Position numbers and translations under genes: made by a program | Assembly: GCF_000760935.2 (NCBI RefSeq) | Contig: NZ_CP049744.1 | Span: 4,247,501-4,311,500, forward strand | Length of the DNA stretch: 64,000 nucleotides | From: Rhodococcoides fascians A25f | GTDB lineage: Bacteria; Actinomycetota; Actinomycetes; Mycobacteriales; Mycobacteriaceae | Direction of reading: 5' to 3' | In this document: positions 1-64,000 of the stretch, one piece after another | Numbering within the stretch: position 1 is the stretch's first letter | How the letters are laid out: each line of letters begins with the position of its first letter | The notes under the pieces: generated by a model | The model's input: the letters and a program-made list of their open reading frames with translations, nothing else | Database searches by the model: none | What the model was told of the DNA's origin: nothing

Positions 1-1241
1 GCATTGCACACCGTTTCGGGCTGAATCTTGAAGCCGCCGCGCACGATGGCATCATCGGCACGGCCGTCGATGTACAGGAAGCCGTCCGTGTCCAGGTGAG
101 CGAGGTCGCTGGTCCGAAGCCAGCTGCCGGCCCCGGCACCGACCTGAGGTGCCGATACTTCGAGTCGGCCGGTCTCCCCCACCGCCAGGACCGAACCGTC
201 GGTAGCCACGGTGCGCATGGCCACTCCGGGGAACGGCTTTCCGACACTCCCCCGTTTCGCCTTCCACCATTGTTCGATCAGCGGCCGTGTCCATCCTGCG
301 ACGGCACCTCCGAACTCGGTGGCTCCGTAGACGATCATGACGGGGATGTCGAACTTCTCGGTGAACTCGTCGGCCAGATCAGGGCTGACGAACGTTGTTC
401 CCGCCGTTACGGCACGCAGGCTCGTGAGCTTCTCTTTCGGGACGTCGGCACCGAGAACTGCGCGCATGGCCGCCGGGGGAAGACTGGCTATCGCCAGTCG
501 ATGCTCGAATACGGCATCGACCCAGCCCTCGACTGTGAATCGGGGTAGCAGCACGAACGGGCGCGCCTCGGTCAACGACTGAATAACGCTCCACATGCCG
601 CCGATATGCACGATAGCGAGCGTCACGAGCGCGGCCTTACCGCTGAGCGGTTCGCGGATCTTGCCCGCCGCCCCGGTGTGCCGGTGAACTGCCGACATTG
701 CCGACTCGAGCTGGCGCCATGTCAGCGGAATTCGTTTGGGCGTTCCGGTCGTCCCCGAGGTGAACATCTCCACGGCGACTGGATCTTCGGGCTGCAGCGG
801 ATGCGAGTCGAGGACGGTGGACGGCCCGGGGATGCGTACGACTTCTGCACCGTCCACCGCGAATCCGACGACACCAGCAGCGGAGACACCCGCAGAGAAT
901 TCTGCGCTGTCCCAGTCGCTTTGCGGTGCCAACACCACGGGTGGCCGGGACGCCACGACGTCTGCCAGGATCCGGACCATGGGTTGCATCGGATTCAACG
1001 TCACCACTGTCCGTCCGCCGCCCAGAATCGCGATCAGAGCAGCGACCGTCTCGACGCGGTTTGACACCACCACCCCGATTCGGGAGCCTTCTCCGCATCC
1101 GAGGTCGGTGAGGGCGGCGTCGATGCGCTCGGCCGTCTCTCGCACCTGTCCCCACGTGTACCAGCGCTTCTCCTGCTGGATCATTCGGGCGTCGCCGGGG
1201 GCCGACCACAGCTGTTTCAACGCTTGTCTGATACTCGTCAT
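1..1241 (-). CDS. Acyl-CoA synthetase (AMP-forming), C-terminus cut by window edge
   Basis: This is an ANL-superfamily adenylate-forming ligase that would activate a carboxylic acid to its CoA thioester. The frame starts at ATG 1241, behind a GAGGG ribosome site, and runs open to base 1. The encoded protein shows the P-loop FTSGTTGTPK, a YGATEFGG adenine-binding motif and the hinge-proximal LRTSDLAHLDTDGFLYIDGR segment (shown only in part). The catalytic C-terminal lysine lies outside the window. It is the last visible gene of a leftward catabolic operon, 37 bases after the acyl-CoA dehydrogenase gene. The family call is firm; the substrate is unknown. Confidence 0.9.
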   Translation of the reverse strand, partial: MTSIRQALKQLWSAPGDARMIQQEKRWYTWGQVRETAERIDAALTDLGCGEGSRIGVVVSNRVETVAALIAILGGGRTVVTLNPMQPMVRILADVVASRPPVVLAPQSDWDSAEFSAGVSAAGVVGFAVDGAEVVRIPGPSTVLDSHPLQPEDPVAVEMFTSGTTGTPKRIPLTWRQLESAMSAVHRHTGAAGKIREPLSGKAALVTLAIVHIGGMWSVIQSLTEARPFVLLPRFTVEGWVDAVFEHRLAIASLPPAAMRAVLGADVPKEKLTSLRAVTAGTTFVSPDLADEFTEKFDIPVMIVYGATEFGGAVAGWTRPLIEQWWKAKRGSVGKPFPGVAMRTVATDGSVLAVGETGRLEVSAPQVGAGAGSWLRTSDLAHLDTDGFLYIDGRADDAIVRGGFKIQPETVCN

Positions 1242-1278
1242 GAATTTGCGCCCTCGCTCGGATGGTCGATCAGGTCAA

Positions 1279-2466
1279 CTAGCGTGGCATTCCGAGGCCA
1301 CGCTCGGCGATGATGTTCCGCATGATCTCCGAGCTCCCCCCAGCAATCGTGAACGCACGCGCGTACAGGAATTCGTCCTGCCATCGTCCAGAATCGAACA
1401 CATTGTTGTCACCCTCGACGAGAATGCCTGCCTCGCCACTCAATTCGAGCGCAAACCTCTGCACCTCGACTCCGATCTCACTGAAGAACAGCTTGGCCAT
1501 CGGTGCGTCGTACGCTCGCTCCGACTTGCGCGACCACCGACTGATGTTGGCGTAGACCAACGCGGACAGAGCGGAAATCGACGCATCCAACTGGCCGAGT
1601 CGGTCCTGCACATACCCGTCCTCGATCGCAGGTCGCCCGTTCCGCTCGACGCGACGCGCCAGATCCTTCAGCGCTTCGACGCTCTGCCGCAGTCGAACAG
1701 CGTTCGCTGCCACACCTGAGCGTTCATGCGACAAGCTCGAATTGGCAACGGTCCAGCCCTGATTCAATTGTCCGACCAGAGCGTCGGGCGTCAGAACCAC
1801 ATCGTCGAGGAATACCTCGTTGAAGTCGGACGTACCTGTCATTTCGCGCAGCGGTCGGATGTCGACACCAGGAAGCGACATGTCCACGATGAACGCACTG
1901 ATGCCCTTGTGTTTGGGCGCATCGGGATCGGTGCGCGCAAGCATGTACCCGTAGTCGGACCAATGCCCGTTGGTCGTCCACACCTTCTGCCCGGTGACCC
2001 GAAAACCCCCGTCTTCGGTCCGCACGGCTTTGGTGCGAAGCGAGGCCAGGTCGCTACCGGACCCAGGTTCGCTGAACAGCTGACACCAGACCTCCGAACC
2101 CGCCCTGATTCCCGGTAGATACTTCGTCCGCTGCTCGTCGGTACCGAAGTCGAAGAGCGCGTGGGCGATCAGGTTGCCCGCGCCGGGCAGGACGGACGCG
2201 CGGGCACGGGCAATCTCCTCGCCCACGACGACACTGCGTTCAGCGCTGTGCTCTGCACCGGCTCCGCCGTACTCGGTCGGCCAGTCGCCACCGAAGTATC
2301 CGGCCGCGAAGAGCTTCCCCGTCCAGTTCTTCAGCAGACCCAGTTCCTCGGCCGTCTCGGCGCAGCGCACGCCGGCCTTCGGTGCGATGTCAGGTGCATT
2401 CGCAGCCACGAACTGACGGACCTCGAGCCTGAACTTCTCGAGGTCCGGGGTCATTCCGTAATCCAT
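1279..2466 (-). CDS. Acyl-CoA dehydrogenase (FadE type)
   Basis: This is a 395-residue flavin acyl-CoA dehydrogenase of normal family length. It carries the FAD/substrate loop FSEPGSGSDLASL, followed by VTGQKVWTTNG in the beta domain. The C-terminal motif is AGGSSEIMRN. In medium-chain enzymes a glutamate precedes GT-xE; here that position is not glutamate, as in many actinobacterial FadE proteins, so the base may sit elsewhere. ATG 2466 follows an AAGGGG-like site. It should introduce the alpha-beta double bond in a CoA thioester made by the flanking ligases. Confidence 0.92.
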   Translation of the reverse strand: MDYGMTPDLEKFRLEVRQFVAANAPDIAPKAGVRCAETAEELGLLKNWTGKLFAAGYFGGDWPTEYGGAGAEHSAERSVVVGEEIARARASVLPGAGNLIAHALFDFGTDEQRTKYLPGIRAGSEVWCQLFSEPGSGSDLASLRTKAVRTEDGGFRVTGQKVWTTNGHWSDYGYMLARTDPDAPKHKGISAFIVDMSLPGVDIRPLREMTGTSDFNEVFLDDVVLTPDALVGQLNQGWTVANSSLSHERSGVAANAVRLRQSVEALKDLARRVERNGRPAIEDGYVQDRLGQLDASISALSALVYANISRWSRKSERAYDAPMAKLFFSEIGVEVQRFALELSGEAGILVEGDNNVFDSGRWQDEFLYARAFTIAGGSSEIMRNIIAERGLGMPR

Positions 2467-2515
2467 CTCACGCCCCTTCGGTCGTAGGTCTGATACCTCT
2501 TGTCGCGCACACTGG

Positions 2516-3316
2516 TCAGCGGACCTCGTACGAGCGGGTCGGCACCTGAGATCGATCGATCTGAGCCTTGCCGATCGGATTACCGATCATCGTGTACGGG
2601 AGCGCCGTTGCCAGAGCATGGGTGCGGCCGACGTCCTTCGATTCCCAGATCGCGCGCACGGTTCCCTGGATTGCAGCGGGTGGCTTTGCTGCAATTTTCC
2701 TGGCGAGCACCGCCGCACGCGACCACAGCAGGTCACGGGAAACGACCTCGCTGACGAAACCGATCTGATGAGCACGCTGGGCAGACATGCGTTCGTCGAG
2801 TCCGAGCAATGCCATCCGCAACACTTCCCCAATCGGTATGCGGTGAGCCAGACCGATGGGTTCGAGCGCTGCCACGAGACCGTACGACACATGCGGGTCG
2901 AAGAACTGCGCGTCATCACTGGCAATGATGAGATCCGCCTCGTTGAGCCAGTAGAGTGCGCCGCCCGCGGCGAGACCGTGCACCGCACAGATCAGCGGCT
3001 TCCAGCACTTGTTGTGCTTGGGCGAGAGGTCAACGCCCGGATCCCGCTTGCTGAAAGGATTGTCCGCCAGATAGGTACCCTCTTTGACGTCCATCCCGGT
3101 GCTGAACGCGCGGTCACCGTTCGCCCGGAGCACGATCGCATGGACGTCGTCGGTCAGATCGGCGAAGCTCCACAGATCGCGGAACTCCGCACGCATAGCG
3201 TTGGTGAACGAGTTCATCCGGTCGGGCCTGTCCAAGGTGATCGTCAGTACCTGATCTTCCAGCTCCGCGATCACCGTGGTCAAACTCTTCAACTCGCCGA
3301 TACTGGTCAGGCTCAC
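2516..3316 (-). CDS. Crotonase-fold protein lacking both hydratase glutamates
   Basis: This is a 266-residue enoyl-CoA hydratase/isomerase-family protein starting at GTG 3316 behind GAGGAG. The fold signature is clear: an HGLAAGGAL oxyanion-hole segment and a C-terminal helical cap. Aligned by eye to crotonase, the first catalytic glutamate (GGGxEL) is replaced by Tyr122 and the second (PE) by His142. A classical syn-hydration is therefore doubtful. Another crotonase reaction, such as isomerisation, C-C bond cleavage or thioester hydrolysis, is possible. It lies between the MaoC-like gene and the acyl-CoA dehydrogenase gene in the same operon. Confidence 0.85.
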   Translation of the reverse strand: MSLTSIGELKSLTTVIAELEDQVLTITLDRPDRMNSFTNAMRAEFRDLWSFADLTDDVHAIVLRANGDRAFSTGMDVKEGTYLADNPFSKRDPGVDLSPKHNKCWKPLICAVHGLAAGGALYWLNEADLIIASDDAQFFDPHVSYGLVAALEPIGLAHRIPIGEVLRMALLGLDERMSAQRAHQIGFVSEVVSRDLLWSRAAVLARKIAAKPPAAIQGTVRAIWESKDVGRTHALATALPYTMIGNPIGKAQIDRSQVPTRSYEVR

Positions 3317-3358
3317 GCTGTCTCCTCGGATTGTTGTGGAACGAACACAGCCGTCATC

Positions 3359-4651
3359 TCAGGACTGTGTACGACGCTTTTCTGCCCGTAACTGCCCATG
3401 CCGCACCAGCATTTTCGCCGCGATGGCGCTCAAATCTGCTGGTGGCGTTCGCAGTCCGGCCAACCCGGTCTCGCGGCTGGGCAGCGAGACCGTTGCCGTT
3501 GCCGGGCAGGTCTCCTCACCACGTTGGCTGGTCCCACGGAATTCGAGATCGACCAAGTATCGATCGCCCTCTTGCCGTTTGCCCACGACCTCACCGGTGA
3601 AACGGTGCGTGTCGCCGAGGTAGTTGAACTTGCGCATCTGGCTCGACATCGTTTCGATCCAGCCGTCGTCACCGATCCAGTCGGTCAGGAAGTGAGTGAG
3701 CCAGCAGTCTCGCAACATTCCGTAGTCGTACGATGTCGGAAGTCCGATGGACCGTGCGTATTCCGCATCCCAGTGGATCCGTTGTGCGACATCGGGTATG
3801 CCTTGCTCGTTGGGTATGTAGAAAGCACCGATCCGCTGGCGGTTCCGGTAGGCAAGCCGTCCTGTGCAGGGGGTGTAGGGCGCGAAACCGTAACCACCGG
3901 AATGAAATACGACCATGTCCGTAGTTGTCAGAGGCCCTTTGGCCATCAGACCGAGAGGCTCCCCCACGACCACGTCCTCCCAATACCTGGGCTCGGCACC
4001 GCGGCGGACCTCGGCCTCGTAGATCGCATCGATCTCCGCGATCTCCTCCGGGGTGTACGACGCGGGTTCGATGGTGTCGTATTTCTTGCGCTTCTTCGAC
4101 TCGTGTCGTTCGGTGTGAATCGTGATCACTCGCTGGATTTGCACGATCTCCGCGCGCTGGTTGAACTGAACATGGATCCTAGTCACGACGAGGGAGCGAC
4201 CCGCAAACTCCGATTCCTTGAGTTCGACGTTGTCGAATCCCTGGAAGGAATACACCGCATCACCGTCGTAGACCGGCTGGTACCACTCGGTGGTGGAGCC
4301 CGAGACGAACACGTGAATCCCACGGAACGGTGGTCGACGCTGTTCCTTCGGCACTCGATCGGCCAACAGATCCTTCGTCACGGCGATGTTGATCATCGGC
4401 GGAGCAATCTGCCCGCCCCACCGCGTGTCGAGACCGTACTCCTCGTCGACAAAAAGGGGGTTGTCGTCACCGTAGCTGCGCGCGAATGCGCGCATGACAT
4501 CCGGAGTGGCACGGGAGAACTGGTCACGTTGTGTCACCGCGTGGTAGATACCGACCAGATCGCGGGCACGCTGGATGTCGGATTCGAGGAAGCTGAAGGT
4601 TTCTTCCTTCTCGCCCGCCTCGGTCGTCCTGTCGGTCGTCTCGGTACTCAT
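3359..4651 (-). CDS. Double hot-dog MaoC-like dehydratase
   Basis: The protein has 430 residues from ATG 4651, which follows a strong GGAGG; an upstream in-frame ATG at 4699 has no such site. Two hot-dog domains are visible. The N-terminal one (about residues 30-180) resembles the MaoC_dehydrat_N/FAS1 dehydratase type. The C-terminal one (about 225-400) carries a hydratase-2-like motif, HWDAEYARSIG followed by YDYG. Such proteins hydrate trans-2-enoyl-CoA to 3-hydroxyacyl-CoA, often for bulky or ring-bearing substrates. It would supply the hydration step that the degenerate crotonase next door may not perform. Confidence 0.85.
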   Translation of the reverse strand: MSTETTDRTTEAGEKEETFSFLESDIQRARDLVGIYHAVTQRDQFSRATPDVMRAFARSYGDDNPLFVDEEYGLDTRWGGQIAPPMINIAVTKDLLADRVPKEQRRPPFRGIHVFVSGSTTEWYQPVYDGDAVYSFQGFDNVELKESEFAGRSLVVTRIHVQFNQRAEIVQIQRVITIHTERHESKKRKKYDTIEPASYTPEEIAEIDAIYEAEVRRGAEPRYWEDVVVGEPLGLMAKGPLTTTDMVVFHSGGYGFAPYTPCTGRLAYRNRQRIGAFYIPNEQGIPDVAQRIHWDAEYARSIGLPTSYDYGMLRDCWLTHFLTDWIGDDGWIETMSSQMRKFNYLGDTHRFTGEVVGKRQEGDRYLVDLEFRGTSQRGEETCPATATVSLPSRETGLAGLRTPPADLSAIAAKMLVRHGQLRAEKRRTQS

Positions 4652-4738
4652 GAAATCCTCCGTGATCGTTGCGGTGCCTTCGATGCGGTACCGGCGCATG
4701 GGTTGTCCGGGTACATCAGGAGTGAAGAACCGCGGGAA

Positions 4739-6256
4739 CTAGACACCCGTGGCCTGCTCGGTCAGTCGTTCGACCACGTGCCGGCGCACCAGCTTGCCGG
4801 TTTCGGTACGCGGTAACTCGTCCCAGTAGACGATGTTCTCGGGAGTTCGACTGCTGCGCAGAGACGATCGAACGAACTCCCGCAGATCTGCGGCGTCGAC
4901 CGACATGCCCGGCCGAAGCACGACGGCGGCTTCGATGCGCTGGCCCCACTCCGGGTCCGGAACGCCGACGACGGCGACGTCGAGCACGGCAGGGTGCCGA
5001 AGCACTACCTCCTCGATCTCGGCTGGAGCGATGTTCTCCGCGCCCCGGATGATCGTGTCGTCCACCCGCCCGCCGACGAACAGAAAGCCCTCGTCGTCGA
5101 TGAAACCTTTGTCCCGGGTGTCGAAGAATCCGCGATCGTCGACCATTCGCCCGATGCCGGCGTATTCCGCGGATACCTGGTCGCCGCGAACGCAGATTCG
5201 ACCCATCTGGTTCGGACCGAGAACCTCGTCGAACGCATCTCTGATCTCGAGGTCGATTCCGGGAACAATTCGGCCGACCGATCCGAGTCGTGCCCGAACG
5301 GCATCGTCATCGCTGTCGATCGCAGCTCGGTGATCGTCCGGCCCGAGAACGGCGATGGTGGAACTCGTTTCGGTGAGTCCGTACGCGTTGACGAAACCTA
5401 CATCGGGCCACATCGCAAGCGCCTTCTCGATGACCTGCGTGGGCATCGGGGCACCGCCGTAGGCCAAGCCTTGCAAGGTGGGGACAGCCTTGTCCACGTC
5501 CGCTTCGACCACCCGAGAGAGCATCGTCGGCACGACGAGAGCGTTGGTCACACCTTCCGTTCTGGCAGTGTGCAGCCACTGCGCCGGGCTGAACTGCTCG
5601 AGCACCACCGTCCGCCGCCCGGCGTACAGATTGGTGATCACGTTCGCCACCGCCGCGATGTGATACGGCGGCACACTGACCAGAGCACAATCGGACGCGT
5701 CGGCAGAGGCGAACTCGACCGATCCGAGTACGTAGGACGAGAGGTTCTCGTGGCGTAGGAGCACGCCTTTGGGGGCCGACGTCGTTCCGGAGGTGTAGAT
5801 GATGACGGCCGGAGCCTGGTCGCCGTCACTCTCGGCGGCCTCATCGAATCCCTCGACCACCGATTCTGCTGTACTCGACAGTTCCGCCAGCCACTGCTCG
5901 GGAGAGCGAACCGAGAGTCCTGCGCGCACAGGGGCGTCCGTCTGTTCCGTTCCAGCGAGCGCGAGTGCGCGGGGATGGTTGGCCAACAACGCATCCAGCT
6001 GCTCCCGGCCGAGCCGATAGTTGACCGGCACCAACGGAACTCCAGCTCGCGCGGCTGCGAACATCGCGACGGGAAACGCCGGACCATTCACGGCCAGATA
6101 GACCAGTGCGTCTGCCCCTCTGTCGACAATCTCGGCTGCACCCACCGCGGCGAGCCGGTGTATCTGTGCGGCGGTGAGACCGGTATCCCGGGTGCCCACG
6201 ACGATCCGATCGGCGAAGCCGTCCACTGCCATGTCCAACAACAACGTGATGTTCAT
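4739..6256 (-). CDS. Acyl-CoA synthetase (AMP-forming)
   Basis: This is a 505-residue class I adenylate-forming ligase. It has the P-loop IIYTSGTTSAPKG, the YGLTETSS motif, the RGAENIAPAEIEE hinge region and the catalytic-lysine motif PRTETGKLVRR near the C-terminus. The start chosen is ATG 6256 (MNITLLLDM), because the open frame upstream overlaps the neighbouring small gene and is not protein-like. It is the second acid:CoA ligase of this operon. The two may act on different intermediates, for example the parent acid and a ring-cleavage product. Confidence 0.92.
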   Translation of the reverse strand: MNITLLLDMAVDGFADRIVVGTRDTGLTAAQIHRLAAVGAAEIVDRGADALVYLAVNGPAFPVAMFAAARAGVPLVPVNYRLGREQLDALLANHPRALALAGTEQTDAPVRAGLSVRSPEQWLAELSSTAESVVEGFDEAAESDGDQAPAVIIYTSGTTSAPKGVLLRHENLSSYVLGSVEFASADASDCALVSVPPYHIAAVANVITNLYAGRRTVVLEQFSPAQWLHTARTEGVTNALVVPTMLSRVVEADVDKAVPTLQGLAYGGAPMPTQVIEKALAMWPDVGFVNAYGLTETSSTIAVLGPDDHRAAIDSDDDAVRARLGSVGRIVPGIDLEIRDAFDEVLGPNQMGRICVRGDQVSAEYAGIGRMVDDRGFFDTRDKGFIDDEGFLFVGGRVDDTIIRGAENIAPAEIEEVVLRHPAVLDVAVVGVPDPEWGQRIEAAVVLRPGMSVDAADLREFVRSSLRSSRTPENIVYWDELPRTETGKLVRRHVVERLTEQATGV

Positions 6257-6272
6257 CCGACACTCACTTCGG

Positions 6273-6581
6273 TCAGTCCGATGACGGAAGCGGCTTGGCC
6301 GCCTTGATCGTGAGTGCGACACCGTCCACTTCGAGAGCACCCCGACCTGGCTTGGTGCACAACACTTCCACGCCGACAGCCTCGTCCACGTACCGCTTTC
6401 CCAGCACGGCACCGCCGACCTTCGAGAGCTCGATCTGCGAACCGTCACCGGTCGGCTTGGCTCCGACGACCATCTCGACACCGCCGCATGTAAGAGAAAC
6501 CTCGACGGCGGGGGCGCGCACGACGATCACCGAAGTGGTGTCGAGCGCACTACCCAACGATTGACCGACCTTGAGATTCAC
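6273..6581 (-). CDS. Small conserved-looking protein of unknown function
   Basis: This is a 102-residue protein with a predicted beta-rich character and no signal peptide or membrane segment. I start it at GTG 6581 because GGAGG lies five bases upstream; an ATG four codons further out would bury that site. Two single cysteines sit in the contexts LTCGGVEM and VLCTKPG. I do not recognise the family. It is the first gene of a sub-operon, 16 bases ahead of an acyl-CoA synthetase gene, and an inverted repeat lies upstream. That position suggests a role tied to the ligase or its substrate. Confidence 0.7.
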   Translation of the reverse strand: MNLKVGQSLGSALDTTSVIVVRAPAVEVSLTCGGVEMVVGAKPTGDGSQIELSKVGGAVLGKRYVDEAVGVEVLCTKPGRGALEVDGVALTIKAAKPLPSSD

Positions 6582-6655
6582 GACTTCCTCCATTCGAGCG
6601 GGACCGGGTGTCTCCGACACACCGCCCCGGGCACTCTCAGACGAGAGCGTTGGTG

Positions 6656-6680
6656 ACTTGTATAACAAAGTACTACAAGT
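6656..6680. promoter_or_regulatory. Inverted repeat ACTTGTA-N11-TACAAGT, probable operator
   Basis: A perfect 7-bp inverted repeat (6656-6662 and 6674-6680) with an 11-bp spacer lies in the 138-base gap between the CoA transferase gene and the small gene starting at 6581. It is placed to control an internal promoter for the left half of the operon. The right arm, TACTACAAGT, resembles TACTAGT at 12357 and 21411. Confidence 0.5.
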
Positions 6681-6719
6681 GAGACGGTCTCTGAACCCGT
6701 GTGTTCCGGTGAGTGGCCA

Positions 6720-7952
6720 TCAGGTAACAGCTCCGGCGATCTTGAGTTCGATCAGTTGCTCGTCGTCGAGTCCCAGCTCACGCAGGATGTCGTCGGTGTG
6801 TTCTGCGAACTGGGGCGCGCGCCTCATCTGCACCGGCTGATCGTCGAATTTGACCGGATTGGCCACCAGCTTCTGGGCCACTCCATCTGCATCGACGATA
6901 TCCGTGATGCGGCCGTTCGCTATCAGAGCGGCGTCGTTGCCGACGTCCCAGCTGTTCTGTACCGGGGCCCATGGACCGCCGAGACCGGTCAAGTCGACCA
7001 GCCACTCGGCGTACGAACGAGTGGCGAAGGCCTCGGCGAACCAGTCCCCGATCTGTTCGGCATGCTGAAAGATCCCGTCCATCGTCGAGAAGCGAGCGTC
7101 GTCGACCAGGTGCTCGAGACCGATGGCAGTGACGAACTCGTTCCAGAATCGCGTGGGTTGCAGCATCGAGAACTGAAGCCACCGACCGTCGGCGGTCCGA
7201 TAGGAGCCGGTGAGCGGATTGCCCGCTGCGGCAGTCTTTTTCCGCTTGACCTTCGGCAATGGTCCACCCGAACTCAAGGCTAGATTCACCGAGAATTGAG
7301 TTGCCCAGGCCGCCACACCCAGGAGCGATACGTCCACCTCGGACGGTTCTCCCGTTCGCTCACGGCCGAGCAGCGCCGCCGCGATTCCGCCGGCTATCGT
7401 CATACCGCCGATATTGTCGCCGTACGCTCCGGCGGGCATGAACGCCATCGAGTCCGCGTCCTCTGCCATGACGCCGTCGGCGCTACCACCGCGCGCCCAG
7501 AACCCGGTGGCGTCATAGGCACCCTTGTCCGAATCCGGACCCTGACTGCCGAATCCGCTTCCGGTGACGTACACGATGTTCGGGTTGATCGCACGTACGT
7601 CCTCGACTGTGATGCCGAGCTTGGTGCGCACACCGGGCAGGTAGTTGGTCAAGAAGACATCGCTGCGCCGGATCAGTTCCTCGAGCACCGGACGCGCTGC
7701 GGGATTGGACAGGTCGATTCCGATGCTGCGCTTGCTACGGTTCGGGCCCTCCATGATCGGCGCGAAAGACGAGCCTTCCTTGCCTGCGGTATGACCGAGC
7801 ACTCGGACCAGTCCGCGCTGGGGGTCACCGGTTTCCGCATGCTCGACCTTGACGATGTCGGCGCCCCAATCCGCCAGCACTGCACCCGCAGCGGGAACGT
7901 AGGTGAATTGAGCGACCTCGAGAATTCGGTAGCCCTCCAGTGGACGATGCAT
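6720..7952 (-). CDS. CaiB/BaiF family III CoA transferase
   Basis: This 410-residue protein starts at ATG 7952 behind GAGGAG. Family III hallmarks are the N-terminal LADWGADIVKVE motif, the NRSKRSIGIDL motif, and GDN (Asp179) at the position of the catalytic aspartate of formyl-CoA transferase. These enzymes move CoA between acids through aspartyl-CoA anhydride intermediates. Here it could activate the pathway acid using succinyl-CoA or a downstream CoA ester, which would complement the two ATP-dependent ligases. The open frame continues far upstream but inside the neighbouring gene, so the longer start is rejected. Confidence 0.92.
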   Translation of the reverse strand: MHRPLEGYRILEVAQFTYVPAAGAVLADWGADIVKVEHAETGDPQRGLVRVLGHTAGKEGSSFAPIMEGPNRSKRSIGIDLSNPAARPVLEELIRRSDVFLTNYLPGVRTKLGITVEDVRAINPNIVYVTGSGFGSQGPDSDKGAYDATGFWARGGSADGVMAEDADSMAFMPAGAYGDNIGGMTIAGGIAAALLGRERTGEPSEVDVSLLGVAAWATQFSVNLALSSGGPLPKVKRKKTAAAGNPLTGSYRTADGRWLQFSMLQPTRFWNEFVTAIGLEHLVDDARFSTMDGIFQHAEQIGDWFAEAFATRSYAEWLVDLTGLGGPWAPVQNSWDVGNDAALIANGRITDIVDADGVAQKLVANPVKFDDQPVQMRRAPQFAEHTDDILRELGLDDEQLIELKIAGAVT

Positions 7953-7984
7953 GAAAACTCCTCTTACGGAATATGTTCTGTGAA

Positions 7985-9655
7985 TCAGGGCTTGTCGGTT
8001 CGGAGCAGAATTGCTCCTGAGGGAACTCCGCCGCCTGCGGTCACCACGGCGACTTTCGGTTCGTGTACCTGGCGGCCGGGGGCCTGGCCTCTGAGCTGTA
8101 GCACGGCCTCGCGAAAGAATCCGTATCCGTGAGTTCGTCCCGCGGAGAGCTGACCGCCGTGAGGATTGAGCGGTAGCCGACCGTCGATGGCGATCCCTCG
8201 GCCGGCGTCGATGAAGTCTGCCGCTCCCCCCAGCTCGCAGAACCCAAGGCCTTCGAGCCACGACAACGCATTGAACGTGAAGCCGTCGTACAGCAGTGCC
8301 ACGTCCACGTCCGATGGTCGCAGATCCGTTCGGCTCCACAGATGCGCCGCAGGCCCGAGTGACTGCGGGGTATGGGTGAGAGTGCCTTGGTCCCAGGACA
8401 GGCTTTCCATGATCTGAGTACCGACCGCCTCGACGAACACCGGCGGGTGAGGTCCGTCCGACGCCGCGTCCACGGCAGAGACGATCACCGCAACGGCACC
8501 GTCGATCGGAACGTCGCAGTCGTACAGACCGAAGGGCGTGGACACCATTCGGGCCGAGAGGTAGTCGTCCATCGTGATCGGATCGCGATATACCGCTTCA
8601 GGATTTGCCGAGGCGTTCGAGCGCGCGTTGACTGCGATGGCACCCAGGGCCTCGCGGTCGCCGCCGTAACGGTGGAAGTAGTTCGACGCCTGACACGCGA
8701 TCCAATTGGCGGCGGACATGGCACCGAACGGCGCACGGTGCTCGAACATTCCGGTGGGGCGGGCAGGGGGCACCTGGATCCGCCCCGAGCGCACGAGCTC
8801 CGAGTGCGTCGATTCCCAAACGGTTCGGAAACACAGGACGTGCCGACACAGCCCCGAGGCCACGGCCAGCATCGCGGCAATGATGGAGCCGTTCTGGCCC
8901 GGCAACTCGTTTCCGCCGTTGACCCAGGTCGGATGGACGGCCAGAGCCTGCTCCACAGCCATGATTCCGCCCTCGGACATGCCGCCTCCCCCACCGCTGC
9001 CCGGGTAGGTGGACAAGCCGTCGATGTCGGCCAAGGTCAGACCGGCGTTCTCGACCGCAGCGAGGCAGGCGTCGATGGTCAGTGCGAGTGGCTCGATCAT
9101 CAGGCGACGACCGATCTTCGATTGTCCGACCCCTGTGATCGCGACTTTGCTCTCGAATCTTTCCGTTGTCGGCGGCGGGCGAAGATTCGATCGGTAGTCC
9201 TGCAGCTCGGGAATCGGACCCGACTCTGCCGACGAGTCCGGGTCGGGCTCGAACAGCGGGAGCCAGACCTCCTCGGACACGTGCTCGAACAGAACCCGAA
9301 CTGCACTGCCCACCGCGACATCATCGACATCGCAATGAACGATGTTCGTGGTCAGCCTGATTCGAGAATCCTCCTCGAGGGCCACGATCGCGACGACGTA
9401 CGGAGGCGGAAAGTGCGGTAGCCACTGCTGGTGATTGACCGTGAACCCGACCACCGTTCCGCGACCCGAGACGGGTTCGTAACCGATATCGCGGCCCCGG
9501 CACTGCGGGCACAACACGTTTTGCGTGTGCATCCACCGAGAACAACTGTGACAGCGAGCAATTCGGAGTACACCATCTACCCCGGAGGCCCAGTACTGTG
9601 CCCGTCCAAGCGACATCTGCGGTACCGGCCTGCCGGTATCGAGCAGCTCGGTCAC
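7985..9655 (-). CDS. DUF35 OB-fold/zinc-ribbon fused to thiolase-like (SCP-x/Ltp) domain
   Basis: The 556-residue protein starts at GTG 9655 after GGAGG. Residues about 20-165 form a DUF35 unit: a zinc ribbon with CHSC and CPQC, then an OB fold. Residues about 170-556 form a thiolase-like domain of the lipid-transfer type, with YDGFTF and NPHGGQLSAGRTHGYG near the end. In steroid side-chain breakdown, separate Ltp2 and ChsH2-DUF35 proteins form a retro-aldolase. Here the two modules are one polypeptide. Thiolysis cannot be excluded without an alignment of the active site. Confidence 0.88.
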   Translation of the reverse strand: MTELLDTGRPVPQMSLGRAQYWASGVDGVLRIARCHSCSRWMHTQNVLCPQCRGRDIGYEPVSGRGTVVGFTVNHQQWLPHFPPPYVVAIVALEEDSRIRLTTNIVHCDVDDVAVGSAVRVLFEHVSEEVWLPLFEPDPDSSAESGPIPELQDYRSNLRPPPTTERFESKVAITGVGQSKIGRRLMIEPLALTIDACLAAVENAGLTLADIDGLSTYPGSGGGGGMSEGGIMAVEQALAVHPTWVNGGNELPGQNGSIIAAMLAVASGLCRHVLCFRTVWESTHSELVRSGRIQVPPARPTGMFEHRAPFGAMSAANWIACQASNYFHRYGGDREALGAIAVNARSNASANPEAVYRDPITMDDYLSARMVSTPFGLYDCDVPIDGAVAVIVSAVDAASDGPHPPVFVEAVGTQIMESLSWDQGTLTHTPQSLGPAAHLWSRTDLRPSDVDVALLYDGFTFNALSWLEGLGFCELGGAADFIDAGRGIAIDGRLPLNPHGGQLSAGRTHGYGFFREAVLQLRGQAPGRQVHEPKVAVVTAGGGVPSGAILLRTDKP

Positions 9656-9699
9656 GCGTCCTCCATTCGGTTCGATCGGATTCGTAGAAAACTTATGTG

Positions 9700-9948
9700 C
9701 TAGTAAGCGATTCGGCCCGAGGTGTTTTTTCCGACGCTGTCGCGCACCGCGATCATCGCGGCCAGCCGACGTTCCGCGTCCGCTTTGCTCATCACGATGT
9801 CGTCCCCACCCTCGCCTCGACTCAACCTGTCGAGGCGACCGCGTTCGGCGGCTATCTCTTCCTCGAGCAGCGACCCGGCCAGGTCGCGAGTGAGTAGGTC
9901 CTGATCGACCCAGTCGGCTTCGGGAAACTGTTCGACTTGCTCATCCAT
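9700..9948 (-). CDS. Small acidic helical protein of unknown function
   Basis: This is an 82-residue protein from ATG 9948, with a purine-rich GAGAGAGAT site upstream. It looks largely helical and charged, with the segments LLEEEIAAERGRLDRL and ADAERRLAAMIAVRD. There is no signal peptide or membrane helix. It is translated in line with its neighbours, 46 bases after the amidohydrolase gene and 44 before the DUF35-thiolase gene. I do not recognise the family. An accessory or subunit-like role for one of the adjacent enzymes is possible. Confidence 0.7.
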   Translation of the reverse strand: MDEQVEQFPEADWVDQDLLTRDLAGSLLEEEIAAERGRLDRLSRGEGGDDIVMSKADAERRLAAMIAVRDSVGKNTSGRIAY

Positions 9949-9994
9949 CGATTCGATCTCTCTCGTGTACGCAAGGGCGGGGGTGATGGGTCAC

Positions 9995-11179
9995 TCAGCT
10001 GCGCGGAAAGTTCAAGAGCTTGCGCGCATTGAGCTCGACGATCTTGTGTACATCTTCATCGGGCACATCGAGCATCGAATCGTGCACGAGCTTGCGACTA
10101 TTGGGCCAGTTCGAGTCCGAGTGCGGGTAGTCGCCTTCCCACGTGATGTTGTCGATTCCCACGAGGTGCCGATTCGCTAGACCGAACTCGTCTTCGATGA
10201 AGCAGCCGTATATGTGCTTGGCGAACAGCTCGGACGGCCGGGCCGACTGATTGATGTTCTGGTAGTAGCGATGCTTCGTCCACACCGCATCCATGCGCTC
10301 GAGCATGTAAGGAACCCAACCGATTCCACCCTCGGAGAGCATGAACTTCAGACCGGGGTGGTTGTGGAATACCGGCGAGAACAGAAGATCTGCAGTGGCG
10401 TACATCGAGTTACAGCCGAACAGCGACGTCATGACCGCCATCGGAGCCTCGGGGGCCGTGATCGGAGCCTTTCCGGAGGTACCGAAGTGGACACACAGCG
10501 GCAATCCTGCCTCTACCGCCGCAGCGAACACAGGATCCCAGTGATTTGTATGGAACGAGGGTAGGCCGAGCGGTGAGGGGTTCTCGGGGAACGAGATCGC
10601 GCGGGCACCCTTGGCAGCCGTGCGATGGATCTCGCGTACCGCGTCCTGCACCGACCACAGAGGGAGAATCACCAACGGGATCAACCGATCCGGAGCGGTA
10701 GGGCACCACTCGTCGAGAACGTAGTCGTTCCAAGCCTGAACCGAGAGCAATGCAAGCTCCATGTTCTGGCTCTCGAGAAACACAGTCCCCGCGAAGCGAG
10801 GGAACGACGGGAATGACAGAGTCGCCTGTACGCCGTCGATGTCCATGTCCGCGATACGTGCCTTCGGCTCGTAGCAACCCGGGATCATGTCCTCGTATCG
10901 GGTCGGCTCGGCTCCGTACTCTTCCGGCTTCTTGCCCGCAACGGCGTTGAGTCCGATGTATGGATATATGCGTCCCTCGTACTCCCACACCTCGGCGAGC
11001 TTGGTGCCACCGTCCTTGCGGCCGCCGTCTCCGGCGTGAATGGACCTCGGCATCTCCTTCTCGATGATGCGAGGACCGGCCTGTACGAATTTCTTCGGCA
11101 GCCGATCCGACCAGAGCTTGGGGTGCTCGATCAAATGATCGTCGGTCGAGATGAGTTGCATGTGGCTCTGCAGTGGCAT
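9995..11179 (-). CDS. Amidohydrolase family 2 (ACMSD-like TIM barrel)
   Basis: This 394-residue protein starts at ATG 11179 behind a strong AGGAGG. The N-terminal STDDHLIEHP replaces the usual HxH metal motif, as in the PF04909 branch. Further metal or active-site segments are CVHFGTSG and the late GDYPHSDSNWP. The family includes decarboxylases and C-C or C-O hydrolases acting on small acids. It is the first gene of the leftward operon, so it could act early, for example in ring hydrolysis or decarboxylation. The exact reaction cannot be read from sequence. Confidence 0.88.
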   Translation of the reverse strand: MPLQSHMQLISTDDHLIEHPKLWSDRLPKKFVQAGPRIIEKEMPRSIHAGDGGRKDGGTKLAEVWEYEGRIYPYIGLNAVAGKKPEEYGAEPTRYEDMIPGCYEPKARIADMDIDGVQATLSFPSFPRFAGTVFLESQNMELALLSVQAWNDYVLDEWCPTAPDRLIPLVILPLWSVQDAVREIHRTAAKGARAISFPENPSPLGLPSFHTNHWDPVFAAAVEAGLPLCVHFGTSGKAPITAPEAPMAVMTSLFGCNSMYATADLLFSPVFHNHPGLKFMLSEGGIGWVPYMLERMDAVWTKHRYYQNINQSARPSELFAKHIYGCFIEDEFGLANRHLVGIDNITWEGDYPHSDSNWPNSRKLVHDSMLDVPDEDVHKIVELNARKLLNFPRS

Positions 11180-11292
11180 GAATCCTCCTGGATGACACCC
11201 CAGACACGCTGAATTGGGGTTACTTGTTTAGCTTTCTGAAGGCTAGCAGAATATGTAATCCACGTCACCGAAGTCGGTTGGAAACACGAAGA

Positions 11293-11318
11293 ACCCCGCC
11301 GACGAATGCCGGCGGGGT
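11293..11318 (-). terminator. Rho-independent terminator of the GntR gene
   Basis: An 8-bp GC stem (11294-11301 paired with 11310-11317, plus one A-T pair) with an 8-base loop lies 33 bases beyond the GntR stop codon. In the leftward direction it is followed by a T-rich stretch. It separates the regulator transcript from the amidohydrolase operon. Confidence 0.75.
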
Positions 11319-11350
11319 GATGGGGTCGTCCGCGTGTCGAAGGGCCAGGA

Positions 11351-12172
11351 TCAGTCGAAGAGGCTGATGGTCGCTGTTCGATCTCGGCTTCGATAGATGA
11401 TCTCGCTGGCGCGTTTCAGATGTGTTCGCCAATGCCGTTCGGCCCGAACCGCATCGCGCGCAGCGACGAGGTCGACCAGCTTCTGGTAATCCTCGACGAC
11501 CGACGGAGCATAAGCCGTCCGTTCTGGGGCATCCGCGTCGTCGACTCGTTGCCGGATGCCCATGGTCCGATGCGCATCGAGCACGTCTCGCAGCGCGCTG
11601 ACCTGCGCATTGAGCGTCTTATTTCCGCAGTTCAACGAGATCAACTCGTGAAACTCGGCAGTGAGTGCCACCCACCGCACGAAGCCGTCCTCACTGTCGA
11701 GGCCGGCCGCCACCCGCTGCCGGTGAGCATCGACGCAGCGGCGGAGGGATTCGAGCCCCTCCGGCGGGCATCTGCGAGCCAACAGACGAACGCACGCCGA
11801 CTCGAACTCCGCGCGAGCCTCCAACACGTCCTCGAGCGTTGTTCCTTGAATCTGCAAGTAGAGCCCGATATGCCGAGAGGCCACGTCGAGATCGGGCAAG
11901 CGCGCCCGTGGCCCGCCACGGGAGCCGGTCACCACCGTGATCAGGCCTTCACTCTCGAGTATCCGGAAGGCCTCTCGCAGCGTCGGTCGCGAGACGCCGA
12001 GCTGAACCATCAGCGTCTTCTCCGGGGGGAGCATCTGACCGGGCTCTATCTCGCCACGCACGATCTGCCCGCGCAAGCGGTGAGCGATCCGCTCGGAGGC
12101 CTTCGGTACCCGAACCTCGGCCGCGGCGGCAGGCCCCTCGGATCGCCACATCTCGCGCTGCTCGGTCTCCAT
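11351..12172 (-). CDS. GntR/FadR-family (FCD) transcriptional regulator
   Basis: This is a 273-residue regulator. The N-terminal winged helix (about residues 25-95) contains LGVSRPTLREAFRILESEGL, and a C-terminal FCD ligand domain (about 110-250) normally binds an acid or CoA ester with a metal. ATG 12172 is the most plausible start, though its ribosome site is weak; the earlier open frame is not protein-like. The gene is divergent from the P450 operon and upstream of the leftward ligase/amidohydrolase operon. It probably governs both, and it may also act on the 34-bp elements at 12330 and 21411. Confidence 0.9.
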   Translation of the reverse strand: METEQREMWRSEGPAAAAEVRVPKASERIAHRLRGQIVRGEIEPGQMLPPEKTLMVQLGVSRPTLREAFRILESEGLITVVTGSRGGPRARLPDLDVASRHIGLYLQIQGTTLEDVLEARAEFESACVRLLARRCPPEGLESLRRCVDAHRQRVAAGLDSEDGFVRWVALTAEFHELISLNCGNKTLNAQVSALRDVLDAHRTMGIRQRVDDADAPERTAYAPSVVEDYQKLVDLVAARDAVRAERHWRTHLKRASEIIYRSRDRTATISLFD

Positions 12173-12329
12173 CGATTCGACTCTAGCGCCACTTCGCCGA
12201 GTATTCGTAAGTCGCGCCGAACCACGCCACCTACATGCGAAGCTGGGGGCAGCATAATTCGACCATTCGTTACACAATTGCTCGACGGGCAGCGGTCCAA
12301 CGGTTCGCTTCCCCGAATCGCACTGTTGC

Positions 12330-12363
12330 TTTACAGTGATCAAGGCCACAAGGTATTACTAGT
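12330..12363 (+). promoter_or_regulatory. 34-bp conserved promoter/operator element, copy 1
   Basis: The element begins TTTACAGTGA, then has seven variable bases, then CACAAGGTA, one variable base and TACTAGT. The same arrangement recurs at 21411-21444 in front of the peptide-type binding protein, in the same orientation and at a similar distance (about 70 versus 82 bases) from the start codon. TTTACA could serve as a -35 box. The ACTAGT dyad could be part of the operator for the divergent GntR regulator. Confidence 0.6.
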
Positions 12364-12432
12364 TAGATAGTTAAGGTGGACGCACCGCTGACACACCAGG
12401 CAGGCCGGCCACCAATCGAGAAGGAGAACGAC

Positions 12433-13293
12433 ATGGGAAAGCTCGACGGCAAGATCGCACTGATCACTGGCGCTGCCCGCGGCCAAGGCCGCAGCCACGC
12501 GATAGCGCTGGCAGCACAGGGTGCCGATGTCCTTGCGCTCGACATCTGTCGAGATATCGACACCAACAGCTACGCCCTTGCCGACGAGGACGACCTGGCC
12601 GAAACACAACGGTTGGTGGAGAAAGAAAACCGTCGCTGCATCACCGCTGTCGCCGATGTCCGTGAGCCGGCCCAAATTCGCGACGCCATCGCCCTGGGCA
12701 TCTCCGAGCTCGGCGGTCTTCACATCGTGGTCGCCAACGCTGGCATCTGCCCCCTGGGCGACGTCCCACGCAAAGCATTCCTCGACGCAGTCGATGTGGA
12801 CCTGGTCGGCGTCATCAACACCATCAGCGCCGCGTACCCGCACCTGACTGCCGGTGCGTCGATCATCGCCACCGGATCCGTCGCCGCGTTGATGAAAGGC
12901 GGCACGGACAACCCCGCACTCGGAGCTGGCGGTGCCGGCTACAGCCACGCCAAGAAGGGTGTCGCGGAATATGTGCACTCCCTCGCGCTCGCGCTGGCTC
13001 CGGAATCGATCCGCGTCAATGCGGTTCACCCCACCAATTGCAACACGGACATGCTGCACAGCGAAGGGATGTACAGGGTCTTTCGGCCGGATCTCGAGCA
13101 TCCGACCCGCGAGGAGACTGTCGGCGCGTTCCACCACAACCAGCCGATGCCCGTCCCGTGGGTCGAGCCCGAGGACATCAGTAACGCTGTCGTATTCCTC
13201 GCCTCGGACGAGGCGAAGTTCGTCACCGGACTGCAGATGAAGGTCGATGCCGGGACCGCGATCGCTCACACGAAGGCATTCGCAATTTCCTGA
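12433..13293 (+). CDS. Mycofactocin-type SDR (carveol-dehydrogenase-like)
   Basis: This is a 286-residue short-chain dehydrogenase starting at ATG 12433 after AAGGAG. The N-terminus, GKIALITGAARGQGRSHA, and the extended segment after beta-2 (ALDICRDID...) match the subfamily that keeps NAD bound and uses mycofactocin (NDMA in vitro) as electron acceptor. The catalytic residues are Ser149, Tyr170 and Lys174. As first gene of the P450 operon it should oxidise the alcohol formed by the P450 to an aldehyde or ketone. No mycofactocin biosynthesis genes are in the window. Confidence 0.9.
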   Translation: MGKLDGKIALITGAARGQGRSHAIALAAQGADVLALDICRDIDTNSYALADEDDLAETQRLVEKENRRCITAVADVREPAQIRDAIALGISELGGLHIVVANAGICPLGDVPRKAFLDAVDVDLVGVINTISAAYPHLTAGASIIATGSVAALMKGGTDNPALGAGGAGYSHAKKGVAEYVHSLALALAPESIRVNAVHPTNCNTDMLHSEGMYRVFRPDLEHPTREETVGAFHHNQPMPVPWVEPEDISNAVVFLASDEAKFVTGLQMKVDAGTAIAHTKAFAIS

Positions 13294-13346
13294 TCAGAGG
13301 TTCGGAGCTTCACCCACCGACCGGCACCGCGGACCGAGGACCAGAA

Positions 13347-14816
13347 ATGTACAAGGAATATCCCCACCTCTTCATCGACGGAGCCTGGGTGCCAGGCGAA
13401 TTCGGCACTACCGCACCGGTGATCAACCCAGCGACCGAAGAGACCATCGGCCTCGCACCGGTTGCCTCCCGCGCCGACGTCGCGAAGGCGATCGCTGCGG
13501 CCCGCACCGCGTTCGACGATGGCCCGTGGCCTCGGATGTCGCCACGAGAGCGCTCGGTTGTGCTGTGCCGTATGGCCGACGTCATGGACAAGCGTGTCGA
13601 CGAGTTGGTGCGGATGAACATCGCGGAATCCGGCGGAACCAGAATCGGTGCCGAGACCTTTCAGATCGGTTTTCCGATTGCTCACTTCCGAGACTTGGCG
13701 GAACGGGTGATGATTCAGTTCCCGATGGAGCGACCGATGCCTCCCCACGTAGGGGGCACGCTCGGCCAGGGTGTCATTCGACGAGAGCCGTGGGGAGTCG
13801 CGTCGTTGATATCGGCCTACAACTTTCCATTCTTTCTCAACTTGATGAAGCTCGGACCGGCCTTGGCAGCCGGCTGCACGACGATTCTCAAACCTGCGCC
13901 GACAACGCCGTTCGAGGCATTCATCCTCGGCGAGATCGCGGAGGAGGCGGGACTACCGAACGGCGTGCTCAATATCGTCGCCGGTGATGTCGACGCCGGA
14001 CTCGAGCTCAGCACCAACCCGATGGTGGACATCGTGAGTTTCACCGGATCGGATGCGGTCGGCCGCAAAGTGTTCGAGCAAGCAGCCTCGACCGTAAAGA
14101 AGGTCGTGCTCGAACTCGGTGGAAAGTCGGCCAACATCGTCTGCGATGACGCAGACCTGACCAAGGTGGTCGGCTCCGTGGTTCGAGACATCGTGCTGCA
14201 TGCCGGCCAGGGATGCGCCTTCCTCACCAGAACGTTGGTGCATCGATCGCGCCGGGACGAGTTGATCGAACTCGTCACCGATGCACTGAAGAAGATCAAG
14301 GTCGGCGACCCTGCGTCACCGGACACGGTGATGGGGCCGGTGGGCAGTTCTGCTCAGCGAGCCAAGGTGGAACAACTCATTGCGGCCGGAATCGCCGAGG
14401 GGGCAACCCTCGCAGTCGGTGGCGGTCGCCCCGAAGGACTCGAAAAGGGCTTCTTCGTCGAGCCCACGCTTTTCGTCGACGTCGAGAACTCGATGACCAT
14501 CGCGCAGCGGGAATTCTTCGGACCGGTGGGTGTGGTGATCACATTCGGCGACGATGACGAGGCGATCCGCATCGCCAACGACAGCGATTACGGATTGGCC
14601 GGCGGAGTGTGGTCGAAGGACCCAGTGCGCGCGTACGAGCTCGCCAAGCGAATTCGTACCGGAACGGTCACGGTCAACGGTGGCGGAGGTGGTATGAGCC
14701 CGCACGGAGCCTTCGGTGGTTACAAGCAGAGCGGACTCGGTCGCGAGCGTGGCGATGCGGGGCTCGACGAATTTTTGCAAACCAAAACCATCACCTGGCC
14801 CGTGGGGACCGGCTGA
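13347..14816 (+). CDS. NAD(P)-dependent aldehyde dehydrogenase
   Basis: This is a 489-residue enzyme of the classical aldehyde dehydrogenase superfamily. It has the cofactor motif [16 protein letters not shown], the general-base segment [11 protein letters not shown], and the catalytic cysteine in the HAGQGCAF context. The start ATG 13347 has GAGGAC upstream. In the operon it follows the alcohol-oxidising SDR and should turn the aldehyde into the carboxylic acid that the ligases or the CoA transferase of the opposite operon can activate. Confidence 0.93.
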
Positions 14817-14865
14817 CACTCGGTTCCGCACTGTTACACCAAGCAGCGAAAATGAGGGCACTGCA

Positions 14866-15156
14866 ATGACTTACGTGATCACCGAATCCTGTATTGACCT
14901 GATGGATCGCGCCTGCGTGAAGGAGTGTCCGGTCGATTGCATCTATGAGGGCGAACACCAGCTGTTCATCAACCCGAACGAGTGCATCGACTGTGGCGCT
15001 TGCGAACCGGCGTGCCCACACGAGGCTGTGTACCACGAGGCAGATCTCCCCGATGACCAGGCGCACACTACCGATCGCCAGAACACCGTTTTTCTCACGC
15101 TGGGCAAGCTCGGTGGTGCCCGGAAGTACGGCAAATTGCCAGTAGCGCTGACATGA
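14866..15156 (+). CDS. fdxA: 7Fe (3Fe-4S/4Fe-4S) ferredoxin, FdxA type
   Basis: This is a 96-residue bacterial seven-iron ferredoxin. Cysteines 9, 17, 21, 25, 40, 43, 46 and 50 follow the FdxA pattern (CVKECPVDC, then [12 protein letters not shown]). ATG 14866 follows GAGGG. It probably carries electrons from the FprA-like reductase two genes downstream to the P450. Its stop codon overlaps the next start by four bases (ATGA). Earlier in-frame starts lie inside the aldehyde dehydrogenase gene and are rejected. Confidence 0.93.
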
Positions 15157-15980
15157 CCTCCCTCCGAGTAGGTTTCATCGGCACCGGCAATATCGGCGAG
15201 CCGATGGTCGAGCGTCTGTTGCACGCGGGCCTGCCCACTGCGGTGTACGCCCGCAGACCCGAGGTCATCGACCGCCTCCGCGCTGCTGGTGCCGCCACCG
15301 TGGAGGACCCGGAATCGCTCGGCACACGGGACGTGGTCGTCTCGTGCCTGTTCACGGACGCGCAGGTGATGGAGGTCTGCCCGCAGATCATCGCGCGAAT
15401 GGGCCCGGGCTCGGTCTTCGTCTCTCACACCACGGGAAGCCCGACCTCCCTTCGAGCACTCGCCTCGCAGGCCGAAGACCTCGGTGTCGCAATCGTCGAG
15501 GCGCCCTTCAGTGGAACACCCGACGCTGTTCGGGAAGGTCGACTGACTGTGCTGCTCGCCGGCGAGGACAGAGCTGTCGCGAACGCCTCCGATGTGGTGA
15601 GCGCGTACGCGGCCAACGTCATTCGAACCGGTAAGTTGGGAACGGCGTTACCCGCGAAGCTGCTGAACAACGCGCTGTTCGCCGTCTGCACTCAACTCAC
15701 TCTGACGGCGATAGAGGCAGCGAGGTCGCTCGGTATCTCGGAGGAAACCCTGCTGAACGTGTTGGCCGTCAGCAGTGGCGGAAGCAGTGCCGCACGCTAC
15801 ATCGCGGCCTCCGGTATCGGAGCAGACAAGTACCGCGCAAGCCTGCCCCGATATTTGATCAAAGACCTGCGCTCGGTCGAGGACGTCGCGTCCGAACTGG
15901 GTGCCGATATCGGTCCGCTACTGGCCGCCGCTCGACTGGGGCCGATGGACCTCTTCGAACGCGACCACATCGACGCCTGA
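15153..15980 (+). CDS. 3-hydroxyisobutyrate-dehydrogenase-like NAD(P) oxidoreductase
   Basis: This is a 275-residue beta-hydroxyacid dehydrogenase-family protein. The Rossmann motif [12 protein letters not shown] is at the N-terminus. The substrate loop [10 protein letters not shown] spans about residues 120-129. The catalytic KxxN element is K169LLN, and an all-helical C-terminal domain follows. Its presence between two ferredoxin genes in a P450 operon is unusual. It might oxidise a branched hydroxyacid intermediate or act as a reductase on an imine or aldehyde, since this superfamily also contains imine reductases. Confidence 0.85.
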
Positions 15981-16028
15981 GCAACTCTCCTTGTCCGCCA
16001 CTCGCTTCTCCCCTGAAAGTAGGCCCGA

Positions 16029-16217
16029 ATGAAAGCCAGAATCGATCTCACTCTGTGTTCCGGTCACGCTCGTTGCTACCAGATCGATCCGGAGCTCTTC
16101 GATATCGACGACAGTGGCTATGCGCTCAACGCCGAGGTCGACATCGACCCGGCCGACGAGCACAAGGCAATCGACGCCGTCGCATCGTGCCCCGAACGCG
16201 CCATCAGCCTTCACTGA
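16029..16217 (+). CDS. P450-associated single-cluster ferredoxin
   Basis: This is a 62-residue ferredoxin with the pattern CSGHARC followed by SCP. Three cysteines plus a histidine in the place of the usual fourth cysteine are typical of the small 3Fe-4S ferredoxins encoded beside actinobacterial P450s. It sits eight bases before the reductase gene. Having both this and the 7Fe ferredoxin in one operon gives the P450 two possible electron donors. Confidence 0.92.
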   Translation: MKARIDLTLCSGHARCYQIDPELFDIDDSGYALNAEVDIDPADEHKAIDAVASCPERAISLH

Positions 16218-16224
16218 ATCCCAC

Positions 16225-17565
16225 ATGAGCGATACCGCAACGCCGTCGAACGAGCGCCCGCTACGTGTAGCCGTGGTAGGCGGCGGACCTGCAGGCCTCT
16301 ACACCGCCGACGCACTCACCTTCGCTTCCGATCTGCTGGTGCACGTCGACGTGCTCGAGCGGCTTCCTGCCCCGTTCGGGTTGCTTCGCTACGGCGTCGC
16401 GCCCGACCACCTGAACATCAAACTGGCCGCCGACACCCTTCAAGAAGTACTGGACAGGCCGAACGTACGACTCTTCTGCAATGTCGAGATCGGACGCGAT
16501 GTCGATGTCGATGCACTGCGGGCACACTACGATTCGATCGTTTACGCCACCGGAGCCGATGCCGATAACAGTCTGTCGATTCCCGGGGAAGAACTACGGG
16601 GAAGTTCCTCGGCCACGGCATTTGTCAAGTGGTACAACGGCCATCCCGAGGCACAGCTCTTCGATCTGTCGTCGACCGGTGCCGTCGCGGTGGTCGGAGC
16701 CGGAAACGTCGCACTCGACGTCACTCGTCTCCTCGTCAAGGACGTGGCGGAATTGCGCCACACCGACATCGACTCCGAGACGCTCGATGCTTTGGCAGCC
16801 AGCGGCGTGACCGATGTGCACGTCCTCGTCAGGCGGGGAGCCGAATTCGTGAAGTTCACTACCAAAGAGCTGCGGGAGATCGGTGAGCTCACCGGAGTGG
16901 ACGTGATGGTCGATCCGGCACAGCTGCCTGCGCAAGAGATCGACGGTGGCCTCCCCACGGCAGCCAAACGTACTCTTGCCGTACTGAGAAAGTGGGCTGT
17001 CCGGCAACCGACCGGTGCACCGAAGCGAGTCCATTTCCACTTTTCGACGCAGCCGACCCAAGTCCTCGGGGTCGACGAGGTCCGTGCGGTACGCATCGAG
17101 CGTGACGGTGAAACCCACGAGCTTCCAGTGCAACTGGTTCTGCGTGCCGTCGGCTACCGTTCGCGTCCCATTGCCGGCGTCCCTTTTCGAGAGAGCACCG
17201 CCACCATCCCGCACCGTGACCATCGCGTCGTCCGCGACGAGAACGCACAACCTGGGGAGTACACGGTGGGGTGGGCCAAGCGCGGCCCGAGCGGAATCCT
17301 GGGAACGAACAGATCCGATGCCGAGGCCACAGCAGCAGCCGTCTTCGAAGATCGCGAAACCCTGTTGGCACGTCGAACCGAAACCGTCGGATCTCCGCTG
17401 GACCTGCTGACCGAGCGATGCACAGGTCTTCTCGACAAGGTCGCATGGAATTCCATTGCCGCGAAGGAGAGAGAACTCGGTCTCGCGGACGGACGCGACC
17501 GAGTGAAGATACGGAAGTGGCAGGACCTCGTCGCAGCCGGACTGTCGACGGTCAACGCAAGCTGA
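16225..17565 (+). CDS. fprA: Ferredoxin-NADP(+) reductase, FprA/adrenodoxin-reductase type
   Basis: The protein has 446 residues from ATG 16225. The N-terminal FAD motif is VVGGGPAGLYTAD (residues 19-24 form GGGPAG). The NADP motif is VVGAGNVALDVTRLL, and the late GWAKRGPSGILGTNRSDA segment is characteristic of adrenodoxin-reductase-like enzymes. In mycobacteria FprA reduces FdxA, and both partners are present here. The ribosome site is weak, and translation may depend on coupling with the ferredoxin gene immediately upstream. Confidence 0.92.
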   Translation: MSDTATPSNERPLRVAVVGGGPAGLYTADALTFASDLLVHVDVLERLPAPFGLLRYGVAPDHLNIKLAADTLQEVLDRPNVRLFCNVEIGRDVDVDALRAHYDSIVYATGADADNSLSIPGEELRGSSSATAFVKWYNGHPEAQLFDLSSTGAVAVVGAGNVALDVTRLLVKDVAELRHTDIDSETLDALAASGVTDVHVLVRRGAEFVKFTTKELREIGELTGVDVMVDPAQLPAQEIDGGLPTAAKRTLAVLRKWAVRQPTGAPKRVHFHFSTQPTQVLGVDEVRAVRIERDGETHELPVQLVLRAVGYRSRPIAGVPFRESTATIPHRDHRVVRDENAQPGEYTVGWAKRGPSGILGTNRSDAEATAAAVFEDRETLLARRTETVGSPLDLLTERCTGLLDKVAWNSIAAKERELGLADGRDRVKIRKWQDLVAAGLSTVNAS

Positions 17566-17631
17566 ACCCGCCCCCTGACGAACAAGACATCGCTGTAGAA
17601 GTACGACGCCCTATAAAGATTCGAGGAGAAC

Positions 17632-18846
17632 ATGAGCACTACAGAATCGACCGAGACCACCTCCAGGGGCTGCCCGGTGGTCAATTTCAACCACTACCAG
17701 CCGATGCCCTTCGGCGAAAAGATCGAACTGTACGACAAGCTTCGCGACGAGGCACCGGTGTACCGAAACGAGTTCGCCAACGGGCACTACATCGTCACCC
17801 GCTACGACGACATTCTGGCCGTATATCAAGAGCCGGAAACGTTCTCGAACGAAGCCGTAACCGTGTTCAATCCGAATCCTACCTACCGGTGGATTCCCGA
17901 GATGCTCGACGGTGACGAGCATCTGCAGTGGCGCAAGCAGCTCGGACCGCATTTCTCGCCGAAGGCCATTTCCCGCCTGGAAGAGAAGGTTCGCGACCGA
18001 GCCGTGTCGCTGATTCACGATATCGCCAAACGGGGTCGCTGTGATTTCATGGCAGACTTCGCCTTTCAGTACCCGTCCTTCATCTTCCTCGAACTCATGG
18101 GCCTACCGTTCGAGGACCTCGACCAATTCATGAAGTGGGAGCACGACATCCTGCACTTCTCCGGTGCCACCGCCGAGGAGACCGCCGAGCGCCGCGGTGA
18201 AGCGACGAAGGGTGTCACCTCGTACTTCGCGACAGTGATCGAGCAGCGACGAATCGAACCCAAAGACGATCTCGTCACCAAGGCGTTGTCGTTCGAGATC
18301 GACGGAAAGCCGGTCAACGACGAGGATCTGGGTGCATTCTGCCTGCTGATGTTCATGGCAGGCCTCGATACCGTCTCGGCCACGTTGGGGACCATCTACT
18401 ACCATCTGGCTCGACACCAGGACGATCGTCAACGCATCGTCGACGATCCCGATCTGATTCCGACCGCTATCGAGGAGTTCGTCCGCGCGTACGCGATCGT
18501 CATTCCTTCGCGCAAGGTCACCAAGGACACCGAGGTCGCAGGGTGTCCGATCGCCAAGGGCGAAATGATTTCCCTGCCATTGAATCTCGCTACCCGAGAC
18601 AACTCGGTCTATCCCGATGCCAAGGAGGTCAAGATCGACCGAAGCCCGAACAACCATATCGGTTTCGGTGCGGGACCTCACCGTTGTCTCGGCTCTCACC
18701 TCGCGCGTCGCGAGCTCAAGATAGCCCTCGAGGAATGGCACAAGGTGATCCCGAACTACAGGCTCGTCGAGGGCTCCGAGGTGCCGAGCGAGTCCGGTGC
18801 TCAGCTCGGTCCCAGCGGAAATGTCATTCTGGAATGGGACGTCTGA
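17632..18846 (+). CDS. Cytochrome P450 monooxygenase
   Basis: This is a 404-residue soluble bacterial P450 with ATG 17632 behind GAGGAG. The heme signature FGAGPHRCLG places the thiolate ligand at Cys352. The ExxR motif is E282-FV-R285. The I helix reads AGLDTVSA, keeping the acid-alcohol pair Asp246-Thr247 but with Val248 where Thr or Ser is common. It ends an operon holding two ferredoxins, an FprA-like reductase and alcohol and aldehyde dehydrogenases, so it likely performs the first hydroxylation of the pathway. The substrate is unknown. Confidence 0.95.
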   Translation: MSTTESTETTSRGCPVVNFNHYQPMPFGEKIELYDKLRDEAPVYRNEFANGHYIVTRYDDILAVYQEPETFSNEAVTVFNPNPTYRWIPEMLDGDEHLQWRKQLGPHFSPKAISRLEEKVRDRAVSLIHDIAKRGRCDFMADFAFQYPSFIFLELMGLPFEDLDQFMKWEHDILHFSGATAEETAERRGEATKGVTSYFATVIEQRRIEPKDDLVTKALSFEIDGKPVNDEDLGAFCLLMFMAGLDTVSATLGTIYYHLARHQDDRQRIVDDPDLIPTAIEEFVRAYAIVIPSRKVTKDTEVAGCPIAKGEMISLPLNLATRDNSVYPDAKEVKIDRSPNNHIGFGAGPHRCLGSHLARRELKIALEEWHKVIPNYRLVEGSEVPSESGAQLGPSGNVILEWDV

Positions 18847-18867
18847 CTCGATCGAAATACTACCGAA

Positions 18868-18911
18868 CGAAGTGTGCCACCCCCGGATTCGTCCGGGGGT
18901 GGCACACTTCG
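18868..18911. terminator. Bidirectional terminator hairpin between convergent genes
   Basis: A perfect 20-bp stem (18868-18887 with 18892-18911) is closed by a TTCG tetraloop. It lies between the P450 gene and the convergent TIM-barrel gene and can stop transcription from both sides. Confidence 0.9.
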
Positions 18912-18930
18912 ACTGGGTCCGCTGCGCCGC

Positions 18931-19719
18931 CTAGAGGATGCTCTCCAGTAAAGCCACACCGCGGCGGACCGAGGCGATATGGCCCTCCGCGTCGATCAGC
19001 GGTCCCGCTAGTTCGAGGTCGTACACCCCTTGGTAGCCGGCCTTCTCGATTCGTTCGATGCGGTCCGCGAGCGGAATGATCCCGTCACCGGGTACGGCAG
19101 CTTCAGGGCCGTCGCTGCCGTCGATGGTGTCGCCGATCTGAACCAGGGCGACGCGGCCGATGTTGCGTTCGAGATAAGCCTGCAGCGTAGGCTCGTTCCA
19201 TACGTGCCGGAGGTCGAGGCAGACTCCGAGGCCGGTTCGAGAGTCCAGATCCTCGACGTCGGCCAGTGAATGGACGAAAGACACCCATGCAAAAGACGGC
19301 AGCGTCGGCTCCACAGCCAGCGCCACACCGACCGCGTTCGCGTGCGATACGACCGGTTCGACGAGTTCTGCGTATGCCTCGAACGAAGCCTGCCTGCCTG
19401 TATCGAGCATCGGACCAGTGACGTTGTAGACCATGGGCGCACCGAGAACCACTGCAGCGTCGACCGTCTCGATCAGATCGGCACGGATTTCCGACCACGT
19501 CGAACGATCGCCCACGGTTTCGGGGTAGCTCGCGACAAGCCCGGCGACCTCGATTCCCGAGGACGCAACAGCGTCGATCCCCAGTTCCCAGCCCAAACTC
19601 CTGAACTTTCTCGCCTGCAACGTGGTTCGACCGGCCTCGACACTGCGCAGGACATCGAGCGTCGTCACGAGATCGAGCGTCGGAAAGCACAGGCCACTGA
19701 CAGATATACGTGCGTTCAT
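18931..19719 (-). CDS. Xylose-isomerase-like TIM-barrel (sugar phosphate isomerase/epimerase)
   Basis: This is a 262-residue protein of the AP-endonuclease-2/xylose-isomerase-like TIM-barrel superfamily. The likely metal-ligand segments are VEPTLP, LDLRHVW, QIGDTIDG and, at the end, YDLELAG. Members isomerise or epimerise sugars, inositols or hydroxy acids. The gene lies 25 bases after the binding-protein gene and is probably co-transcribed with it, so its substrate may be what that importer brings in. The exact reaction is unknown. Confidence 0.82.
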   Translation of the reverse strand: MNARISVSGLCFPTLDLVTTLDVLRSVEAGRTTLQARKFRSLGWELGIDAVASSGIEVAGLVASYPETVGDRSTWSEIRADLIETVDAAVVLGAPMVYNVTGPMLDTGRQASFEAYAELVEPVVSHANAVGVALAVEPTLPSFAWVSFVHSLADVEDLDSRTGLGVCLDLRHVWNEPTLQAYLERNIGRVALVQIGDTIDGSDGPEAAVPGDGIIPLADRIERIEKAGYQGVYDLELAGPLIDAEGHIASVRRGVALLESIL

Positions 19720-19744
19720 CGCCTTACTCCTGCAGTGCTATCGG

Positions 19745-21328
19745 TCATTTCGCGGCTATACCCACGTAACGCAGGTCGAAGATACCTTGGAAGTTCGAGA
19801 CACCCATCGAGTCGATGTCGATGACCTTGTCGCTGTACGCGAACTGGGTAGGCACAGCGCAGATGAAGACATCGAGTGCATCTCCGGTGGCCACGGCAGC
19901 TGCCTGCTCGATGTCGGCGTCTCGTGCGGCGTCCTCGATATTGGGGTCGTAGGACGCAAGAACCGCATCCTGCACTCCGGAGGAAATCGGTCCTGGGAAT
20001 CCACGGGAGTTGAGGTAGAAGCGAGCGAGCGACTGGTTCGACGCAGGCAAAGGCGTCCGAGACTGAACGTAGCCGTCGTAGGCACCCTGCGCATACTCCG
20101 CGCTGGAGGTGGCGGGATCACCCTGCTGGATCTGCATATCGATGCCGACCTCACGGAACTGCGCCTGAAGCGCCGACGCCAGGCCTTCTTGCAGCGACAA
20201 TCCGGTGGGAATGACGACACTCAGACTCGCGTTCTCGATCCCGGCTTCCGCCAGTAGATCTCGGGCCTTCTGCGGATCGTGGGAGTATTCGACGGGAGGT
20301 GTGTCGAGATGTCCGACGCGCTCGGGCGCAAGCGGCTGTCCGTTCGGGACGCACTGATCCGCGGTCAGGGAAGCACTGATCCCCTCCCGGTCGACTGCGT
20401 AATTGAGTGCTTGACGGAATTTCACGTTGTCGACGTTCGGCTTGCCCGTGTTGAGTTGGAGCGAATAGACGTTCGCTTCGGGATAGCTGAAGAAGCCGAA
20501 TCCCGCCCCCAGCTTGCTGCTCTGGTTGTAACTGGTCACCGGCGAGTAGGCGATGTCGATCTGTCCTGATCGCAGTGCATTGAGCCGGGCGTTGTCATCG
20601 ACGATCCCGGTGATGGTGAGCGACTTGGCCTGTTGTGCAGTCGGATCCCAGTATCCGTCACGTCTCTCGTACGTGACCGAATCGCCGACCTTGACCGAAG
20701 TCGCGGTGTAAGGACCCGACCCGACCGGATTGACGTCCAAGTCCGGGTTGTCCAGAGCTGCTGGACTGATCAGGGATCCGGACGCGCCCGAGAGCACGTA
20801 CGGCAGGTCCGAAGCCGGTCGCGTCGTGCGGATCACGACATGGGTCGAGTCGACCACCTCGGCCCCCGAGATCACCGACAGGTACGTCTTGGCAGTCGAA
20901 TCGGGGGTCTGCAGCGCATGATCGATGTTGGCTTTCACCGCGGCTGCGTCAAGTTTCGCTCCGTCGGAGAACGTGACGTCGTCACGAAGGGTGAACGTGG
21001 CCGACAGCCCGTCGGGAGCGAACTCCCACTCCGTGGCCACCATCGGTGCGAGTTCGGCACCGCTCTCCCCCGACACCATCTGTGTCAACCGGTCGTAGAC
21101 GGGAGCGAGGTATGCGTACGCTCCGATATCCGATGCCACCTTGTGCGGGTTCAGCGGTGCCGGCGGGATCACGAAACCCACACGGATTGCGCCGTTCGGA
21201 TCCGCCACCAGGTTCTCGTCCGATGCCCCTGGCGCAGTGGAACTGCTACCTCCGCACGCAACGAGAGCCACACTCAGCGTTGCCACTGCTGCGACGATTG
21301 TCCACCGTCGGAAAGATCTTCTAGCCAT
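19745..21328 (-). CDS. ABC importer substrate-binding lipoprotein (SBP_bac_5 family), system 1
   Basis: The protein has 527 residues from ATG 21328. A lipoprotein signal (twin-basic start, hydrophobic stretch, LVAC lipobox) predicts cleavage before Cys25 and anchoring outside the membrane. The body matches the large oligopeptide/dipeptide/nickel-binding family, with segments such as FTLRDDVTFSDGAKLDA. It is divergent from the rest of its transporter (21668-25450) and is preceded by the 34-bp element at 21411. The in-frame upstream stretch covers that regulatory element and is not coding. Confidence 0.92.
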   Translation of the reverse strand: MARRSFRRWTIVAAVATLSVALVACGGSSSTAPGASDENLVADPNGAIRVGFVIPPAPLNPHKVASDIGAYAYLAPVYDRLTQMVSGESGAELAPMVATEWEFAPDGLSATFTLRDDVTFSDGAKLDAAAVKANIDHALQTPDSTAKTYLSVISGAEVVDSTHVVIRTTRPASDLPYVLSGASGSLISPAALDNPDLDVNPVGSGPYTATSVKVGDSVTYERRDGYWDPTAQQAKSLTITGIVDDNARLNALRSGQIDIAYSPVTSYNQSSKLGAGFGFFSYPEANVYSLQLNTGKPNVDNVKFRQALNYAVDREGISASLTADQCVPNGQPLAPERVGHLDTPPVEYSHDPQKARDLLAEAGIENASLSVVIPTGLSLQEGLASALQAQFREVGIDMQIQQGDPATSSAEYAQGAYDGYVQSRTPLPASNQSLARFYLNSRGFPGPISSGVQDAVLASYDPNIEDAARDADIEQAAAVATGDALDVFICAVPTQFAYSDKVIDIDSMGVSNFQGIFDLRYVGIAAK

Positions 21329-21410
21329 GCTGACGTGTTCCTTGTCCTTGGGTGAGGAGACCGGTGCACAGAGCGCCGAGGCGTCGACCCTGCGATTCGC
21401 AATCGGTCCG

Positions 21411-21444
21411 ACTAGTAGTACCTTGTGTGATGGGTCACTGTAAA
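21411..21444 (-). promoter_or_regulatory. 34-bp conserved promoter/operator element, copy 2
   Basis: Read on the minus strand it begins TTTACAGTGA, then seven variable bases, CACAAGGTA, one variable base and TACTAGT. This matches the copy at 12330-12363 at 28 of 34 positions, and it points toward the binding-protein gene 82 bases away. The match suggests that this gene and the P450 operon share a regulator. Confidence 0.6.
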
Positions 21445-21549
21445 GGATCGAGACGAATCGACACCCAATTTGCGTCACCTTCCGCTAGCTTCGCCCCACT
21501 ACCAGCTGCGCCTCGAAAACCGGCACGGTCGACCGATATCTCTCTTATC

Positions 21550-21564
21550 TACCTAAGTTAGGTA
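21550..21564. promoter_or_regulatory. Perfect 15-bp palindrome TACCTAAGTTAGGTA, probable operator
   Basis: Seven-base arms flank a single central G, 103 bases before the first ATPase start. The arms have the opposite order to an IdeR iron box (TTAGG...CCTAA), so an iron-regulator assignment is not supported. A GntR- or TetR-type site is more likely. Confidence 0.55.
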
Positions 21565-21667
21565 TGTCGTCGCGATTTGGTCTACTGTGATGCAGGTCAT
21601 CATGAACGCATGACGCCACCTCCGTCGTCGGCATCAGCGGCGGATCGTCGACCGAGGAGAACCTGTC

Positions 21668-22699
21668 ATGGCAACGGACACAGCCCTCTCACCCCCCGCC
21701 ACAGCGACGAACGGCGTGCTGGAGATCGATGCACTGAGCGTGGAGTTCGCCACCGATCGTGGATGGACCCGTGTTGTCGACGAAGTGTCGATCAGCGTTC
21801 CTCCCGGCACCACCGTGGGACTCGTCGGCGAGTCGGGTTCAGGGAAGACAGTGACTTCCTTGGCCGCGATGGGATTGCTGCCCCAGCGGGTGGCCCGAGT
21901 CTCCGGTTCCATAAAGATTGCCGGTCGCGAGATCGTCGGCCTGTCCGAGAGGGAGATGTCCGACATCCGCGGCACCGATGTGTCAATGGTGTTCCAGGAG
22001 CCACGTCGAAGCCTCAGCCCTGCTTTCACGGTCGGGGATCAGGTTGCTGAAGTAGTCCGTCGTCATGAGGACGTCTCCAAGAAGGAGTCCGTCGTTCGAG
22101 CCATCGAGATGCTCGACTCGGTCGGGATCGCGGACGCGAGAAAACGTTCCAAGCTCTACCCACACGAGTTCTCCGGCGGCATGTGCCAGCGAGTGATGCT
22201 GGCCATCGCGATGGTGTGTCGGCCCAAGCTACTCATCGCCGACGAGCCCACGACCGCACTCGATGTCACGGTTCAGCGAGAGATGCTCAGGTTGATGAAA
22301 CAGTTGCAGCACGAGTACGACGTGTCGATTCTGTTCATCACACACGATCTCGGCGTCGTGTCCGAGATGTGCGACCGGGTGAACGTCATGTACGCCGGTC
22401 AGGTTGTGGAATCGACCGATATCGACGGCCTGTTCGACGAACCGCGACATCCCTATACAGAGGGGTTGCTCGCCGCGATTCCGAATGCACGCTCACAACG
22501 AACGCGGTTGTCGGCCATCCCCGGAGCTGTGCCGGCGCCGTGGGACTGGCCGACCAGCTGCCGATTCGATTCCCGATGCGCCTACGCCGAACCGGGCCGA
22601 TGTGACGAACACTCGGTGCCCTTGCAGCACCTCTCCGGCGGAACCGCAGTGAGATGCCTCCGTCACGAAGAACTGACCCTGAAGGGTTACGGCTCATGA
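21668..22699 (+). CDS. ABC importer ATPase, DppD/OppD-like, system 1
   Basis: This is a 343-residue nucleotide-binding subunit. Walker A is GESGSGKT (residues 54-61), the Q-loop is Gln110, the ABC signature is FSGGMCQR (168-175), Walker B is LLIADEPT (188-195) and the switch histidine is His226. A C-terminal cysteine-containing extension ([15 protein letters not shown]) is typical of oligopeptide/dipeptide-type ATPases. ATG 21668 follows GAGGAG. It overlaps the next gene by four bases. Confidence 0.95.
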
Positions 22700-23532
22700 C
22701 AGCTCTCCTCGAAGTCGAGGGACTTCACAAGAGTTTTCCGACCGCCCGCAACATGTTCGGCCGAGTGACCGAACGCGCGGCGGTGACCAAGGACGTGTCG
22801 TTCACCGTCTCCGCCGGAGAAACTCTCGGCATCGTCGGGGAATCCGGAGCAGGTAAATCCACCATCGGCCGTCAAGTCCTGAGATTGATCGAACCCGATT
22901 CGGGCACAGTTCGATTCGACGGGCGCGACGTCGGTGAGCTGAAGGGTAAAGAGCTTCTGGCCTTCCGCCGTCGAGCCCAGATGATCTTCCAGGATCCCTT
23001 CAGTTCCTTGGATCCACACATGACCATTCGCAACGCTGTGGGCGAACCCCTCACCATTCACTTCGGAATCAAGGGCGAGGAACGGGATCGACGAGTTGTG
23101 GAGATGCTCGAGCGCGTCGGTATGCGGGCAGACCAGCTCGACAAGTACCCCCGCGAGTTCTCCGGTGGGCAGCTGCAGCGCATTGCCATCGCGCGCGCGC
23201 TCACACTCGATCCAGACTTCATCGTATGCGATGAACCGGTAGCGGCACTGGACGTTTCGATCCAGGCTCAGGTTCTCAATCTCCTGCTCGACCTTCAGAC
23301 CGAGCGTGGCCTGTCCTACATTTTCATCTCACACGATCTGTCACTGATCAGATTTCTCGCTCACCGAGTCCTCGTCATGTACCAGGGCGAAATAGTCGAA
23401 TCGGGAACGGCCGAGCAGCTCTTCGAGCGACCCGAGCACCCGTACACCAAGTCACTGGTCGCAGCAGTTCCCGACCCACGATCGCGACGGCGAACGACGA
23501 GCGCGCCGCGAGAGGATGTGCAGGGAAGATGA
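22696..23532 (+). CDS. ABC importer ATPase, DppF/OppF-like, system 1
   Basis: This is a 278-residue second ATPase, with start ATG 22696 coupled to the previous stop (ATGA). Walker A is GESGAGKST (about 48-56), the signature is FSGGQLQR (155-162), Walker B is FIVCDEP (175-181) and the switch histidine is His213. It pairs with the preceding subunit to energise the transporter. It is shorter at the C-terminus than many OppF proteins but complete in its motifs. Confidence 0.95.
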   Translation: MTALLEVEGLHKSFPTARNMFGRVTERAAVTKDVSFTVSAGETLGIVGESGAGKSTIGRQVLRLIEPDSGTVRFDGRDVGELKGKELLAFRRRAQMIFQDPFSSLDPHMTIRNAVGEPLTIHFGIKGEERDRRVVEMLERVGMRADQLDKYPREFSGGQLQRIAIARALTLDPDFIVCDEPVAALDVSIQAQVLNLLLDLQTERGLSYIFISHDLSLIRFLAHRVLVMYQGEIVESGTAEQLFERPEHPYTKSLVAAVPDPRSRRRTTSAPREDVQGR

Positions 23533-24470
23533 CCACCTTGCTAGCGAGACGCCTCCTCTCTGCGATCCCACTTCTACTGTTCCTGAGCTTCTTCGTCTAT
23601 CTACTCGTCGATCTGATGCCGGGAGACGCTGCAACCAACCTTGCCGGTGACAGTGCGTCGCCTGCCGATATCGAGGCGCTGCGCGCGCAACTCGGCCTCG
23701 ACGAGCCCTTGGTGGTCCGATACGTCGATTGGCTGGGAAATGTGTTCACAGGCGACTTCGGCACGTCGCTGTACAGCTCGCAGTCGGTGGCACAGATTCT
23801 CCTCGAACGCATTCCGGTGACCCTGTCCTTGGCCGTGGTGACAATGGTGTTGGTGATCGTCATCGGACTGCCGCTGGGGATCTTCGCAGCCATGCGAGCG
23901 AACTCGCTGGCGGACCGGGCGCTGACCGCCTTTGCCGGCGTCGCCATGGCCGTGCCTCCCTTCATCATCGGGCTGGCGCTGGTGATCGGACTGGCAATTT
24001 CTGCGCCGATATTTCCAGCCACCGGTTACATCCCGCTCGCAGACGGACTCGTGCCGTGGTTGCAACACCTCTTTCTGCCGGCAATCGCGATCGCCGCGAT
24101 CTCGATTGCGGAAGTCGCCCGCCAGACCAGAGCCGCCGTGGTCGACACCCTCGGCAAGGACTTCATCCGGACCGCGCGGGCAAAGGGACTTCGCACGAGC
24201 GGGATCGTGGGAAAGCATGCGCTCAAAGTCGCCGGCGTTCCGATCGTCACCGTGCTCGGACTTCAGGTCAATCGCGTGTTGGCCGGTGCCGTCACCGTCG
24301 AATTCGTCTTCGCCCTTCCCGGACTCGGCACTCTCGCAGTCAATTCCGTCTTCACCCGTGATATTCCGGTCATCCTCGGCATCGTCATGATCATGGCCGT
24401 CGCGATCGTGGTCATCAATTTGGTCGTCGACATGGCGTCCGCGTATCTGAACCCACGGGTCCGAGTCTGA
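23529..24470 (+). CDS. ABC importer permease, DppB-like, system 1
   Basis: This is a 313-residue inner-membrane subunit with six predicted transmembrane helices. The first lies at about residues 9-29, and a long extracytoplasmic loop with the LGLDEPLVVRYVDW motif follows. The coupling-helix region that contacts the ATPase is DFIRTARAKGL. The start ATG 23529 overlaps the previous stop. It forms a heterodimer with the following permease. Confidence 0.95.
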   Translation: MTTLLARRLLSAIPLLLFLSFFVYLLVDLMPGDAATNLAGDSASPADIEALRAQLGLDEPLVVRYVDWLGNVFTGDFGTSLYSSQSVAQILLERIPVTLSLAVVTMVLVIVIGLPLGIFAAMRANSLADRALTAFAGVAMAVPPFIIGLALVIGLAISAPIFPATGYIPLADGLVPWLQHLFLPAIAIAAISIAEVARQTRAAVVDTLGKDFIRTARAKGLRTSGIVGKHALKVAGVPIVTVLGLQVNRVLAGAVTVEFVFALPGLGTLAVNSVFTRDIPVILGIVMIMAVAIVVINLVVDMASAYLNPRVRV

Positions 24471-24517
24471 TCGGTCCGGCCCCGTCCACCGATCATTCTC
24501 CCTTCGAAAGGACTTCC

Positions 24518-25450
24518 ATGAGCGAAACCGTCGCTCCCCTCGATGCTTCGCAGACGTCCACCGAGCCGCCCGCACGGCCCCGTAAAAGGTTTGCGCACTC
24601 GTTCCGTACGTCGAGACCACTCGTGTTGTTGCGCCGCAACATTCCGGCGATGACGGCGCTCGTGTTTCTGCTGTTCGTCGGTTTTCTTGCCGTGTTCGGA
24701 GATGCGATCGCTCCGTTCGACCCCAATGCGCAGGATCTCGGAAACAGCCTCTCGGGTCCGACCGCGCAGAATTGGCTCGGCACCGACATCTACGGCCGCG
24801 ACGAATACAGCCGGCTGCTCTCGTCCGCCAGCGTCACGATGCTGGCCGTCATTCAGGCAGTGGGGGTAGCCGCGCTGATCGGCATTCCCACCGGGCTGTT
24901 CGCCGGGGTGACGGGCGGGTGGATCGGCGGACTCTTCAGCCGGTTCTCCGATGCCCTCCAAGCTCTGCCCCCGCTGATTCTCGCCATAGCCATCATCGGC
25001 ATCTTCGGACCCGGACTGACCAATGCCATGGTGGCGATAGGGCTCGTCATGGCTCCCTCGCTGTTCCGCTTGGCCCGCGGGGCCGCAGAGTCGATCGCGA
25101 CCGAAACGTACATCGAAGCTGCCCGCGCACTCGGTTGTGGGAGAGGACGCATGTTGTGGAGCCATGTTCTGCCCAACGCGTCCTCCCCGCTGCTCGTGCA
25201 ACTGTCGTTCTCCGCCGGCGTGGCCATCGTTGCCGAGGCGAGCTTGAGCTTCCTCGGACTCGGTGTCCAACCGCCCCAAACTTCCTGGGGTTCGATGGTG
25301 CGCGAAGCTTTCGACAACGTCTACAGCTCCCCCGGAACGATCGTGGCACCTGCTCTCATGATCGTTCTGACCGTCCTCGCCTTCTCGACATTGGGCGATG
25401 GGCTTCGTGACGCCCTCGAGGGCTCGGCCACGGTGACCGAGAAAGCCTGA
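24518..25450 (+). CDS. ABC importer permease, DppC-like, system 1
   Basis: This is a 310-residue permease with a cytoplasmic N-terminus rich in Pro and Arg, then six predicted helices. The family motif is GTDIYGRDEYSRLL, and the EAA-type coupling segment TYIEAARALGCG precedes SFLGLGVQPPQTSWG. ATG 24518 follows GAAAGGA. It completes importer system 1. The gene converges on system 2, whose last gene ends 43 bases downstream. Confidence 0.95.
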   Translation: MSETVAPLDASQTSTEPPARPRKRFAHSFRTSRPLVLLRRNIPAMTALVFLLFVGFLAVFGDAIAPFDPNAQDLGNSLSGPTAQNWLGTDIYGRDEYSRLLSSASVTMLAVIQAVGVAALIGIPTGLFAGVTGGWIGGLFSRFSDALQALPPLILAIAIIGIFGPGLTNAMVAIGLVMAPSLFRLARGAAESIATETYIEAARALGCGRGRMLWSHVLPNASSPLLVQLSFSAGVAIVAEASLSFLGLGVQPPQTSWGSMVREAFDNVYSSPGTIVAPALMIVLTVLAFSTLGDGLRDALEGSATVTEKA

Positions 25451-25492
25451 CCGAGGAAGCCTGACGCGCGAGCAACCTCCGTGCGGTAGGCC

Positions 25493-26485
25493 TTATGCAT
25501 CGAGAGGGAAGTGACACGCGGCGAACCGGCCCGGACGTATCTCGCGCATCACCGGTTCGTCCTCGGCGCACCGACTCTGCGCAGAGGGACATCTCGTCCT
25601 GAACGGACAGCCCGACGGCGGAGTCAGCGGCGAAGGAATATCTCCGGTCAGGGCCGGCCCCGCGAACCCCTTCTCCGGATCGGTCAATGGGACCGAATCC
25701 AACAGAGCTCGGGTGTACGGATGCACTGGACTTGCGTAGACCTCGGCGGAATCGCCGTACTCACACACCTTTCCGAGGTACATCACCAGAACGTTGTCAC
25801 TGACCGTTCGTACGACGCCGAGGTCGTGGGCGATGAACACGACGGTCAGGTCGAATTCCTTCTTGAGGGTCTCCAGCAGGTTCAGGATTTGTGCCTGCAC
25901 CGAGACGTCCAGTGCAGACACCGGCTCATCGCAGATCAACAGACGAGGGTTCAGGGCCAACGCGCGCCCGATTGCAACGCGCTGTGCTTGACCCCCGGAC
26001 AGCTGACGGGGAACCATCTCGGCAAATCGTGCGCCCGACAGCCCGACCTGACCGAGCACGGATCGAGATGCACGCGCACGCTCCTCGGACGGGGTGCCGC
26101 CGATCGCGAGGCCTTCGACAACGATGTCCTTGACGGACCGCCGCGGATTCAGCGAAGCAACCGGATCCTGGAAGATCATCTGCATCTCGCGCCGAAGCAG
26201 ACGCATTCGTTTCTCGGAAACTTCTTCGATCCATTCGCCGTTGTACCGGATGCGGCCACCCACAATCGGATCGAGACGGAGCACCGCCCGTCCTGTGGTC
26301 GATTTTCCACATCCCGACTCACCGACGATTCCGAGGGTCTCCCCCCGCTCGACATCGAAGCTGATTCCGCCGACGGCCTTGAACGTTCCGCCCTTCGTCC
26401 GGTATTCGACTTCGAGGTTCTCGACACTGAGGAGGACGTCCTCTCCCCTCAGATGCGCAGTACCACTACCGGCCAACGAGCTCAC
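25493..26485 (-). CDS. ABC importer ATPase, DppF/OppF-like, system 2
   Basis: This is a 330-residue ATPase with Walker A GESGCGKST (56-64), signature QLSGGQAQR (161-169), Walker B LLICDEP (182-188), switch His220 and the C-terminal oligopeptide-type cysteine segment (CPFRTRC). The listed start is GTG 26485, overlapping the preceding gene by 20 bases. Its ribosome site is weak, so a start closer to the ENLEVEY segment is possible. It is the last gene of the system 2 operon. Confidence 0.92.
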   Translation of the reverse strand: MSSLAGSGTAHLRGEDVLLSVENLEVEYRTKGGTFKAVGGISFDVERGETLGIVGESGCGKSTTGRAVLRLDPIVGGRIRYNGEWIEEVSEKRMRLLRREMQMIFQDPVASLNPRRSVKDIVVEGLAIGGTPSEERARASRSVLGQVGLSGARFAEMVPRQLSGGQAQRVAIGRALALNPRLLICDEPVSALDVSVQAQILNLLETLKKEFDLTVVFIAHDLGVVRTVSDNVLVMYLGKVCEYGDSAEVYASPVHPYTRALLDSVPLTDPEKGFAGPALTGDIPSPLTPPSGCPFRTRCPSAQSRCAEDEPVMREIRPGRFAACHFPLDA

Positions 26486-27476
26486 CGCCCGCGGCAGTTG
26501 AGTGAGCCGTGTCCACCGGGTTGATACACGCGACCCGATGGTCGGTACCGACAGCGGTCATCGTCGGCCCCGGTGAAACACATTCGACCTGCGAATGTTC
26601 GCAGCGGGGAGCGAATCGACATCCATCGGGTGGATCGGTAGGAATCGGTAGCGAACCCGGGATCAACTTCAATGGCGAATGCCTCTCGTGATCGATGGTG
26701 GGTGTGGCCCCGAGAAGCGCATGTGTATACCGATGCCGGGGGGATGCGAAAACCTCTCGGGTCGAGCCCACTTCGGCCATCTTCCCCGAGTACATCACGG
26801 CCATTCGGTCGGTACGTCCGGCGACGACGGCGAGGTCGTGGCTGATCAACATCGTGGACATCCCACGTTCGATCTGTATCTTGCGCAACAGATCCAGAAT
26901 CTGCCGTTGAACAGTGACGTCGAGCGCCGTGGTCGGTTCGTCGGCGATCAGCAGGTCCGGCTCGCAGGCGAGTGCGATGGCCAGCATCACGCGCTGACGC
27001 ATACCGCCGGACAGTTCGTGTGGGTAGCTGCGGAGACGTCGCTCGGGATCGGGAACACCCACCTCCTGCAGCAAAGTCAGCGCTCGACTCTGTGCCCGGG
27101 ACCGCGAGATGCCGAGGTGTTTACGCATTCCCTCGGTGAGCTGTCGATCGATACGAACAACAGGATTGAGCGATCGGCCAGGATCCTGAAAGACCATGGC
27201 GATCTTGGTTCCCCAGATCGACTCTCGTTCTTTTCCGTTGACCTGCAATAGGTCTCGGCCCTCGAAAAGAACCTCACCGGTCATGGCGGCATGCTTGGGC
27301 ATCAGTCCCATGATCGCTCGAGCCATCACCGATTTACCGGATCCGGACTCGCCGACCACCCCGAAGGCCTCGGATGCAGCGAGATCGAAACTTACCCCGT
27401 CCACCGCGCGGACGACCCCGCGCGGTGAACCGATATAGGCGTGCAGATCATGGACCTCGAGCAACGTGGCGGTCAT
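26466..27476 (-). CDS. ABC importer ATPase, DppD/OppD-like, system 2
   Basis: This is a 336-residue ATPase. Walker A is GESGSGKS (42-49), the signature is ELSGGMRQR (154-162), Walker B is LLIADEP (175-181) and the switch residue is His213. ATG 27476 (MTATLL) has GGAGTG upstream and begins five bases after the binding-protein stop. An ATG five codons earlier would overlap that gene and looks less likely. A C-terminal CRFAPRC segment is present. Confidence 0.94.
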   Translation of the reverse strand: MTATLLEVHDLHAYIGSPRGVVRAVDGVSFDLAASEAFGVVGESGSGKSVMARAIMGLMPKHAAMTGEVLFEGRDLLQVNGKERESIWGTKIAMVFQDPGRSLNPVVRIDRQLTEGMRKHLGISRSRAQSRALTLLQEVGVPDPERRLRSYPHELSGGMRQRVMLAIALACEPDLLIADEPTTALDVTVQRQILDLLRKIQIERGMSTMLISHDLAVVAGRTDRMAVMYSGKMAEVGSTREVFASPRHRYTHALLGATPTIDHERHSPLKLIPGSLPIPTDPPDGCRFAPRCEHSQVECVSPGPTMTAVGTDHRVACINPVDTAHSTAAGGELVGR

Positions 27477-27480
27477 TGCT

Positions 27481-29049
27481 TCACTCCGCAATCCACAGGG
27501 TCTCGGGCAATACCGAGCCTATTCCGTACTGCTCGACACCGCCGACCTGGGTGCCTGCCATGACGCCGGGAGATGCCCGCGTGTAGAAAATGACCGGATT
27601 CAGTTCGGCAAGTCGATTCTGTACCTCCTCGTAAGCCACGACACGTTCGGACTCGTCGGTAGCGACGCGGCCGCGGTTCAGGGCATCGTCGAGTGCGGGA
27701 TCATCGACGCCGCTGTAGTTTCCGTTGGACTTGCTGTTGAATCCGAGCCACAGGCGTGGTTCGGGATCGGCAAACATCACGGTGCTGGTGATGACGTCGT
27801 AGTCTTTCTGACCCATGATCCGGCCGTATTCTGCCAAGTCGATGACCTGGACGTTGACGGTGATGTTTTCGAGGGTGCTGAGCTGGGTCTGCACGGCTTC
27901 ACCGAAGTCACTGTTTCCGGGAAAGACCGAGAGCGAGAACTCGAGCGGTTTGCCCTCCGCTGCAAGCTCGTCGAGCAGGCTCTGCGCCTCGGCCAGATCC
28001 TGTTCGGCCAACGGAATGTCCTTGTAGAACGGCGAACTCTCGTCGAACAGCGTCCTCGGAATCTCTCCGGTGCCTTGATAGAGAGCGTTGTCGAGTCCCT
28101 CGAGATCGAGTGCATGAGACAGTGCAGTGCGGGCGCGCACGTCGTCGAACGGCGCCTTGGTGTTGTTGAGCACCATCGCGATTCCGCCGCCGAGAGGCAC
28201 CACCGAATTCTGCAATCCGCCCTTCGAGGCCTTGTCGATATTCGTCCACACACCTTCGAGCGCCAGATCGGCACCCCCGCTGACCAGAGTGTTGTACCGC
28301 TGGTCGGGGTCGACGATCGCCCGAATCTCGAGTTTGTCCAGATACGGTCGAGGAGCGTCGTAGTAGTTGTCGTTTCGAGTCAACTCGATGACGTCCTGAC
28401 GAGACCAACGAACGAGGGTGAACGGACCTGCACCGATGGGTTTGGAATCTATCGTTGCCTGATCTGCAGCGAGTGTCGCCGGCGAGGCGATCCAGTTCAA
28501 CGACGTCTGAAGCACCGCATTCGCAAAGTTGGGAACCGGTTCGGTCAATGTGACCTTCAAGGTCGTCGGGGCGACAACCTCGGCCGACTCGATCAATCCT
28601 GCCTGCGGGCGGTCGGGTGACGCGGTCGAGGGTGCTTTCACGTGCTCCCACGCAGTCTTGACAGCTGCAGCGTCGTAGGGGGTTCCGTCCGAGAATGCGA
28701 TCCCGTCACGCAGCTCGAGGATAAAGGTCTTGCCGCCGTCGGAGGTCGAGAAATCTTCGGCCATCTTGTATTCGATCTCGTTCGTCTCCGGATCGTTGAT
28801 CATCAACGTGCCGTACAGCGCATTACCCAGTACCGGCGAGTTCGCGTACGAGTTCGCTATCACAGCCGGGTCGAGGCTACGCGGCTCTGCATTTTCGATT
28901 ATCCGAGCCGTTCCACCCAACACAGGTTCTCCTGCAGGACCTCCGACTGTCGAACCACTGGTTTGCGAGTTTCCTCCGCCACCGCACGCGGCCGACAGCA
29001 GCAACAACGCCGCCGCAGCAACGACCGTGAGCCGTTTTCCGAGAATCAT
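27481..29049 (-). CDS. ABC importer substrate-binding lipoprotein (SBP_bac_5 family), system 2
   Basis: This is a 522-residue extracytoplasmic binding protein. The signal peptide ends in the lipobox SAAC, giving lipidated Cys22 followed by a Gly-rich linker. Family segments include FILELRDGIAFSDGTPYDA and a long alpha/beta body. Unlike system 1, this binding protein is encoded inside the operon, between the permeases and the ATPases. The ligand may be a peptide, an opine-like compound or another small solute; the sequence does not decide. Confidence 0.93.
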   Translation of the reverse strand: MILGKRLTVVAAAALLLLSAACGGGGNSQTSGSTVGGPAGEPVLGGTARIIENAEPRSLDPAVIANSYANSPVLGNALYGTLMINDPETNEIEYKMAEDFSTSDGGKTFILELRDGIAFSDGTPYDAAAVKTAWEHVKAPSTASPDRPQAGLIESAEVVAPTTLKVTLTEPVPNFANAVLQTSLNWIASPATLAADQATIDSKPIGAGPFTLVRWSRQDVIELTRNDNYYDAPRPYLDKLEIRAIVDPDQRYNTLVSGGADLALEGVWTNIDKASKGGLQNSVVPLGGGIAMVLNNTKAPFDDVRARTALSHALDLEGLDNALYQGTGEIPRTLFDESSPFYKDIPLAEQDLAEAQSLLDELAAEGKPLEFSLSVFPGNSDFGEAVQTQLSTLENITVNVQVIDLAEYGRIMGQKDYDVITSTVMFADPEPRLWLGFNSKSNGNYSGVDDPALDDALNRGRVATDESERVVAYEEVQNRLAELNPVIFYTRASPGVMAGTQVGGVEQYGIGSVLPETLWIAE

Positions 29050-29110
29050 GTGAAGACCTTCCTGTATGCAGCTGTGAACGAGGCGGGCTTGTACTGCGTG
29101 AGCGCTGTTG

Positions 29111-29998
29111 TCAGTCCGTGAGCGTGCGATCGAAGCGCGATCGAAGATGATCGCCGATCTGGTTGAGCGAGAAGACGGTGAGGAAGATGACCAGTGCCGG
29201 TACGAAGACCATGTGGGGCGAGGTTGCGATGGAAGCCTGCCCGTCCGCGATCATTCCGCCCCAGCTCGGCTGCGGCGGAGGGATTCCGAGGCCGAGAAAA
29301 CTCAGTGAACCCTCCGCCACGATCAGGGCAGCGATAACGATGGGGAAGAACGCCCCAAGAGTCGGAATCACATTCGGCAGAATCTCTTTCGAGAGGATAC
29401 GGGTGTCCCTCGCACCGAGATTCTTGGCGGCACGGACGAACTCGCGCGAAGACCACGAGATCGTTGTAGCGCGAGCCAGGCGGATGAAGGTCGGAATGGT
29501 GACCAGGGTCAAACCGATCAGAATTGTCGACACGCTCGGCGTCATGATCGACGCCAGGGCCAACAGGAGAATGAGGGGCGGAAACGCCAGCATCGCGTCG
29601 GCCAAGAGGGAGATGAACCACTCCCACCGCTTCCCGAAGTAGCCGGCGAGCATCCCGAGTCCGGTGCCGATCACCAGTCCTGCAATCCCGGCGACAGCTC
29701 CGACCACCAAGGACACCCGCGCCCCGTAGATGCAGCGGGACAGAATGGATCGCCCGAAATTGTCGGTTCCGAGAAACAGGTCAATCGAATTCCACTGTGG
29801 CCCGATGCGCGATGGTCCAACAGGAACGGCATAGTCGGGTATCGGCAGGATGCCCGCGGCACCAGCGGAGACGACTGTCGAGACGAGCCATGCATAGCTC
29901 ACCCACAGGGCGACCGCTCGCTTCTTCGGGATCGGTCGGACGATCGGCCTGTCGGGTACCGCGTCTTTCACCGAGGCACTGTTTTCGGTCAGAGTCAT
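29111..29998 (-). CDS. ABC importer permease, DppC-like, system 2
   Basis: This is a 295-residue permease with six predicted helices. The family motif is GTDNFGRSILSR, the coupling segment is EFVRAAKNLGA, and SFLGLGIPPPQPSWG follows. It starts at ATG 29998, overlapping the upstream permease stop by four bases. It is the second subunit of the membrane heterodimer of system 2. Confidence 0.94.
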   Translation of the reverse strand: MTLTENSASVKDAVPDRPIVRPIPKKRAVALWVSYAWLVSTVVSAGAAGILPIPDYAVPVGPSRIGPQWNSIDLFLGTDNFGRSILSRCIYGARVSLVVGAVAGIAGLVIGTGLGMLAGYFGKRWEWFISLLADAMLAFPPLILLLALASIMTPSVSTILIGLTLVTIPTFIRLARATTISWSSREFVRAAKNLGARDTRILSKEILPNVIPTLGAFFPIVIAALIVAEGSLSFLGLGIPPPQPSWGGMIADGQASIATSPHMVFVPALVIFLTVFSLNQIGDHLRSRFDRTLTD

Positions 29999-30948
29999 GC
30001 TCGCGCAGCCTTTCTGACCCGTGGGTCGAGGAATCCGTAACTGAAGTCGACCAACATGTTGATCAGGACGTACACAAGAGCGATGAACACCACGACGCCC
30101 TGAACGGTTACGACGTCGCGCAATGTGATCGATGACGACACCAGTTGTCCGAGTCCAGGAAGACCGAAGATGATTTCGACCACAACAGTTCCCCCGATCA
30201 ACCGGCCCAAGCTGATGCCCGCCATGGTGATCAAGGAAAACGACGACGGCCTCAGAGCGTGCCTGAACAGGACGTACGTCGACGACATTCCCTTCGCCCG
30301 TGCTGCGGCGACGTAGTCCTCCCGCAGCGTTCCGACGAGATCTGTTCGCAGCAGGCGCTGGAAGGTGGCGATCTCCACGAAGGCGATTGCGACCGCAGGA
30401 AGGATTGCGTACTCCAGGTTTTCGCCGATCCCGTCACTGGGACGAGCCCACCCGGAGACCGGTAACCAACCGAGCTGCAGGGCAAAGAAGTAGATGAGCA
30501 CCGGACCGGCAATGAACGCTGGTATCGCCAGAAATCCCGAGGAGACTCCGCTGATTGCTCGGTCGATCCAACTGTCCTGCGTTGCCGCGGCGATCACGGC
30601 CAGCACTACAGCGACCATCAATGCGATGAGCAGACCCAATGCCGCCAATTCCAGAGTGACCGGGAGACGGTCCACAATGGCGCCGGTGACGTCTTGGCCG
30701 GTCAGGGGCGATACTCCCAGGTCGCCGCGGAGAGCCGCCCACAACCACTCGACATACTGCCGCCAGAGCGGCTGGTCCAACCCCAGTTCGGCGTTCAACT
30801 CGGCAATTGCCTCGGGAGTGCCGTTCTCACCGAGGATCACCTCGGCCGCGGAACCTGGTGCCAGTCCGAGTAGACCAACGGCCGCGACAGTGACCAGGAA
30901 CAGTACGAGTAGGCCGCGCCAGACCCGTTTGAATGAGGTGATTGCCAT
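29995..30948 (-). CDS. ABC importer permease, DppB-like, system 2
   Basis: This is a 317-residue permease and the first gene of the system 2 operon. ATG 30948 has GGAG seven bases upstream; the longer open frame to 31152 is rejected as non-protein-like. Six helices are predicted, and the typical loop ELGLDQPLWRQYVEW follows the first one. The coupling segment is DYVAAARAKGM. It is divergent from the phosphotransferase operon. Confidence 0.94.
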   Translation of the reverse strand: MAITSFKRVWRGLLVLFLVTVAAVGLLGLAPGSAAEVILGENGTPEAIAELNAELGLDQPLWRQYVEWLWAALRGDLGVSPLTGQDVTGAIVDRLPVTLELAALGLLIALMVAVVLAVIAAATQDSWIDRAISGVSSGFLAIPAFIAGPVLIYFFALQLGWLPVSGWARPSDGIGENLEYAILPAVAIAFVEIATFQRLLRTDLVGTLREDYVAAARAKGMSSTYVLFRHALRPSSFSLITMAGISLGRLIGGTVVVEIIFGLPGLGQLVSSSITLRDVVTVQGVVVFIALVYVLINMLVDFSYGFLDPRVRKAARA

Positions 30949-31346
30949 ATGCGTTCGCTCCGAGGCCTTTCCGAGTAGGTTCCCGAGATCGCGACACGCA
31001 TGGTCAGCTTTCGACACGTGCGGCGAGCTGTCTGGAAATTCGCGATGACGGCGAGGGCTGTCGCTATCGAATCGCGAGATTGACGGCCTCCCGATGTCGG
31101 AGGTATGACGTGCGCCACTCGAAACGTAGACCCATCGGTCCACAGAACGCAAGAGTTATCCGTGCCCGATTTCGGTCCTTCACTGTTTCCAAATGCTTCT
31201 GTCGCAGTGAGTGAGTCGGCGCCTGCCGGTACCGGGTGATAGCGCTCGACCGCTGAGCGGAACAGCCCCTTGTTTGCGGTGATTCCACCGAGAATGCTGT
31301 TCTCAGAACGTTGTTCTCACTTCACTCCACCGAAGGGCTTCGATCG
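30949..31346. other. Divergent intergenic region, 398 bases without a gene
   Basis: This region separates the leftward ABC system 2 operon from the rightward phosphotransferase/TetR operon. Its right end contains overlapping inverted repeats at 31290-31318. I see no convincing coding frame, RNA or terminator in the rest. Confidence 0.7.
31290..31318. promoter_or_regulatory. Overlapping GAGAAC/GTTCTC inverted repeats, probable TetR operator
   Basis: The stretch contains GAGAA-N5-TTCTC, the palindrome GTTCTCAGAAC (31299-31309) and a further GTTCT arm at 31313. It ends about 28 bases before the phosphotransferase start. This is a natural target for the TetR protein encoded third in that operon, giving autoregulation. 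Confidence 0.5.
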
Positions 31347-32390
31347 ATGCCGCACGTCGACCACACCGATCTGCTCGAGGACCTCACCAGTCGGACGCGG
31401 CGAGCTGCACTGAACTGGCACGACGACGTCGAGGTCACCGACATCACATCTCTCACCGGGGGATCCTCGTCGCTGACCTTCGTTGCCCAGACGATGCGGC
31501 CGTCCGGTCCGGAACCCGTCGTCCTCAAGGTCGCACCGCCCGGCCTCGCCCCGGTCCGTAATCGCGACGTCCTACGGCAGGGTCGCGTCATGTCGGCCCT
31601 GCACGGCGTCGAGGGGGTTCGCACACCTGCCGTCTACTTCGAGCACGAAGGCACTCCGCCGGAATTCCCACCGTTCGTCGCGATGGAAATGGTCGCGGGC
31701 GAATGCGTCGAGCCGCTGCTCGATACCACGCGCCCTCGGGACACCGCCGGCCGCAAGCAGACGTTCGACCGGTACCTCGATGCCACCAGAATGCTGGCGA
31801 ACCTACATAAGGTCGCGCCCGCATCGATCGGATTATCCGACGAACCGCAGGTGTCTCTCGCTCAGGAAATCGACCGGTGGACAAGGGCATTCGAGACAGT
31901 GCCGTCCGATCTGCAGGGCGACTTCGCCAGTTGTGCGCGCGCTCTCCACTCCACGATCCCAGCGGCGATTGCCCCCGTGGTCAATCACGGCGACTTCCGG
32001 CTCGGGAACACCCTCTGCGAGGGCGATCGGGTCACCGCCATCATCGACTGGGAGATCTGGTCCGTCGGCGATCCCCGAATCGATCTCACCTGGCTCATGT
32101 ACTTCACCGATGAGGCCGGCCATCCTGCTGCACCTCCCGGAGAACCTGCGGGGACTCCGACGGTGGCCGAGGTGGTGCGGACCTACGAGCAGACGCGGGG
32201 CGAAACCGTCCCGGACATGCAGTGGTTCGAGGCCCTGACGAGGTACAAGGAAGCCGCTGCCACCGGCCTGCTCATCAAGCGTGCGCGGCGTGCCGGAACC
32301 ATGACCGTAGAGGCCAACCCCTCATTCGTTCGCATGGAACCGAAGATGGCGTCACTGCTGTCCGATGCCCGGACACTCATCGGATGCTGA
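31347..32390 (+). CDS. APH/ACAD10-11-like phosphotransferase
   Basis: This is a 347-residue kinase-fold protein of the aminoglycoside phosphotransferase superfamily. Visible elements are the N-lobe TGGSSSLTF glycine-rich loop, the catalytic loop NHGDFRLGN and the metal-binding DWEIWSVGDPRIDL. The start ATG 31347 follows GAAGGG. Proteins like this encoded beside acyl-CoA dehydrogenases (LvaA of Pseudomonas, the kinase domain of ACAD10/11) phosphorylate 4-hydroxyacyl-CoA. The dehydrogenase, SDR and phosphatase genes downstream fit that role. Antibiotic resistance is unlikely. Confidence 0.88.
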   Translation: MPHVDHTDLLEDLTSRTRRAALNWHDDVEVTDITSLTGGSSSLTFVAQTMRPSGPEPVVLKVAPPGLAPVRNRDVLRQGRVMSALHGVEGVRTPAVYFEHEGTPPEFPPFVAMEMVAGECVEPLLDTTRPRDTAGRKQTFDRYLDATRMLANLHKVAPASIGLSDEPQVSLAQEIDRWTRAFETVPSDLQGDFASCARALHSTIPAAIAPVVNHGDFRLGNTLCEGDRVTAIIDWEIWSVGDPRIDLTWLMYFTDEAGHPAAPPGEPAGTPTVAEVVRTYEQTRGETVPDMQWFEALTRYKEAAATGLLIKRARRAGTMTVEANPSFVRMEPKMASLLSDARTLIGC

Positions 32391-32431
32391 CGCATCGAAA
32401 CAGATCGTCTGCGAAAGGAGTACGAACCATC

Positions 32432-32950
32432 ATGCTGTCGAACAAGTCGGACACCCGAAGCGGCCGCGACATCCTTGCCCCGTTGCTGTTGCGTTCACTG
32501 ATCGGGGGCACGATGGTCGCTCACGGTCTCAAACACGGTCGCAGCATCGACGGAACGGCCGGGTGGTTCGGCTCCATCGGCTTCCGTAGACCGCGGTTGC
32601 AGGCGCAGGCCAGCGCCGCGGTCGAGACGGCGGCAGGAGCCGCACTCGTGGCGGGCGCGGCGACGCCCGTGGCCGCCGCCGCCGTCGTCGCGACCATGGC
32701 CGTGGCCGCGCGGTCGGTTCACGTCCAGAACGGCTTCTTCATCACGTCCGAAGGTTGGGAGTACGTCGCAAATCTCGCCACCGCGGCGACCGCCCTGGCC
32801 GCACTGGGGCCCGGTCGATTCAGTGTCGATCGCCTCCTCGGCTGGGACACGGCCTTTCGGGGAGACAAAGCCGTGGCCGGTGTCTTAGCCCTCGGTATCG
32901 CAGCTGCAGCAACACAACTCGCGGTGTTTCATCGTCGGGTGGAGGGCTGA
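32432..32950 (+). CDS. DoxX-family membrane protein
   Basis: This is a 172-residue protein starting at ATG 32432 behind AAAGGAG. It has four predicted transmembrane helices, typical of DoxX, with the conserved-type segment GTMVAHGLKHGRSIDGTAGWFGSIG shown only in part. DoxX proteins are associated with quinone-linked redox or thiol homeostasis, but their function in catabolic operons is unclear. It lies between the kinase and TetR genes with short spacing and is probably co-transcribed. Confidence 0.8.
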   Translation: MLSNKSDTRSGRDILAPLLLRSLIGGTMVAHGLKHGRSIDGTAGWFGSIGFRRPRLQAQASAAVETAAGAALVAGAATPVAAAAVVATMAVAARSVHVQNGFFITSEGWEYVANLATAATALAALGPGRFSVDRLLGWDTAFRGDKAVAGVLALGIAAAATQLAVFHRRVEG

Positions 32951-32953
32951 CTC

Positions 32954-33613
32954 GTGTCCTCTGCCACCGACCGCCCCTTACCGACCACGCCGGTCATCTC
33001 CGGCGGGAGTCGGCTGCGCCGCGTGGCAAAACCGGATCGACAGGCGTCGTACGACAACGAGGTTCGACAGCTCGTCCTCGCGACGCAACAGGTCATGCTC
33101 AGAATCGGACGCGCCGACCGACCGAGAGTCGCTGACATAGTCCGTGAGGCCGGGATGTCGAATCAGGCCTTCTACCGCCACTTTCGGAGCCGCGACGACG
33201 TCATAGTCGCGACGTACGAGCAGGGCCTGCTCGCCATTCATTCCTACCTGGAGCGCAAAGTGCTCGAGCAGGTCGGGCTGGAGGCTCGTATGCGCGCCTG
33301 GATCGACGGAGTTCTCGCGCAGATCGAAGATCCAGCACTGTCACAACTGAGCGCAACCATCATCTGGAATGTCGGACAGGTCGCACCGAACAACAGTGAC
33401 ATCGAGCCGGTAGGACATGCACGAATCTTGGATCTATTGACCGCCGTCATGACCGAAGGCCATGTGGCGCAGCCGTTTCGCACGGCGCAGTTGATCCACA
33501 CCCTTGTCATGGGGACTACGGCCACCTACTTGAACAGCGGCGAGAGACCGACCCCCGAGGATCGCGAACACCTACTGGTGTTCTGTATGGCCGGCATGGC
33601 ACTCCAGCACTGA
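32954..33613 (+). CDS. TetR-family transcriptional regulator (kinase/ACAD operon)
   Basis: This is a 219-residue regulator starting at GTG 32954, three bases after the DoxX stop and behind GGAGGG. The helix-turn-helix spans about residues 45-85 and includes VREAGMSNQAFYRHFRSRDD. The C-terminal helical ligand domain is unassigned. It probably represses its own operon through the repeats at 31290, with an acyl-CoA or acid as inducer. Confidence 0.9.
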   Translation: MSSATDRPLPTTPVISGGSRLRRVAKPDRQASYDNEVRQLVLATQQVMLRIGRADRPRVADIVREAGMSNQAFYRHFRSRDDVIVATYEQGLLAIHSYLERKVLEQVGLEARMRAWIDGVLAQIEDPALSQLSATIIWNVGQVAPNNSDIEPVGHARILDLLTAVMTEGHVAQPFRTAQLIHTLVMGTTATYLNSGERPTPEDREHLLVFCMAGMALQH

Positions 33614-33648
33614 ACGACCGATTTTTCCGAACACGAAAAGGAATCGAC

Positions 33649-34953
33649 ATGTGGGAATTCTCAACCGATCCGGACTTCCAGCAAAAACTGGATTGGGTCG
33701 ACAAATTCGTGACCGAGGAGTGCGAACCGCTGGATGTGCTGTTCCAGCATCTGGGCCAGCCGTACAACACCGAGAACAAGGCCGCACGCGCCATTCTGGC
33801 CCCACTGCGTGAACGAGTGAAGGAACAGGGTCTGTGGGCGTGCCACCTCGGTCCCGAGCTCGGCGGACAGGGCTACGGCCAGCTAAAACTCGGACTACTC
33901 AACGAGATTCTCGGTCGGTCGATGTGGGCTCCGACTGTATTCGGAACGGCAGCACCCGATACCGGAAACGCCGAGATTCTCGCTATGTTCGGTACCGAGG
34001 AGCAGAAGTCACGGTATCTTCAACCCCTCCTCGACGGTGACATCGTCTCGTCGTTCTCGATGACCGAGCCCCAGGCCGGGTCAGACCCGAAGGAGTTCGT
34101 CTGCTCGGCCCGTCTGGACGGTGACGAATGGGTGATCAGCGGCGACAAATGGTTCTCTTCCAATGCCCGCTACGCGGCGTTCCTCATCGTCATGGCCGTC
34201 ACCGATCCCGAGGCGTCGCCTTACCGTCGCATGTCGATGTTCGTCGTACCGTGCGAGACTCCCGGCATCGAGATCATCCGCAACGTCACGGTGATGGGCG
34301 ATCGCGAGGAACTCGACGAGGGAACTCACGCCTACATTCGGTACAACGATGTCCGGGTACCGTCCGATGCGATTCTCGGTGGCCCGGGGCAAGGCTTCGA
34401 GGTTGCCCAGGCGCGCCTCGGCGGCGGCCGTGTGCATCACGCCATGCGTACCGTCGGGAAATGTCAAAGAGCACTGGACATGATGGCCGAGCGCGCCCTT
34501 TCCCGTCGTACCCAGGGCGAAGCGCTGGCCAAGAAGCAGCTGGTTCAGCAGTTCATCGCGGATTCGGCCATCGAGCTCGAGCAGTACCGACTGCTGGTGC
34601 TCAAGACAGCGTGGATCATCGACAACAAGCCACACGGGTCCGCGCGTACCCACATTGCGATGTGCAAGGTCGCAATGGCGAAGGTGTACCACGACATCAT
34701 CTACCGGGCTATTCAGATTCACGGCTCGCTCGGTGTCACAACCGAAACCCCGCTGCACATCTGGTGGACCGGCGTCGTCTCCCTCGGCCTCGCCGACGGA
34801 CCGACCGAGGTCCACAAGGTCGCCGTGGCCCGCGGAGTTCTCGCGAACTACGAAGCAGCAGACGGCTTGTTCCCGTCCAATCACATTCCGACCCGCTTGG
34901 CTGCCGCGCAGACCAAGCATGCCGATGTTCTCGAGGAGTACGTGATCTCATGA
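33649..34953 (+). CDS. Acyl-CoA dehydrogenase, ACAD10/11-LvaC-like
   Basis: This is a 434-residue flavoprotein, longer than standard FadE proteins. It has FSMTEPQAGSDPKEF in the FAD loop and ISGDKWFSSNA next to it. The C-terminal motif is ADGPTEVHK instead of YEGT-xEIQR. To my knowledge, DG-P-(D/T)-EVH endings mark the group that includes LvaC and the dehydrogenase domain of ACAD10/11, which handle 4-phosphoacyl-CoA. The gene overlaps the next by four bases. It follows the kinase, which fits a phosphorylation-elimination route for 4-hydroxyacids. Confidence 0.9.
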   Translation: MWEFSTDPDFQQKLDWVDKFVTEECEPLDVLFQHLGQPYNTENKAARAILAPLRERVKEQGLWACHLGPELGGQGYGQLKLGLLNEILGRSMWAPTVFGTAAPDTGNAEILAMFGTEEQKSRYLQPLLDGDIVSSFSMTEPQAGSDPKEFVCSARLDGDEWVISGDKWFSSNARYAAFLIVMAVTDPEASPYRRMSMFVVPCETPGIEIIRNVTVMGDREELDEGTHAYIRYNDVRVPSDAILGGPGQGFEVAQARLGGGRVHHAMRTVGKCQRALDMMAERALSRRTQGEALAKKQLVQQFIADSAIELEQYRLLVLKTAWIIDNKPHGSARTHIAMCKVAMAKVYHDIIYRAIQIHGSLGVTTETPLHIWWTGVVSLGLADGPTEVHKVAVARGVLANYEAADGLFPSNHIPTRLAAAQTKHADVLEEYVIS

Positions 34954-35693
34954 CCGACCACTTTTCACTCGATGGAAAAGTTGCCCTCGTCACCGGTGGG
35001 AGCAGAGGACTCGGCCGAGAGATGGTGCTCGCATTCGCGGCCGCCGGTGCCGACGTCGTCATCACGAGCCGCAAACTCGACGCGTGCGAATCACTCGCGC
35101 GTGAGGTCGAGGCACTGGGCCGCAGAGCGCTGCCGGTCAGCTGCCACGTCGGCCATTGGGACGAGATCGAGTCGTTGGTCGAGCGTGCCTACGACAAGTT
35201 CGGCAAAGTCGACATCCTGGTCAACAACGCCGGAATGTCGCCGGTCGCACCATCTTCGGCCGAAACGAGCGAGGAACTGTTCGACAAGGTCATTGCCATC
35301 AACTTCAAGGGGCCGTTCCGATTGACTTCTCTGGTGGGTGAGCGCATGGCCGCAGGCGATGGTGGCTCGATCATCAACATCTCGTCCTCAGGGGCACTGT
35401 TCCCACAGCCGAGATTCGGACCGTACGCAGGGGCCAAAGCTGCGCTCAACACCTTGACCGGTGTCTTCGCACGCGAGTACGGCCCCAAGGTTCGAGTCAA
35501 CACACTCTCCGCAGGACCTTTCCTCACCGACATCTCCAAGCACTGGGACGAAGAGAAGCGGCACACCACTCGCAGCGCGGCCGGCCGACCCGGACAGCCC
35601 GAGGAGATCATCACCACTGCGCTCTACCTCGCCAGCTCGGCGTCGAGTTACACGACATCGTCGCTCATTCGCGTCGACGGCGGACTGTACTGA
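34950..35693 (+). CDS. SDR-family oxidoreductase (FabG/LvaD-like)
   Basis: This is a 247-residue short-chain dehydrogenase whose ATG 34950 is coupled to the preceding stop. The cofactor motif is VTGGSRGLG, the NAG motif is NNAGMSP, and the catalytic residues lie in SSSGALFP and YAGAK. In the levulinate operon an SDR (LvaD) reduces the 4-ketoacyl-CoA to the 4-hydroxy form. The same role would fit here, but the SDR family is broad and the substrate is inferred from neighbours only. Confidence 0.88.
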   Translation: MTDHFSLDGKVALVTGGSRGLGREMVLAFAAAGADVVITSRKLDACESLAREVEALGRRALPVSCHVGHWDEIESLVERAYDKFGKVDILVNNAGMSPVAPSSAETSEELFDKVIAINFKGPFRLTSLVGERMAAGDGGSIINISSSGALFPQPRFGPYAGAKAALNTLTGVFAREYGPKVRVNTLSAGPFLTDISKHWDEEKRHTTRSAAGRPGQPEEIITTALYLASSASSYTTSSLIRVDGGLY

Positions 35694-35718
35694 GTGCGGA
35701 TGGACTGGAGATAAAGCA

Positions 35719-36432
35719 GTGAAAACCACTGCCGGACCGGTCAATCTACGGGATCTCGGAGGTCTACCTGTATTGGGCGGCGGCACTTCTCATCCGCGAG
35801 TACTCTACCGGGGCGACGCGCTCTATCCCGGCGACTCGACCCCTCAGCAGGTGGACACCTGGCCACCTGCCGTCGTGATCGATCTTCGTTCGGATGAGGA
35901 GATCGATCGGGTTGGGTATCGATGGCCGCCAGGCCCGGTCGTCCACCGACACTCCTTGTTCGACGCGGCCGCTCCGGAGCGTGAAATTCCGAATACGTTG
36001 CAGGAGATCTATTCCGCCATGGTTCGCGATCGCGGACGTCGAATCGCCGAGACGGTCGCCTTGGCCGCGCACGCCGATGGACCGGTGCTCGTGCACTGCG
36101 CTGTCGGCAAAGATCGGACCGGGGTCGTCGTCGCAGTGCTGTTGTTGGCTGCCGGGGTCGAACCGTGGGCCGTCACGGGCGACTATCTGGCGACTCAGCG
36201 CAACCTGCCTTTGCTGCGAGAACGCCTGAGGTCGAAGGCCGACCCGAACATCGAACGTGCGCAGACGCGATCCCCGGTGGCGCGGGGTCTGTTCACCGTC
36301 TCGCCCGACGCAATCTCTGAGGTCGTGGACATCGTCACGTCCTGGCCGGGCGGCCCGACGGGTTGGCTGACCGATCACGGTGCATCCCGGGCCGACATCG
36401 ATCTTTGGCGTCGACGCTTTACAGCACAATGA
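35719..36432 (+). CDS. Tyrosine-phosphatase-like protein (Y_phosphatase3 type)
   Basis: This is a 237-residue protein starting at GTG 35719, with GGAG upstream. The phosphatase loop HCAVGKDRTG contains the catalytic Cys and Arg (CxxxxxR). The N-terminal NLRDLGG segment is typical of this DUF-like family of dual-specificity/phosphoinositide-type phosphatases. Its place in an operon with a small-molecule kinase suggests that it removes phosphate from a metabolite, perhaps recycling or proof-reading 4-phosphoacyl intermediates. A signalling role cannot be excluded. Confidence 0.85.
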   Translation: MKTTAGPVNLRDLGGLPVLGGGTSHPRVLYRGDALYPGDSTPQQVDTWPPAVVIDLRSDEEIDRVGYRWPPGPVVHRHSLFDAAAPEREIPNTLQEIYSAMVRDRGRRIAETVALAAHADGPVLVHCAVGKDRTGVVVAVLLLAAGVEPWAVTGDYLATQRNLPLLRERLRSKADPNIERAQTRSPVARGLFTVSPDAISEVVDIVTSWPGGPTGWLTDHGASRADIDLWRRRFTAQ

Positions 36433-36468
36433 CATTCGTAGTTTCACGGAATGAGGAGAGCGAACGAT

Positions 36469-37443
36469 ATGCGCGCAGCACGATGTGAAACACATGGGGA
36501 TCCGGACAAAATAGTCATCCGCGAACTTCCCGATCCGGTCGCCGCACCCGGGCACGTCGTCGTCGCGATCGAAGCAGCAGCGGTCAATTATCCGGATGTG
36601 CTGATCGCCGCCGACAAATACCAGGTGAGCTTTCCTTTACCCTTCACCGCTGGAAGCGAATTCGCAGGCAGGGTCGCCGAAGTCGGGGCCGGTGTCACGG
36701 GGCTCTCGGTCGGTGATCCGGTCATGGGATCGGCCATGGGCGGCGCATTCGCCGAGCGCATCGCCGTTCTCCCCGAATCACTCACTCCGGTTCCGCAGGG
36801 GCTGGACATGATCCATGCGTCGGCATTCAATGTCACCTACCGAACCGCGTATCACTCGCTGCGAACCTTCGGAGCGGTGCAGCCAGGCGACTGGGTTGTT
36901 GTGCTCGGCAGCGCGGGCGGAGTGGGGACGGCATGTGTCGATATTGCTACGAGGTTGGGCGCACGCGTGATTGCGGCAGCGTCGACCACCGAGCGAGCAG
37001 AACTATGCCGGCAATTGGGCGCAGTGGAGACCGTAGGTTACGACCACGAGGACCTCAAGGTCAGAATCAAGGAGATCACCGGTGGCGGTGCCGACGTCGT
37101 GGTCGACCCGGTCGGTGGGCCGTACGCTGAACAATCGATTCGCGCTCTGACCTGGGGTGGACGATACGTTTGTGTCGGGTTCGCGCAGGGCGAGATTCCC
37201 AAGATCGCGCTCAATCTCGTATTGCTCAAGGGTGTAATCCTGCGCGGCTTCGAGATACGCACCCTCGCGGCGCACGCGCCCGATGCCGCGAAGGAAGCGG
37301 CTGCCGAGCTGACCAGACTTGTCGCGGAGGGAATGAAACCGTATGTCTCCAAGACTTATTCGTTGGAGGATGTTCCGAGCGCGCTGACCGAGGTCGCTGA
37401 GCGCCGAGCCAGCGGAAAGATCGTCATCGACATGAGGTTGTAG
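36469..37443 (+). CDS. NADPH:quinone oxidoreductase-like MDR protein
   Basis: This is a 324-residue zinc-free medium-chain dehydrogenase/reductase of the QOR type. It has the motifs NYPDVLIAADKYQ, GSEFAGRVAEVGAGV and the nucleotide loop VLGSAGGVGTACVDIA. ATG 36469 has GAGGAG upstream. It is the last gene of the rightward operon. It may reduce an enoyl or quinone-like intermediate; related proteins annotated QOR often act as enoyl reductases. Confidence 0.9.
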   Translation: MRAARCETHGDPDKIVIRELPDPVAAPGHVVVAIEAAAVNYPDVLIAADKYQVSFPLPFTAGSEFAGRVAEVGAGVTGLSVGDPVMGSAMGGAFAERIAVLPESLTPVPQGLDMIHASAFNVTYRTAYHSLRTFGAVQPGDWVVVLGSAGGVGTACVDIATRLGARVIAAASTTERAELCRQLGAVETVGYDHEDLKVRIKEITGGGADVVVDPVGGPYAEQSIRALTWGGRYVCVGFAQGEIPKIALNLVLLKGVILRGFEIRTLAAHAPDAAKEAAAELTRLVAEGMKPYVSKTYSLEDVPSALTEVAERRASGKIVIDMRL

Positions 37444-37452
37444 CCACCGAAT

Positions 37453-37492
37453 CGAGTTCGGGCCCTACCGAAGGACGGAGGGCCCGAACTCG
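37453..37492. terminator. Hairpin terminator between convergent operons
   Basis: A 14-bp perfect stem (37453-37466 with 37479-37492) with a 12-base loop lies ten bases after the quinone oxidoreductase stop. It also sits just past the convergent SDR stop, so it likely serves both directions. Confidence 0.85.
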
Positions 37493-37501
37493 TGACCGGA
37501 T

Positions 37502-38281
37502 CTAGCCACCCTTCTTGGTGAACCGCAGCGCACCGTCCAGCCGAATCACTTCCCCGTTCAAATAGGGGTTCTCGCAGATCTGCTGCGCCAGAATCGCATA
37601 CTCGTCCGGGTCACCCATCCTGGAAGGGAACGGCACCGACGGGCCCCATTGCGCCTGTAGATCTTCCGGTGCCACATCACCGTATGCACCGGTGAGGAAT
37701 ACGCCGGGGGCGATGGTCATGACCCTGATTCCCAGCGGCCCCAGATCACGTGCCGCCGGCAGCGTCATCCCCACGATTCCGGCTTTTGCCGCAGCGTAGG
37801 CAGATTGGCCGATACTGCCGTCGAACGCAGCGATCGACGCCGTATTGATGATAACGCCCCGCTCACCGCCGTCGAGTGGATCGTTCCTGGCGATGGCCGC
37901 CGCCGCCAATCGAGTCACGTTGAACGTGGCATTCAGGAAGACATCGACGACGCGCTTGAATTTTTCGAAGCTGTGAGGGGCACCGTCGCGATGAACAACC
38001 CGACCGTCTCCCCCGCCGCCGCCGTGCGCGACCACGGCGATACGAATCGGTCCGAGAGCCTCGGCTCGGGAGATCGCCTCGAGAATGCTCTCCTCGGACG
38101 TGACGTCGGTCTTCGCGTAGATGGCACCGTTGCCGATCTCGGCTGCCGAGGCGGCGCCCTTCTCCTCGTCGAGATCCAGCACCGCGACGGTGGCTCCGGC
38201 CTTCGCCAATCTGCGAGCGGTTGCCCCGCCGAACCCTCCACCGCCGCCTACTATCAATGCGACGCTGCCTTCGATGATCAT
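37502..38281 (-). CDS. HSD10-like 3-hydroxyacyl-CoA dehydrogenase (SDR)
   Basis: This is a 259-residue SDR starting at ATG 38281 behind AAGGAG. The cofactor motif is [15 protein letters not shown]. The catalytic segment [20 protein letters not shown] and the following APGVFLTG (each given separately) match the type II 3-hydroxyacyl-CoA dehydrogenase family. It is the last gene of a leftward beta-oxidation operon and should oxidise a 3-hydroxyacyl-CoA, including branched or ring-substituted ones. Confidence 0.9.
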
Positions 38282-38379
38282 GGGTGAACTCCTTCGTTCA
38301 TCGGTACAACACGGACTACGACACTGCACTCGAAAGATCTCGAAAACGACACGCCTCGACGATCGATACGATCGACCGA

Positions 38380-40662
38380 TCAGGACAGTCGGTCGAGCAC
38401 GGATCCCACCGCTCGGTCCCGCAGCACCTCTGGTCTGCCGAGCCACGCCTGGTTGGCGGTGGCCCTGCGCAACAAGAGATGAGCAGGATGCTCCCAAGTG
38501 AATCCGATACCGCCGTGCACTTGGATGCAGGCTTCTGTCACCGCCACACCGGCGGTGCACGCCGACGCCGCGGCGAGGTCCGCAGCAACGTCGACGTCAG
38601 GGTCATCGTCCGAGAGGTCTGCACTCGAGAGCACTTGATTGCGGGCACCTTCGGCAGCGACCAGCATGTCTGCGCACCGATGCGATACGGCCTGGAACGA
38701 CCCGATGAGCCGTCCGAACTGCTCGCGCTGTCCTGCCCACTCCACCGCCATTGAGAGTGCCCGATTGGCAACGCCGACAGAGTCCGCCGCCACGGCACCC
38801 AGCGCTCGGACCCGGGCACGGTCCAAGGCGACCTCGACGTCCGGTCCACGCGCTACGACGACGCATCGTGCGTTGTCGAATTTCACGGTGCCGACCGTTG
38901 CCGTGATGTCGATCGATTCCTGGTCGGATCTTTCGACGTTCTCGGGTTCGATCACCACAAGTACCTGCTCGTCGGTATCGAAATCGATTGCGAGAGCGGT
39001 AAGTACCTCCGCTACCGGTGCGCCCGCCACGCGTTCGACCACACCGGAGAGACGATTGTCCCGTAGCTGAGGCAGGCCTGAATCCGTGACCCACCCCCCG
39101 TCGTCGACAGAGACCACGAAGGCTGCAGTGCTGCCGCTGACGACACGCCGTGCGGCGTCGTCCGCGCCTGCCGCGAGTAGTACTTCGAGCGCTATGACCG
39201 TCGGCACGAGCGGAACCGGAGCCAGCAGGTACGCCGCTTCCTCGATGGCCGCCAACAGCAATCGAACAGGTGCGCCGCCTCCGCCGAGCGAGTCGGGAGC
39301 TGCGAGTCCTGGAAGTCCGAACTGAACCAGTTCGTCCCACAGGGCTGTGCACATCGACGCCGGTTCACCCGCACGCGCCAGGAGCGAAGCGGTATCGACA
39401 TGACCTGCAATCGCGGAGCGCAAGATCTGGCGCAATGCGGCTTCGTCCTCGTCGGGTGCTGCCAGGGGCCGCCCGGGTGTCACTGCAGCCGCTCGACGCC
39501 CTTCGCCCCGATGAGATGGCAGACCCAGAACCGATTCGGCGATGGTGTTACGTTGAATCTCCGAGGTTCCTGCGCCGATGGTCGTTGCCCGGGACATCAG
39601 GTATCCGTAACTCCACCTGCCCTTTTCGACCGCACCGTTGCTACGAGTCCCCAGCACAGATCCTGATCCGGTGAGCCGGAGAGCCAACGTGTGCATTCTC
39701 TGCTCGAACTCCGATTTCACGAGTCGGTTGATAGAAGCCACGGCACCTGGATCTTCCTTGCGAAGCACCGCGTCGAGCGCGCGGGCACTGTTGGTGGCAA
39801 TCGTGCGGACGCCGGTTTCGATGGCAGCGAGCTCCTGCCTGACCAACGCGTCGCGCGCATATCCCTGTTCGATTGCCAGACGGAACACTTTGTCGACGGT
39901 TGCGCGGTAACGGAATTCGTCGGCGAGAAAAGCCGTCGCCCGTTCGTGGCCGAGGGAGGTTCGCATGATCGACCAGCCCTCCCCTTCCTCCCCGATACGC
40001 TGCGCCACCGGCACTTCCACATCGTCGAAGAACACTTCGGCGAAGTGGTGACCGCCTGCTGCCTCACGGAGGGGACGGACTTCGACACCAGGGGACCTCA
40101 TCGAGATGAGCAGATAGGAAATACCCGCCGTGCCACGGCCGGGAGGGCCGGTCCGCACCAACGCGAAAATCCAGTCTGCTCTGTCGGCCATGGTCGTCCA
40201 GATCTTTTGCCCGGTCACCCGATACACGTCACCGTCCCGAACGGCACGAGTGGACAGTGAGGCCAGATCGCTGCCCGCGCCCGGTTCCGAGAAGCCCTGA
40301 CACCAGAACTCGTCGGCACGAAGCAAAGGCTCGAGGTAGCGCTTCTTCTGCTCGGCCGTGCCGTGCACAATCAGTGTCGGAGCGACGATGAACGATAGGG
40401 CACACGGATGTTTGGGGGCACCTGCGGCCGTCATCATTCGGTAGTAGTCGAGTTGGTCCTCGAGTTCGAGTTCCATCCCGCCGACGGCCGCGGGCCACCC
40501 CGGAGCCGCCAGAGCGGCGTCCACGAGTTCGGACTGCCACGCCACGGCGGCATCGAATCGTTCACGTGACGTTACCGGCCGTGGCCGCGCGCGGTAGTCG
40601 TCCAAGGAGACAGCGAGCCGTTCCCGCCAATCATCGGTATTCGTCGAGGACATCGATTCCAC
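38380..40662 (-). CDS. Fused double acyl-CoA dehydrogenase (FadE34/FadE6-like architecture)
   Basis: The protein has 760 residues from GTG 40662, which follows AAAGGTGG. An ATG nine bases on is also possible. Residues about 1-382 form a complete acyl-CoA dehydrogenase with FSEPGAGSDLASL, VTGQKIWTT and GAGTSEIQRN. After a linker, residues about 406-760 form a second, degenerate dehydrogenase half ending with VHGGIGFTWEH. Mycobacterial FadE34 is known for this double-length architecture in sterol side-chain oxidation. The layout mimics heterotetrameric alpha-beta dehydrogenases and suits bulky substrates. Confidence 0.88.
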   Translation of the reverse strand: MESMSSTNTDDWRERLAVSLDDYRARPRPVTSRERFDAAVAWQSELVDAALAAPGWPAAVGGMELELEDQLDYYRMMTAAGAPKHPCALSFIVAPTLIVHGTAEQKKRYLEPLLRADEFWCQGFSEPGAGSDLASLSTRAVRDGDVYRVTGQKIWTTMADRADWIFALVRTGPPGRGTAGISYLLISMRSPGVEVRPLREAAGGHHFAEVFFDDVEVPVAQRIGEEGEGWSIMRTSLGHERATAFLADEFRYRATVDKVFRLAIEQGYARDALVRQELAAIETGVRTIATNSARALDAVLRKEDPGAVASINRLVKSEFEQRMHTLALRLTGSGSVLGTRSNGAVEKGRWSYGYLMSRATTIGAGTSEIQRNTIAESVLGLPSHRGEGRRAAAVTPGRPLAAPDEDEAALRQILRSAIAGHVDTASLLARAGEPASMCTALWDELVQFGLPGLAAPDSLGGGGAPVRLLLAAIEEAAYLLAPVPLVPTVIALEVLLAAGADDAARRVVSGSTAAFVVSVDDGGWVTDSGLPQLRDNRLSGVVERVAGAPVAEVLTALAIDFDTDEQVLVVIEPENVERSDQESIDITATVGTVKFDNARCVVVARGPDVEVALDRARVRALGAVAADSVGVANRALSMAVEWAGQREQFGRLIGSFQAVSHRCADMLVAAEGARNQVLSSADLSDDDPDVDVAADLAAASACTAGVAVTEACIQVHGGIGFTWEHPAHLLLRRATANQAWLGRPEVLRDRAVGSVLDRLS

Positions 40663-40690
40663 CGGACCACCTTTCTGCAGCATCTGCTGA

Positions 40691-41476
40691 TCAGTCCGTC
40701 TGCGCCGCGCGCTGGCGCCCGAAACGAGCGCCGACATCTGCATTGTCACGACGAAAAGTCGCTCCGGCCTCGGCTTCCAGACCCAGTGCGTGAGTAACCG
40801 ACGTCCCTGCACCGTCCTTCAACAACCGCAGCATGCGTTGCACGGCTCCGGGATGCCCCTGGGCGATCGCATGGGCAACATCCATGGTTCTGGTCATGAG
40901 CCGATCGTGTGGAACCACTTCGTTGGCCAGCCCGATGCGCTCGGCGGTAGCTGCGTCGACGGGTTGACCGCCGAGGATGATCTGAATGGCGGCGGGTAAC
41001 CCGACAGCGCGCGGGAGCAACGCACTTCCTCCCCAGCCGTTGAGCAAACCGATCTGCGCATGGGTATCGACGAACTTGGCGCGTTCGGAGGCGATGATGA
41101 ACGAACAATTCACCGCGAACTCGAATCCGCCTGTATAGCAAGGCCCGTTCACCGCGGCGATGATCGGCTTGGACATCGCCCTCAGCACCTGCGTCGGCGT
41201 GGTTCCCTCCGTTCGGGGTGGCGGCCCCGCGAGCGCCTCCGGCAGATCCACGCCGGACGAGAACGATGACCCGGCACCGGTGATCACGACGACCCGGACC
41301 TCGTCGTCGGCATCGGCTCGCCACAGTTGCTTCTTGATGGCCTTGCGCATCGCCCGATTGATGGCATTTCTGCGGTCGGGACGGTTCAGGGTGAAAATCT
41401 CAACCTGCCCGTCTCTGGTTACCAGCAACGGCACTTCTTCGTCGGTCACCGATGCGCTGACGTCGTCGACAGTCAT
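40691..41476 (-). CDS. Crotonase-family protein with one hydratase glutamate
   Basis: This is a 261-residue enoyl-CoA hydratase/isomerase-family protein from ATG 41476. The oxyanion-hole region is NGPCYTGGFEF, which keeps the first catalytic glutamate (Glu119). The position of the second glutamate is His139 (DTHAQIG). One-glutamate crotonases often act as isomerases or on special substrates rather than as standard hydratases. It begins only three bases after the nitronate-monooxygenase-like gene ends and is clearly co-transcribed. Confidence 0.88.
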   Translation of the reverse strand: MTVDDVSASVTDEEVPLLVTRDGQVEIFTLNRPDRRNAINRAMRKAIKKQLWRADADDEVRVVVITGAGSSFSSGVDLPEALAGPPPRTEGTTPTQVLRAMSKPIIAAVNGPCYTGGFEFAVNCSFIIASERAKFVDTHAQIGLLNGWGGSALLPRAVGLPAAIQIILGGQPVDAATAERIGLANEVVPHDRLMTRTMDVAHAIAQGHPGAVQRMLRLLKDGAGTSVTHALGLEAEAGATFRRDNADVGARFGRQRAAQTD

Positions 41477-41479
41477 GTC

Positions 41480-42553
<1,074 letters not shown>

Positions 42554-42559
42554 TTAGCT

Positions 42560-42577
42560 AACATAGTTGTCTATGTT
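42560..42577. promoter_or_regulatory. Inverted repeat AACATAG-TTGT-CTATGTT, probable GntR operator
   Basis: Perfect 7-bp arms with a 4-bp spacer lie in the 257-base divergent region between the nitronate-monooxygenase-like operon (start 42478) and the GntR gene (start 42736). The position and symmetry fit an operator for the adjacent regulator acting on both promoters. Confidence 0.65.
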
Positions 42578-42735
42578 GAGCTTGGCAAGAACGCAGCCGA
42601 AGGAAGATGCGTCCGCGAGATTGGCCGCCGAAGCCCAGACGCACAGGTGAACTCGGCAGTACAGGAACATATGCAGGTCGGTCGGATGCTTTACTAGGTA
42701 TTCGAGGTAACCCGACAGGAAAGGTAGGTAGGCCA

Positions 42736-43530
42736 GTGACAGACGTATCGGCGGCCCCGGTTTTCAACCTACTCAGTCCCACGGGCAGGCCGGTCCGGAC
42801 GCCGAAGACCGCGGAATTGGTGGCTGCGAAGCTACGGCGCATGATCGTCGACGGGCAGCTCGTCGACGGGGATCACTTGCCTCACGAAGCCGAGCTCATG
42901 GAGCATTTCTCCGTCAGTCGTCCCACTCTGCGTGAAGCTGTGAGGATTCTGGAAGCAGAACGCCTCGTAGAGGTTCGCCGCGGCTCACGTACCGGAGCCA
43001 GGGTATGTGTGCCGGGACCCGAGGTGGTGGCGCGGCCCGCATCTCTACTTCTCGAACTGTCCGGTGCAACGGTTGGCGACGTGCTCGTCGCGCGCGAGTC
43101 ATTGGAACCTGCGGCGGCCGGGATTCTCGCAACAGAGGGGACCGAAGCCGCATTCGACGAGCTCGAAAGGTTCGTCGACGAGGACATCCCTGCCGCGCTT
43201 GCCGCCGATGAATTCGGCAGTGCCGCTGCTCGTTTCCATTTGAGGATGGTTCAGCTTTCCGGCAACGCAACGTTAGCTCTCATGGCGGGGATGCTGCACG
43301 AGATATTCGATAGGCACACCACAACGGTGACGCGCGAATCGACCCGCACCGATGTGGCGGCAGCTCAAGCGAATTACAAGCTCTTCGTTCGATCGCAGCG
43401 CCGCTTGATCAAGCTGCTACGCGCTCGTGACAGCGACGGTGCCACAGCCCATTGGAAGAAGCACATGGTGGTCGCGCGGTCGATGCTGGAAGGGCATCTG
43501 GACGTCAAGGTGCGGGACATTCTCGACTGA
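42736..43530 (+). CDS. GntR/FadR-family (FCD) transcriptional regulator
   Basis: The protein has 264 residues from GTG 42736, with purine-rich GGTAGG repeats upstream. The winged-helix domain (about residues 22-90) contains VSRPTLREAVRILEAE, and an FCD ligand-binding domain (about 100-240) follows. It is divergent from the nitronate-monooxygenase-like/FadE operon, with a perfect inverted repeat between them. It is the likely local repressor of that operon. A longer frame from 42607 runs through the control region and is rejected. Confidence 0.9.
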   Translation: MTDVSAAPVFNLLSPTGRPVRTPKTAELVAAKLRRMIVDGQLVDGDHLPHEAELMEHFSVSRPTLREAVRILEAERLVEVRRGSRTGARVCVPGPEVVARPASLLLELSGATVGDVLVARESLEPAAAGILATEGTEAAFDELERFVDEDIPAALAADEFGSAAARFHLRMVQLSGNATLALMAGMLHEIFDRHTTTVTRESTRTDVAAAQANYKLFVRSQRRLIKLLRARDSDGATAHWKKHMVVARSMLEGHLDVKVRDILD

Positions 43531-43549
43531 GCCCCCTTTCCGGCCGCGC

Positions 43550-43580
43550 CGCCCGCCTTCGGTCGAGTCGACGGCGGGCG
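43550..43580. terminator. GC-rich hairpin terminator between convergent genes
   Basis: An 8-bp stem (43550-43557 with 43573-43580) with a 15-base loop lies 20 bases after the GntR stop and before the convergent SDR stop. There is no strong T tract, so the call is moderate. Confidence 0.6.
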
Positions 43581-43599
43581 CTCCCTTGCTCACGCCGCG

Positions 43600-44448
43600 C
43601 TAACGATTCGTCCGGCCCAGATCAACCGGGAGCTGCACCCCGGTGACGTGTCGGGCCTCGTTCGATGCGATCCACGCGACGGCTGCGGCGATGTCCTCGG
43701 ACTCGCTCATCTGGTCCGGGAGACTTCCCATGTACAGCAAGCCCAGTTCCGAGCGAAGCGCCATGGCTTCGTGAAGTTCAGGAACGGTCAGCCCGGTCCG
43801 AACTCCGTGCGGGTGCACGGAGTTGACACGAATGCGGTGAATGGCCAACTCGTTTGCCAGCGTCTTGGCCAATCCCGTCACCCCGTGTTTGGCAGCAACA
43901 TAATCGGCCAGGAACGGTAGTCCCTTGAGCCCGGCAACCGAACTCGTGAAGACGATCGCGCCACCGGCCCCCTGTTCGATCATGATCGGCACCGCTGCCT
44001 TCGCGGTATAGAACGCCCCGTGAAGGTTGTTGTCGATCGTCGCATGCCAGTGCTCCAGATCGATCTCCCATGTCAACGCAGCTGTAGTCATTCCCGCGTT
44101 GGCAACGACAACATCGAGCCGTCCCAGCTCGTTCACACCGTTTTCGAGAGCTGCCTTCAATCCGTGAAAGTCCTTGGTGTCCGTTGTGCTGGTGACGATT
44201 CGGCGACCCAACGCGCGGACCAACCGCGCAGTCTCGTCCAGGTCTTCCACCGTTGCGCCCGGATATCCCGCCGTCGGGAGATCGGCACAGATGTCCAGCG
44301 CGATGATGTCTGCACCCTCGGCCGCGAAGCGGACGACCTCGGCGCGCCCCTGGCCACGCGCCGCACCGGTGACGAATACGACTTTGCCCTCGTATCGATG
44401 GCCGTTCGGTGCGTCAGGGATGGGCTCTTCGGGGATTTCCTTGGTCAT
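43600..44448 (-). CDS. Mycofactocin-type SDR, second copy
   Basis: This is a 282-residue SDR starting at ATG 44448 behind AAGGAG. It has an N-terminal extension of about 20 residues, then VVFVTGAARGQGRAEV and ALDICADL, the hallmarks of the mycofactocin-dependent carveol-dehydrogenase-like group. The catalytic residues are in FTSSVAGL and Tyr183-xxx-Lys187. The gene stands alone between the GntR gene and a small unknown gene. It shares its cofactor type but not its operon context with the SDR at 12433, so it probably oxidises a different alcohol. Confidence 0.9.
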   Translation of the reverse strand: MTKEIPEEPIPDAPNGHRYEGKVVFVTGAARGQGRAEVVRFAAEGADIIALDICADLPTAGYPGATVEDLDETARLVRALGRRIVTSTTDTKDFHGLKAALENGVNELGRLDVVVANAGMTTAALTWEIDLEHWHATIDNNLHGAFYTAKAAVPIMIEQGAGGAIVFTSSVAGLKGLPFLADYVAAKHGVTGLAKTLANELAIHRIRVNSVHPHGVRTGLTVPELHEAMALRSELGLLYMGSLPDQMSESEDIAAAVAWIASNEARHVTGVQLPVDLGRTNR

Positions 44449-44600
44449 AAAGACTCCTTCGTGGACCGATGTACGTTTCGACACGGATGTGCTGCCGGGT
44501 TCCTTGGCGCATTCGGCGCACAGATTGAACCTGGTTTACCCAGTCAATCATGTCCGATCACGACGTGTCAGCGGTTCGAGAACCGAATGCGACGGCCGGC

Positions 44601-44999
44601 TCAACTCAGCAGCCTGCGTGCCTGCTCGCCGGTCTCGCGCGCGAGATCGTAGCGGGCGGCGATGTCGCGGCCGGTCTTCCTCGCTCGCTTTTTCGTCAGC
44701 GGAACCCGAAACCGTACTACGAAAGAACGCTCCTCCATCTCTCGGATGTCGTCGAGGGTTCTTTCGCACCGCCGCTGGAGTTCCACGACGATCGATCGAT
44801 TCTTGATGCGGCGATCGCGTCGCAGATGGAGCACCACAGCAGCGGCCTCGGGCCGCCCGCCCGTCGACTTCTCGACATGCCAACCGAAATCGCTGTAGAG
44901 CCGACGGTAGAGCGGTTCCACCGCCCGATCGACGACGACGAGGGTCATGAATTCATCTGCTGTGCAACCTGATCGATCGGGCAAAGCTGTGTCGCTCAT
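44601..44999 (-). CDS. Small protein of unknown function, charged
   Basis: This is a 132-residue protein from ATG 44999; an upstream in-frame ATG at 45086 is an alternative. Codon third positions are GC-rich as in real genes nearby. The middle (LYSDFGWHVEKSTGG, then VVLHLRRDRRIKN) looks alpha/beta and the C-terminal half is strongly basic and helical. There is no signal peptide or membrane span. I do not recognise the family. It is divergent from the two-component system starting at 45153. Confidence 0.65.
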   Translation of the reverse strand: MSDTALPDRSGCTADEFMTLVVVDRAVEPLYRRLYSDFGWHVEKSTGGRPEAAAVVLHLRRDRRIKNRSIVVELQRRCERTLDDIREMEERSFVVRFRVPLTKKRARKTGRDIAARYDLARETGEQARRLLS

Positions 45000-45152
45000 G
45001 ACTGGACTCGCTTTCTGGGTCGACGACTCCGGTGTGTCGAACACCCCTCGATCGTGGCCGAAAACAGCGCTTCGCACATCGTTCATCCGCACCGGATCGA
45101 CGTACTGCGCTCGTAGTACGTCGATCTGCACTCGAAATGAGATGATCGAGAG

Positions 45153-46343
45153 GTGAGATCACCGTTCCGCTCCTCCATGAGCATGAACACTCCGATGTGG
45201 ACCCAGGGCCCTCGGCTCCTCGAGAACACCCTGTTCGTGATCATGGGTCTGGCGCTGACCGTCGAGTTCGTTCGCCTGCTGGCCGACGACAACCCCGTCG
45301 GTGGCTGGGTGTCGCTCGTCGTTTCCGCCGCTGGCGTTGCCTCGATTCGAAAGTTACCGGCATTCGCTCTACTGGCCGTCTCCTCAGGTCCGATTGCCGG
45401 CGCAGGCCTCGGCTGGGATCCCATCACCACGTGGTCGGTCGCCTGTTTCGCTGCCCTGATCCTGGCGCTGCGCGGGCTTCCCGCCGTTCTCACCGGAGTC
45501 GTGGTTTCGGCCGCGGTTCTGACGGCTTCGGGCTTGGCCGGGGGATCGATTGTGCCGTCCGTCAACCCTGGAGCATCCATAGGTGCTTTCGCCGCCCTGG
45601 TGACCACAACGGCGGGTAGTTCGATTCGCGCACATCGGAAGTACTGGTTCGAACTGGAACACAGGACACAGGACGCCGTGATGACCCGAGCAGCGGCCGT
45701 CGACCGAGCGATCGCCGAGGAGCGCGTGAGCATTGCGCGCGACCTGCACGACAGCGTCGGCCACCACATCGCGGTTGTCAGTATGCATTTGGGGGCGGCC
45801 GAGGTGCACCTCCCCGCAGGTGCCGAGGCGGCCCGAACCGATCTGGAGTCGGCGCGGAGTGGGATTCAAGAAGTGCTGCGAGAGACCCAGCAAATTCTGA
45901 AAGTGTTGAGGGTCGATGGCCATTCCGATCCAGGGGCCCCGACTGCGAATCATCACCGCATAGCCGAATTGGTCGACACCTTTTCTGCGGCCGGCATGGA
46001 GATCGAGGCATCGTTACCCGGGCTTGATCTCGAGATGCCACCGAGTACCAGTGCGGCAGCATTCAGAATTGTGCAAGAAGCGTTGACCAACGCCAATCGC
46101 CATGGAGCCGGCGCAGTGTCGTTGACACTCACCGTTTCCCGCAGAGGAGAGGTCGTCATCGAGATCGTGAACGTCCGTAGCAAGAATCGGAAGACCAGCA
46201 TCAGCACCGACGGGGGTGGACGGGGTCTGATCGGCATGAAGGAACGCGCCACGTCCATCGGCGGCACCCTGGACGCCGCCGCGGAGGGTGAACTTTTCTG
46301 GGTGAAAGCGCGACTCCCACTCGAGGATGGTCCGGCACGATGA
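45153..46343 (+). CDS. NarL-type sensor histidine kinase
   Basis: This is a 396-residue membrane kinase, start GTG 45153 with GAGAG close upstream; ATG 45177 is an alternative. About five or six hydrophobic segments occupy residues 22-158. The HisKA_3 dimerisation domain has RDLHDSVGHH, with the phosphorylated His at 199. The ATPase domain has IVQEALTNANRHG and GGRGLIGMKERA. It has no large extracytoplasmic sensor domain, so it may sense a membrane or intramembrane signal. It overlaps the response regulator gene by four bases. Confidence 0.92.
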   Translation: MRSPFRSSMSMNTPMWTQGPRLLENTLFVIMGLALTVEFVRLLADDNPVGGWVSLVVSAAGVASIRKLPAFALLAVSSGPIAGAGLGWDPITTWSVACFAALILALRGLPAVLTGVVVSAAVLTASGLAGGSIVPSVNPGASIGAFAALVTTTAGSSIRAHRKYWFELEHRTQDAVMTRAAAVDRAIAEERVSIARDLHDSVGHHIAVVSMHLGAAEVHLPAGAEAARTDLESARSGIQEVLRETQQILKVLRVDGHSDPGAPTANHHRIAELVDTFSAAGMEIEASLPGLDLEMPPSTSAAAFRIVQEALTNANRHGAGAVSLTLTVSRRGEVVIEIVNVRSKNRKTSISTDGGGRGLIGMKERATSIGGTLDAAAEGELFWVKARLPLEDGPAR

Positions 46344-46999
46344 TCACTGTGATGCTCGTCGACGACCAGGAAATGATTCGAATGGGACTGCGCACCATCA
46401 TCGAATCGCACGACGAGTTGACCGTGGTGGCCGAAGCCCCCGACGGTTACGCGGCGTTGTCGACGCTCGACACCACCGAGGTCGACGTCGTCTTGATGGA
46501 TATTCGGATGCCGGGAATAGACGGTGTCGAAACGACCAAACGAATTCGCGCGACGCGAACTCCCGCCGAGCTTCGGATACTGGTGCTCACCACTTTCGAC
46601 CAGGATGAGAACGTGCTGGCGGCCCTGCGCGCGGGTGCCGACGGTTTCCTGAGCAAAGGAGCCGGACCAGCCGAGCTCACCGACGGAATCCTTCGAGTTG
46701 CTCTCGGCGAGCGGGCGCTGTCCGCCAATGCGGTGCACGCACTTGTCGACCACGTCAAAGACGGTATGAACCGGCCTGCAGATCCGGCGGTGGCCGCGCT
46801 GTTCACGGCCCTGACGCCGAGGGAGCTCGAAGTCGTCGAGGCAATCGTTCGCGGGTCGAGCAATGCCGAGATTGCCGGGCAACTGTTCCTGTCGCCGTAC
46901 ACCGTCAAAACCCATGCGAATCGAGCGATGATGAAAGTAGGGGCTCACGATCGCGCACAACTGGTTTCGCTTGCCGTCCAGGCAGGCATGTCGCCGTGA
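46340..46999 (+). CDS. NarL/LuxR-family response regulator
   Basis: This is a 219-residue regulator. The receiver domain (1-120) has the acidic pair Asp8-Asp9, the phospho-acceptor Asp54 in VLMDIRMP and Lys106. The LuxR helix-turn-helix spans about residues 150-215 (LTPRELEVVEAIVRGSSNAEIA). The start is coupled to the kinase stop (ATGA). Its targets are not evident from this window. Confidence 0.94.
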   Translation: MITVMLVDDQEMIRMGLRTIIESHDELTVVAEAPDGYAALSTLDTTEVDVVLMDIRMPGIDGVETTKRIRATRTPAELRILVLTTFDQDENVLAALRAGADGFLSKGAGPAELTDGILRVALGERALSANAVHALVDHVKDGMNRPADPAVAALFTALTPRELEVVEAIVRGSSNAEIAGQLFLSPYTVKTHANRAMMKVGAHDRAQLVSLAVQAGMSP

Positions 47000-47047
47000 C
47001 TCGAGTTCCGCCTCGTACGTTGTGCCCCGTGTCGGCAAATCGCAGCC

Positions 47048-47689
47048 TCACAACGCCGTAGTGGCGCGCCTGGTGTAGACGCGAACTCCGAGTGCCACAG
47101 CGATCAGACCGAACACGATGCCCGCAAGGGCGTTGTACTTCGTCGTGTCACCCTCGTAGGTGAACGAGAGCAAGGCCGTCTGCGTCATCACCAGTAGCGC
47201 ACAGCATCCTGCCAAATTGACGAGCTTCAGAGACTCCATCACCGGCTCGTTGTTCTTTCGAGCAGAATGCGCACCCATCACCGAACCGATGAGCTCCACG
47301 AATGCAACGGTCGCGATAGCGATGGCAACCCATTTGTCGTACTGCTGTGTCGGTGACGACGAGAAGAAGTTGTACATACTGGTGGCCACGAAGATTGCCG
47401 ACAACGCTATGACAATCGCACCGATTCGACGGAACGTGCGCCTGAGCGCATCGGATGCCACGGTGTCGGAATCTGCACAATCCACACCGACGATGTCAGC
47501 GTTCGCGTCCTCTGCGGCAAAGGCTCCCGTTCGGTCGTGGTGACGGACCGCAAGAATCTTCGAGGATGCGATACCGACGCTGAAGGCACCGTAGACGAGT
47601 AACACGAAGGACGTCGCCTGCACGGCCAGCAAAATCTTCCACGACGCCATGGTGACATCGACCGGAACCGAGAGCCGAGCAAAGTACAC
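47048..47689 (-). CDS. Integral membrane protein of unknown function
   Basis: This is a 213-residue protein with four clear hydrophobic helices (about 14-35, 80-100, 112-135 and 185-205) and a probable fifth. I start it at GTG 47689. The open frame extends to 47902, but that part uses AGA and ATA codons rare in this genome and reads as non-coding. ATG 47650 is another possible start. The family is not recognised. It converges on the two-component system and has no obvious metabolic partner. Confidence 0.6.
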   Translation of the reverse strand: MYFARLSVPVDVTMASWKILLAVQATSFVLLVYGAFSVGIASSKILAVRHHDRTGAFAAEDANADIVGVDCADSDTVASDALRRTFRRIGAIVIALSAIFVATSMYNFFSSSPTQQYDKWVAIAIATVAFVELIGSVMGAHSARKNNEPVMESLKLVNLAGCCALLVMTQTALLSFTYEGDTTKYNALAGIVFGLIAVALGVRVYTRRATTAL

Positions 47690-47927
47690 GCTTCGCTCGA
47701 GACGGCCACCGCGGAGAGTACCGACGGACAATCTGCGCAGGTGGCTACCACCTCGGGTGCGCAGAGTGCGTCGACCGTCGTTCTCGGTGGTCGAGCGCCG
47801 CCCGAAGCCAGATCTCACGGTGCTTATCGTTCTCTCTCGTCGCTGTCTCGTGCTTCGACAGACGATGATGCCAGGCCCCACTCGCCCCGACGAGGCGGAC
47901 ACCGTGTGATCGATGTCCGCCGATCAC

Positions 47928-48122
47928 TCATTCCTCGATCTGAATGGCCAAGGCTGGGCAGACTGCTGCTGCCTGTCGAACGTCCTCGGCGAGCTCTGCC
48001 GACGGGAACTCCTCGAGCAGAACAACTATTCCGTCTTCGTCCCGCTGGTCGAAAACCTCCATCGATGCCGCGACGCACTGCCCCGCTGCCACACACTTGT
48101 CCTGATCGACAACAACCTTCAT
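47928..48122 (-). CDS. 3Fe-4S ferredoxin
   Basis: This is a 64-residue single-cluster ferredoxin with CVAAGQC (Cys10 and Cys16 region) and a distal VCP. The fourth-ligand position is Ala, as in 3Fe-4S proteins that serve P450s. The ATG at 48122 has GGAGTT upstream. It directly follows the ferredoxin reductase gene and is the last gene of the long cyclase-led operon. No P450 gene is in that operon. Confidence 0.92.
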   Translation of the reverse strand: MKVVVDQDKCVAAGQCVAASMEVFDQRDEDGIVVLLEEFPSAELAEDVRQAAAVCPALAIQIEE

Positions 48123-48141
48123 GAGAACTCCTTCATTGCGG

Positions 48142-49338
48142 TCACCGGCTCGGGCTGAGATCGGTGAGGGCGTCGACGATTTCCTGTCGACGCATCCGGG
48201 ACTGTTTGGGCATGTTCCACCCGAGGATTCCGGTCACCACACCGTTGCTCCGGTATCGAGCAACGAAACGACGGCCGGCGACGTCGCCTTCCACTATGTC
48301 CACGTCGGCGTCCTTTGGGAGCAATCCATGTACCTGCAATTTGGCGTCGAACTGGTCGGTCCAGAAATAGGGAATCGGGGCGTAGGGAGCGGAGTCGCCG
48401 GTGATCACACCGGCGACGGCCGCGGCCTGTTCGGTGACGTTGGTGCGATTCTCCAACCGCATCAGTGCGCCCGTGTGCTCGTGGTACCAACGTGCGACGT
48501 CGCCGACCGCATAGATTCCCTCGGCTGCCCGGCAGTGCGAATCGCAGACCACGCCATTGTCGAGTTCGAGTCCGCTGCCTTCGAGCCATTGAGTACACGG
48601 CACCGCGCCGATCGCGACGACCACGACGTCTGCGGGCAGAGTGTCACCGCTCGCGAGTTCGACGCCGGACACTCGACCGTCGGTGCCCGTCAACCCGGCC
48701 ACGCCGGTTCCGAGACGTAGGTGCACCCCGTTCTCGAGGTGAAGATCGCGAAGTAGACCCGACACGAGTGGACCTACCTGCCCGGCCATGGGTGCCGCCA
48801 ACGGACCGGCAATGGTGACGTCCACCCCGAGACTCCTTGCTGTGGCTGCGATCTCGGAGCCCAGGACACCCTCTCCGACAACGACGAGCCTGGCACCAAC
48901 GGTCAGATCTGCGCGCAGCCGGACGGAATCCTCGAGAGTGCGCAGTACATGCACGCCGGCGAGATCCGGCTGATCGGGAAGCGTTCGCGGACGAACGCCC
49001 GTAGCAATCACCAGGGCGTCGGCGCTGAAGGTGCGTCCGCTCGCCGTGTGCACAGCGTGCGCCGAGACATCCAGGCTCGTCGCCGTTTCTCCGAGTTCGA
49101 ATCGAACGTCGAGGCCGGCCAGAAGCTCTTCGGTTCTCAACGCGGCACGTTCGGGCTGCCACGCGCCCGCCAGCACCTGTTTCGAGAGCGGTGGACGGTC
49201 GTACGGCGCATGCATTTCGTCACCGAGAACGGTGATCTCCCCCGTGAACTTCTTACGGCGCAACGCCTCGACAGTGGTCAATCCTGCTGCAGACCCACCG
49301 ATCACTACAACGCTGTTCGCACTGCTGACCATGCTCAT
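48142..49338 (-). CDS. FAD-dependent ferredoxin reductase (rhodocoxin-reductase type)
   Basis: This is a 398-residue pyridine-nucleotide-disulfide-type flavoprotein. The FAD motif VVIGGSAAGL is at residues 11-20, the NAD motif is VVVGEGVLGSEIA, and an ATG-type motif is VIATGVRPR. A Reductase_C-like end follows. The start ATG 49338 is coupled to the preceding SDR stop. It would reduce the adjacent 3Fe-4S ferredoxin using NAD(P)H. The electron acceptor enzyme, a P450 or oxygenase, must be encoded elsewhere or be unconventional. Confidence 0.92.
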   Translation of the reverse strand: MSMVSSANSVVVIGGSAAGLTTVEALRRKKFTGEITVLGDEMHAPYDRPPLSKQVLAGAWQPERAALRTEELLAGLDVRFELGETATSLDVSAHAVHTASGRTFSADALVIATGVRPRTLPDQPDLAGVHVLRTLEDSVRLRADLTVGARLVVVGEGVLGSEIAATARSLGVDVTIAGPLAAPMAGQVGPLVSGLLRDLHLENGVHLRLGTGVAGLTGTDGRVSGVELASGDTLPADVVVVAIGAVPCTQWLEGSGLELDNGVVCDSHCRAAEGIYAVGDVARWYHEHTGALMRLENRTNVTEQAAAVAGVITGDSAPYAPIPYFWTDQFDAKLQVHGLLPKDADVDIVEGDVAGRRFVARYRSNGVVTGILGWNMPKQSRMRRQEIVDALTDLSPSR

Positions 49339-50075
49339 CCGAGGTAACGACCACCGTTGACGCTCAGCGTCTGGCCGGTGACATAGGCAGCACCGTCGGA
49401 GGCCAGATACGCGACGGCATGCGCGATATCCTCGGGCTGGCCCGCCCGCTTCATCGGCATGGTTGCTGCCGCAGCCGACGGGTCGGGGAGGCCCTCGCGC
49501 AGCAGTGGCGTGTCGATGAAGCCAGGGGGCACGGTGTTGACGGTGATGCCCTTGTCGGCGAACTCCATGGCAAGCGCTTTGGTCATACCCATGACGCCTC
49601 CTTTGGATGACGCGTAATGCGCAAGTGCAGGCGCGCCGGTCTGAGCAGACGAGGATGAGATGTTGATGATGCGCCCCCACCCTGCGTCCAACATGTCCGG
49701 GACGAAGGCCTTGGTCACCAGGAACGGGCCCTTGAGATTGATGCGGATCATGCGATCCCATTCCTCCTCGGACAGGCTCGGGAACAGCGCATACGTGGTT
49801 ACACCCGCATTGTTGACCAGGATTCCCACCGGGCCCAACTGTTGCTTGATCGTCGCGGCCGCAGCTGCGACGGACCCTGCTTCTGCTGCGTCTCCGCCGA
49901 CTGCAATTGCTCGACCGCCGACCTCTTCTATTGCCGCAACGGTCTTTTCCGCGCTTTCCTCGTTCAGGTCCCACACCGCTACCGCAGCGCCTCTTGATGC
50001 CAGTTCCAGCGCGATCGCCGCGCCGATACCGCGGCCACCACCGGTGACTACTGCTACTTTGCCTTGCAACGACAT
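49335..50075 (-). CDS. SDR-family oxidoreductase (FabG-like)
   Basis: This is a 246-residue SDR from ATG 50075 behind AAGGAGC. It has the cofactor motif VTGGGRGIG, NNAGVT, catalytic Ser in SSSSAQTG and YASSK. It is preceded by the carboxymuconolactone-decarboxylase-like gene and overlaps the reductase gene. Its role is probably alcohol/ketone interconversion or 3-hydroxyacyl oxidation in the cyclase-led pathway. Confidence 0.9.
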   Translation of the reverse strand: MSLQGKVAVVTGGGRGIGAAIALELASRGAAVAVWDLNEESAEKTVAAIEEVGGRAIAVGGDAAEAGSVAAAAATIKQQLGPVGILVNNAGVTTYALFPSLSEEEWDRMIRINLKGPFLVTKAFVPDMLDAGWGRIINISSSSAQTGAPALAHYASSKGGVMGMTKALAMEFADKGITVNTVPPGFIDTPLLREGLPDPSAAAATMPMKRAGQPEDIAHAVAYLASDGAAYVTGQTLSVNGGRYLG

Positions 50076-50108
50076 GCCTGCTCCTTGTTCGATGTTCTGG
50101 TCGATGGG

Positions 50109-50507
50109 CTAGGAGTCGAGCGCCTCGCGCACCACTTCACGTGCGGCCACCGCAGCAGGGAATCCCGTGTAACCCGCTGCGTGATAAAGGATCTCGGCGA
50201 TCTCGGGTTTTGTCACACCGTTGGTGATGGCCACCCGAGAATGGGTCTTCAGCTCCGCGTCACACCGAAGCGCCACCAGTAGGGCGATCGTGATCAGACT
50301 GCGGTCGCGCTTGGACAGTCCCTCTCGCGTCCACATCTGGCCCCAGACGCTGACCAATCCGAGTTCGACCAGATCCTCACCGAGCCGTCCATCTCGCAGA
50401 TCGACATCGCCTTCCGGGATCACGCCGGGCAGAGCTTCGCGTAGGGCCTGTAGGCCCGCTGCGCGCAGATCGGTGTCCGTGGACACTGTTGCGTTTTCGA
50501 TTGTCAC
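50109..50507 (-). CDS. Carboxymuconolactone decarboxylase-family protein
   Basis: This is a 132-residue CMD/AhpD-fold protein. I start it at GTG 50507 because AGGAG lies six bases upstream; upstream in-frame frames have no such site. The core RSLITIALLVALRCDAELKTH and GYTGFPAAVAA (given separately) match the family. It lacks the CxxC of AhpD peroxidases, having a single Cys and a His, so a decarboxylase or other lyase/hydrolase role is more likely than peroxidase. Confidence 0.85.
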   Translation of the reverse strand: MTIENATVSTDTDLRAAGLQALREALPGVIPEGDVDLRDGRLGEDLVELGLVSVWGQMWTREGLSKRDRSLITIALLVALRCDAELKTHSRVAITNGVTKPEIAEILYHAAGYTGFPAAVAAREVVREALDS

Positions 50508-50569
50508 AGTCGACTCCTGAATGTTTGGGGCGTGGCCGTGTCTCTGCTGCCCGCGGCCCGAATGGGGGC

Positions 50570-50974
50570 TTACATCTCGAAAGTGGTCAGCCTGCGCTGG
50601 AAAAGCCACTGACCTGACCGGATCCGAAGCGTGTCCTCGTAGTGACCCGCGAGCTGCACGGCCCAACCTGATTCTCCGCGAACGAACAGGACGAAATCGC
50701 TGGACACCGTTGCCTCGTCGGCGCTCACCACAGTGACTACAGAATTTCCGGTCATGTGACGCTGCGGTGCCATCGGCACCAGGTTGGCATACGCACCGGT
50801 CAGTTGTTCGTGACCGGAAAATGTTCCGTAGCCGGTTATTTCGGATACACCGTCATCGGTGAACAGAGCCACCACATCCGAGGTTCGCCCCTCGTCCAAA
50901 GCGTGCGCGTACGCCGCGATGGCCGCAAGAACTCCGTCGACTGCAGATACGTCCGTTGCTGTTCTCGTGCTCAT
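50570..50974 (-). CDS. SnoaL-like / NTF2-fold protein, copy 1
   Basis: This is a 134-residue protein from ATG 50974 behind GGAGG. The NTF2-like cone fold is indicated by the N-terminal helices, GTFSGHEQLTG, the PQRHMTGN segment and a C-terminal LRIRSGQWLFQRR strand. Members are small cyclases, isomerases, hydratases or binding proteins. It is a paralogue of the next gene upstream (51043-51441). Confidence 0.85.
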   Translation of the reverse strand: MSTRTATDVSAVDGVLAAIAAYAHALDEGRTSDVVALFTDDGVSEITGYGTFSGHEQLTGAYANLVPMAPQRHMTGNSVVTVVSADEATVSSDFVLFVRGESGWAVQLAGHYEDTLRIRSGQWLFQRRLTTFEM

Positions 50975-51042
50975 GGATCCTCCAGAAGTTGAGTGGAACG
51001 AGATGGATCGACAGGCTTCGCCGTGGGCGGTCAGCAGGTCGG

Positions 51043-51441
51043 TTATGCCTGGTATGTAGTGGCGCGCTTGGCGAATCGCCAGCGACCGTCCTGCAACCGC
51101 AACGTGTCCTCGTACTTGCCCAATACCTTTACGGCCCAGCCTGATTCGCCTCGCTGAAAGAATGCGACGTCACTGCTGGCGGTGGCCTCGTCATCGCTGT
51201 CGACCGTGATGAGCGTGTTCGCCACGAGATGCCGCTGTGGTGTTGTCGGTACCCAACCCTCGAACGCCGCGCGGAGCGCATCCCGACCGGTGATCTGACC
51301 GAAGCCCGGTACGTCGAGCACTCCGTCCACCGTGTAGAGATCGACGATCTCCTCGGTTCGGCCGGCATCTTGAGCCTGCGTGTGGGCACCGATCAATGCG
51401 CGCACCTGCGCTGCGGCAGAGGAATTCTGGAAGTCACTCAC
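51043..51441 (-). CDS. SnoaL-like / NTF2-fold protein, copy 2
   Basis: This is a 132-residue protein starting at GTG 51441, six bases after GGAG; the frame opens at a TTG just upstream, which is less likely. It matches copy 1 in layout and shares the PQRHxxxN segment, FxRGESGWAV and the LRLxDGRWxF ending. The pair could form a heterodimer or act on successive intermediates. Confidence 0.85.
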   Translation of the reverse strand: MSDFQNSSAAAQVRALIGAHTQAQDAGRTEEIVDLYTVDGVLDVPGFGQITGRDALRAAFEGWVPTTPQRHLVANTLITVDSDDEATASSDVAFFQRGESGWAVKVLGKYEDTLRLQDGRWRFAKRATTYQA

Positions 51442-51579
51442 GACGATCTCCAATCGAATCTGTTGGTCCGCCGGATGAGTTCAGCGGAAGGAAACGAGCT
51501 CAGCGGCTCGCCCTCGGGTCGGGCGGCACAAGGGCAGCTGCCATCGAACCGATGGCCCGAGGCGGCAGCTGCTCGGCCG

Positions 51580-52500
51580 TCATTGGAACTGATGGGCCAG
51601 GAATTTACCCGACCAGTCCATCAGATCGTCCGGTACGAAGTAGCCGGTTTCGTCGTTGATCTCGGCCCAATTCTCGGCCACGTCCTCGATCGTTGGGGCA
51701 CCGGAGGGCTTGTAGTAGCCCTGGGTCGACCCGATGAACAGGCGCGCGAAGCGTCCGGCACCCGCGACGTAGATCTCGCCGTTGACGGGGCAGCTCTCAT
51801 GCGCAAGGAATGCGACCATGGGAGCAACCGCGGCCGACGGCATATGCGGTTGGCCCGGCACGGCTTCGGCGTTGTCCGGTGGCTCGTCCATCCCTGCCAT
51901 TCGAGTCATTGCCGCCGGCGCAATGAGATTGGTCTTGATGTCGTGCGGATCGCCCGCCAGCTTCATACTTCGAGTCATGCCGACCAGTCCGGCCTTCGCC
52001 GTGGCGTAGGGCAGGTTGTTGTCGAGACCGAGCATGCCCGTCGAGGTCGTGTGGATGATCCTGCCGTAACCCTGCTCGATCATGTGCGGAAATGCGGCCT
52101 TGCTGGTGTTGAAGGCACCGAGCAGGTGGACGGCGATATGACGCTCGACGTTGTCCAGAGTGACCTCGGGCATTCCCGCATAGCGCACGATGCCTGCGTT
52201 GTTGACCACGATGTCGATGCGGCCGAACTGCTCGATTGCCGTATCGATGATTGCCGTGGCACCTGCCGCCGTCGACACGTCATCGGTGTTCGGAACAGCT
52301 TTGCCACCGGCAGCAACGATTTCGTCCACCACTGTCTGCGCCGGGCCCGAGTCGCTGCCCTCACCCTCGATCGAGCCACCGAAGTCGTTGACCACGACGC
52401 TGGCTCCTCGAGCACCGAGGAGCTTGGCGTACGCCCGTCCGATTCCGCGACCGGCTCCGGTGATCACTGCGACGCGTCCGTCGAACTGAAGTTCGGACAT
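51580..52500 (-). CDS. MFE-2/Fox2-type (3R)-hydroxyacyl-CoA dehydrogenase-like SDR
   Basis: This is a 306-residue SDR, longer than FabG types. The segment VVVNDFGGSIEGEGSDSGPA and the VVDEIVAAGGKAVPN that follows are characteristic of the dehydrogenase domain of multifunctional enzyme 2. The catalytic residues are in TTSTGMLG and YATAK. ATG 52500 lies two bases after the cyclase-family stop, so translation is coupled. It likely oxidises a 3R-hydroxyacyl-CoA or a similar secondary alcohol. Confidence 0.88.
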   Translation of the reverse strand: MSELQFDGRVAVITGAGRGIGRAYAKLLGARGASVVVNDFGGSIEGEGSDSGPAQTVVDEIVAAGGKAVPNTDDVSTAAGATAIIDTAIEQFGRIDIVVNNAGIVRYAGMPEVTLDNVERHIAVHLLGAFNTSKAAFPHMIEQGYGRIIHTTSTGMLGLDNNLPYATAKAGLVGMTRSMKLAGDPHDIKTNLIAPAAMTRMAGMDEPPDNAEAVPGQPHMPSAAVAPMVAFLAHESCPVNGEIYVAGAGRFARLFIGSTQGYYKPSGAPTIEDVAENWAEINDETGYFVPDDLMDWSGKFLAHQFQ

Positions 52501-52502
52501 GA

Positions 52503-53555
52503 TCAGACCGTCGCGACCGGTGTCAGGGGGCTACCCATGGTGCCGGGCAGATTCAGCGGAGGAGCAGTGAGCAAGAAGCGACTGCGCTCGTGTGCACGTA
52601 GCCAATCGGCAAGTGCCTGCGTGTTCCACAGCTCACCGAGTGGGATTCCCAGCTTGAACAGACACAGGTTGTGAATCGGCAGCAGCGAGTGCGGTGTCTC
52701 GTCGCCCGGGACGAAACCTTCGACCGCGTAGTTGTCGGAGATCAATGCCGCGAGGCCGGAATCGGTGATCCACTGCAGGATTTCGGGATCCTCGGCGTCC
52801 AGGTAGGCGTACATGGCCTGAATCTTCGTGGGGTCCGGGTTCTTCTCCCACCGCAGAATCTGATCGGCGAAACCGGTATGAAGGATCACCATGTCACCCG
52901 GCTCGACGACGACGCCGTCCTTGTCCATGATTTCTTTGAGCTTGGCGTAACCGATGGGCTGCCATTCGTGCTTGGTGTCGCCCAGGTGATGGGCGATATC
53001 GATGAGAACGCCGCGCCCCTGCACCCCGTGTTCTGCCATGTGCTCGAGTCCGAGGTTCTTCGCGAAGGAAAGGCTGCCGCTGCCATCGCCTTTCGCATCT
53101 TCTTTCGGACCGACGATATGCTCGTCGGCTCGGAAACCGTTGTAGTACACGGCTTCGTCGACGCCGTCCTCGTCCGCGTCGAACAATGCGCCCTGATGAG
53201 CGAGTGAATCCCACTGCGTCGAGTACTGAAGCCACAAGGTGACGACGTCATCGCCCCACACATCGATGAAGTTCGGCGCGATCTTGTCACGAGCAACGAT
53301 GTTGTAGAAGGTGTCCTGATTGTGCATCAGGTCCTCGGTGGGCCGAAGAATCGGCGGGTAACGACGCTGGTTCAACGCCGAACCACCGGGATAGTCGAGC
53401 GGCAGACTCAGGCTGAACGTCTCGCCGGTCTGGACCTCTCGGACGCCCTCGAGCACTTTCTCCGCTGTGACGAGGTTGATACGCCCCAGTTCGTCATCAT
53501 CGCCGAAATCGCCCCAGTTGGAACCCGGGGGGCGCTGCTTCCACCGCTTGGTCAC
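52503..53555 (-). CDS. Cyclase-family metal hydrolase (kynurenine-formamidase-like)
   Basis: The protein has 350 residues from GTG 53555, six bases after AAGGAG. The open frame continues to 53612 but passes through the operator at 53616 and lacks a ribosome site. The PF04199 metal motif appears as the variant TQWDSLAH (113-120), with HLGDTKHE and HTGFADQ further on. The family hydrolyses amides, esters, lactones or ring bonds. As first gene of an eight-gene operon beside a Baeyer-Villiger monooxygenase gene, a lactone or ester hydrolase role is plausible but unproven. Confidence 0.88.
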   Translation of the reverse strand: MTKRWKQRPPGSNWGDFGDDDELGRINLVTAEKVLEGVREVQTGETFSLSLPLDYPGGSALNQRRYPPILRPTEDLMHNQDTFYNIVARDKIAPNFIDVWGDDVVTLWLQYSTQWDSLAHQGALFDADEDGVDEAVYYNGFRADEHIVGPKEDAKGDGSGSLSFAKNLGLEHMAEHGVQGRGVLIDIAHHLGDTKHEWQPIGYAKLKEIMDKDGVVVEPGDMVILHTGFADQILRWEKNPDPTKIQAMYAYLDAEDPEILQWITDSGLAALISDNYAVEGFVPGDETPHSLLPIHNLCLFKLGIPLGELWNTQALADWLRAHERSRFLLTAPPLNLPGTMGSPLTPVATV

Positions 53556-53615
53556 GGCAACTCCTTCACTCGATGTCAGTCTTCGTCGACTGGTAGGTGT
53601 GATATTACTCATTAT

Positions 53616-53633
53616 TATACTGGTCGGTCAATA
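53616..53633 (+). promoter_or_regulatory. TetR-regulon operator, site A
   Basis: The site reads TATACTGGTCGGTCAATA and lies 61 bases before the cyclase-family start. It matches the shared pattern T-N2-ACCG-N2-CRGT-N2-A with one core mismatch (T for the second C). It is positioned to control the eight-gene operon 53555-47928. Confidence 0.65.
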
Positions 53634-53710
53634 CAATTCTGGGAACAAAACGGACAGCCGAGCCGGGAGCGAACGAGCGGCCGATGCAGCTTTGAAAACG
53701 TGAAAGCTGT

Positions 53711-55351
53711 TCAGACACTTGCCCGATCGTCGGTGCGGCCACGCACCAAACGGAACTCCTCGAATCCACCCTGGATCGTCTTGGCAATGATTTGCTGCAG
53801 CGTCGGCCTACCCGCCGGGTTGAGCAGTTGCTTGACAGGCTTACCTGGAATGTTCGCTCCATAGAAGTAGCTTTTGTCGGTGAACGACGAGTAGACACTC
53901 GCGGAATCCATCATCGCCGTCCACTCTTCCTCCGCGGCGGCGCTGATCTCCATCACTGCAATGTCGTTGTCACGAGCAAACTTCAACGCATCGGTGACGA
54001 ACTCGACCTGATCACCCGAGTAACGGGGGTTGTTTCCGGTCGACCCGTGCGGACCACCGGGAAAGAAGAAGTTGGGGAACCCGGCTGCCACAGTGCCCAG
54101 GTAGGTTCTCGGCCCATCCCCCCAATAGCTCTTCAACTCGAGTCCGTCCCGTCCGCTGACGCCGAGGCGATTCAGTGCACCGGTGCCGAAGTCGTAGCCG
54201 GTCGACCACACGATGATGTCGAATTCCTTGACACCACTTTCGGTTTCGATACCAACAGGGGTGACTCGTTGCATCGGCGTTTCCTTCAGTGACACCAACT
54301 CGACGTTTGGCTGGTTGTACACCTGGAAGTAGTCCGTCACGAAGGGCGGACGCTTACCGCCGTAGCCGTGATCCTTGGGAATGAGCTTCTCGGCAGTCTC
54401 AGGATCGTCGACCAGACTGCGTATCTTGTCGGCAACGAAATCCGACCACTCTTTGTTCGCGACAGGGTTGAGCGTCATGTCGATGTAATGGGTGGTCAAC
54501 TTCTCGAATCCGGGGCTGCTCCACATCTTCTCGTAGAAGGGCAGACGGTCGACGTCTGCGTCCTCCTCGAACTTTCGAAAGTCCATCTTGTGCAGAAAAC
54601 CACTGACCGAGGTGTCCAAGGTCGCCTTGATGGACTCGTAGTTCGCCTTGAGTTCGGCCTGCTCCTCGGCCGAGATCGGCGCGTTGTTCAGAGGCGTGCA
54701 CCAGTTGGCGGTTCGCTGGTACACGGTCAAGGATGCGGCCTCACGCGCCACCACCGGAATGAGCTGGACTCCACTGGAGCCAGTGCCGATGACCGCAACG
54801 CGCTTGCCGGTGAAATCGACCGGGGCCGAGGGCCACAGGCCAGTGTGGTAGCTCTCGCCCTGGAAGGATTCACGTCCCTCCACGTTCGGATAGAACGGGA
54901 CCGACAGGACACCTGTGGCCGCGACCAGATATCGACTTGTCACCACGAAATCATCCTCGGTCGTGGTCGTCCAGCCACCGGTCGACTCGTCGAAGGAGGA
55001 GGACACCACCTTCGAATCGAAGCGGATGTCCTTGCGCAGATCGAACTTGTCGACGACGTAGTTGAAGTACCGTTCGATCTCCGGCTGGCCGGCGAAGCGC
55101 TCGGACCATTCCCACTCTTCCCACAGCTCCTTCGAGAACAGATAGCCGTAGGTGTAGCTCTCGGAGTCGAACCGAGCCTCGGGATAGCGGTTCCAGAACC
55201 AGGTACCGCCCACGCCGTGGCCGGCCTCGAGGACCTGAACCGAAAAGCCTTCCTCGCGGGCGCGGTAGGCCTGGTAGATACCGGTCACCCCGGCACCGAT
55301 CACGACGACGTCGACGTCGAACGCGCTGCGCTCGTGTACTTCTTGGCTCAC
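53711..55351 (-). CDS. Flavin-containing Baeyer-Villiger monooxygenase
   Basis: This is a 546-residue type I BVMO starting at GTG 55351 behind GGAGG. The first FAD motif is GAGVTG (19-24), GGTWFWNRYPEARFD follows, the BVMO fingerprint FQGESYHTGLWP spans 163-174, and the NADPH motif GTGSSG is at 189-194. It would insert oxygen next to a ketone, giving an ester or lactone. It is transcribed on its own behind operator site B, and the cyclase-family hydrolase downstream could open the product. Confidence 0.95.
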   Translation of the reverse strand: MSQEVHERSAFDVDVVVIGAGVTGIYQAYRAREEGFSVQVLEAGHGVGGTWFWNRYPEARFDSESYTYGYLFSKELWEEWEWSERFAGQPEIERYFNYVVDKFDLRKDIRFDSKVVSSSFDESTGGWTTTTEDDFVVTSRYLVAATGVLSVPFYPNVEGRESFQGESYHTGLWPSAPVDFTGKRVAVIGTGSSGVQLIPVVAREAASLTVYQRTANWCTPLNNAPISAEEQAELKANYESIKATLDTSVSGFLHKMDFRKFEEDADVDRLPFYEKMWSSPGFEKLTTHYIDMTLNPVANKEWSDFVADKIRSLVDDPETAEKLIPKDHGYGGKRPPFVTDYFQVYNQPNVELVSLKETPMQRVTPVGIETESGVKEFDIIVWSTGYDFGTGALNRLGVSGRDGLELKSYWGDGPRTYLGTVAAGFPNFFFPGGPHGSTGNNPRYSGDQVEFVTDALKFARDNDIAVMEISAAAEEEWTAMMDSASVYSSFTDKSYFYGANIPGKPVKQLLNPAGRPTLQQIIAKTIQGGFEEFRLVRGRTDDRASV

Positions 55352-55400
55352 TTTTCCTCCACTGTCGAATCAGATCGCGGCCTGTGACGATCACTATATT

Positions 55401-55418
55401 TCGACCGGTCAGTCGAAT
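55401..55418 (+). promoter_or_regulatory. TetR-regulon operator, site B
   Basis: The site reads TCGACCGGTCAGTCGAAT and contains a perfect TTCGAC-N6-GTCGAA inverted repeat (55400-55417). It lies 50 bases upstream of the BVMO start and matches the core ACCG-N2-CAGT exactly. Confidence 0.7.
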
Positions 55419-55511
55419 ATACGAAAACGGACGATATTGGTTCCCCGAAATTCGGGGAAACGTCATACATGCTCTTGCACAACATGATTGGAATCAGCTG
55501 TCACGAATGCT

Positions 55512-57521
55512 TCAACTGTGGCCGGACGGATCGGCGTCGATCACCTCTCGAATCGCGGCCTCGATATCCGCCTCGTCGGGCAGCCACGCTTTCTCCAGGA
55601 CTGGCGAGTACGGTGCCGGAGACTGCGCAGCGGTCACCCGCACCACCGGTGCATCGAGATGCCAGAAGCCCTCACGTACCGCTCGCGCCGCGATCTCGGC
55701 ACCTACTCCGAACTCACCGACCGCCTGATGAACGACGACAAGCCGGTTCGTCTTCTTGAGCGACGTCAGGATCGTGTCGAAATCCAGCGGACTGATCGTT
55801 CGCAGATCGATGACCTCGGTGTCGATACCACTGTCGGCCAATCGATCCGCGACGGCCAGACATCCCTGCATCATTGCGCTGTACGACACGACGGTCACGT
55901 CGGAACCCGGCCGTCGAACGATTGCCTTGCCGAGTGGGATCAGGTGGTCGTCGGCGGGCTTCGGCCCCTTCATCCCGTACAGCAACCGATTCTCGATGAA
56001 CACGACCGGGTTGGGGTCTTGAATGGCCGCGCGAAGAAGACCGTACGTGTCGGCCGGGGTCGACGGCATCACCACCGTCAGGCCCGGGATATGCGCCAGC
56101 AGGGCCTCCAGGCTCTGCGAATGCTGGCTTCCGGAGGACTTACCTGCCGCGAACTGAGTGCGGACCACCATCGGCAAGGATGCGGCACCGCCGGTCATGA
56201 ATCGCAGCTTGGCCGCTTGGTTCATGAGCTGGTCGAGACAGACACCGATGAAGTCGAAATACATCAGCTCGACAACCGGCTTGAACCCCGCCATCGCGGC
56301 ACCCACAGCCGTACCCATGATGGCGCTCTCCGAGATCGGGGTATCACGAACCCGCCCCGGATACTTCCCCGCCAGTCCCCTGGTGAGACCGAAGACGTTC
56401 CCGCCCTCCCCCACGTCTATACCGGCGAGGAAGACCGACGGGTCGTCGTCGAGTTCACGCGCGAGGGCAGCAGTGATGGCGTGCATCGTCTTCCACACGC
56501 CCTCCGTTGCCTCAGCCGGCTCGGGAATGAACGCCCGCTCGGAGTAGACGTAGTCACCGGCAGTCTCGACTGCCGGGTACGATGCCTCGCCTGCCAGTGT
56601 GACGGCGCGGTCGATGGCAATCTGAACTTCGCTGTTCACCGCATCGACGCGCTCACCGAGCCCGGCCGAGCGCATACGATCAGCGAGCAGCTCGAGCGGA
56701 TCACGCAGCTTCCATTGCGCCAGTTCGTCTTCCAGCCGGTAGCTCTGCGGATCGCCCTCGTAATGACCGTGCCATCTGTAGGTGGCAGCCTCTACGATCA
56801 TCGGCCCGGCACCTGCGCGAATCCGCTCGACCAACGTTGTCTGCAATGCAGCTACTGCAGTCACATCGTTTCCATCGACGCTGTGGAACTCGATTCCGTA
56901 TCCCGCAGCCCGGGCCTCGAGCGTCGCGCGATGCTGATCGGTGGCCGAGGAGAATTCCGCGTAACCGTTGTTCTCGCAGAAGAAGATCACGGGAAGGTCC
57001 CACACGGCAGCCAGGTTCACCGACTCGTGAAAGACACCCTGCGCAACGGCTCCGTCGCCGAAGAACGCTACGACGACCGCGCCTTCCGCCTTCAATTGTG
57101 CTGCGGTACCGGCACCGACGGCAATCGGCATACCTGCACCCACGATTCCGTTGGCACCGAAGATGCCCTTCCTGGGGTCTGCGATATGCATCGACCCGCC
57201 CCGACCCTTACAGGTGCCGGTCTCTTTCCCCATCAACTCGGCAAACATGCCATCGACGTCGAGCCCCTTGGCGATGCAATGTCCGTGGCCGCGGTGCGTG
57301 GACGTCACGACGTCACGGTCGTCCAGCGGCCAGCATGCGCCGACAGCCGAGGCCTCCTGCCCGATCGACAGGTGCAGGAAGCCCGGGATCTGGTTGGTTT
57401 TGTACAGACGTGATGCTCGATCCTCGAACTGCCGAATCAGTCGCATACGACGATAGAGCTCGGTGAGTGTGTCCGGGTGCTCGATCGCGTCCGTCCGGAA
57501 TGCCGTCTCGATTGTGGTCAT
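55512..57521 (-). CDS. Fused alpha-beta E1 of a 2-oxoacid/acetoin dehydrogenase type
   Basis: This is a 669-residue thiamine-diphosphate enzyme. Residues about 1-330 are the E1-alpha part, with the TPP motif GDG (155-157) ending in CENN and the loop GHYEGDPQSYR. Residues about 345-669 are the E1-beta part. The start is ATG 57521 after GAGGG; the frame to 57653 crosses the control region. No E2 or E3 gene is nearby. It would decarboxylate a 2-oxoacid or cleave an acetoin-like product, passing electrons or acyl groups to a shared E2, or act alone. Confidence 0.92.
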   Translation of the reverse strand: MTTIETAFRTDAIEHPDTLTELYRRMRLIRQFEDRASRLYKTNQIPGFLHLSIGQEASAVGACWPLDDRDVVTSTHRGHGHCIAKGLDVDGMFAELMGKETGTCKGRGGSMHIADPRKGIFGANGIVGAGMPIAVGAGTAAQLKAEGAVVVAFFGDGAVAQGVFHESVNLAAVWDLPVIFFCENNGYAEFSSATDQHRATLEARAAGYGIEFHSVDGNDVTAVAALQTTLVERIRAGAGPMIVEAATYRWHGHYEGDPQSYRLEDELAQWKLRDPLELLADRMRSAGLGERVDAVNSEVQIAIDRAVTLAGEASYPAVETAGDYVYSERAFIPEPAEATEGVWKTMHAITAALARELDDDPSVFLAGIDVGEGGNVFGLTRGLAGKYPGRVRDTPISESAIMGTAVGAAMAGFKPVVELMYFDFIGVCLDQLMNQAAKLRFMTGGAASLPMVVRTQFAAGKSSGSQHSQSLEALLAHIPGLTVVMPSTPADTYGLLRAAIQDPNPVVFIENRLLYGMKGPKPADDHLIPLGKAIVRRPGSDVTVVSYSAMMQGCLAVADRLADSGIDTEVIDLRTISPLDFDTILTSLKKTNRLVVVHQAVGEFGVGAEIAARAVREGFWHLDAPVVRVTAAQSPAPYSPVLEKAWLPDEADIEAAIREVIDADPSGHS

Positions 57522-57595
57522 CAGCCCTCTGTCAGTCGATGTGCCGCAAGAGCAATGGTTGCGCTCTTGACTAAAGTTCATCCGACCGTGAATAT

Positions 57596-57613
57596 TATAC
57601 CGTATGGTCGAAA
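57596..57613 (+). promoter_or_regulatory. TetR-regulon operator, site C
   Basis: The site reads TATACCGTATGGTCGAAA and sits in the 135-base divergent gap between the E1 gene (start 57521) and the acyl-CoA dehydrogenase gene (start 57657). One site could regulate both directions. Confidence 0.65.
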
Positions 57614-57656
57614 AAACAAGGGACGTTGAACAAGCAGAAAAAAGGACGGTCACGAA

Positions 57657-58817
57657 ATGGACTTAGAGCTGCCGGCCGAGACACTCGAGCTTCAGGCACT
57701 GTGCCGATCGTTCGCGGAGAAAGAGATAGACCCGCACGCGGCATTCTGGTCCGAGGAAGAACGGTTCCCCTCGGAGGTCTTCGTCAAGATGGGTGAACTC
57801 AACCTCAACGGGCTTCTGATTCCGGAGGAGTACGGCGGCATGGACGTGGGCTACGTGTCGTACGTCGCCGCCATGGAAGCCATCGGTGGTGCGGATCAGT
57901 CCCTCGGCGCTGCATGGAACGCGCACTCCACGATCGGGTCGCTTCCGCTGCTAGCTTTCGGAACGGAGAAGCAGAAGCAGGACTGGCTGGTCCCGCTCGC
58001 CACCGGATCCAAGATCGGCGCGTTCGGGTTGACCGAGCCCACGGCGGGTTCCGATGCTGCGGGCATTCGCACAACCGCCCGTGCAGACGGGGACGGTTGG
58101 GTCATCAACGGCGGCAAGATGTTCATCACCAACGCAGGCACGGATATCAGTATCGGCGTAACGATTCTGGCTGTGACCGGTAAGAACGATGACGGAACCA
58201 AGCGTTACGGTACGTTCTTCATCCCCACGGGTACGGAGGGCTATACCGTAGGTAAATCGCTCCACAAACTCGGCTGGCACGCGATGGATACGCGCGAACT
58301 CGTCTTCGACAACTGCTGGATTCCGTCGGAGAACCTCATCGGCGAAGAGGGAAACGGCCTACGGCAATTCCTCGACGTCCTGGACGGTGGCCGAATCAGC
58401 GTCGCAGCACTTGCACTATCACTCGCCCAGACCGCGCTCGACCTCGCAATCGATCACGCCAAGAATCGTGAACAGTTCGGCAGCCCTCTCACCAAATTCC
58501 AAGCAGTGCAGCACAAGATCGCAGACATGGCGACCGAGATCGAGGCGGCCAGAAGCCTCGTCTACCGAGCAGCGTGGTTGGCGGACAACAAGAAGCCGTT
58601 CGGTCAAGCGGCCGCCATGGCCAAGGTCTACGCATCGGAGGTCGCAAACCGCGCGGCCAGTTCCAGCCTCCAGATTCACGGTGGTTACGGCTACATTCGC
58701 GAATCGAAGATCTCGCGTTTCTATTCCGATGCGAAGATACTCGAAATCGGCGAGGGTACCAACGAGATTCAGCGAAACGTGATCGCGCGCAGTGTGATCA
58801 ACGCGAAGCGGCGATGA
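57657..58817 (+). CDS. Acyl-CoA dehydrogenase, short/medium-chain type
   Basis: This is a 386-residue enzyme with the signature FGLTEPTAGSDAAGIRTTA and INGGKMFITNAG. The C-terminal EIGEGTNEIQRN includes the catalytic glutamate of the medium-chain/short-chain family. It is a canonical, complete family member, in contrast to the other dehydrogenases in this window. ATG 57657 has AAGGACGG upstream. It is divergent from the E1 gene with operator C between them. Confidence 0.94.
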   Translation: MDLELPAETLELQALCRSFAEKEIDPHAAFWSEEERFPSEVFVKMGELNLNGLLIPEEYGGMDVGYVSYVAAMEAIGGADQSLGAAWNAHSTIGSLPLLAFGTEKQKQDWLVPLATGSKIGAFGLTEPTAGSDAAGIRTTARADGDGWVINGGKMFITNAGTDISIGVTILAVTGKNDDGTKRYGTFFIPTGTEGYTVGKSLHKLGWHAMDTRELVFDNCWIPSENLIGEEGNGLRQFLDVLDGGRISVAALALSLAQTALDLAIDHAKNREQFGSPLTKFQAVQHKIADMATEIEAARSLVYRAAWLADNKKPFGQAAAMAKVYASEVANRAASSSLQIHGGYGYIRESKISRFYSDAKILEIGEGTNEIQRNVIARSVINAKRR

Positions 58818-58823
58818 ATACCC

Positions 58824-58858
58824 CTCCCGGTTCGGGCCGAACAGGTTCGAACCGGGAG
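58824..58858. terminator. Hairpin terminator 1 after acyl-CoA dehydrogenase
   Basis: An 11-bp perfect stem (58824-58834 with 58848-58858) with a 13-base loop starts seven bases after the stop codon. Confidence 0.7.
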
Positions 58859-58870
58859 TGCACCACCGAC

Positions 58871-58914
58871 GAAGCATCCCCGGTCTCGCATTGTGCAAGA
58901 CCGGGGATGGCTTC
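58871..58914. terminator. Hairpin terminator 2 between convergent genes
   Basis: An 11-bp stem (58876-58886 with 58898-58908) is extended by GAAGC/GCTTC beyond a one-base bulge. It lies before the convergent SDR stop and probably serves that gene as well. Confidence 0.75.
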
Positions 58915-58934
58915 GTTCGAGTCCTCCCACTGCT

Positions 58935-59726
58935 TCAGCGGGCCACCCAACCTCCGTCGACGTTGACAGATGTTCCCGTGACATACGAGCTGGCGTCACT
59001 CGCCAGAAACACAGCAGCGCCACCCAGTTCGGATGGGATGCCCAGCCGTCCCATCGGAGTCGCCGAAAGGATGGTCTCGCCCCACTTACTGTCCAGCAGC
59101 CCGGAGGACAGATCGGTGCGAAAGTAGCCGGGGGCAAGAGAATTGACCCGAACGCCGTGTCGAGCCCACTCGACGGCAAGAGTCTTCGTCAGTGCATCCA
59201 GCCCACCTTTGCTGGCCGCGTACGCAGCGATGCGTTCGAAACCCGTCACCGCATGAACCGAGGTGACATTGACGATGCTTCCTGCACCTTGGGTCAACAT
59301 CTGGGCACCGGCCTCGCGAGCGCAGAAGAATGCGCCGTCGAGATTGACTGCGATGACGCGTCTCCAGTCCTCGTCGGTCACTCGCTCGCTTCGGGTGAAA
59401 CTGGGACTTATTCCTGCGCAGTTGATCAGCGCATCGACGCGGCCGTGTTCGGAGACGATGTCTCTCACCGCCTCGGCCGCGAAGCCCGGTTCGTCGACTG
59501 CACCTGCAATCACCGACGCGCGAGCCGTGGGCCCCGCTTCTGTCAATTCTTCTGCCACTCGGAACAAGTCGGACTCCGTACGAGAAGTCAGAACGACCGT
59601 CGCTCCCGCGTCGTGCAACGCATGCACAATGGCCGATCCCAAACCTTTCCCTGCACCGGTCACCCAGACGACTTTGCCGATCAGGTCGAACGGAGATGTT
59701 CTCGTGTCGGACGATGAATAGACCAT
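58935..59726 (-). CDS. SDR-family oxidoreductase
   Basis: This is a 263-residue SDR with cofactor motif VTGAGKGLG, NCAGIS, TSVHAVTG and YAASK. It begins five bases after the acyl-CoA-ligase stop and is co-transcribed with it. The listed start ATG 59726 has only a distant ribosome site. It is a glucose-dehydrogenase/FabG-like member. The substrate is unknown, but TetR-regulon membership suggests an alcohol or hydroxyacyl intermediate. Confidence 0.88.
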   Translation of the reverse strand: MVYSSSDTRTSPFDLIGKVVWVTGAGKGLGSAIVHALHDAGATVVLTSRTESDLFRVAEELTEAGPTARASVIAGAVDEPGFAAEAVRDIVSEHGRVDALINCAGISPSFTRSERVTDEDWRRVIAVNLDGAFFCAREAGAQMLTQGAGSIVNVTSVHAVTGFERIAAYAASKGGLDALTKTLAVEWARHGVRVNSLAPGYFRTDLSSGLLDSKWGETILSATPMGRLGIPSELGGAAVFLASDASSYVTGTSVNVDGGWVAR

Positions 59727-59731
59727 GCTTG

Positions 59732-61252
59732 TTACGTTGCCTCTCGCAGAGTACGTTTCAGCACTTTCCCGGAGGGCGTGCGTGGAAGGGACTCGATGTA
59801 GACGATGCTCGACGGCACCTTGTACTTGGCGAGGCGTCCGCGACAGAACTCCTTGAGATCTTCGATCCCGGCCGTACTTCCCGGCCGCAGAACCACGAAC
59901 GCCTTCGGAACTTCACCCCACCGGTCATCTGGAACACCGATCACAGCAGCTTCGATGACGTCCGGGAACTCGTACAGAACACGCTCGACCTCAGGGCTGG
60001 CAATGTTTTCGCCCCCCGAGACGATCATGTCTTTTTTGCGATCTTCGATGTAGAGGAAGCCGTCGGTATCGAGGCGGCCGATGTCGCCCGTGTGGAACCA
60101 CCCGTTCTTGAGTGCCTTTTCCGTAGCCTGTTCGTCTCGCCAGTAACCGGACGTCACCTTGGGTCCACGCACAGCGATCTCACCCAGTTGACCTGCCTGC
60201 ACGCGCTTTCCGTCATCATCGAAAATTGCGATCTGCGTATGGGCGACCGCCCTCCCCACGGACCCCACCTTGGATCTCATGTGCTCGGCATCGTTGATGG
60301 TGTCTCCGGACACGGTCTCCGTGAGTCCGTATGCATCTGCGAACCACGAGGCCGGAAAAACGTGCGCGATACGATCGAGAAGTGGCACCGGCATCTTCTC
60401 TCCGCCACCGGTGATGAATCGAATCGAGCGCGTATCCCTGTCTTCGATGTTCGGCAGCTGAAGTACCGCATTCATCATCGATGGAGCAAGCCAGATGTTC
60501 GTCGGACGCTCCTGCTCGATTGCGTCGATGACGGCATTCGGATCGAATTTGCGCAGTAGGCGCAGACTGCCGCCGACGTGGAGCGTCGCCAACCCGGGGA
60601 GGTCCATACCGCCGACGTGATAGAGCGGGCCGCACACCAGAGTGGTGTCCGATGAGGTCAGCGAGAACTCCAGAATATGCGCAAGGTTCTTGAAAATCAG
60701 GTTTTCGTGGGAAATCTTGACGCCCTTGGGACGCGATGTCGTGCCCGAGGTGTACATCAGCCTCTGCAGCTCGGACGGGTCGACATCCGCGAGATCGGTA
60801 GTCTCGCCGAGATGCCGATCAACCAAGTCGGAGTATCGATTCCACGTCGGACCGCTCGGATCCGAGAGTGTGACCTTGGTTCGAAGCAGCGGCAAGTGCG
60901 GACCGATCACATCGATCTTGTCCGCGAACTCTGCCTCGGTCACGATTGCCACGGCTTCGGCGTGTTGGAGAATGAACGTCCACTCGGCGTCGGACAGCCG
61001 ATAGTTCAGTGGCACGATGGCGGCACCGATCCTGTTGGCCGCGAACATGGTTTCGATGAACTCGATGTGGTTGTACAGCAGAACGCCGATAATGTCGCCG
61101 CGCCCGATGCCGAGTTCCACCAATGCCACGGCAAGCGCATCGACGCGAGTGCGCAGCTCCTCGTGGGTGACCTCACGGTTCGTCTCCGATACTGCAATGC
61201 GGTCGGGGAAACGTGCCGCATTTCTGTCGACCACGGTCGCGAAATTGATCAT
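59732..61252 (-). CDS. Acyl-CoA synthetase (AMP-forming)
   Basis: This is a 506-residue adenylate-forming ligase. The P-loop is YTSGTTSRPKG, the adenine motif YGLTETVSG, the hinge GGENIASPEVE, and the catalytic lysine is in PRTPSGKVLKR. ATG 61252 follows AAAGGG. It leads a two-gene operon behind operator site D. It should activate an acid intermediate of the TetR-controlled pathway for the dehydrogenase and hydratase steps encoded nearby. Confidence 0.94.
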   Translation of the reverse strand: MINFATVVDRNAARFPDRIAVSETNREVTHEELRTRVDALAVALVELGIGRGDIIGVLLYNHIEFIETMFAANRIGAAIVPLNYRLSDAEWTFILQHAEAVAIVTEAEFADKIDVIGPHLPLLRTKVTLSDPSGPTWNRYSDLVDRHLGETTDLADVDPSELQRLMYTSGTTSRPKGVKISHENLIFKNLAHILEFSLTSSDTTLVCGPLYHVGGMDLPGLATLHVGGSLRLLRKFDPNAVIDAIEQERPTNIWLAPSMMNAVLQLPNIEDRDTRSIRFITGGGEKMPVPLLDRIAHVFPASWFADAYGLTETVSGDTINDAEHMRSKVGSVGRAVAHTQIAIFDDDGKRVQAGQLGEIAVRGPKVTSGYWRDEQATEKALKNGWFHTGDIGRLDTDGFLYIEDRKKDMIVSGGENIASPEVERVLYEFPDVIEAAVIGVPDDRWGEVPKAFVVLRPGSTAGIEDLKEFCRGRLAKYKVPSSIVYIESLPRTPSGKVLKRTLREAT

Positions 61253-61296
61253 CGTGCCCTTTCACTCTTCCCGCAACTACTGGACTCGCTGTTTGA

Positions 61297-61314
61297 TGTA
61301 CCGATCAGTCTAGA
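61297..61314 (+). promoter_or_regulatory. TetR-regulon operator, site D
   Basis: The site reads TGTACCGATCAGTCTAGA, the best match to the shared pattern. It lies 45 bases upstream of the acyl-CoA synthetase start, so it would overlap or follow the promoter. Confidence 0.75.
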
Positions 61315-61376
61315 CATCTCCACGTCCGTGCACACGCACTATCGGCACGAAAGGGCACCGCAGTCCGCGCCGACAC

Positions 61377-62129
61377 TCACGGCAGCGAATACCCTCCGTC
61401 GACGACGAGAGAATGCCCGGTCACCCAACGGGAATCGTCACTGGCGAGATAAGCGATTGCGCCGGCGATATCGTCCGGCGCACCGAAGCCAAGGGGGTGC
61501 TTGGCCTCGATGGACGCCAACGCCTCTGGCGGCAATCCCTCGTGTAGGGCAGAAGGAAATGTTCCCGGACACACTGCATTCACCCGAATACCTTCCTTCG
61601 CGTACTCCAGGGCAGCAACCCGCGTCAAGTGGATGACCGCGGCCTTGGACGCGCAATACGGTGCCGCGTAGGCCCATGCAGTGATGCCGCTGACGGATGC
61701 CACATTCACGATCGACACTGCCCCGCGCTTGCGCATGGTTCGCGCAACCGCGCGCACTCCGTGGAAGGTCCCCGTGCTGTTCACCGCGAAAGACCGCTCC
61801 CAGTCTGCGGTCGACAAGTTATGGATCCGCGCGTTCGGCGAGACAATTCCGGCAGAGTTGACCAGGGCATCGAGTGCGCCGAACCGGTCGACCGTACGCG
61901 AGACCAATGCGTCGAACCCATCGCCGTCAGTTACATCGAGGTTCTCTGCGAGGACATTTACTCCCGTGGCACCGATCTCCTCCGAAATGGGACCGAGAGC
62001 TGCCGCATTCATATCGGCGAGAACCAGATTGGACACCCCCTCGAAGGCGAGCCTCCTGGCTACGGTGGCACCGAGCGCACCTGCAGCTCCGGTCACGATC
62101 ACCGTCTTCGAGTCGAACCTAGTACTCAT
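61377..62129 (-). CDS. SDR-family oxidoreductase
   Basis: This is a 250-residue SDR starting at ATG 62129 after GGAGG. The cofactor motif is VTGAAGALGATVA, followed by NSAGIVS, NVASVSG and YCASK, ending with GGYSLP. It is transcribed alone behind operator site E. With three other SDRs in this regulon, it may handle one stereoisomer or one of several alcohol steps. Confidence 0.9.
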   Translation of the reverse strand: MSTRFDSKTVIVTGAAGALGATVARRLAFEGVSNLVLADMNAAALGPISEEIGATGVNVLAENLDVTDGDGFDALVSRTVDRFGALDALVNSAGIVSPNARIHNLSTADWERSFAVNSTGTFHGVRAVARTMRKRGAVSIVNVASVSGITAWAYAAPYCASKAAVIHLTRVAALEYAKEGIRVNAVCPGTFPSALHEGLPPEALASIEAKHPLGFGAPDDIAGAIAYLASDDSRWVTGHSLVVDGGYSLP

Positions 62130-62161
62130 TGCAGCCTCCCGCGACCAGACGTTCGATGTAA

Positions 62162-62179
62162 TTTAGAACACTCGGTATA
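62162..62179 (-). promoter_or_regulatory. TetR-regulon operator, site E
   Basis: On the minus strand the site reads TATACCGAGTGTTCTAAA, 33 bases upstream of the SDR start. The left half-site is intact; the right half is weaker (GTTC for GGTC), so it may be a lower-affinity member. Confidence 0.55.
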
Positions 62180-62301
62180 CAAAACCAAAATAGTCGACGT
62201 GTCAAGAGGCCCAGGTCGAAGTTCCCCCGAACCCAACTCACGGGCACAGCACAATGCCCGTGCGTCGACCACCCGCACGGGCATTGCGATCATCTCTTTT
62301 T

Positions 62302-62958
62302 CTACTGAGCCATCGCTTGAATCCGAGCTACCTCGGCTTCCATCGTGTCGAAATCGAAGTCTCCACCGGCGAATCCGGTGAAGAGAGTCTTGCAATATGT
62401 TTTGGACAGGAAGGCTGCATCCCACCTCTGCTCGGGCTTCAGCCACTGGTACGTGTGATTGTGCATGTTCAAATATTGGAGCATGGCAAGCACCGGATCC
62501 GCCTCACGGAAGGTTCCTTCTTCCATTGCAGCAACCAACATTTCGCGCACGATGTTCTCGAACTCGTGCCGTCGCTTGAGCATTCGGGACAGATTGTCAC
62601 CCGTCAGATGCTTGTAGTCGTGCTCGTAAACCCAGATGTGATCGAGACGCCGGAAGATCATGTCGAGCAGAGCATGCGAGAGCAGCCGAAGCTTCACTGC
62701 GGGCGCAGTGTCGATCTCGGCGATGCGATTGGCGTTGTACACCAGCGGGTCGAGGACCCGCTCCTGAATCTCGACCAGGAGATTCTCCTTGGAGCGAATG
62801 TAGTAATACAGCGCCCCCTTGGCCAGTCCGACAGTCTCACCGATCTCGACAATTCCTGTTGCCGCATATCCGTTCTTGGCGAACAAGCCCGCCGCAAGAT
62901 CGATGATCTCCTGGCGCTTGACCTCGTACGAGGGGCCGTGCCCGGGTGGTCGCGCCAT
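62302..62958 (-). CDS. TetR-family regulator, proposed master of the 47.9-64 kb regulon
   Basis: This is a 218-residue regulator starting at ATG 62958 behind GAGGAA. The helix-turn-helix lies at about residues 15-60 (VGLAKGALYYYIRSKENLL), and a TetR_C-type ligand domain follows with many aromatic and basic residues. It is 40 bases downstream of the enoyl-CoA hydratase gene and is probably co-transcribed with it behind site F, giving autoregulation. Its nearness to six matching operators makes it the prime candidate regulator; a CoA thioester is a likely inducer. Confidence 0.92.
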   Translation of the reverse strand: MARPPGHGPSYEVKRQEIIDLAAGLFAKNGYAATGIVEIGETVGLAKGALYYYIRSKENLLVEIQERVLDPLVYNANRIAEIDTAPAVKLRLLSHALLDMIFRRLDHIWVYEHDYKHLTGDNLSRMLKRRHEFENIVREMLVAAMEEGTFREADPVLAMLQYLNMHNHTYQWLKPEQRWDAAFLSKTYCKTLFTGFAGGDFDFDTMEAEVARIQAMAQ

Positions 62959-62998
62959 AGAATTCCTCAGCTGTTCGTGTTCCTCGATCCGTACCAGC

Positions 62999-63784
62999 TT
63001 ACTCGAGGGTAGTTCCGAACTGCGCTTTGCCGAGCCCGTGATCGAAGAAGGAATCGATTCCGATCTTTCGGTCGCCGGTGGCGAACAGTCCGGCAAGCAC
63101 GTTCCTGTCCATCGCCAGACCGGTGGCCAGCGGGCTGTCCGCGCCGAGGTCGATCGATTCCTTGATCGCCTGAAGCGCGAAACGTGGCCCGGCCGCGAAC
63201 CGTGCTGCAAGGTCCTGTGCCAAAACGAGAACATCCTCGGACGGCACCACGTGTTCGGCGATACCGAGCCTCGAACACTCGGACGAGTCCAACCGGCGGC
63301 CCGACATGAGAATCTCTTTGGCCTTGCTGACGCCGACGAGCCGCCGCAGACGTTGCATCCCCCCCGCACCAGGCACGATTCCCAGCTGAACTTCGGGAAG
63401 AGCCATCACGGCATCGTCTGCCAACACCCGGAAGTCGGCTGCGAGAGCCAACTCCATCCCGCCACCGAGGGCAACACCGTTGACTGCCGCGATAACAGGC
63501 AACGGTAGAGCAGCGATCTCGTTGAACACTCGCTGCAAGGCTCTGTTCCAAACAGAGATCTGCTCGTACTCCATGGCAGCCAACTGTTTGAGGTCCGCAC
63601 CGGCAGCGAACACGCTGGGTCCGCCGGTGACGACAACAGCACGTACGCCCTCGTCCTCGGACAGCGACCGCACAGCAGCTCCCAATTCCACCCGAAGAGC
63701 AGAATCGAATGCATTGACCGGTGGGCGGTCGAGTCGAACGGTGGCAACCGCCCCCACCGTTGTGGTTACTACGTTCTGTGACAT
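62999..63784 (-). CDS. Enoyl-CoA hydratase
   Basis: This is a 261-residue crotonase with both catalytic glutamates present: Glu111 in GGGMELA and Glu131 in LPEVQLG, followed by PGAGGMQRL. It is therefore competent for classical hydration, unlike the two other crotonase-fold proteins in the window. ATG 63784 follows GGAGG. It lies in the same operon as the TetR gene and opposite the isochorismatase-family gene. Confidence 0.94.
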   Translation of the reverse strand: MSQNVVTTTVGAVATVRLDRPPVNAFDSALRVELGAAVRSLSEDEGVRAVVVTGGPSVFAAGADLKQLAAMEYEQISVWNRALQRVFNEIAALPLPVIAAVNGVALGGGMELALAADFRVLADDAVMALPEVQLGIVPGAGGMQRLRRLVGVSKAKEILMSGRRLDSSECSRLGIAEHVVPSEDVLVLAQDLAARFAAGPRFALQAIKESIDLGADSPLATGLAMDRNVLAGLFATGDRKIGIDSFFDHGLGKAQFGTTLE

Positions 63785-63833
63785 CCGAGCCTCCGGGATC
63801 TCGTTGTTGTGGCGCTGCAACAACATACAATTC

Positions 63834-63851
63834 CTTGGACTGATAGGTACA
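63834..63851 (-). promoter_or_regulatory. TetR-regulon operator, site F
   Basis: On the minus strand the site reads TGTACCTATCAGTCCAAG. It lies 50 bases before the enoyl-CoA hydratase start and 62 bases before the divergent isochorismatase-family start, so it can act on both and on the TetR gene itself. Confidence 0.7.
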
Positions 63852-63912
63852 TTAAACCCGAATGTCGGGCAACCAGCCCGATCGAACACGCACGACCAGG
63901 AGGCGAACTGAC

Positions 63913-64000
63913 ATGCCCGATCTCGCACCGTTCGATCCCAGCACAGTTGCCGTGGTGATCGTCGATGTACAGCCCACCGTGCTGTCCAGAGTGGCCGGCA
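63913..64000 (+). CDS. Isochorismatase-family cysteine hydrolase, 5' end only
   Basis: The frame starts at ATG 63913 behind GGAGG and runs off the window after 29 codons. The visible protein contains VAVVIVDVQPTVLSRVAG, where VIVDVQ matches the first beta strand and catalytic-aspartate motif (D-x-Q) of isochorismatase-like hydrolases. The rest, including the catalytic cysteine, is not visible. It is divergent from the hydratase/TetR operon across site F. Confidence 0.7.
   Translation, partial: MPDLAPFDPSTVAVVIVDVQPTVLSRVAG

Follow-up and report, generated by a model that had tools for sequence, protein, structure and literature searches.

PfmR (TTHB023) of Thermus thermophilus HB8 represses TTHA0750 and TTHA0987, has binding sites that overlap those of SbtR, and recognizes a 16-mer with the consensus (a/c)Y(g/t)A(A/C)YGryCR(g/t)T(c/a)R(g/t), according to the available portion of its report (PMC7022988). 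KstR2, AibR, MbdR, and BkaR share the fold class of the TetR protein considered here and serve small regulons around CoA pathways. In the accessible parts of their descriptions, the structure of AibR was solved with isovaleryl-CoA, the inducer of MbdR is 3-methylbenzoyl-CoA, and BkaR is autoregulated via a palindrome (PMC3920632). No description of the present catabolic cluster or of its regulon was found in the open-licence literature.

The window, by which we mean the whole 64-kb stretch of DNA analysed, carries the following genes between 47.9 and 64 kb:

47928..48122, minus: ferredoxin Fd (82% to the ferredoxin annotated in L034)
48142..49338, minus: ferredoxin reductase FdR (domain within ORF 48142-49974)
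49335..50075, minus: short-chain dehydrogenase SDR1 (ORF; 74% to "glucose 1-dehydrogenase" of L034)
50109..50507, minus: carboxymuconolactone decarboxylase family, CMD (domain hit lies in a longer ORF, 50109-50666; shorter GTG start chosen)
50570..50974, minus: SnoaL/NTF2-like protein a
51043..51453, minus: SnoaL/NTF2-like protein b
51580..52500, minus: short-chain dehydrogenase SDR2
52503..53555, minus: Cyclase-family (PF04199) protein Cyc (start taken at GTG 53555; domain scan on 52503-53558, whose first codon is no start)
53711..55351, minus: Baeyer-Villiger monooxygenase, BVMO (best PDB relative OTEMO, 3uov)
55512..57521, minus: 2-oxoacid dehydrogenase E1, alpha and beta fused
57657..58817, plus: acyl-CoA dehydrogenase
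58935..59726, minus: short-chain dehydrogenase SDR3
59732..61252, minus: acyl-CoA ligase (AMP-binding)
61377..62129, minus: short-chain dehydrogenase SDR4
62302..62958, minus: TetR-family regulator (TetR_N and TetR_C_24; PfmR/KstR2/AibR-like predicted fold)
62999..63784, minus: enoyl-CoA hydratase/isomerase family, ECH

The BVMO resembles OTEMO and phenylacetone monooxygenase, the cyclase is similar to one uncharacterised PDB chain, and the P450 resembles the CYP105 group. Together, the genes suggest an upper route of P450/SDR/Baeyer-Villiger/hydrolase type leading to CoA activation and β-oxidation of an alicyclic or terpenoid-type ketone.

The regulator has an N-terminal TetR_N helix-turn-helix (Pfam, 3.1e-12) and a C-terminal TetR_C_24 domain (2.8e-19), and its predicted structure is all-helical (pLDDT 93.6). 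The nearest structural relative of this model is PfmR (3vpr; first by both Foldseek and VIA-align), with KstR2 (22.0) and AibR (21.4) close behind; to the acyl-CoA-responsive KstR2/AibR group the modelled protein appears alike in fold only. Motif, fold, and a 4-bp operator offset all agree with PfmR, and the foreign sites described below give TNKACCGATCGGTMNA, which fits the PfmR 16-mer as far as that consensus is given in the available text. In contrast, PfmR belongs to another phylum, shows 28-29% identity, and has a different gene set in which the available text shows no P450/BVMO route, so the two are not orthologs with the same regulon; the conserved TTT/AAA flanks of the operators here are likewise unlike PfmR. 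That the regulator works like PfmR, while not being filed as PfmR, is a well-supported prediction from sequence. The operators of BkaR, GTTA(N)T(N4)A(N)TAAC, and MbdR, ATACN10GTAT, as given in the accessible excerpts, differ from the present motif.

The sequence-only reading had placed six 18-bp operators in this region, and all six were found at exactly these positions:

53616..53633, read on plus: predicted operator before the eight-gene unit Cyc-SDR2-NTF2b-NTF2a-CMD-SDR1-FdR-Fd (refined-matrix score 26.4; genome-wide E 2.6)
55401..55418, read on plus: predicted operator before the BVMO gene (26.3; in the genome-wide set)
57596..57613, read on plus: predicted operator between the divergent genes for E1 (minus) and acyl-CoA dehydrogenase (plus) (30.1; in the genome-wide set)
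61297..61314, read on plus: predicted operator before acyl-CoA ligase and SDR3 (28.5; in the genome-wide set)
62162..62179, read on minus: predicted operator before SDR4 (29.8; best genome-wide row, E 0.118)
63834..63851, read on minus: predicted operator before the ECH-TetR unit and a divergent isochorismatase-like gene starting at 63913 (26.8; in the genome-wide set)

The proposed invariance of T1, A4-C5, T13-C14, and A16 holds in 6/6 sites, only with 62162 and 63834 read on the minus strand. The proposed consensus, T-N2-ACCG-N2-CRGT-N2-A, is exact at 53616, 55401, and 61297 and inexact at the other three, and the palindrome is imperfect, with just 8-12 of 16 positions per site matching the site's reverse complement. 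All sites lie close upstream of start codons as claimed, but at 32-74 bases from site edge to start rather than 33-85 (60 bases for 53616, counted with the Cyc start at GTG 53555). Judged by gene layout, and as had been read, no apparent transcription unit between 47.9 and 64 kb is without a site; the eight genes from Cyc to Fd depend on 53616 as their single site, and the placement of 63834 points to autoregulation of the TetR gene.

Leave-one-out scans of the window left 0-9 non-site positions outscoring each site. With a 28-bp matrix refined on the loci of other species, the six sites took ranks 1-6 of the window (26.3-30.1), ahead of 21.1 at 31127 and 20.3 at 12259, and 30 simulated 64-kb sequences yielded none at 18 or more. 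The bare IUPAC consensus, scanned genome-wide with K at position 7, gave 64 strand matches against 44 for its reversed control and was dropped as unspecific. The full motif, in contrast, is specific: a search of the whole genome returned eight places, the six sites included, all within one 42-kb span (model built without the window sites; 150 of 863 candidates scored; best E 0.118). Because the foreign sites were first chosen with the window's 16-bp matrix, agreement in the core is partly circular. This does not touch the conserved TTT/AAA flanks of the foreign sites, which make the operator wider than 18 bp, or an unseeded search for inverted repeats in foreign promoters, in which ACCG-N2-CGGT ranked first.

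The regulon extends past the window to P450a and amidohydrolase genes (the latter starting at 9149 in L001) with predicted operators; the genome-wide search, for which 150 of 863 candidates were scored, does not list the P450a twin site. The sorting of promoters into single and twin used 9128 as the amidohydrolase start, a difference that alters one distance but no class. In the unit at L001 2064-8880 (Rx, FdR2, Fd2, P450b, MFS, CoAT, VOC), no site reaches 9 with the refined matrix, and this unit is not counted in. The window itself holds two further candidates:

31121..31148: candidate operator flanked by an oligopeptide-type ABC importer unit (minus) on one side and an APH-family gene (plus) on the other (21.1; E 2.0)
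12253..12280: weak candidate operator upstream of an SDR gene (20.3; not among the genome-wide rows, 150 of 863 scored)

Across the genomes compared, the presence of the TetR gene tracks that of the operator. Other clusters hold 28 relatives of the gene, which is absent from 36/36 congeners. In 28 foreign loci, sites are conserved ahead of homologous genes; in 16/25 loci a site precedes TetR or an ECH-TetR pair. Among 81 matches, 13 are not before a mapped homologue, two of these inside genes. Isolated matches in other genomes lie directly before P450a, amidohydrolase, or BVMO homologues in six of eight cases and not before regulon homologues in two. A site-like sequence (19.0) is present at L112, one of eight E1 loci lacking a TetR ortholog. 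No site occurs at the E1 of two genomes whose TetRs are at 43-45%. Congeners without the ortholog, with 13-31 TetR-like matches each, show no grouped sites, a weak control because these genomes may lack regulon homologues; in one of them, L090, another weak site (14.3) precedes a P450 with 31% identity. Three Streptomyces loci (L048, L051, L055) have a TetR relative and no nearby site. The genomes of L051 (G046) and L055 (G048) carry a second relative in a full cluster with sites; L048 stands as an exception.

Collectively, conservation in foreign loci, the genome-wide specificity shown by the full motif, the joint occurrence of TetR and sites, and unlinked matches support the proposed single TetR regulon of about 17 genes. 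Very probably, TetR 62302-62958 acts as a PfmR-like autorepressor of the six units, the amidohydrolase, and P450a that is released by a pathway intermediate. A TetR dimer would bind a palindromic stretch some 26 bp long, gTTTnnTnKACCGATCGGTMnAnnAAAc, over or beside the promoters of these genes and hold the pathway off without the intermediate. The latter, probably an acyl-CoA and most likely one formed by the cluster's own ligase, would bind the C-terminal domain and cause release.

It is improbable that a different TetR of the same genome with ACCG-N2-CGGT specificity uses some or all sites. The genome holds 28 matches to TetR 62302-62958, itself included; the site at 31127 precedes the unit containing the 32954-33613 gene, called TetR-like from reading its sequence; and operator sharing has the PfmR-SbtR precedent. 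Against this stand the sites before TetR or ECH-TetR, the congeners without grouped sites, and the 24 of 28 foreign loci in which only the 62302-62958 relative was found, by a profile that misses divergent TetRs, the 32954 gene included. Some TetR proteins activate, and a role of TetR 62302-62958 as an activator or mixed regulator at real sites is less probable still, given the short distances to start codons, the repressor role described for PfmR, and promoter-like hexamers touching two sites: TTGACC-18-TAATAT (53631-53602, minus) at 53616 and a -10 on plus overlapped by the wider palindrome of 57596 (weak, 3 found against 2.6 in shuffles). Chance or compositional likeness of promoters, for which the commonness of the bare consensus speaks, is contradicted at the sequence level by the genome-wide and window ranking, the cross-genus conservation with its flanks, the unseeded search, and the isolated matches before homologues, and can practically be dismissed.

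Twin operators that overlap with an offset of exactly 4 bp precede 16/32 upper-route genes versus 0/46 CoA-side genes. A two-tier code, with single operators on the CoA side (β-oxidation) and twins on many promoters of oxygenase, electron-transfer, and transport genes, is a tentative proposal, somewhat less likely to be right than wrong. If true, one repressor and one inducer would give different thresholds, and the costly oxygenases would thus be kept silent for as long as the lower pathway is not ready. Two dimers could fit on a twin site, as in the dimer-of-dimers operators of QacR/CprB type, which are 22-32 bp and of other sequence in the accessible part of PMC4150764. A second TetR may also read them: twins occur in eight foreign loci, four with one TetR (L037, L049, L056, L059) and four with another TetR too (L034, L036, L040, L041), the latter also bearing on the other-TetR explanation; in G044, the genome of L049, a second relative lies elsewhere on the contig (L121).

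A switch that other actinobacteria also keep before genes of the same kinds indicates a real gene-control circuit, which appears conventional, a further case of a known repressor type. A catabolic cluster common to relatives in Rhodococcus, Nocardia, Amycolatopsis, Streptomyces, Actinomadura, and Pseudonocardia thereby becomes a defined regulon for which a usable operator model exists. This model finds unlinked pathway genes (P450a, amidohydrolase, and BVMO homologues) elsewhere and so narrows the pathway, the single-versus-twin pattern is a testable claim of graded control in one regulon, and the regulon promoters are ready reporters for an inducer search.

The sequence-only reading had placed six 18-bp operators in a single TetR regulon, and the sequence read at each position shows the coordinates of all six 18-mers to be correct. 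The positions it regarded as invariant hold in 6/6 sites once 62162 and 63834 are read on the minus strand, whereas its written consensus matches exactly in three sites and deviates in the other three. The distance from site edge to start codon is 32–74 bases rather than 33–85, with the start of the cyclase-family gene taken as GTG 53555, 60 bases from the site edge. The estimate of about 17 genes agrees with the gene layout of the units, which gives 17. The predicted sites, named by window start, and their units are as follows.

53616, minus strand: cyclase-family protein (Cyc), SDR2, two SnoaL-like proteins, carboxymuconolactone decarboxylase family protein (CMD), SDR1, FdR, Fd
55401, minus strand: Baeyer–Villiger monooxygenase (BVMO)
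57596: 2-oxoacid dehydrogenase E1 (E1) on minus, acyl-CoA dehydrogenase on plus
61297, minus strand: acyl-CoA ligase, SDR3
62162, minus strand: SDR4
63834: enoyl-CoA hydratase/isomerase family protein (ECH) and the TetR on minus, isochorismatase-like gene on plus

Relatives of the TetR were obtained from 37 loci in a scan of genome contigs, plus L034 on one plasmid. The motif work used 27 contig loci at 58–83% identity (L036–L062) and L034, giving 28 loci with some near-duplicates; ten loci of lower or partial identity to the TetR (L063–L072) were left out. With a 16-bp matrix built from the six window sites, the 28 foreign loci contain 81 matches against 4.2 expected; 68 lie at most 300 bases upstream of a gene mapped as homologous to a cluster member, 2 lie inside mapped genes, and 11 lie elsewhere, four of these being one conserved site in Pseudonocardia. 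Beyond the seed, three positions per side are conserved in 70 distinct foreign 30-mers (TTT left and AAA right, 0.7–1.1 bits each from symmetrised counts), and this flank polarity exceeds what AT-rich promoters alone would give. Scored with a 28-bp matrix whose refinement used 90 foreign sites, the six best positions of the window are exactly the six sites (26.3–30.1), followed by 31127 (21.1) and 12259 (20.3), and 30 simulated windows contain nothing at ≥18. Moreover, in an unseeded search of 100 upstream gaps from 24 loci, the window excluded, ACCGN2CGGT is the top 4+4 inverted repeat (9 vs 0.53 expected from coding DNA).

For the 5.9-Mb host genome, of which the window is 4247501–4311500, a sequence-only model built from 40 foreign sites was used to score 150 of 863 first-look candidates. 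Among these, 12 rows at E≤10 represent 8 places, all within 4278625–4320487: the six window sites, 31127, and the site before the amidohydrolase gene right of the window. The lowest single E is 0.118; because single values are modest, the evidence is the grouping of the matches. The refuting condition named by the sequence-only reading, a pattern frequent at unrelated places, applies to the bare pattern but not to the full motif among the candidates scored. Among congeners without a TetR ortholog, 12/36 have any match at E≤2, in 13 places, none directly before a regulon-gene homologue in the 1.5-kb flanks checked; the congener locus L090 has an additional weak site (14.3) upstream of a P450 at 31% identity. 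In congeners G017, G012, G013, G005, G001 and G002 (loci L084–L086, L088, L092 and L093), one related sequence that resembles the operator recurs, as TGTACCGAACGATCCA or as its complement; it is probably the site of another regulator.

The operator-like site at window 31121–31148 (genome-wide E 2.0) has an oligopeptide-type ABC importer unit on one side and an APH-family gene on the other; the ABC transporter genes, including two family-5 binding proteins, lie within 19745–31152. The operon of PfmR, a TetR-family repressor of Thermus, also lists a phosphotransferase gene (PMC7022988). Outside the window, some 13 kb to its left, an operator-like site at L003:6480–6507 (22.8), missing from the genome-wide rows among the 150 of 863 candidates scored, lies upstream of a putative IclR-like regulator gene, with a 3-ketosteroid-dehydrogenase-like flavoprotein and an extradiol-dioxygenase-like protein in its vicinity.

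The predicted regulon extends into L001, the locus starting at window position 63900. A twin site at L001:649 and 653 (23.5 and 23.2), missing from the genome-wide rows among the 150 of 863 candidates scored, lies upstream of the P450 gene P450a at 679, and a site at L001:9068 (23.7) lies 65 bases upstream of the amidohydrolase ATG at 9149. Between these genes, inside the regulon span, L001:2064–8880 contains no operator; this unit holds another set of P450, ferredoxin and ferredoxin reductase genes alongside genes for MFS and CoA-transferase proteins.

The upstream regions of P450a and amidohydrolase genes contributed none of the 40 model-building sites. When the model was applied to 14 of the 25 source genomes of L036–L062, it gave matches at E≤2 in 14/14; by coordinates, matches lie at the TetR locus through which the genome had been selected in 12/14, several of these sites having trained the model. 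Matches away from the first locus reveal a complete cluster with its own TetR in G046 (L120) and likewise in G048 (L119), and a further part of the cluster accompanied by a TetR in G044 (L121). In L121, a gene starting at the operator was rejected, with an in-frame stop after the operator and the matching GTG ~68 bases further; the match seemed to begin at the operator because the query frame extended upstream of the true start. Six of eight isolated places precede homologues of P450a (61–63% identity; G044, G046, G048), amidohydrolase (76–80%; G044, G048) or BVMO (46%; G050), 53–130 bases from match or start, and the other two, L124 and L125, have no regulon homologue after the site.

Furthermore, an order-wide survey of 298 genomes, own included (TetR E≤1e-50, E1 E≤1e-200), identified the TetR in 6 and E1 in 14, including 6/6 TetR genomes. 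At E1 loci with a TetR of at least 64% identity, own included, a site of at least 26 is nearby in 4/4; among eight E1 loci without the TetR, seven have nothing above 10.4, and L112 reaches 19.0. Two genomes with TetRs at 43–45% have no site at E1 and two sites each near the TetR. In two Nocardia clusters a second TetR, 42–44% identical, lies beside the cyclase gene (L040:19499–20113 and L041:18466–19083).

Twin sites were counted at a cut-off of ≥15 in 26 loci (the window, L001, L034 and 23 more, after removal of four near-duplicates). The 86 site groups include 17 pairs, offset by exactly 4 bp in 17/17, and none of the six window sites is paired. Classified by the gene within 500 bases, pairs make up 16/32 site groups at upper-route genes (P450, ferredoxin side, CMD, BVMO, MFS, SDR1/2, Cyc, SnoaL, amidohydrolase) and 0/46 at CoA-side genes (E1, acyl-CoA dehydrogenase, ligase, SDR3/4, ECH, TetR; Fisher p 3.5e-8), three mixed and five unassigned groups, including one pair, being left out. 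This split is a lead only, because related loci were counted and the classes were defined with the list already in view. According to Table 2 of PMC7022988, the PfmR sites at the TTHA0987 promoter begin at 931,253 and 931,257, the same 4-bp offset as in the twins here.

The literature searched yielded no paper describing the cluster or regulon. Streptomyces sp. NBC_00080 carries the cluster on a linear plasmid of 561 kb, close to genes of meta-cleavage type at L034:27411–34746 (dmpG, acetaldehyde dehydrogenase, VOC family). The P450 is CYP105-like, with ferredoxin and reductase alongside, and the nearest relative of the BVMO is OTEMO, which acts on a CoA ester. We infer that the P450, ferredoxin/reductase, SDRs, BVMO, cyclase-family and amidohydrolase proteins would form the upper part of a pathway, followed by the CoA ligase, acyl-CoA dehydrogenase, ECH, SDRs and E1. 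Collectively, the gene set would suit a route in which an alicyclic or terpenoid ketone is oxidised to give a lactone, followed by opening of the lactone, CoA activation and β-oxidation.
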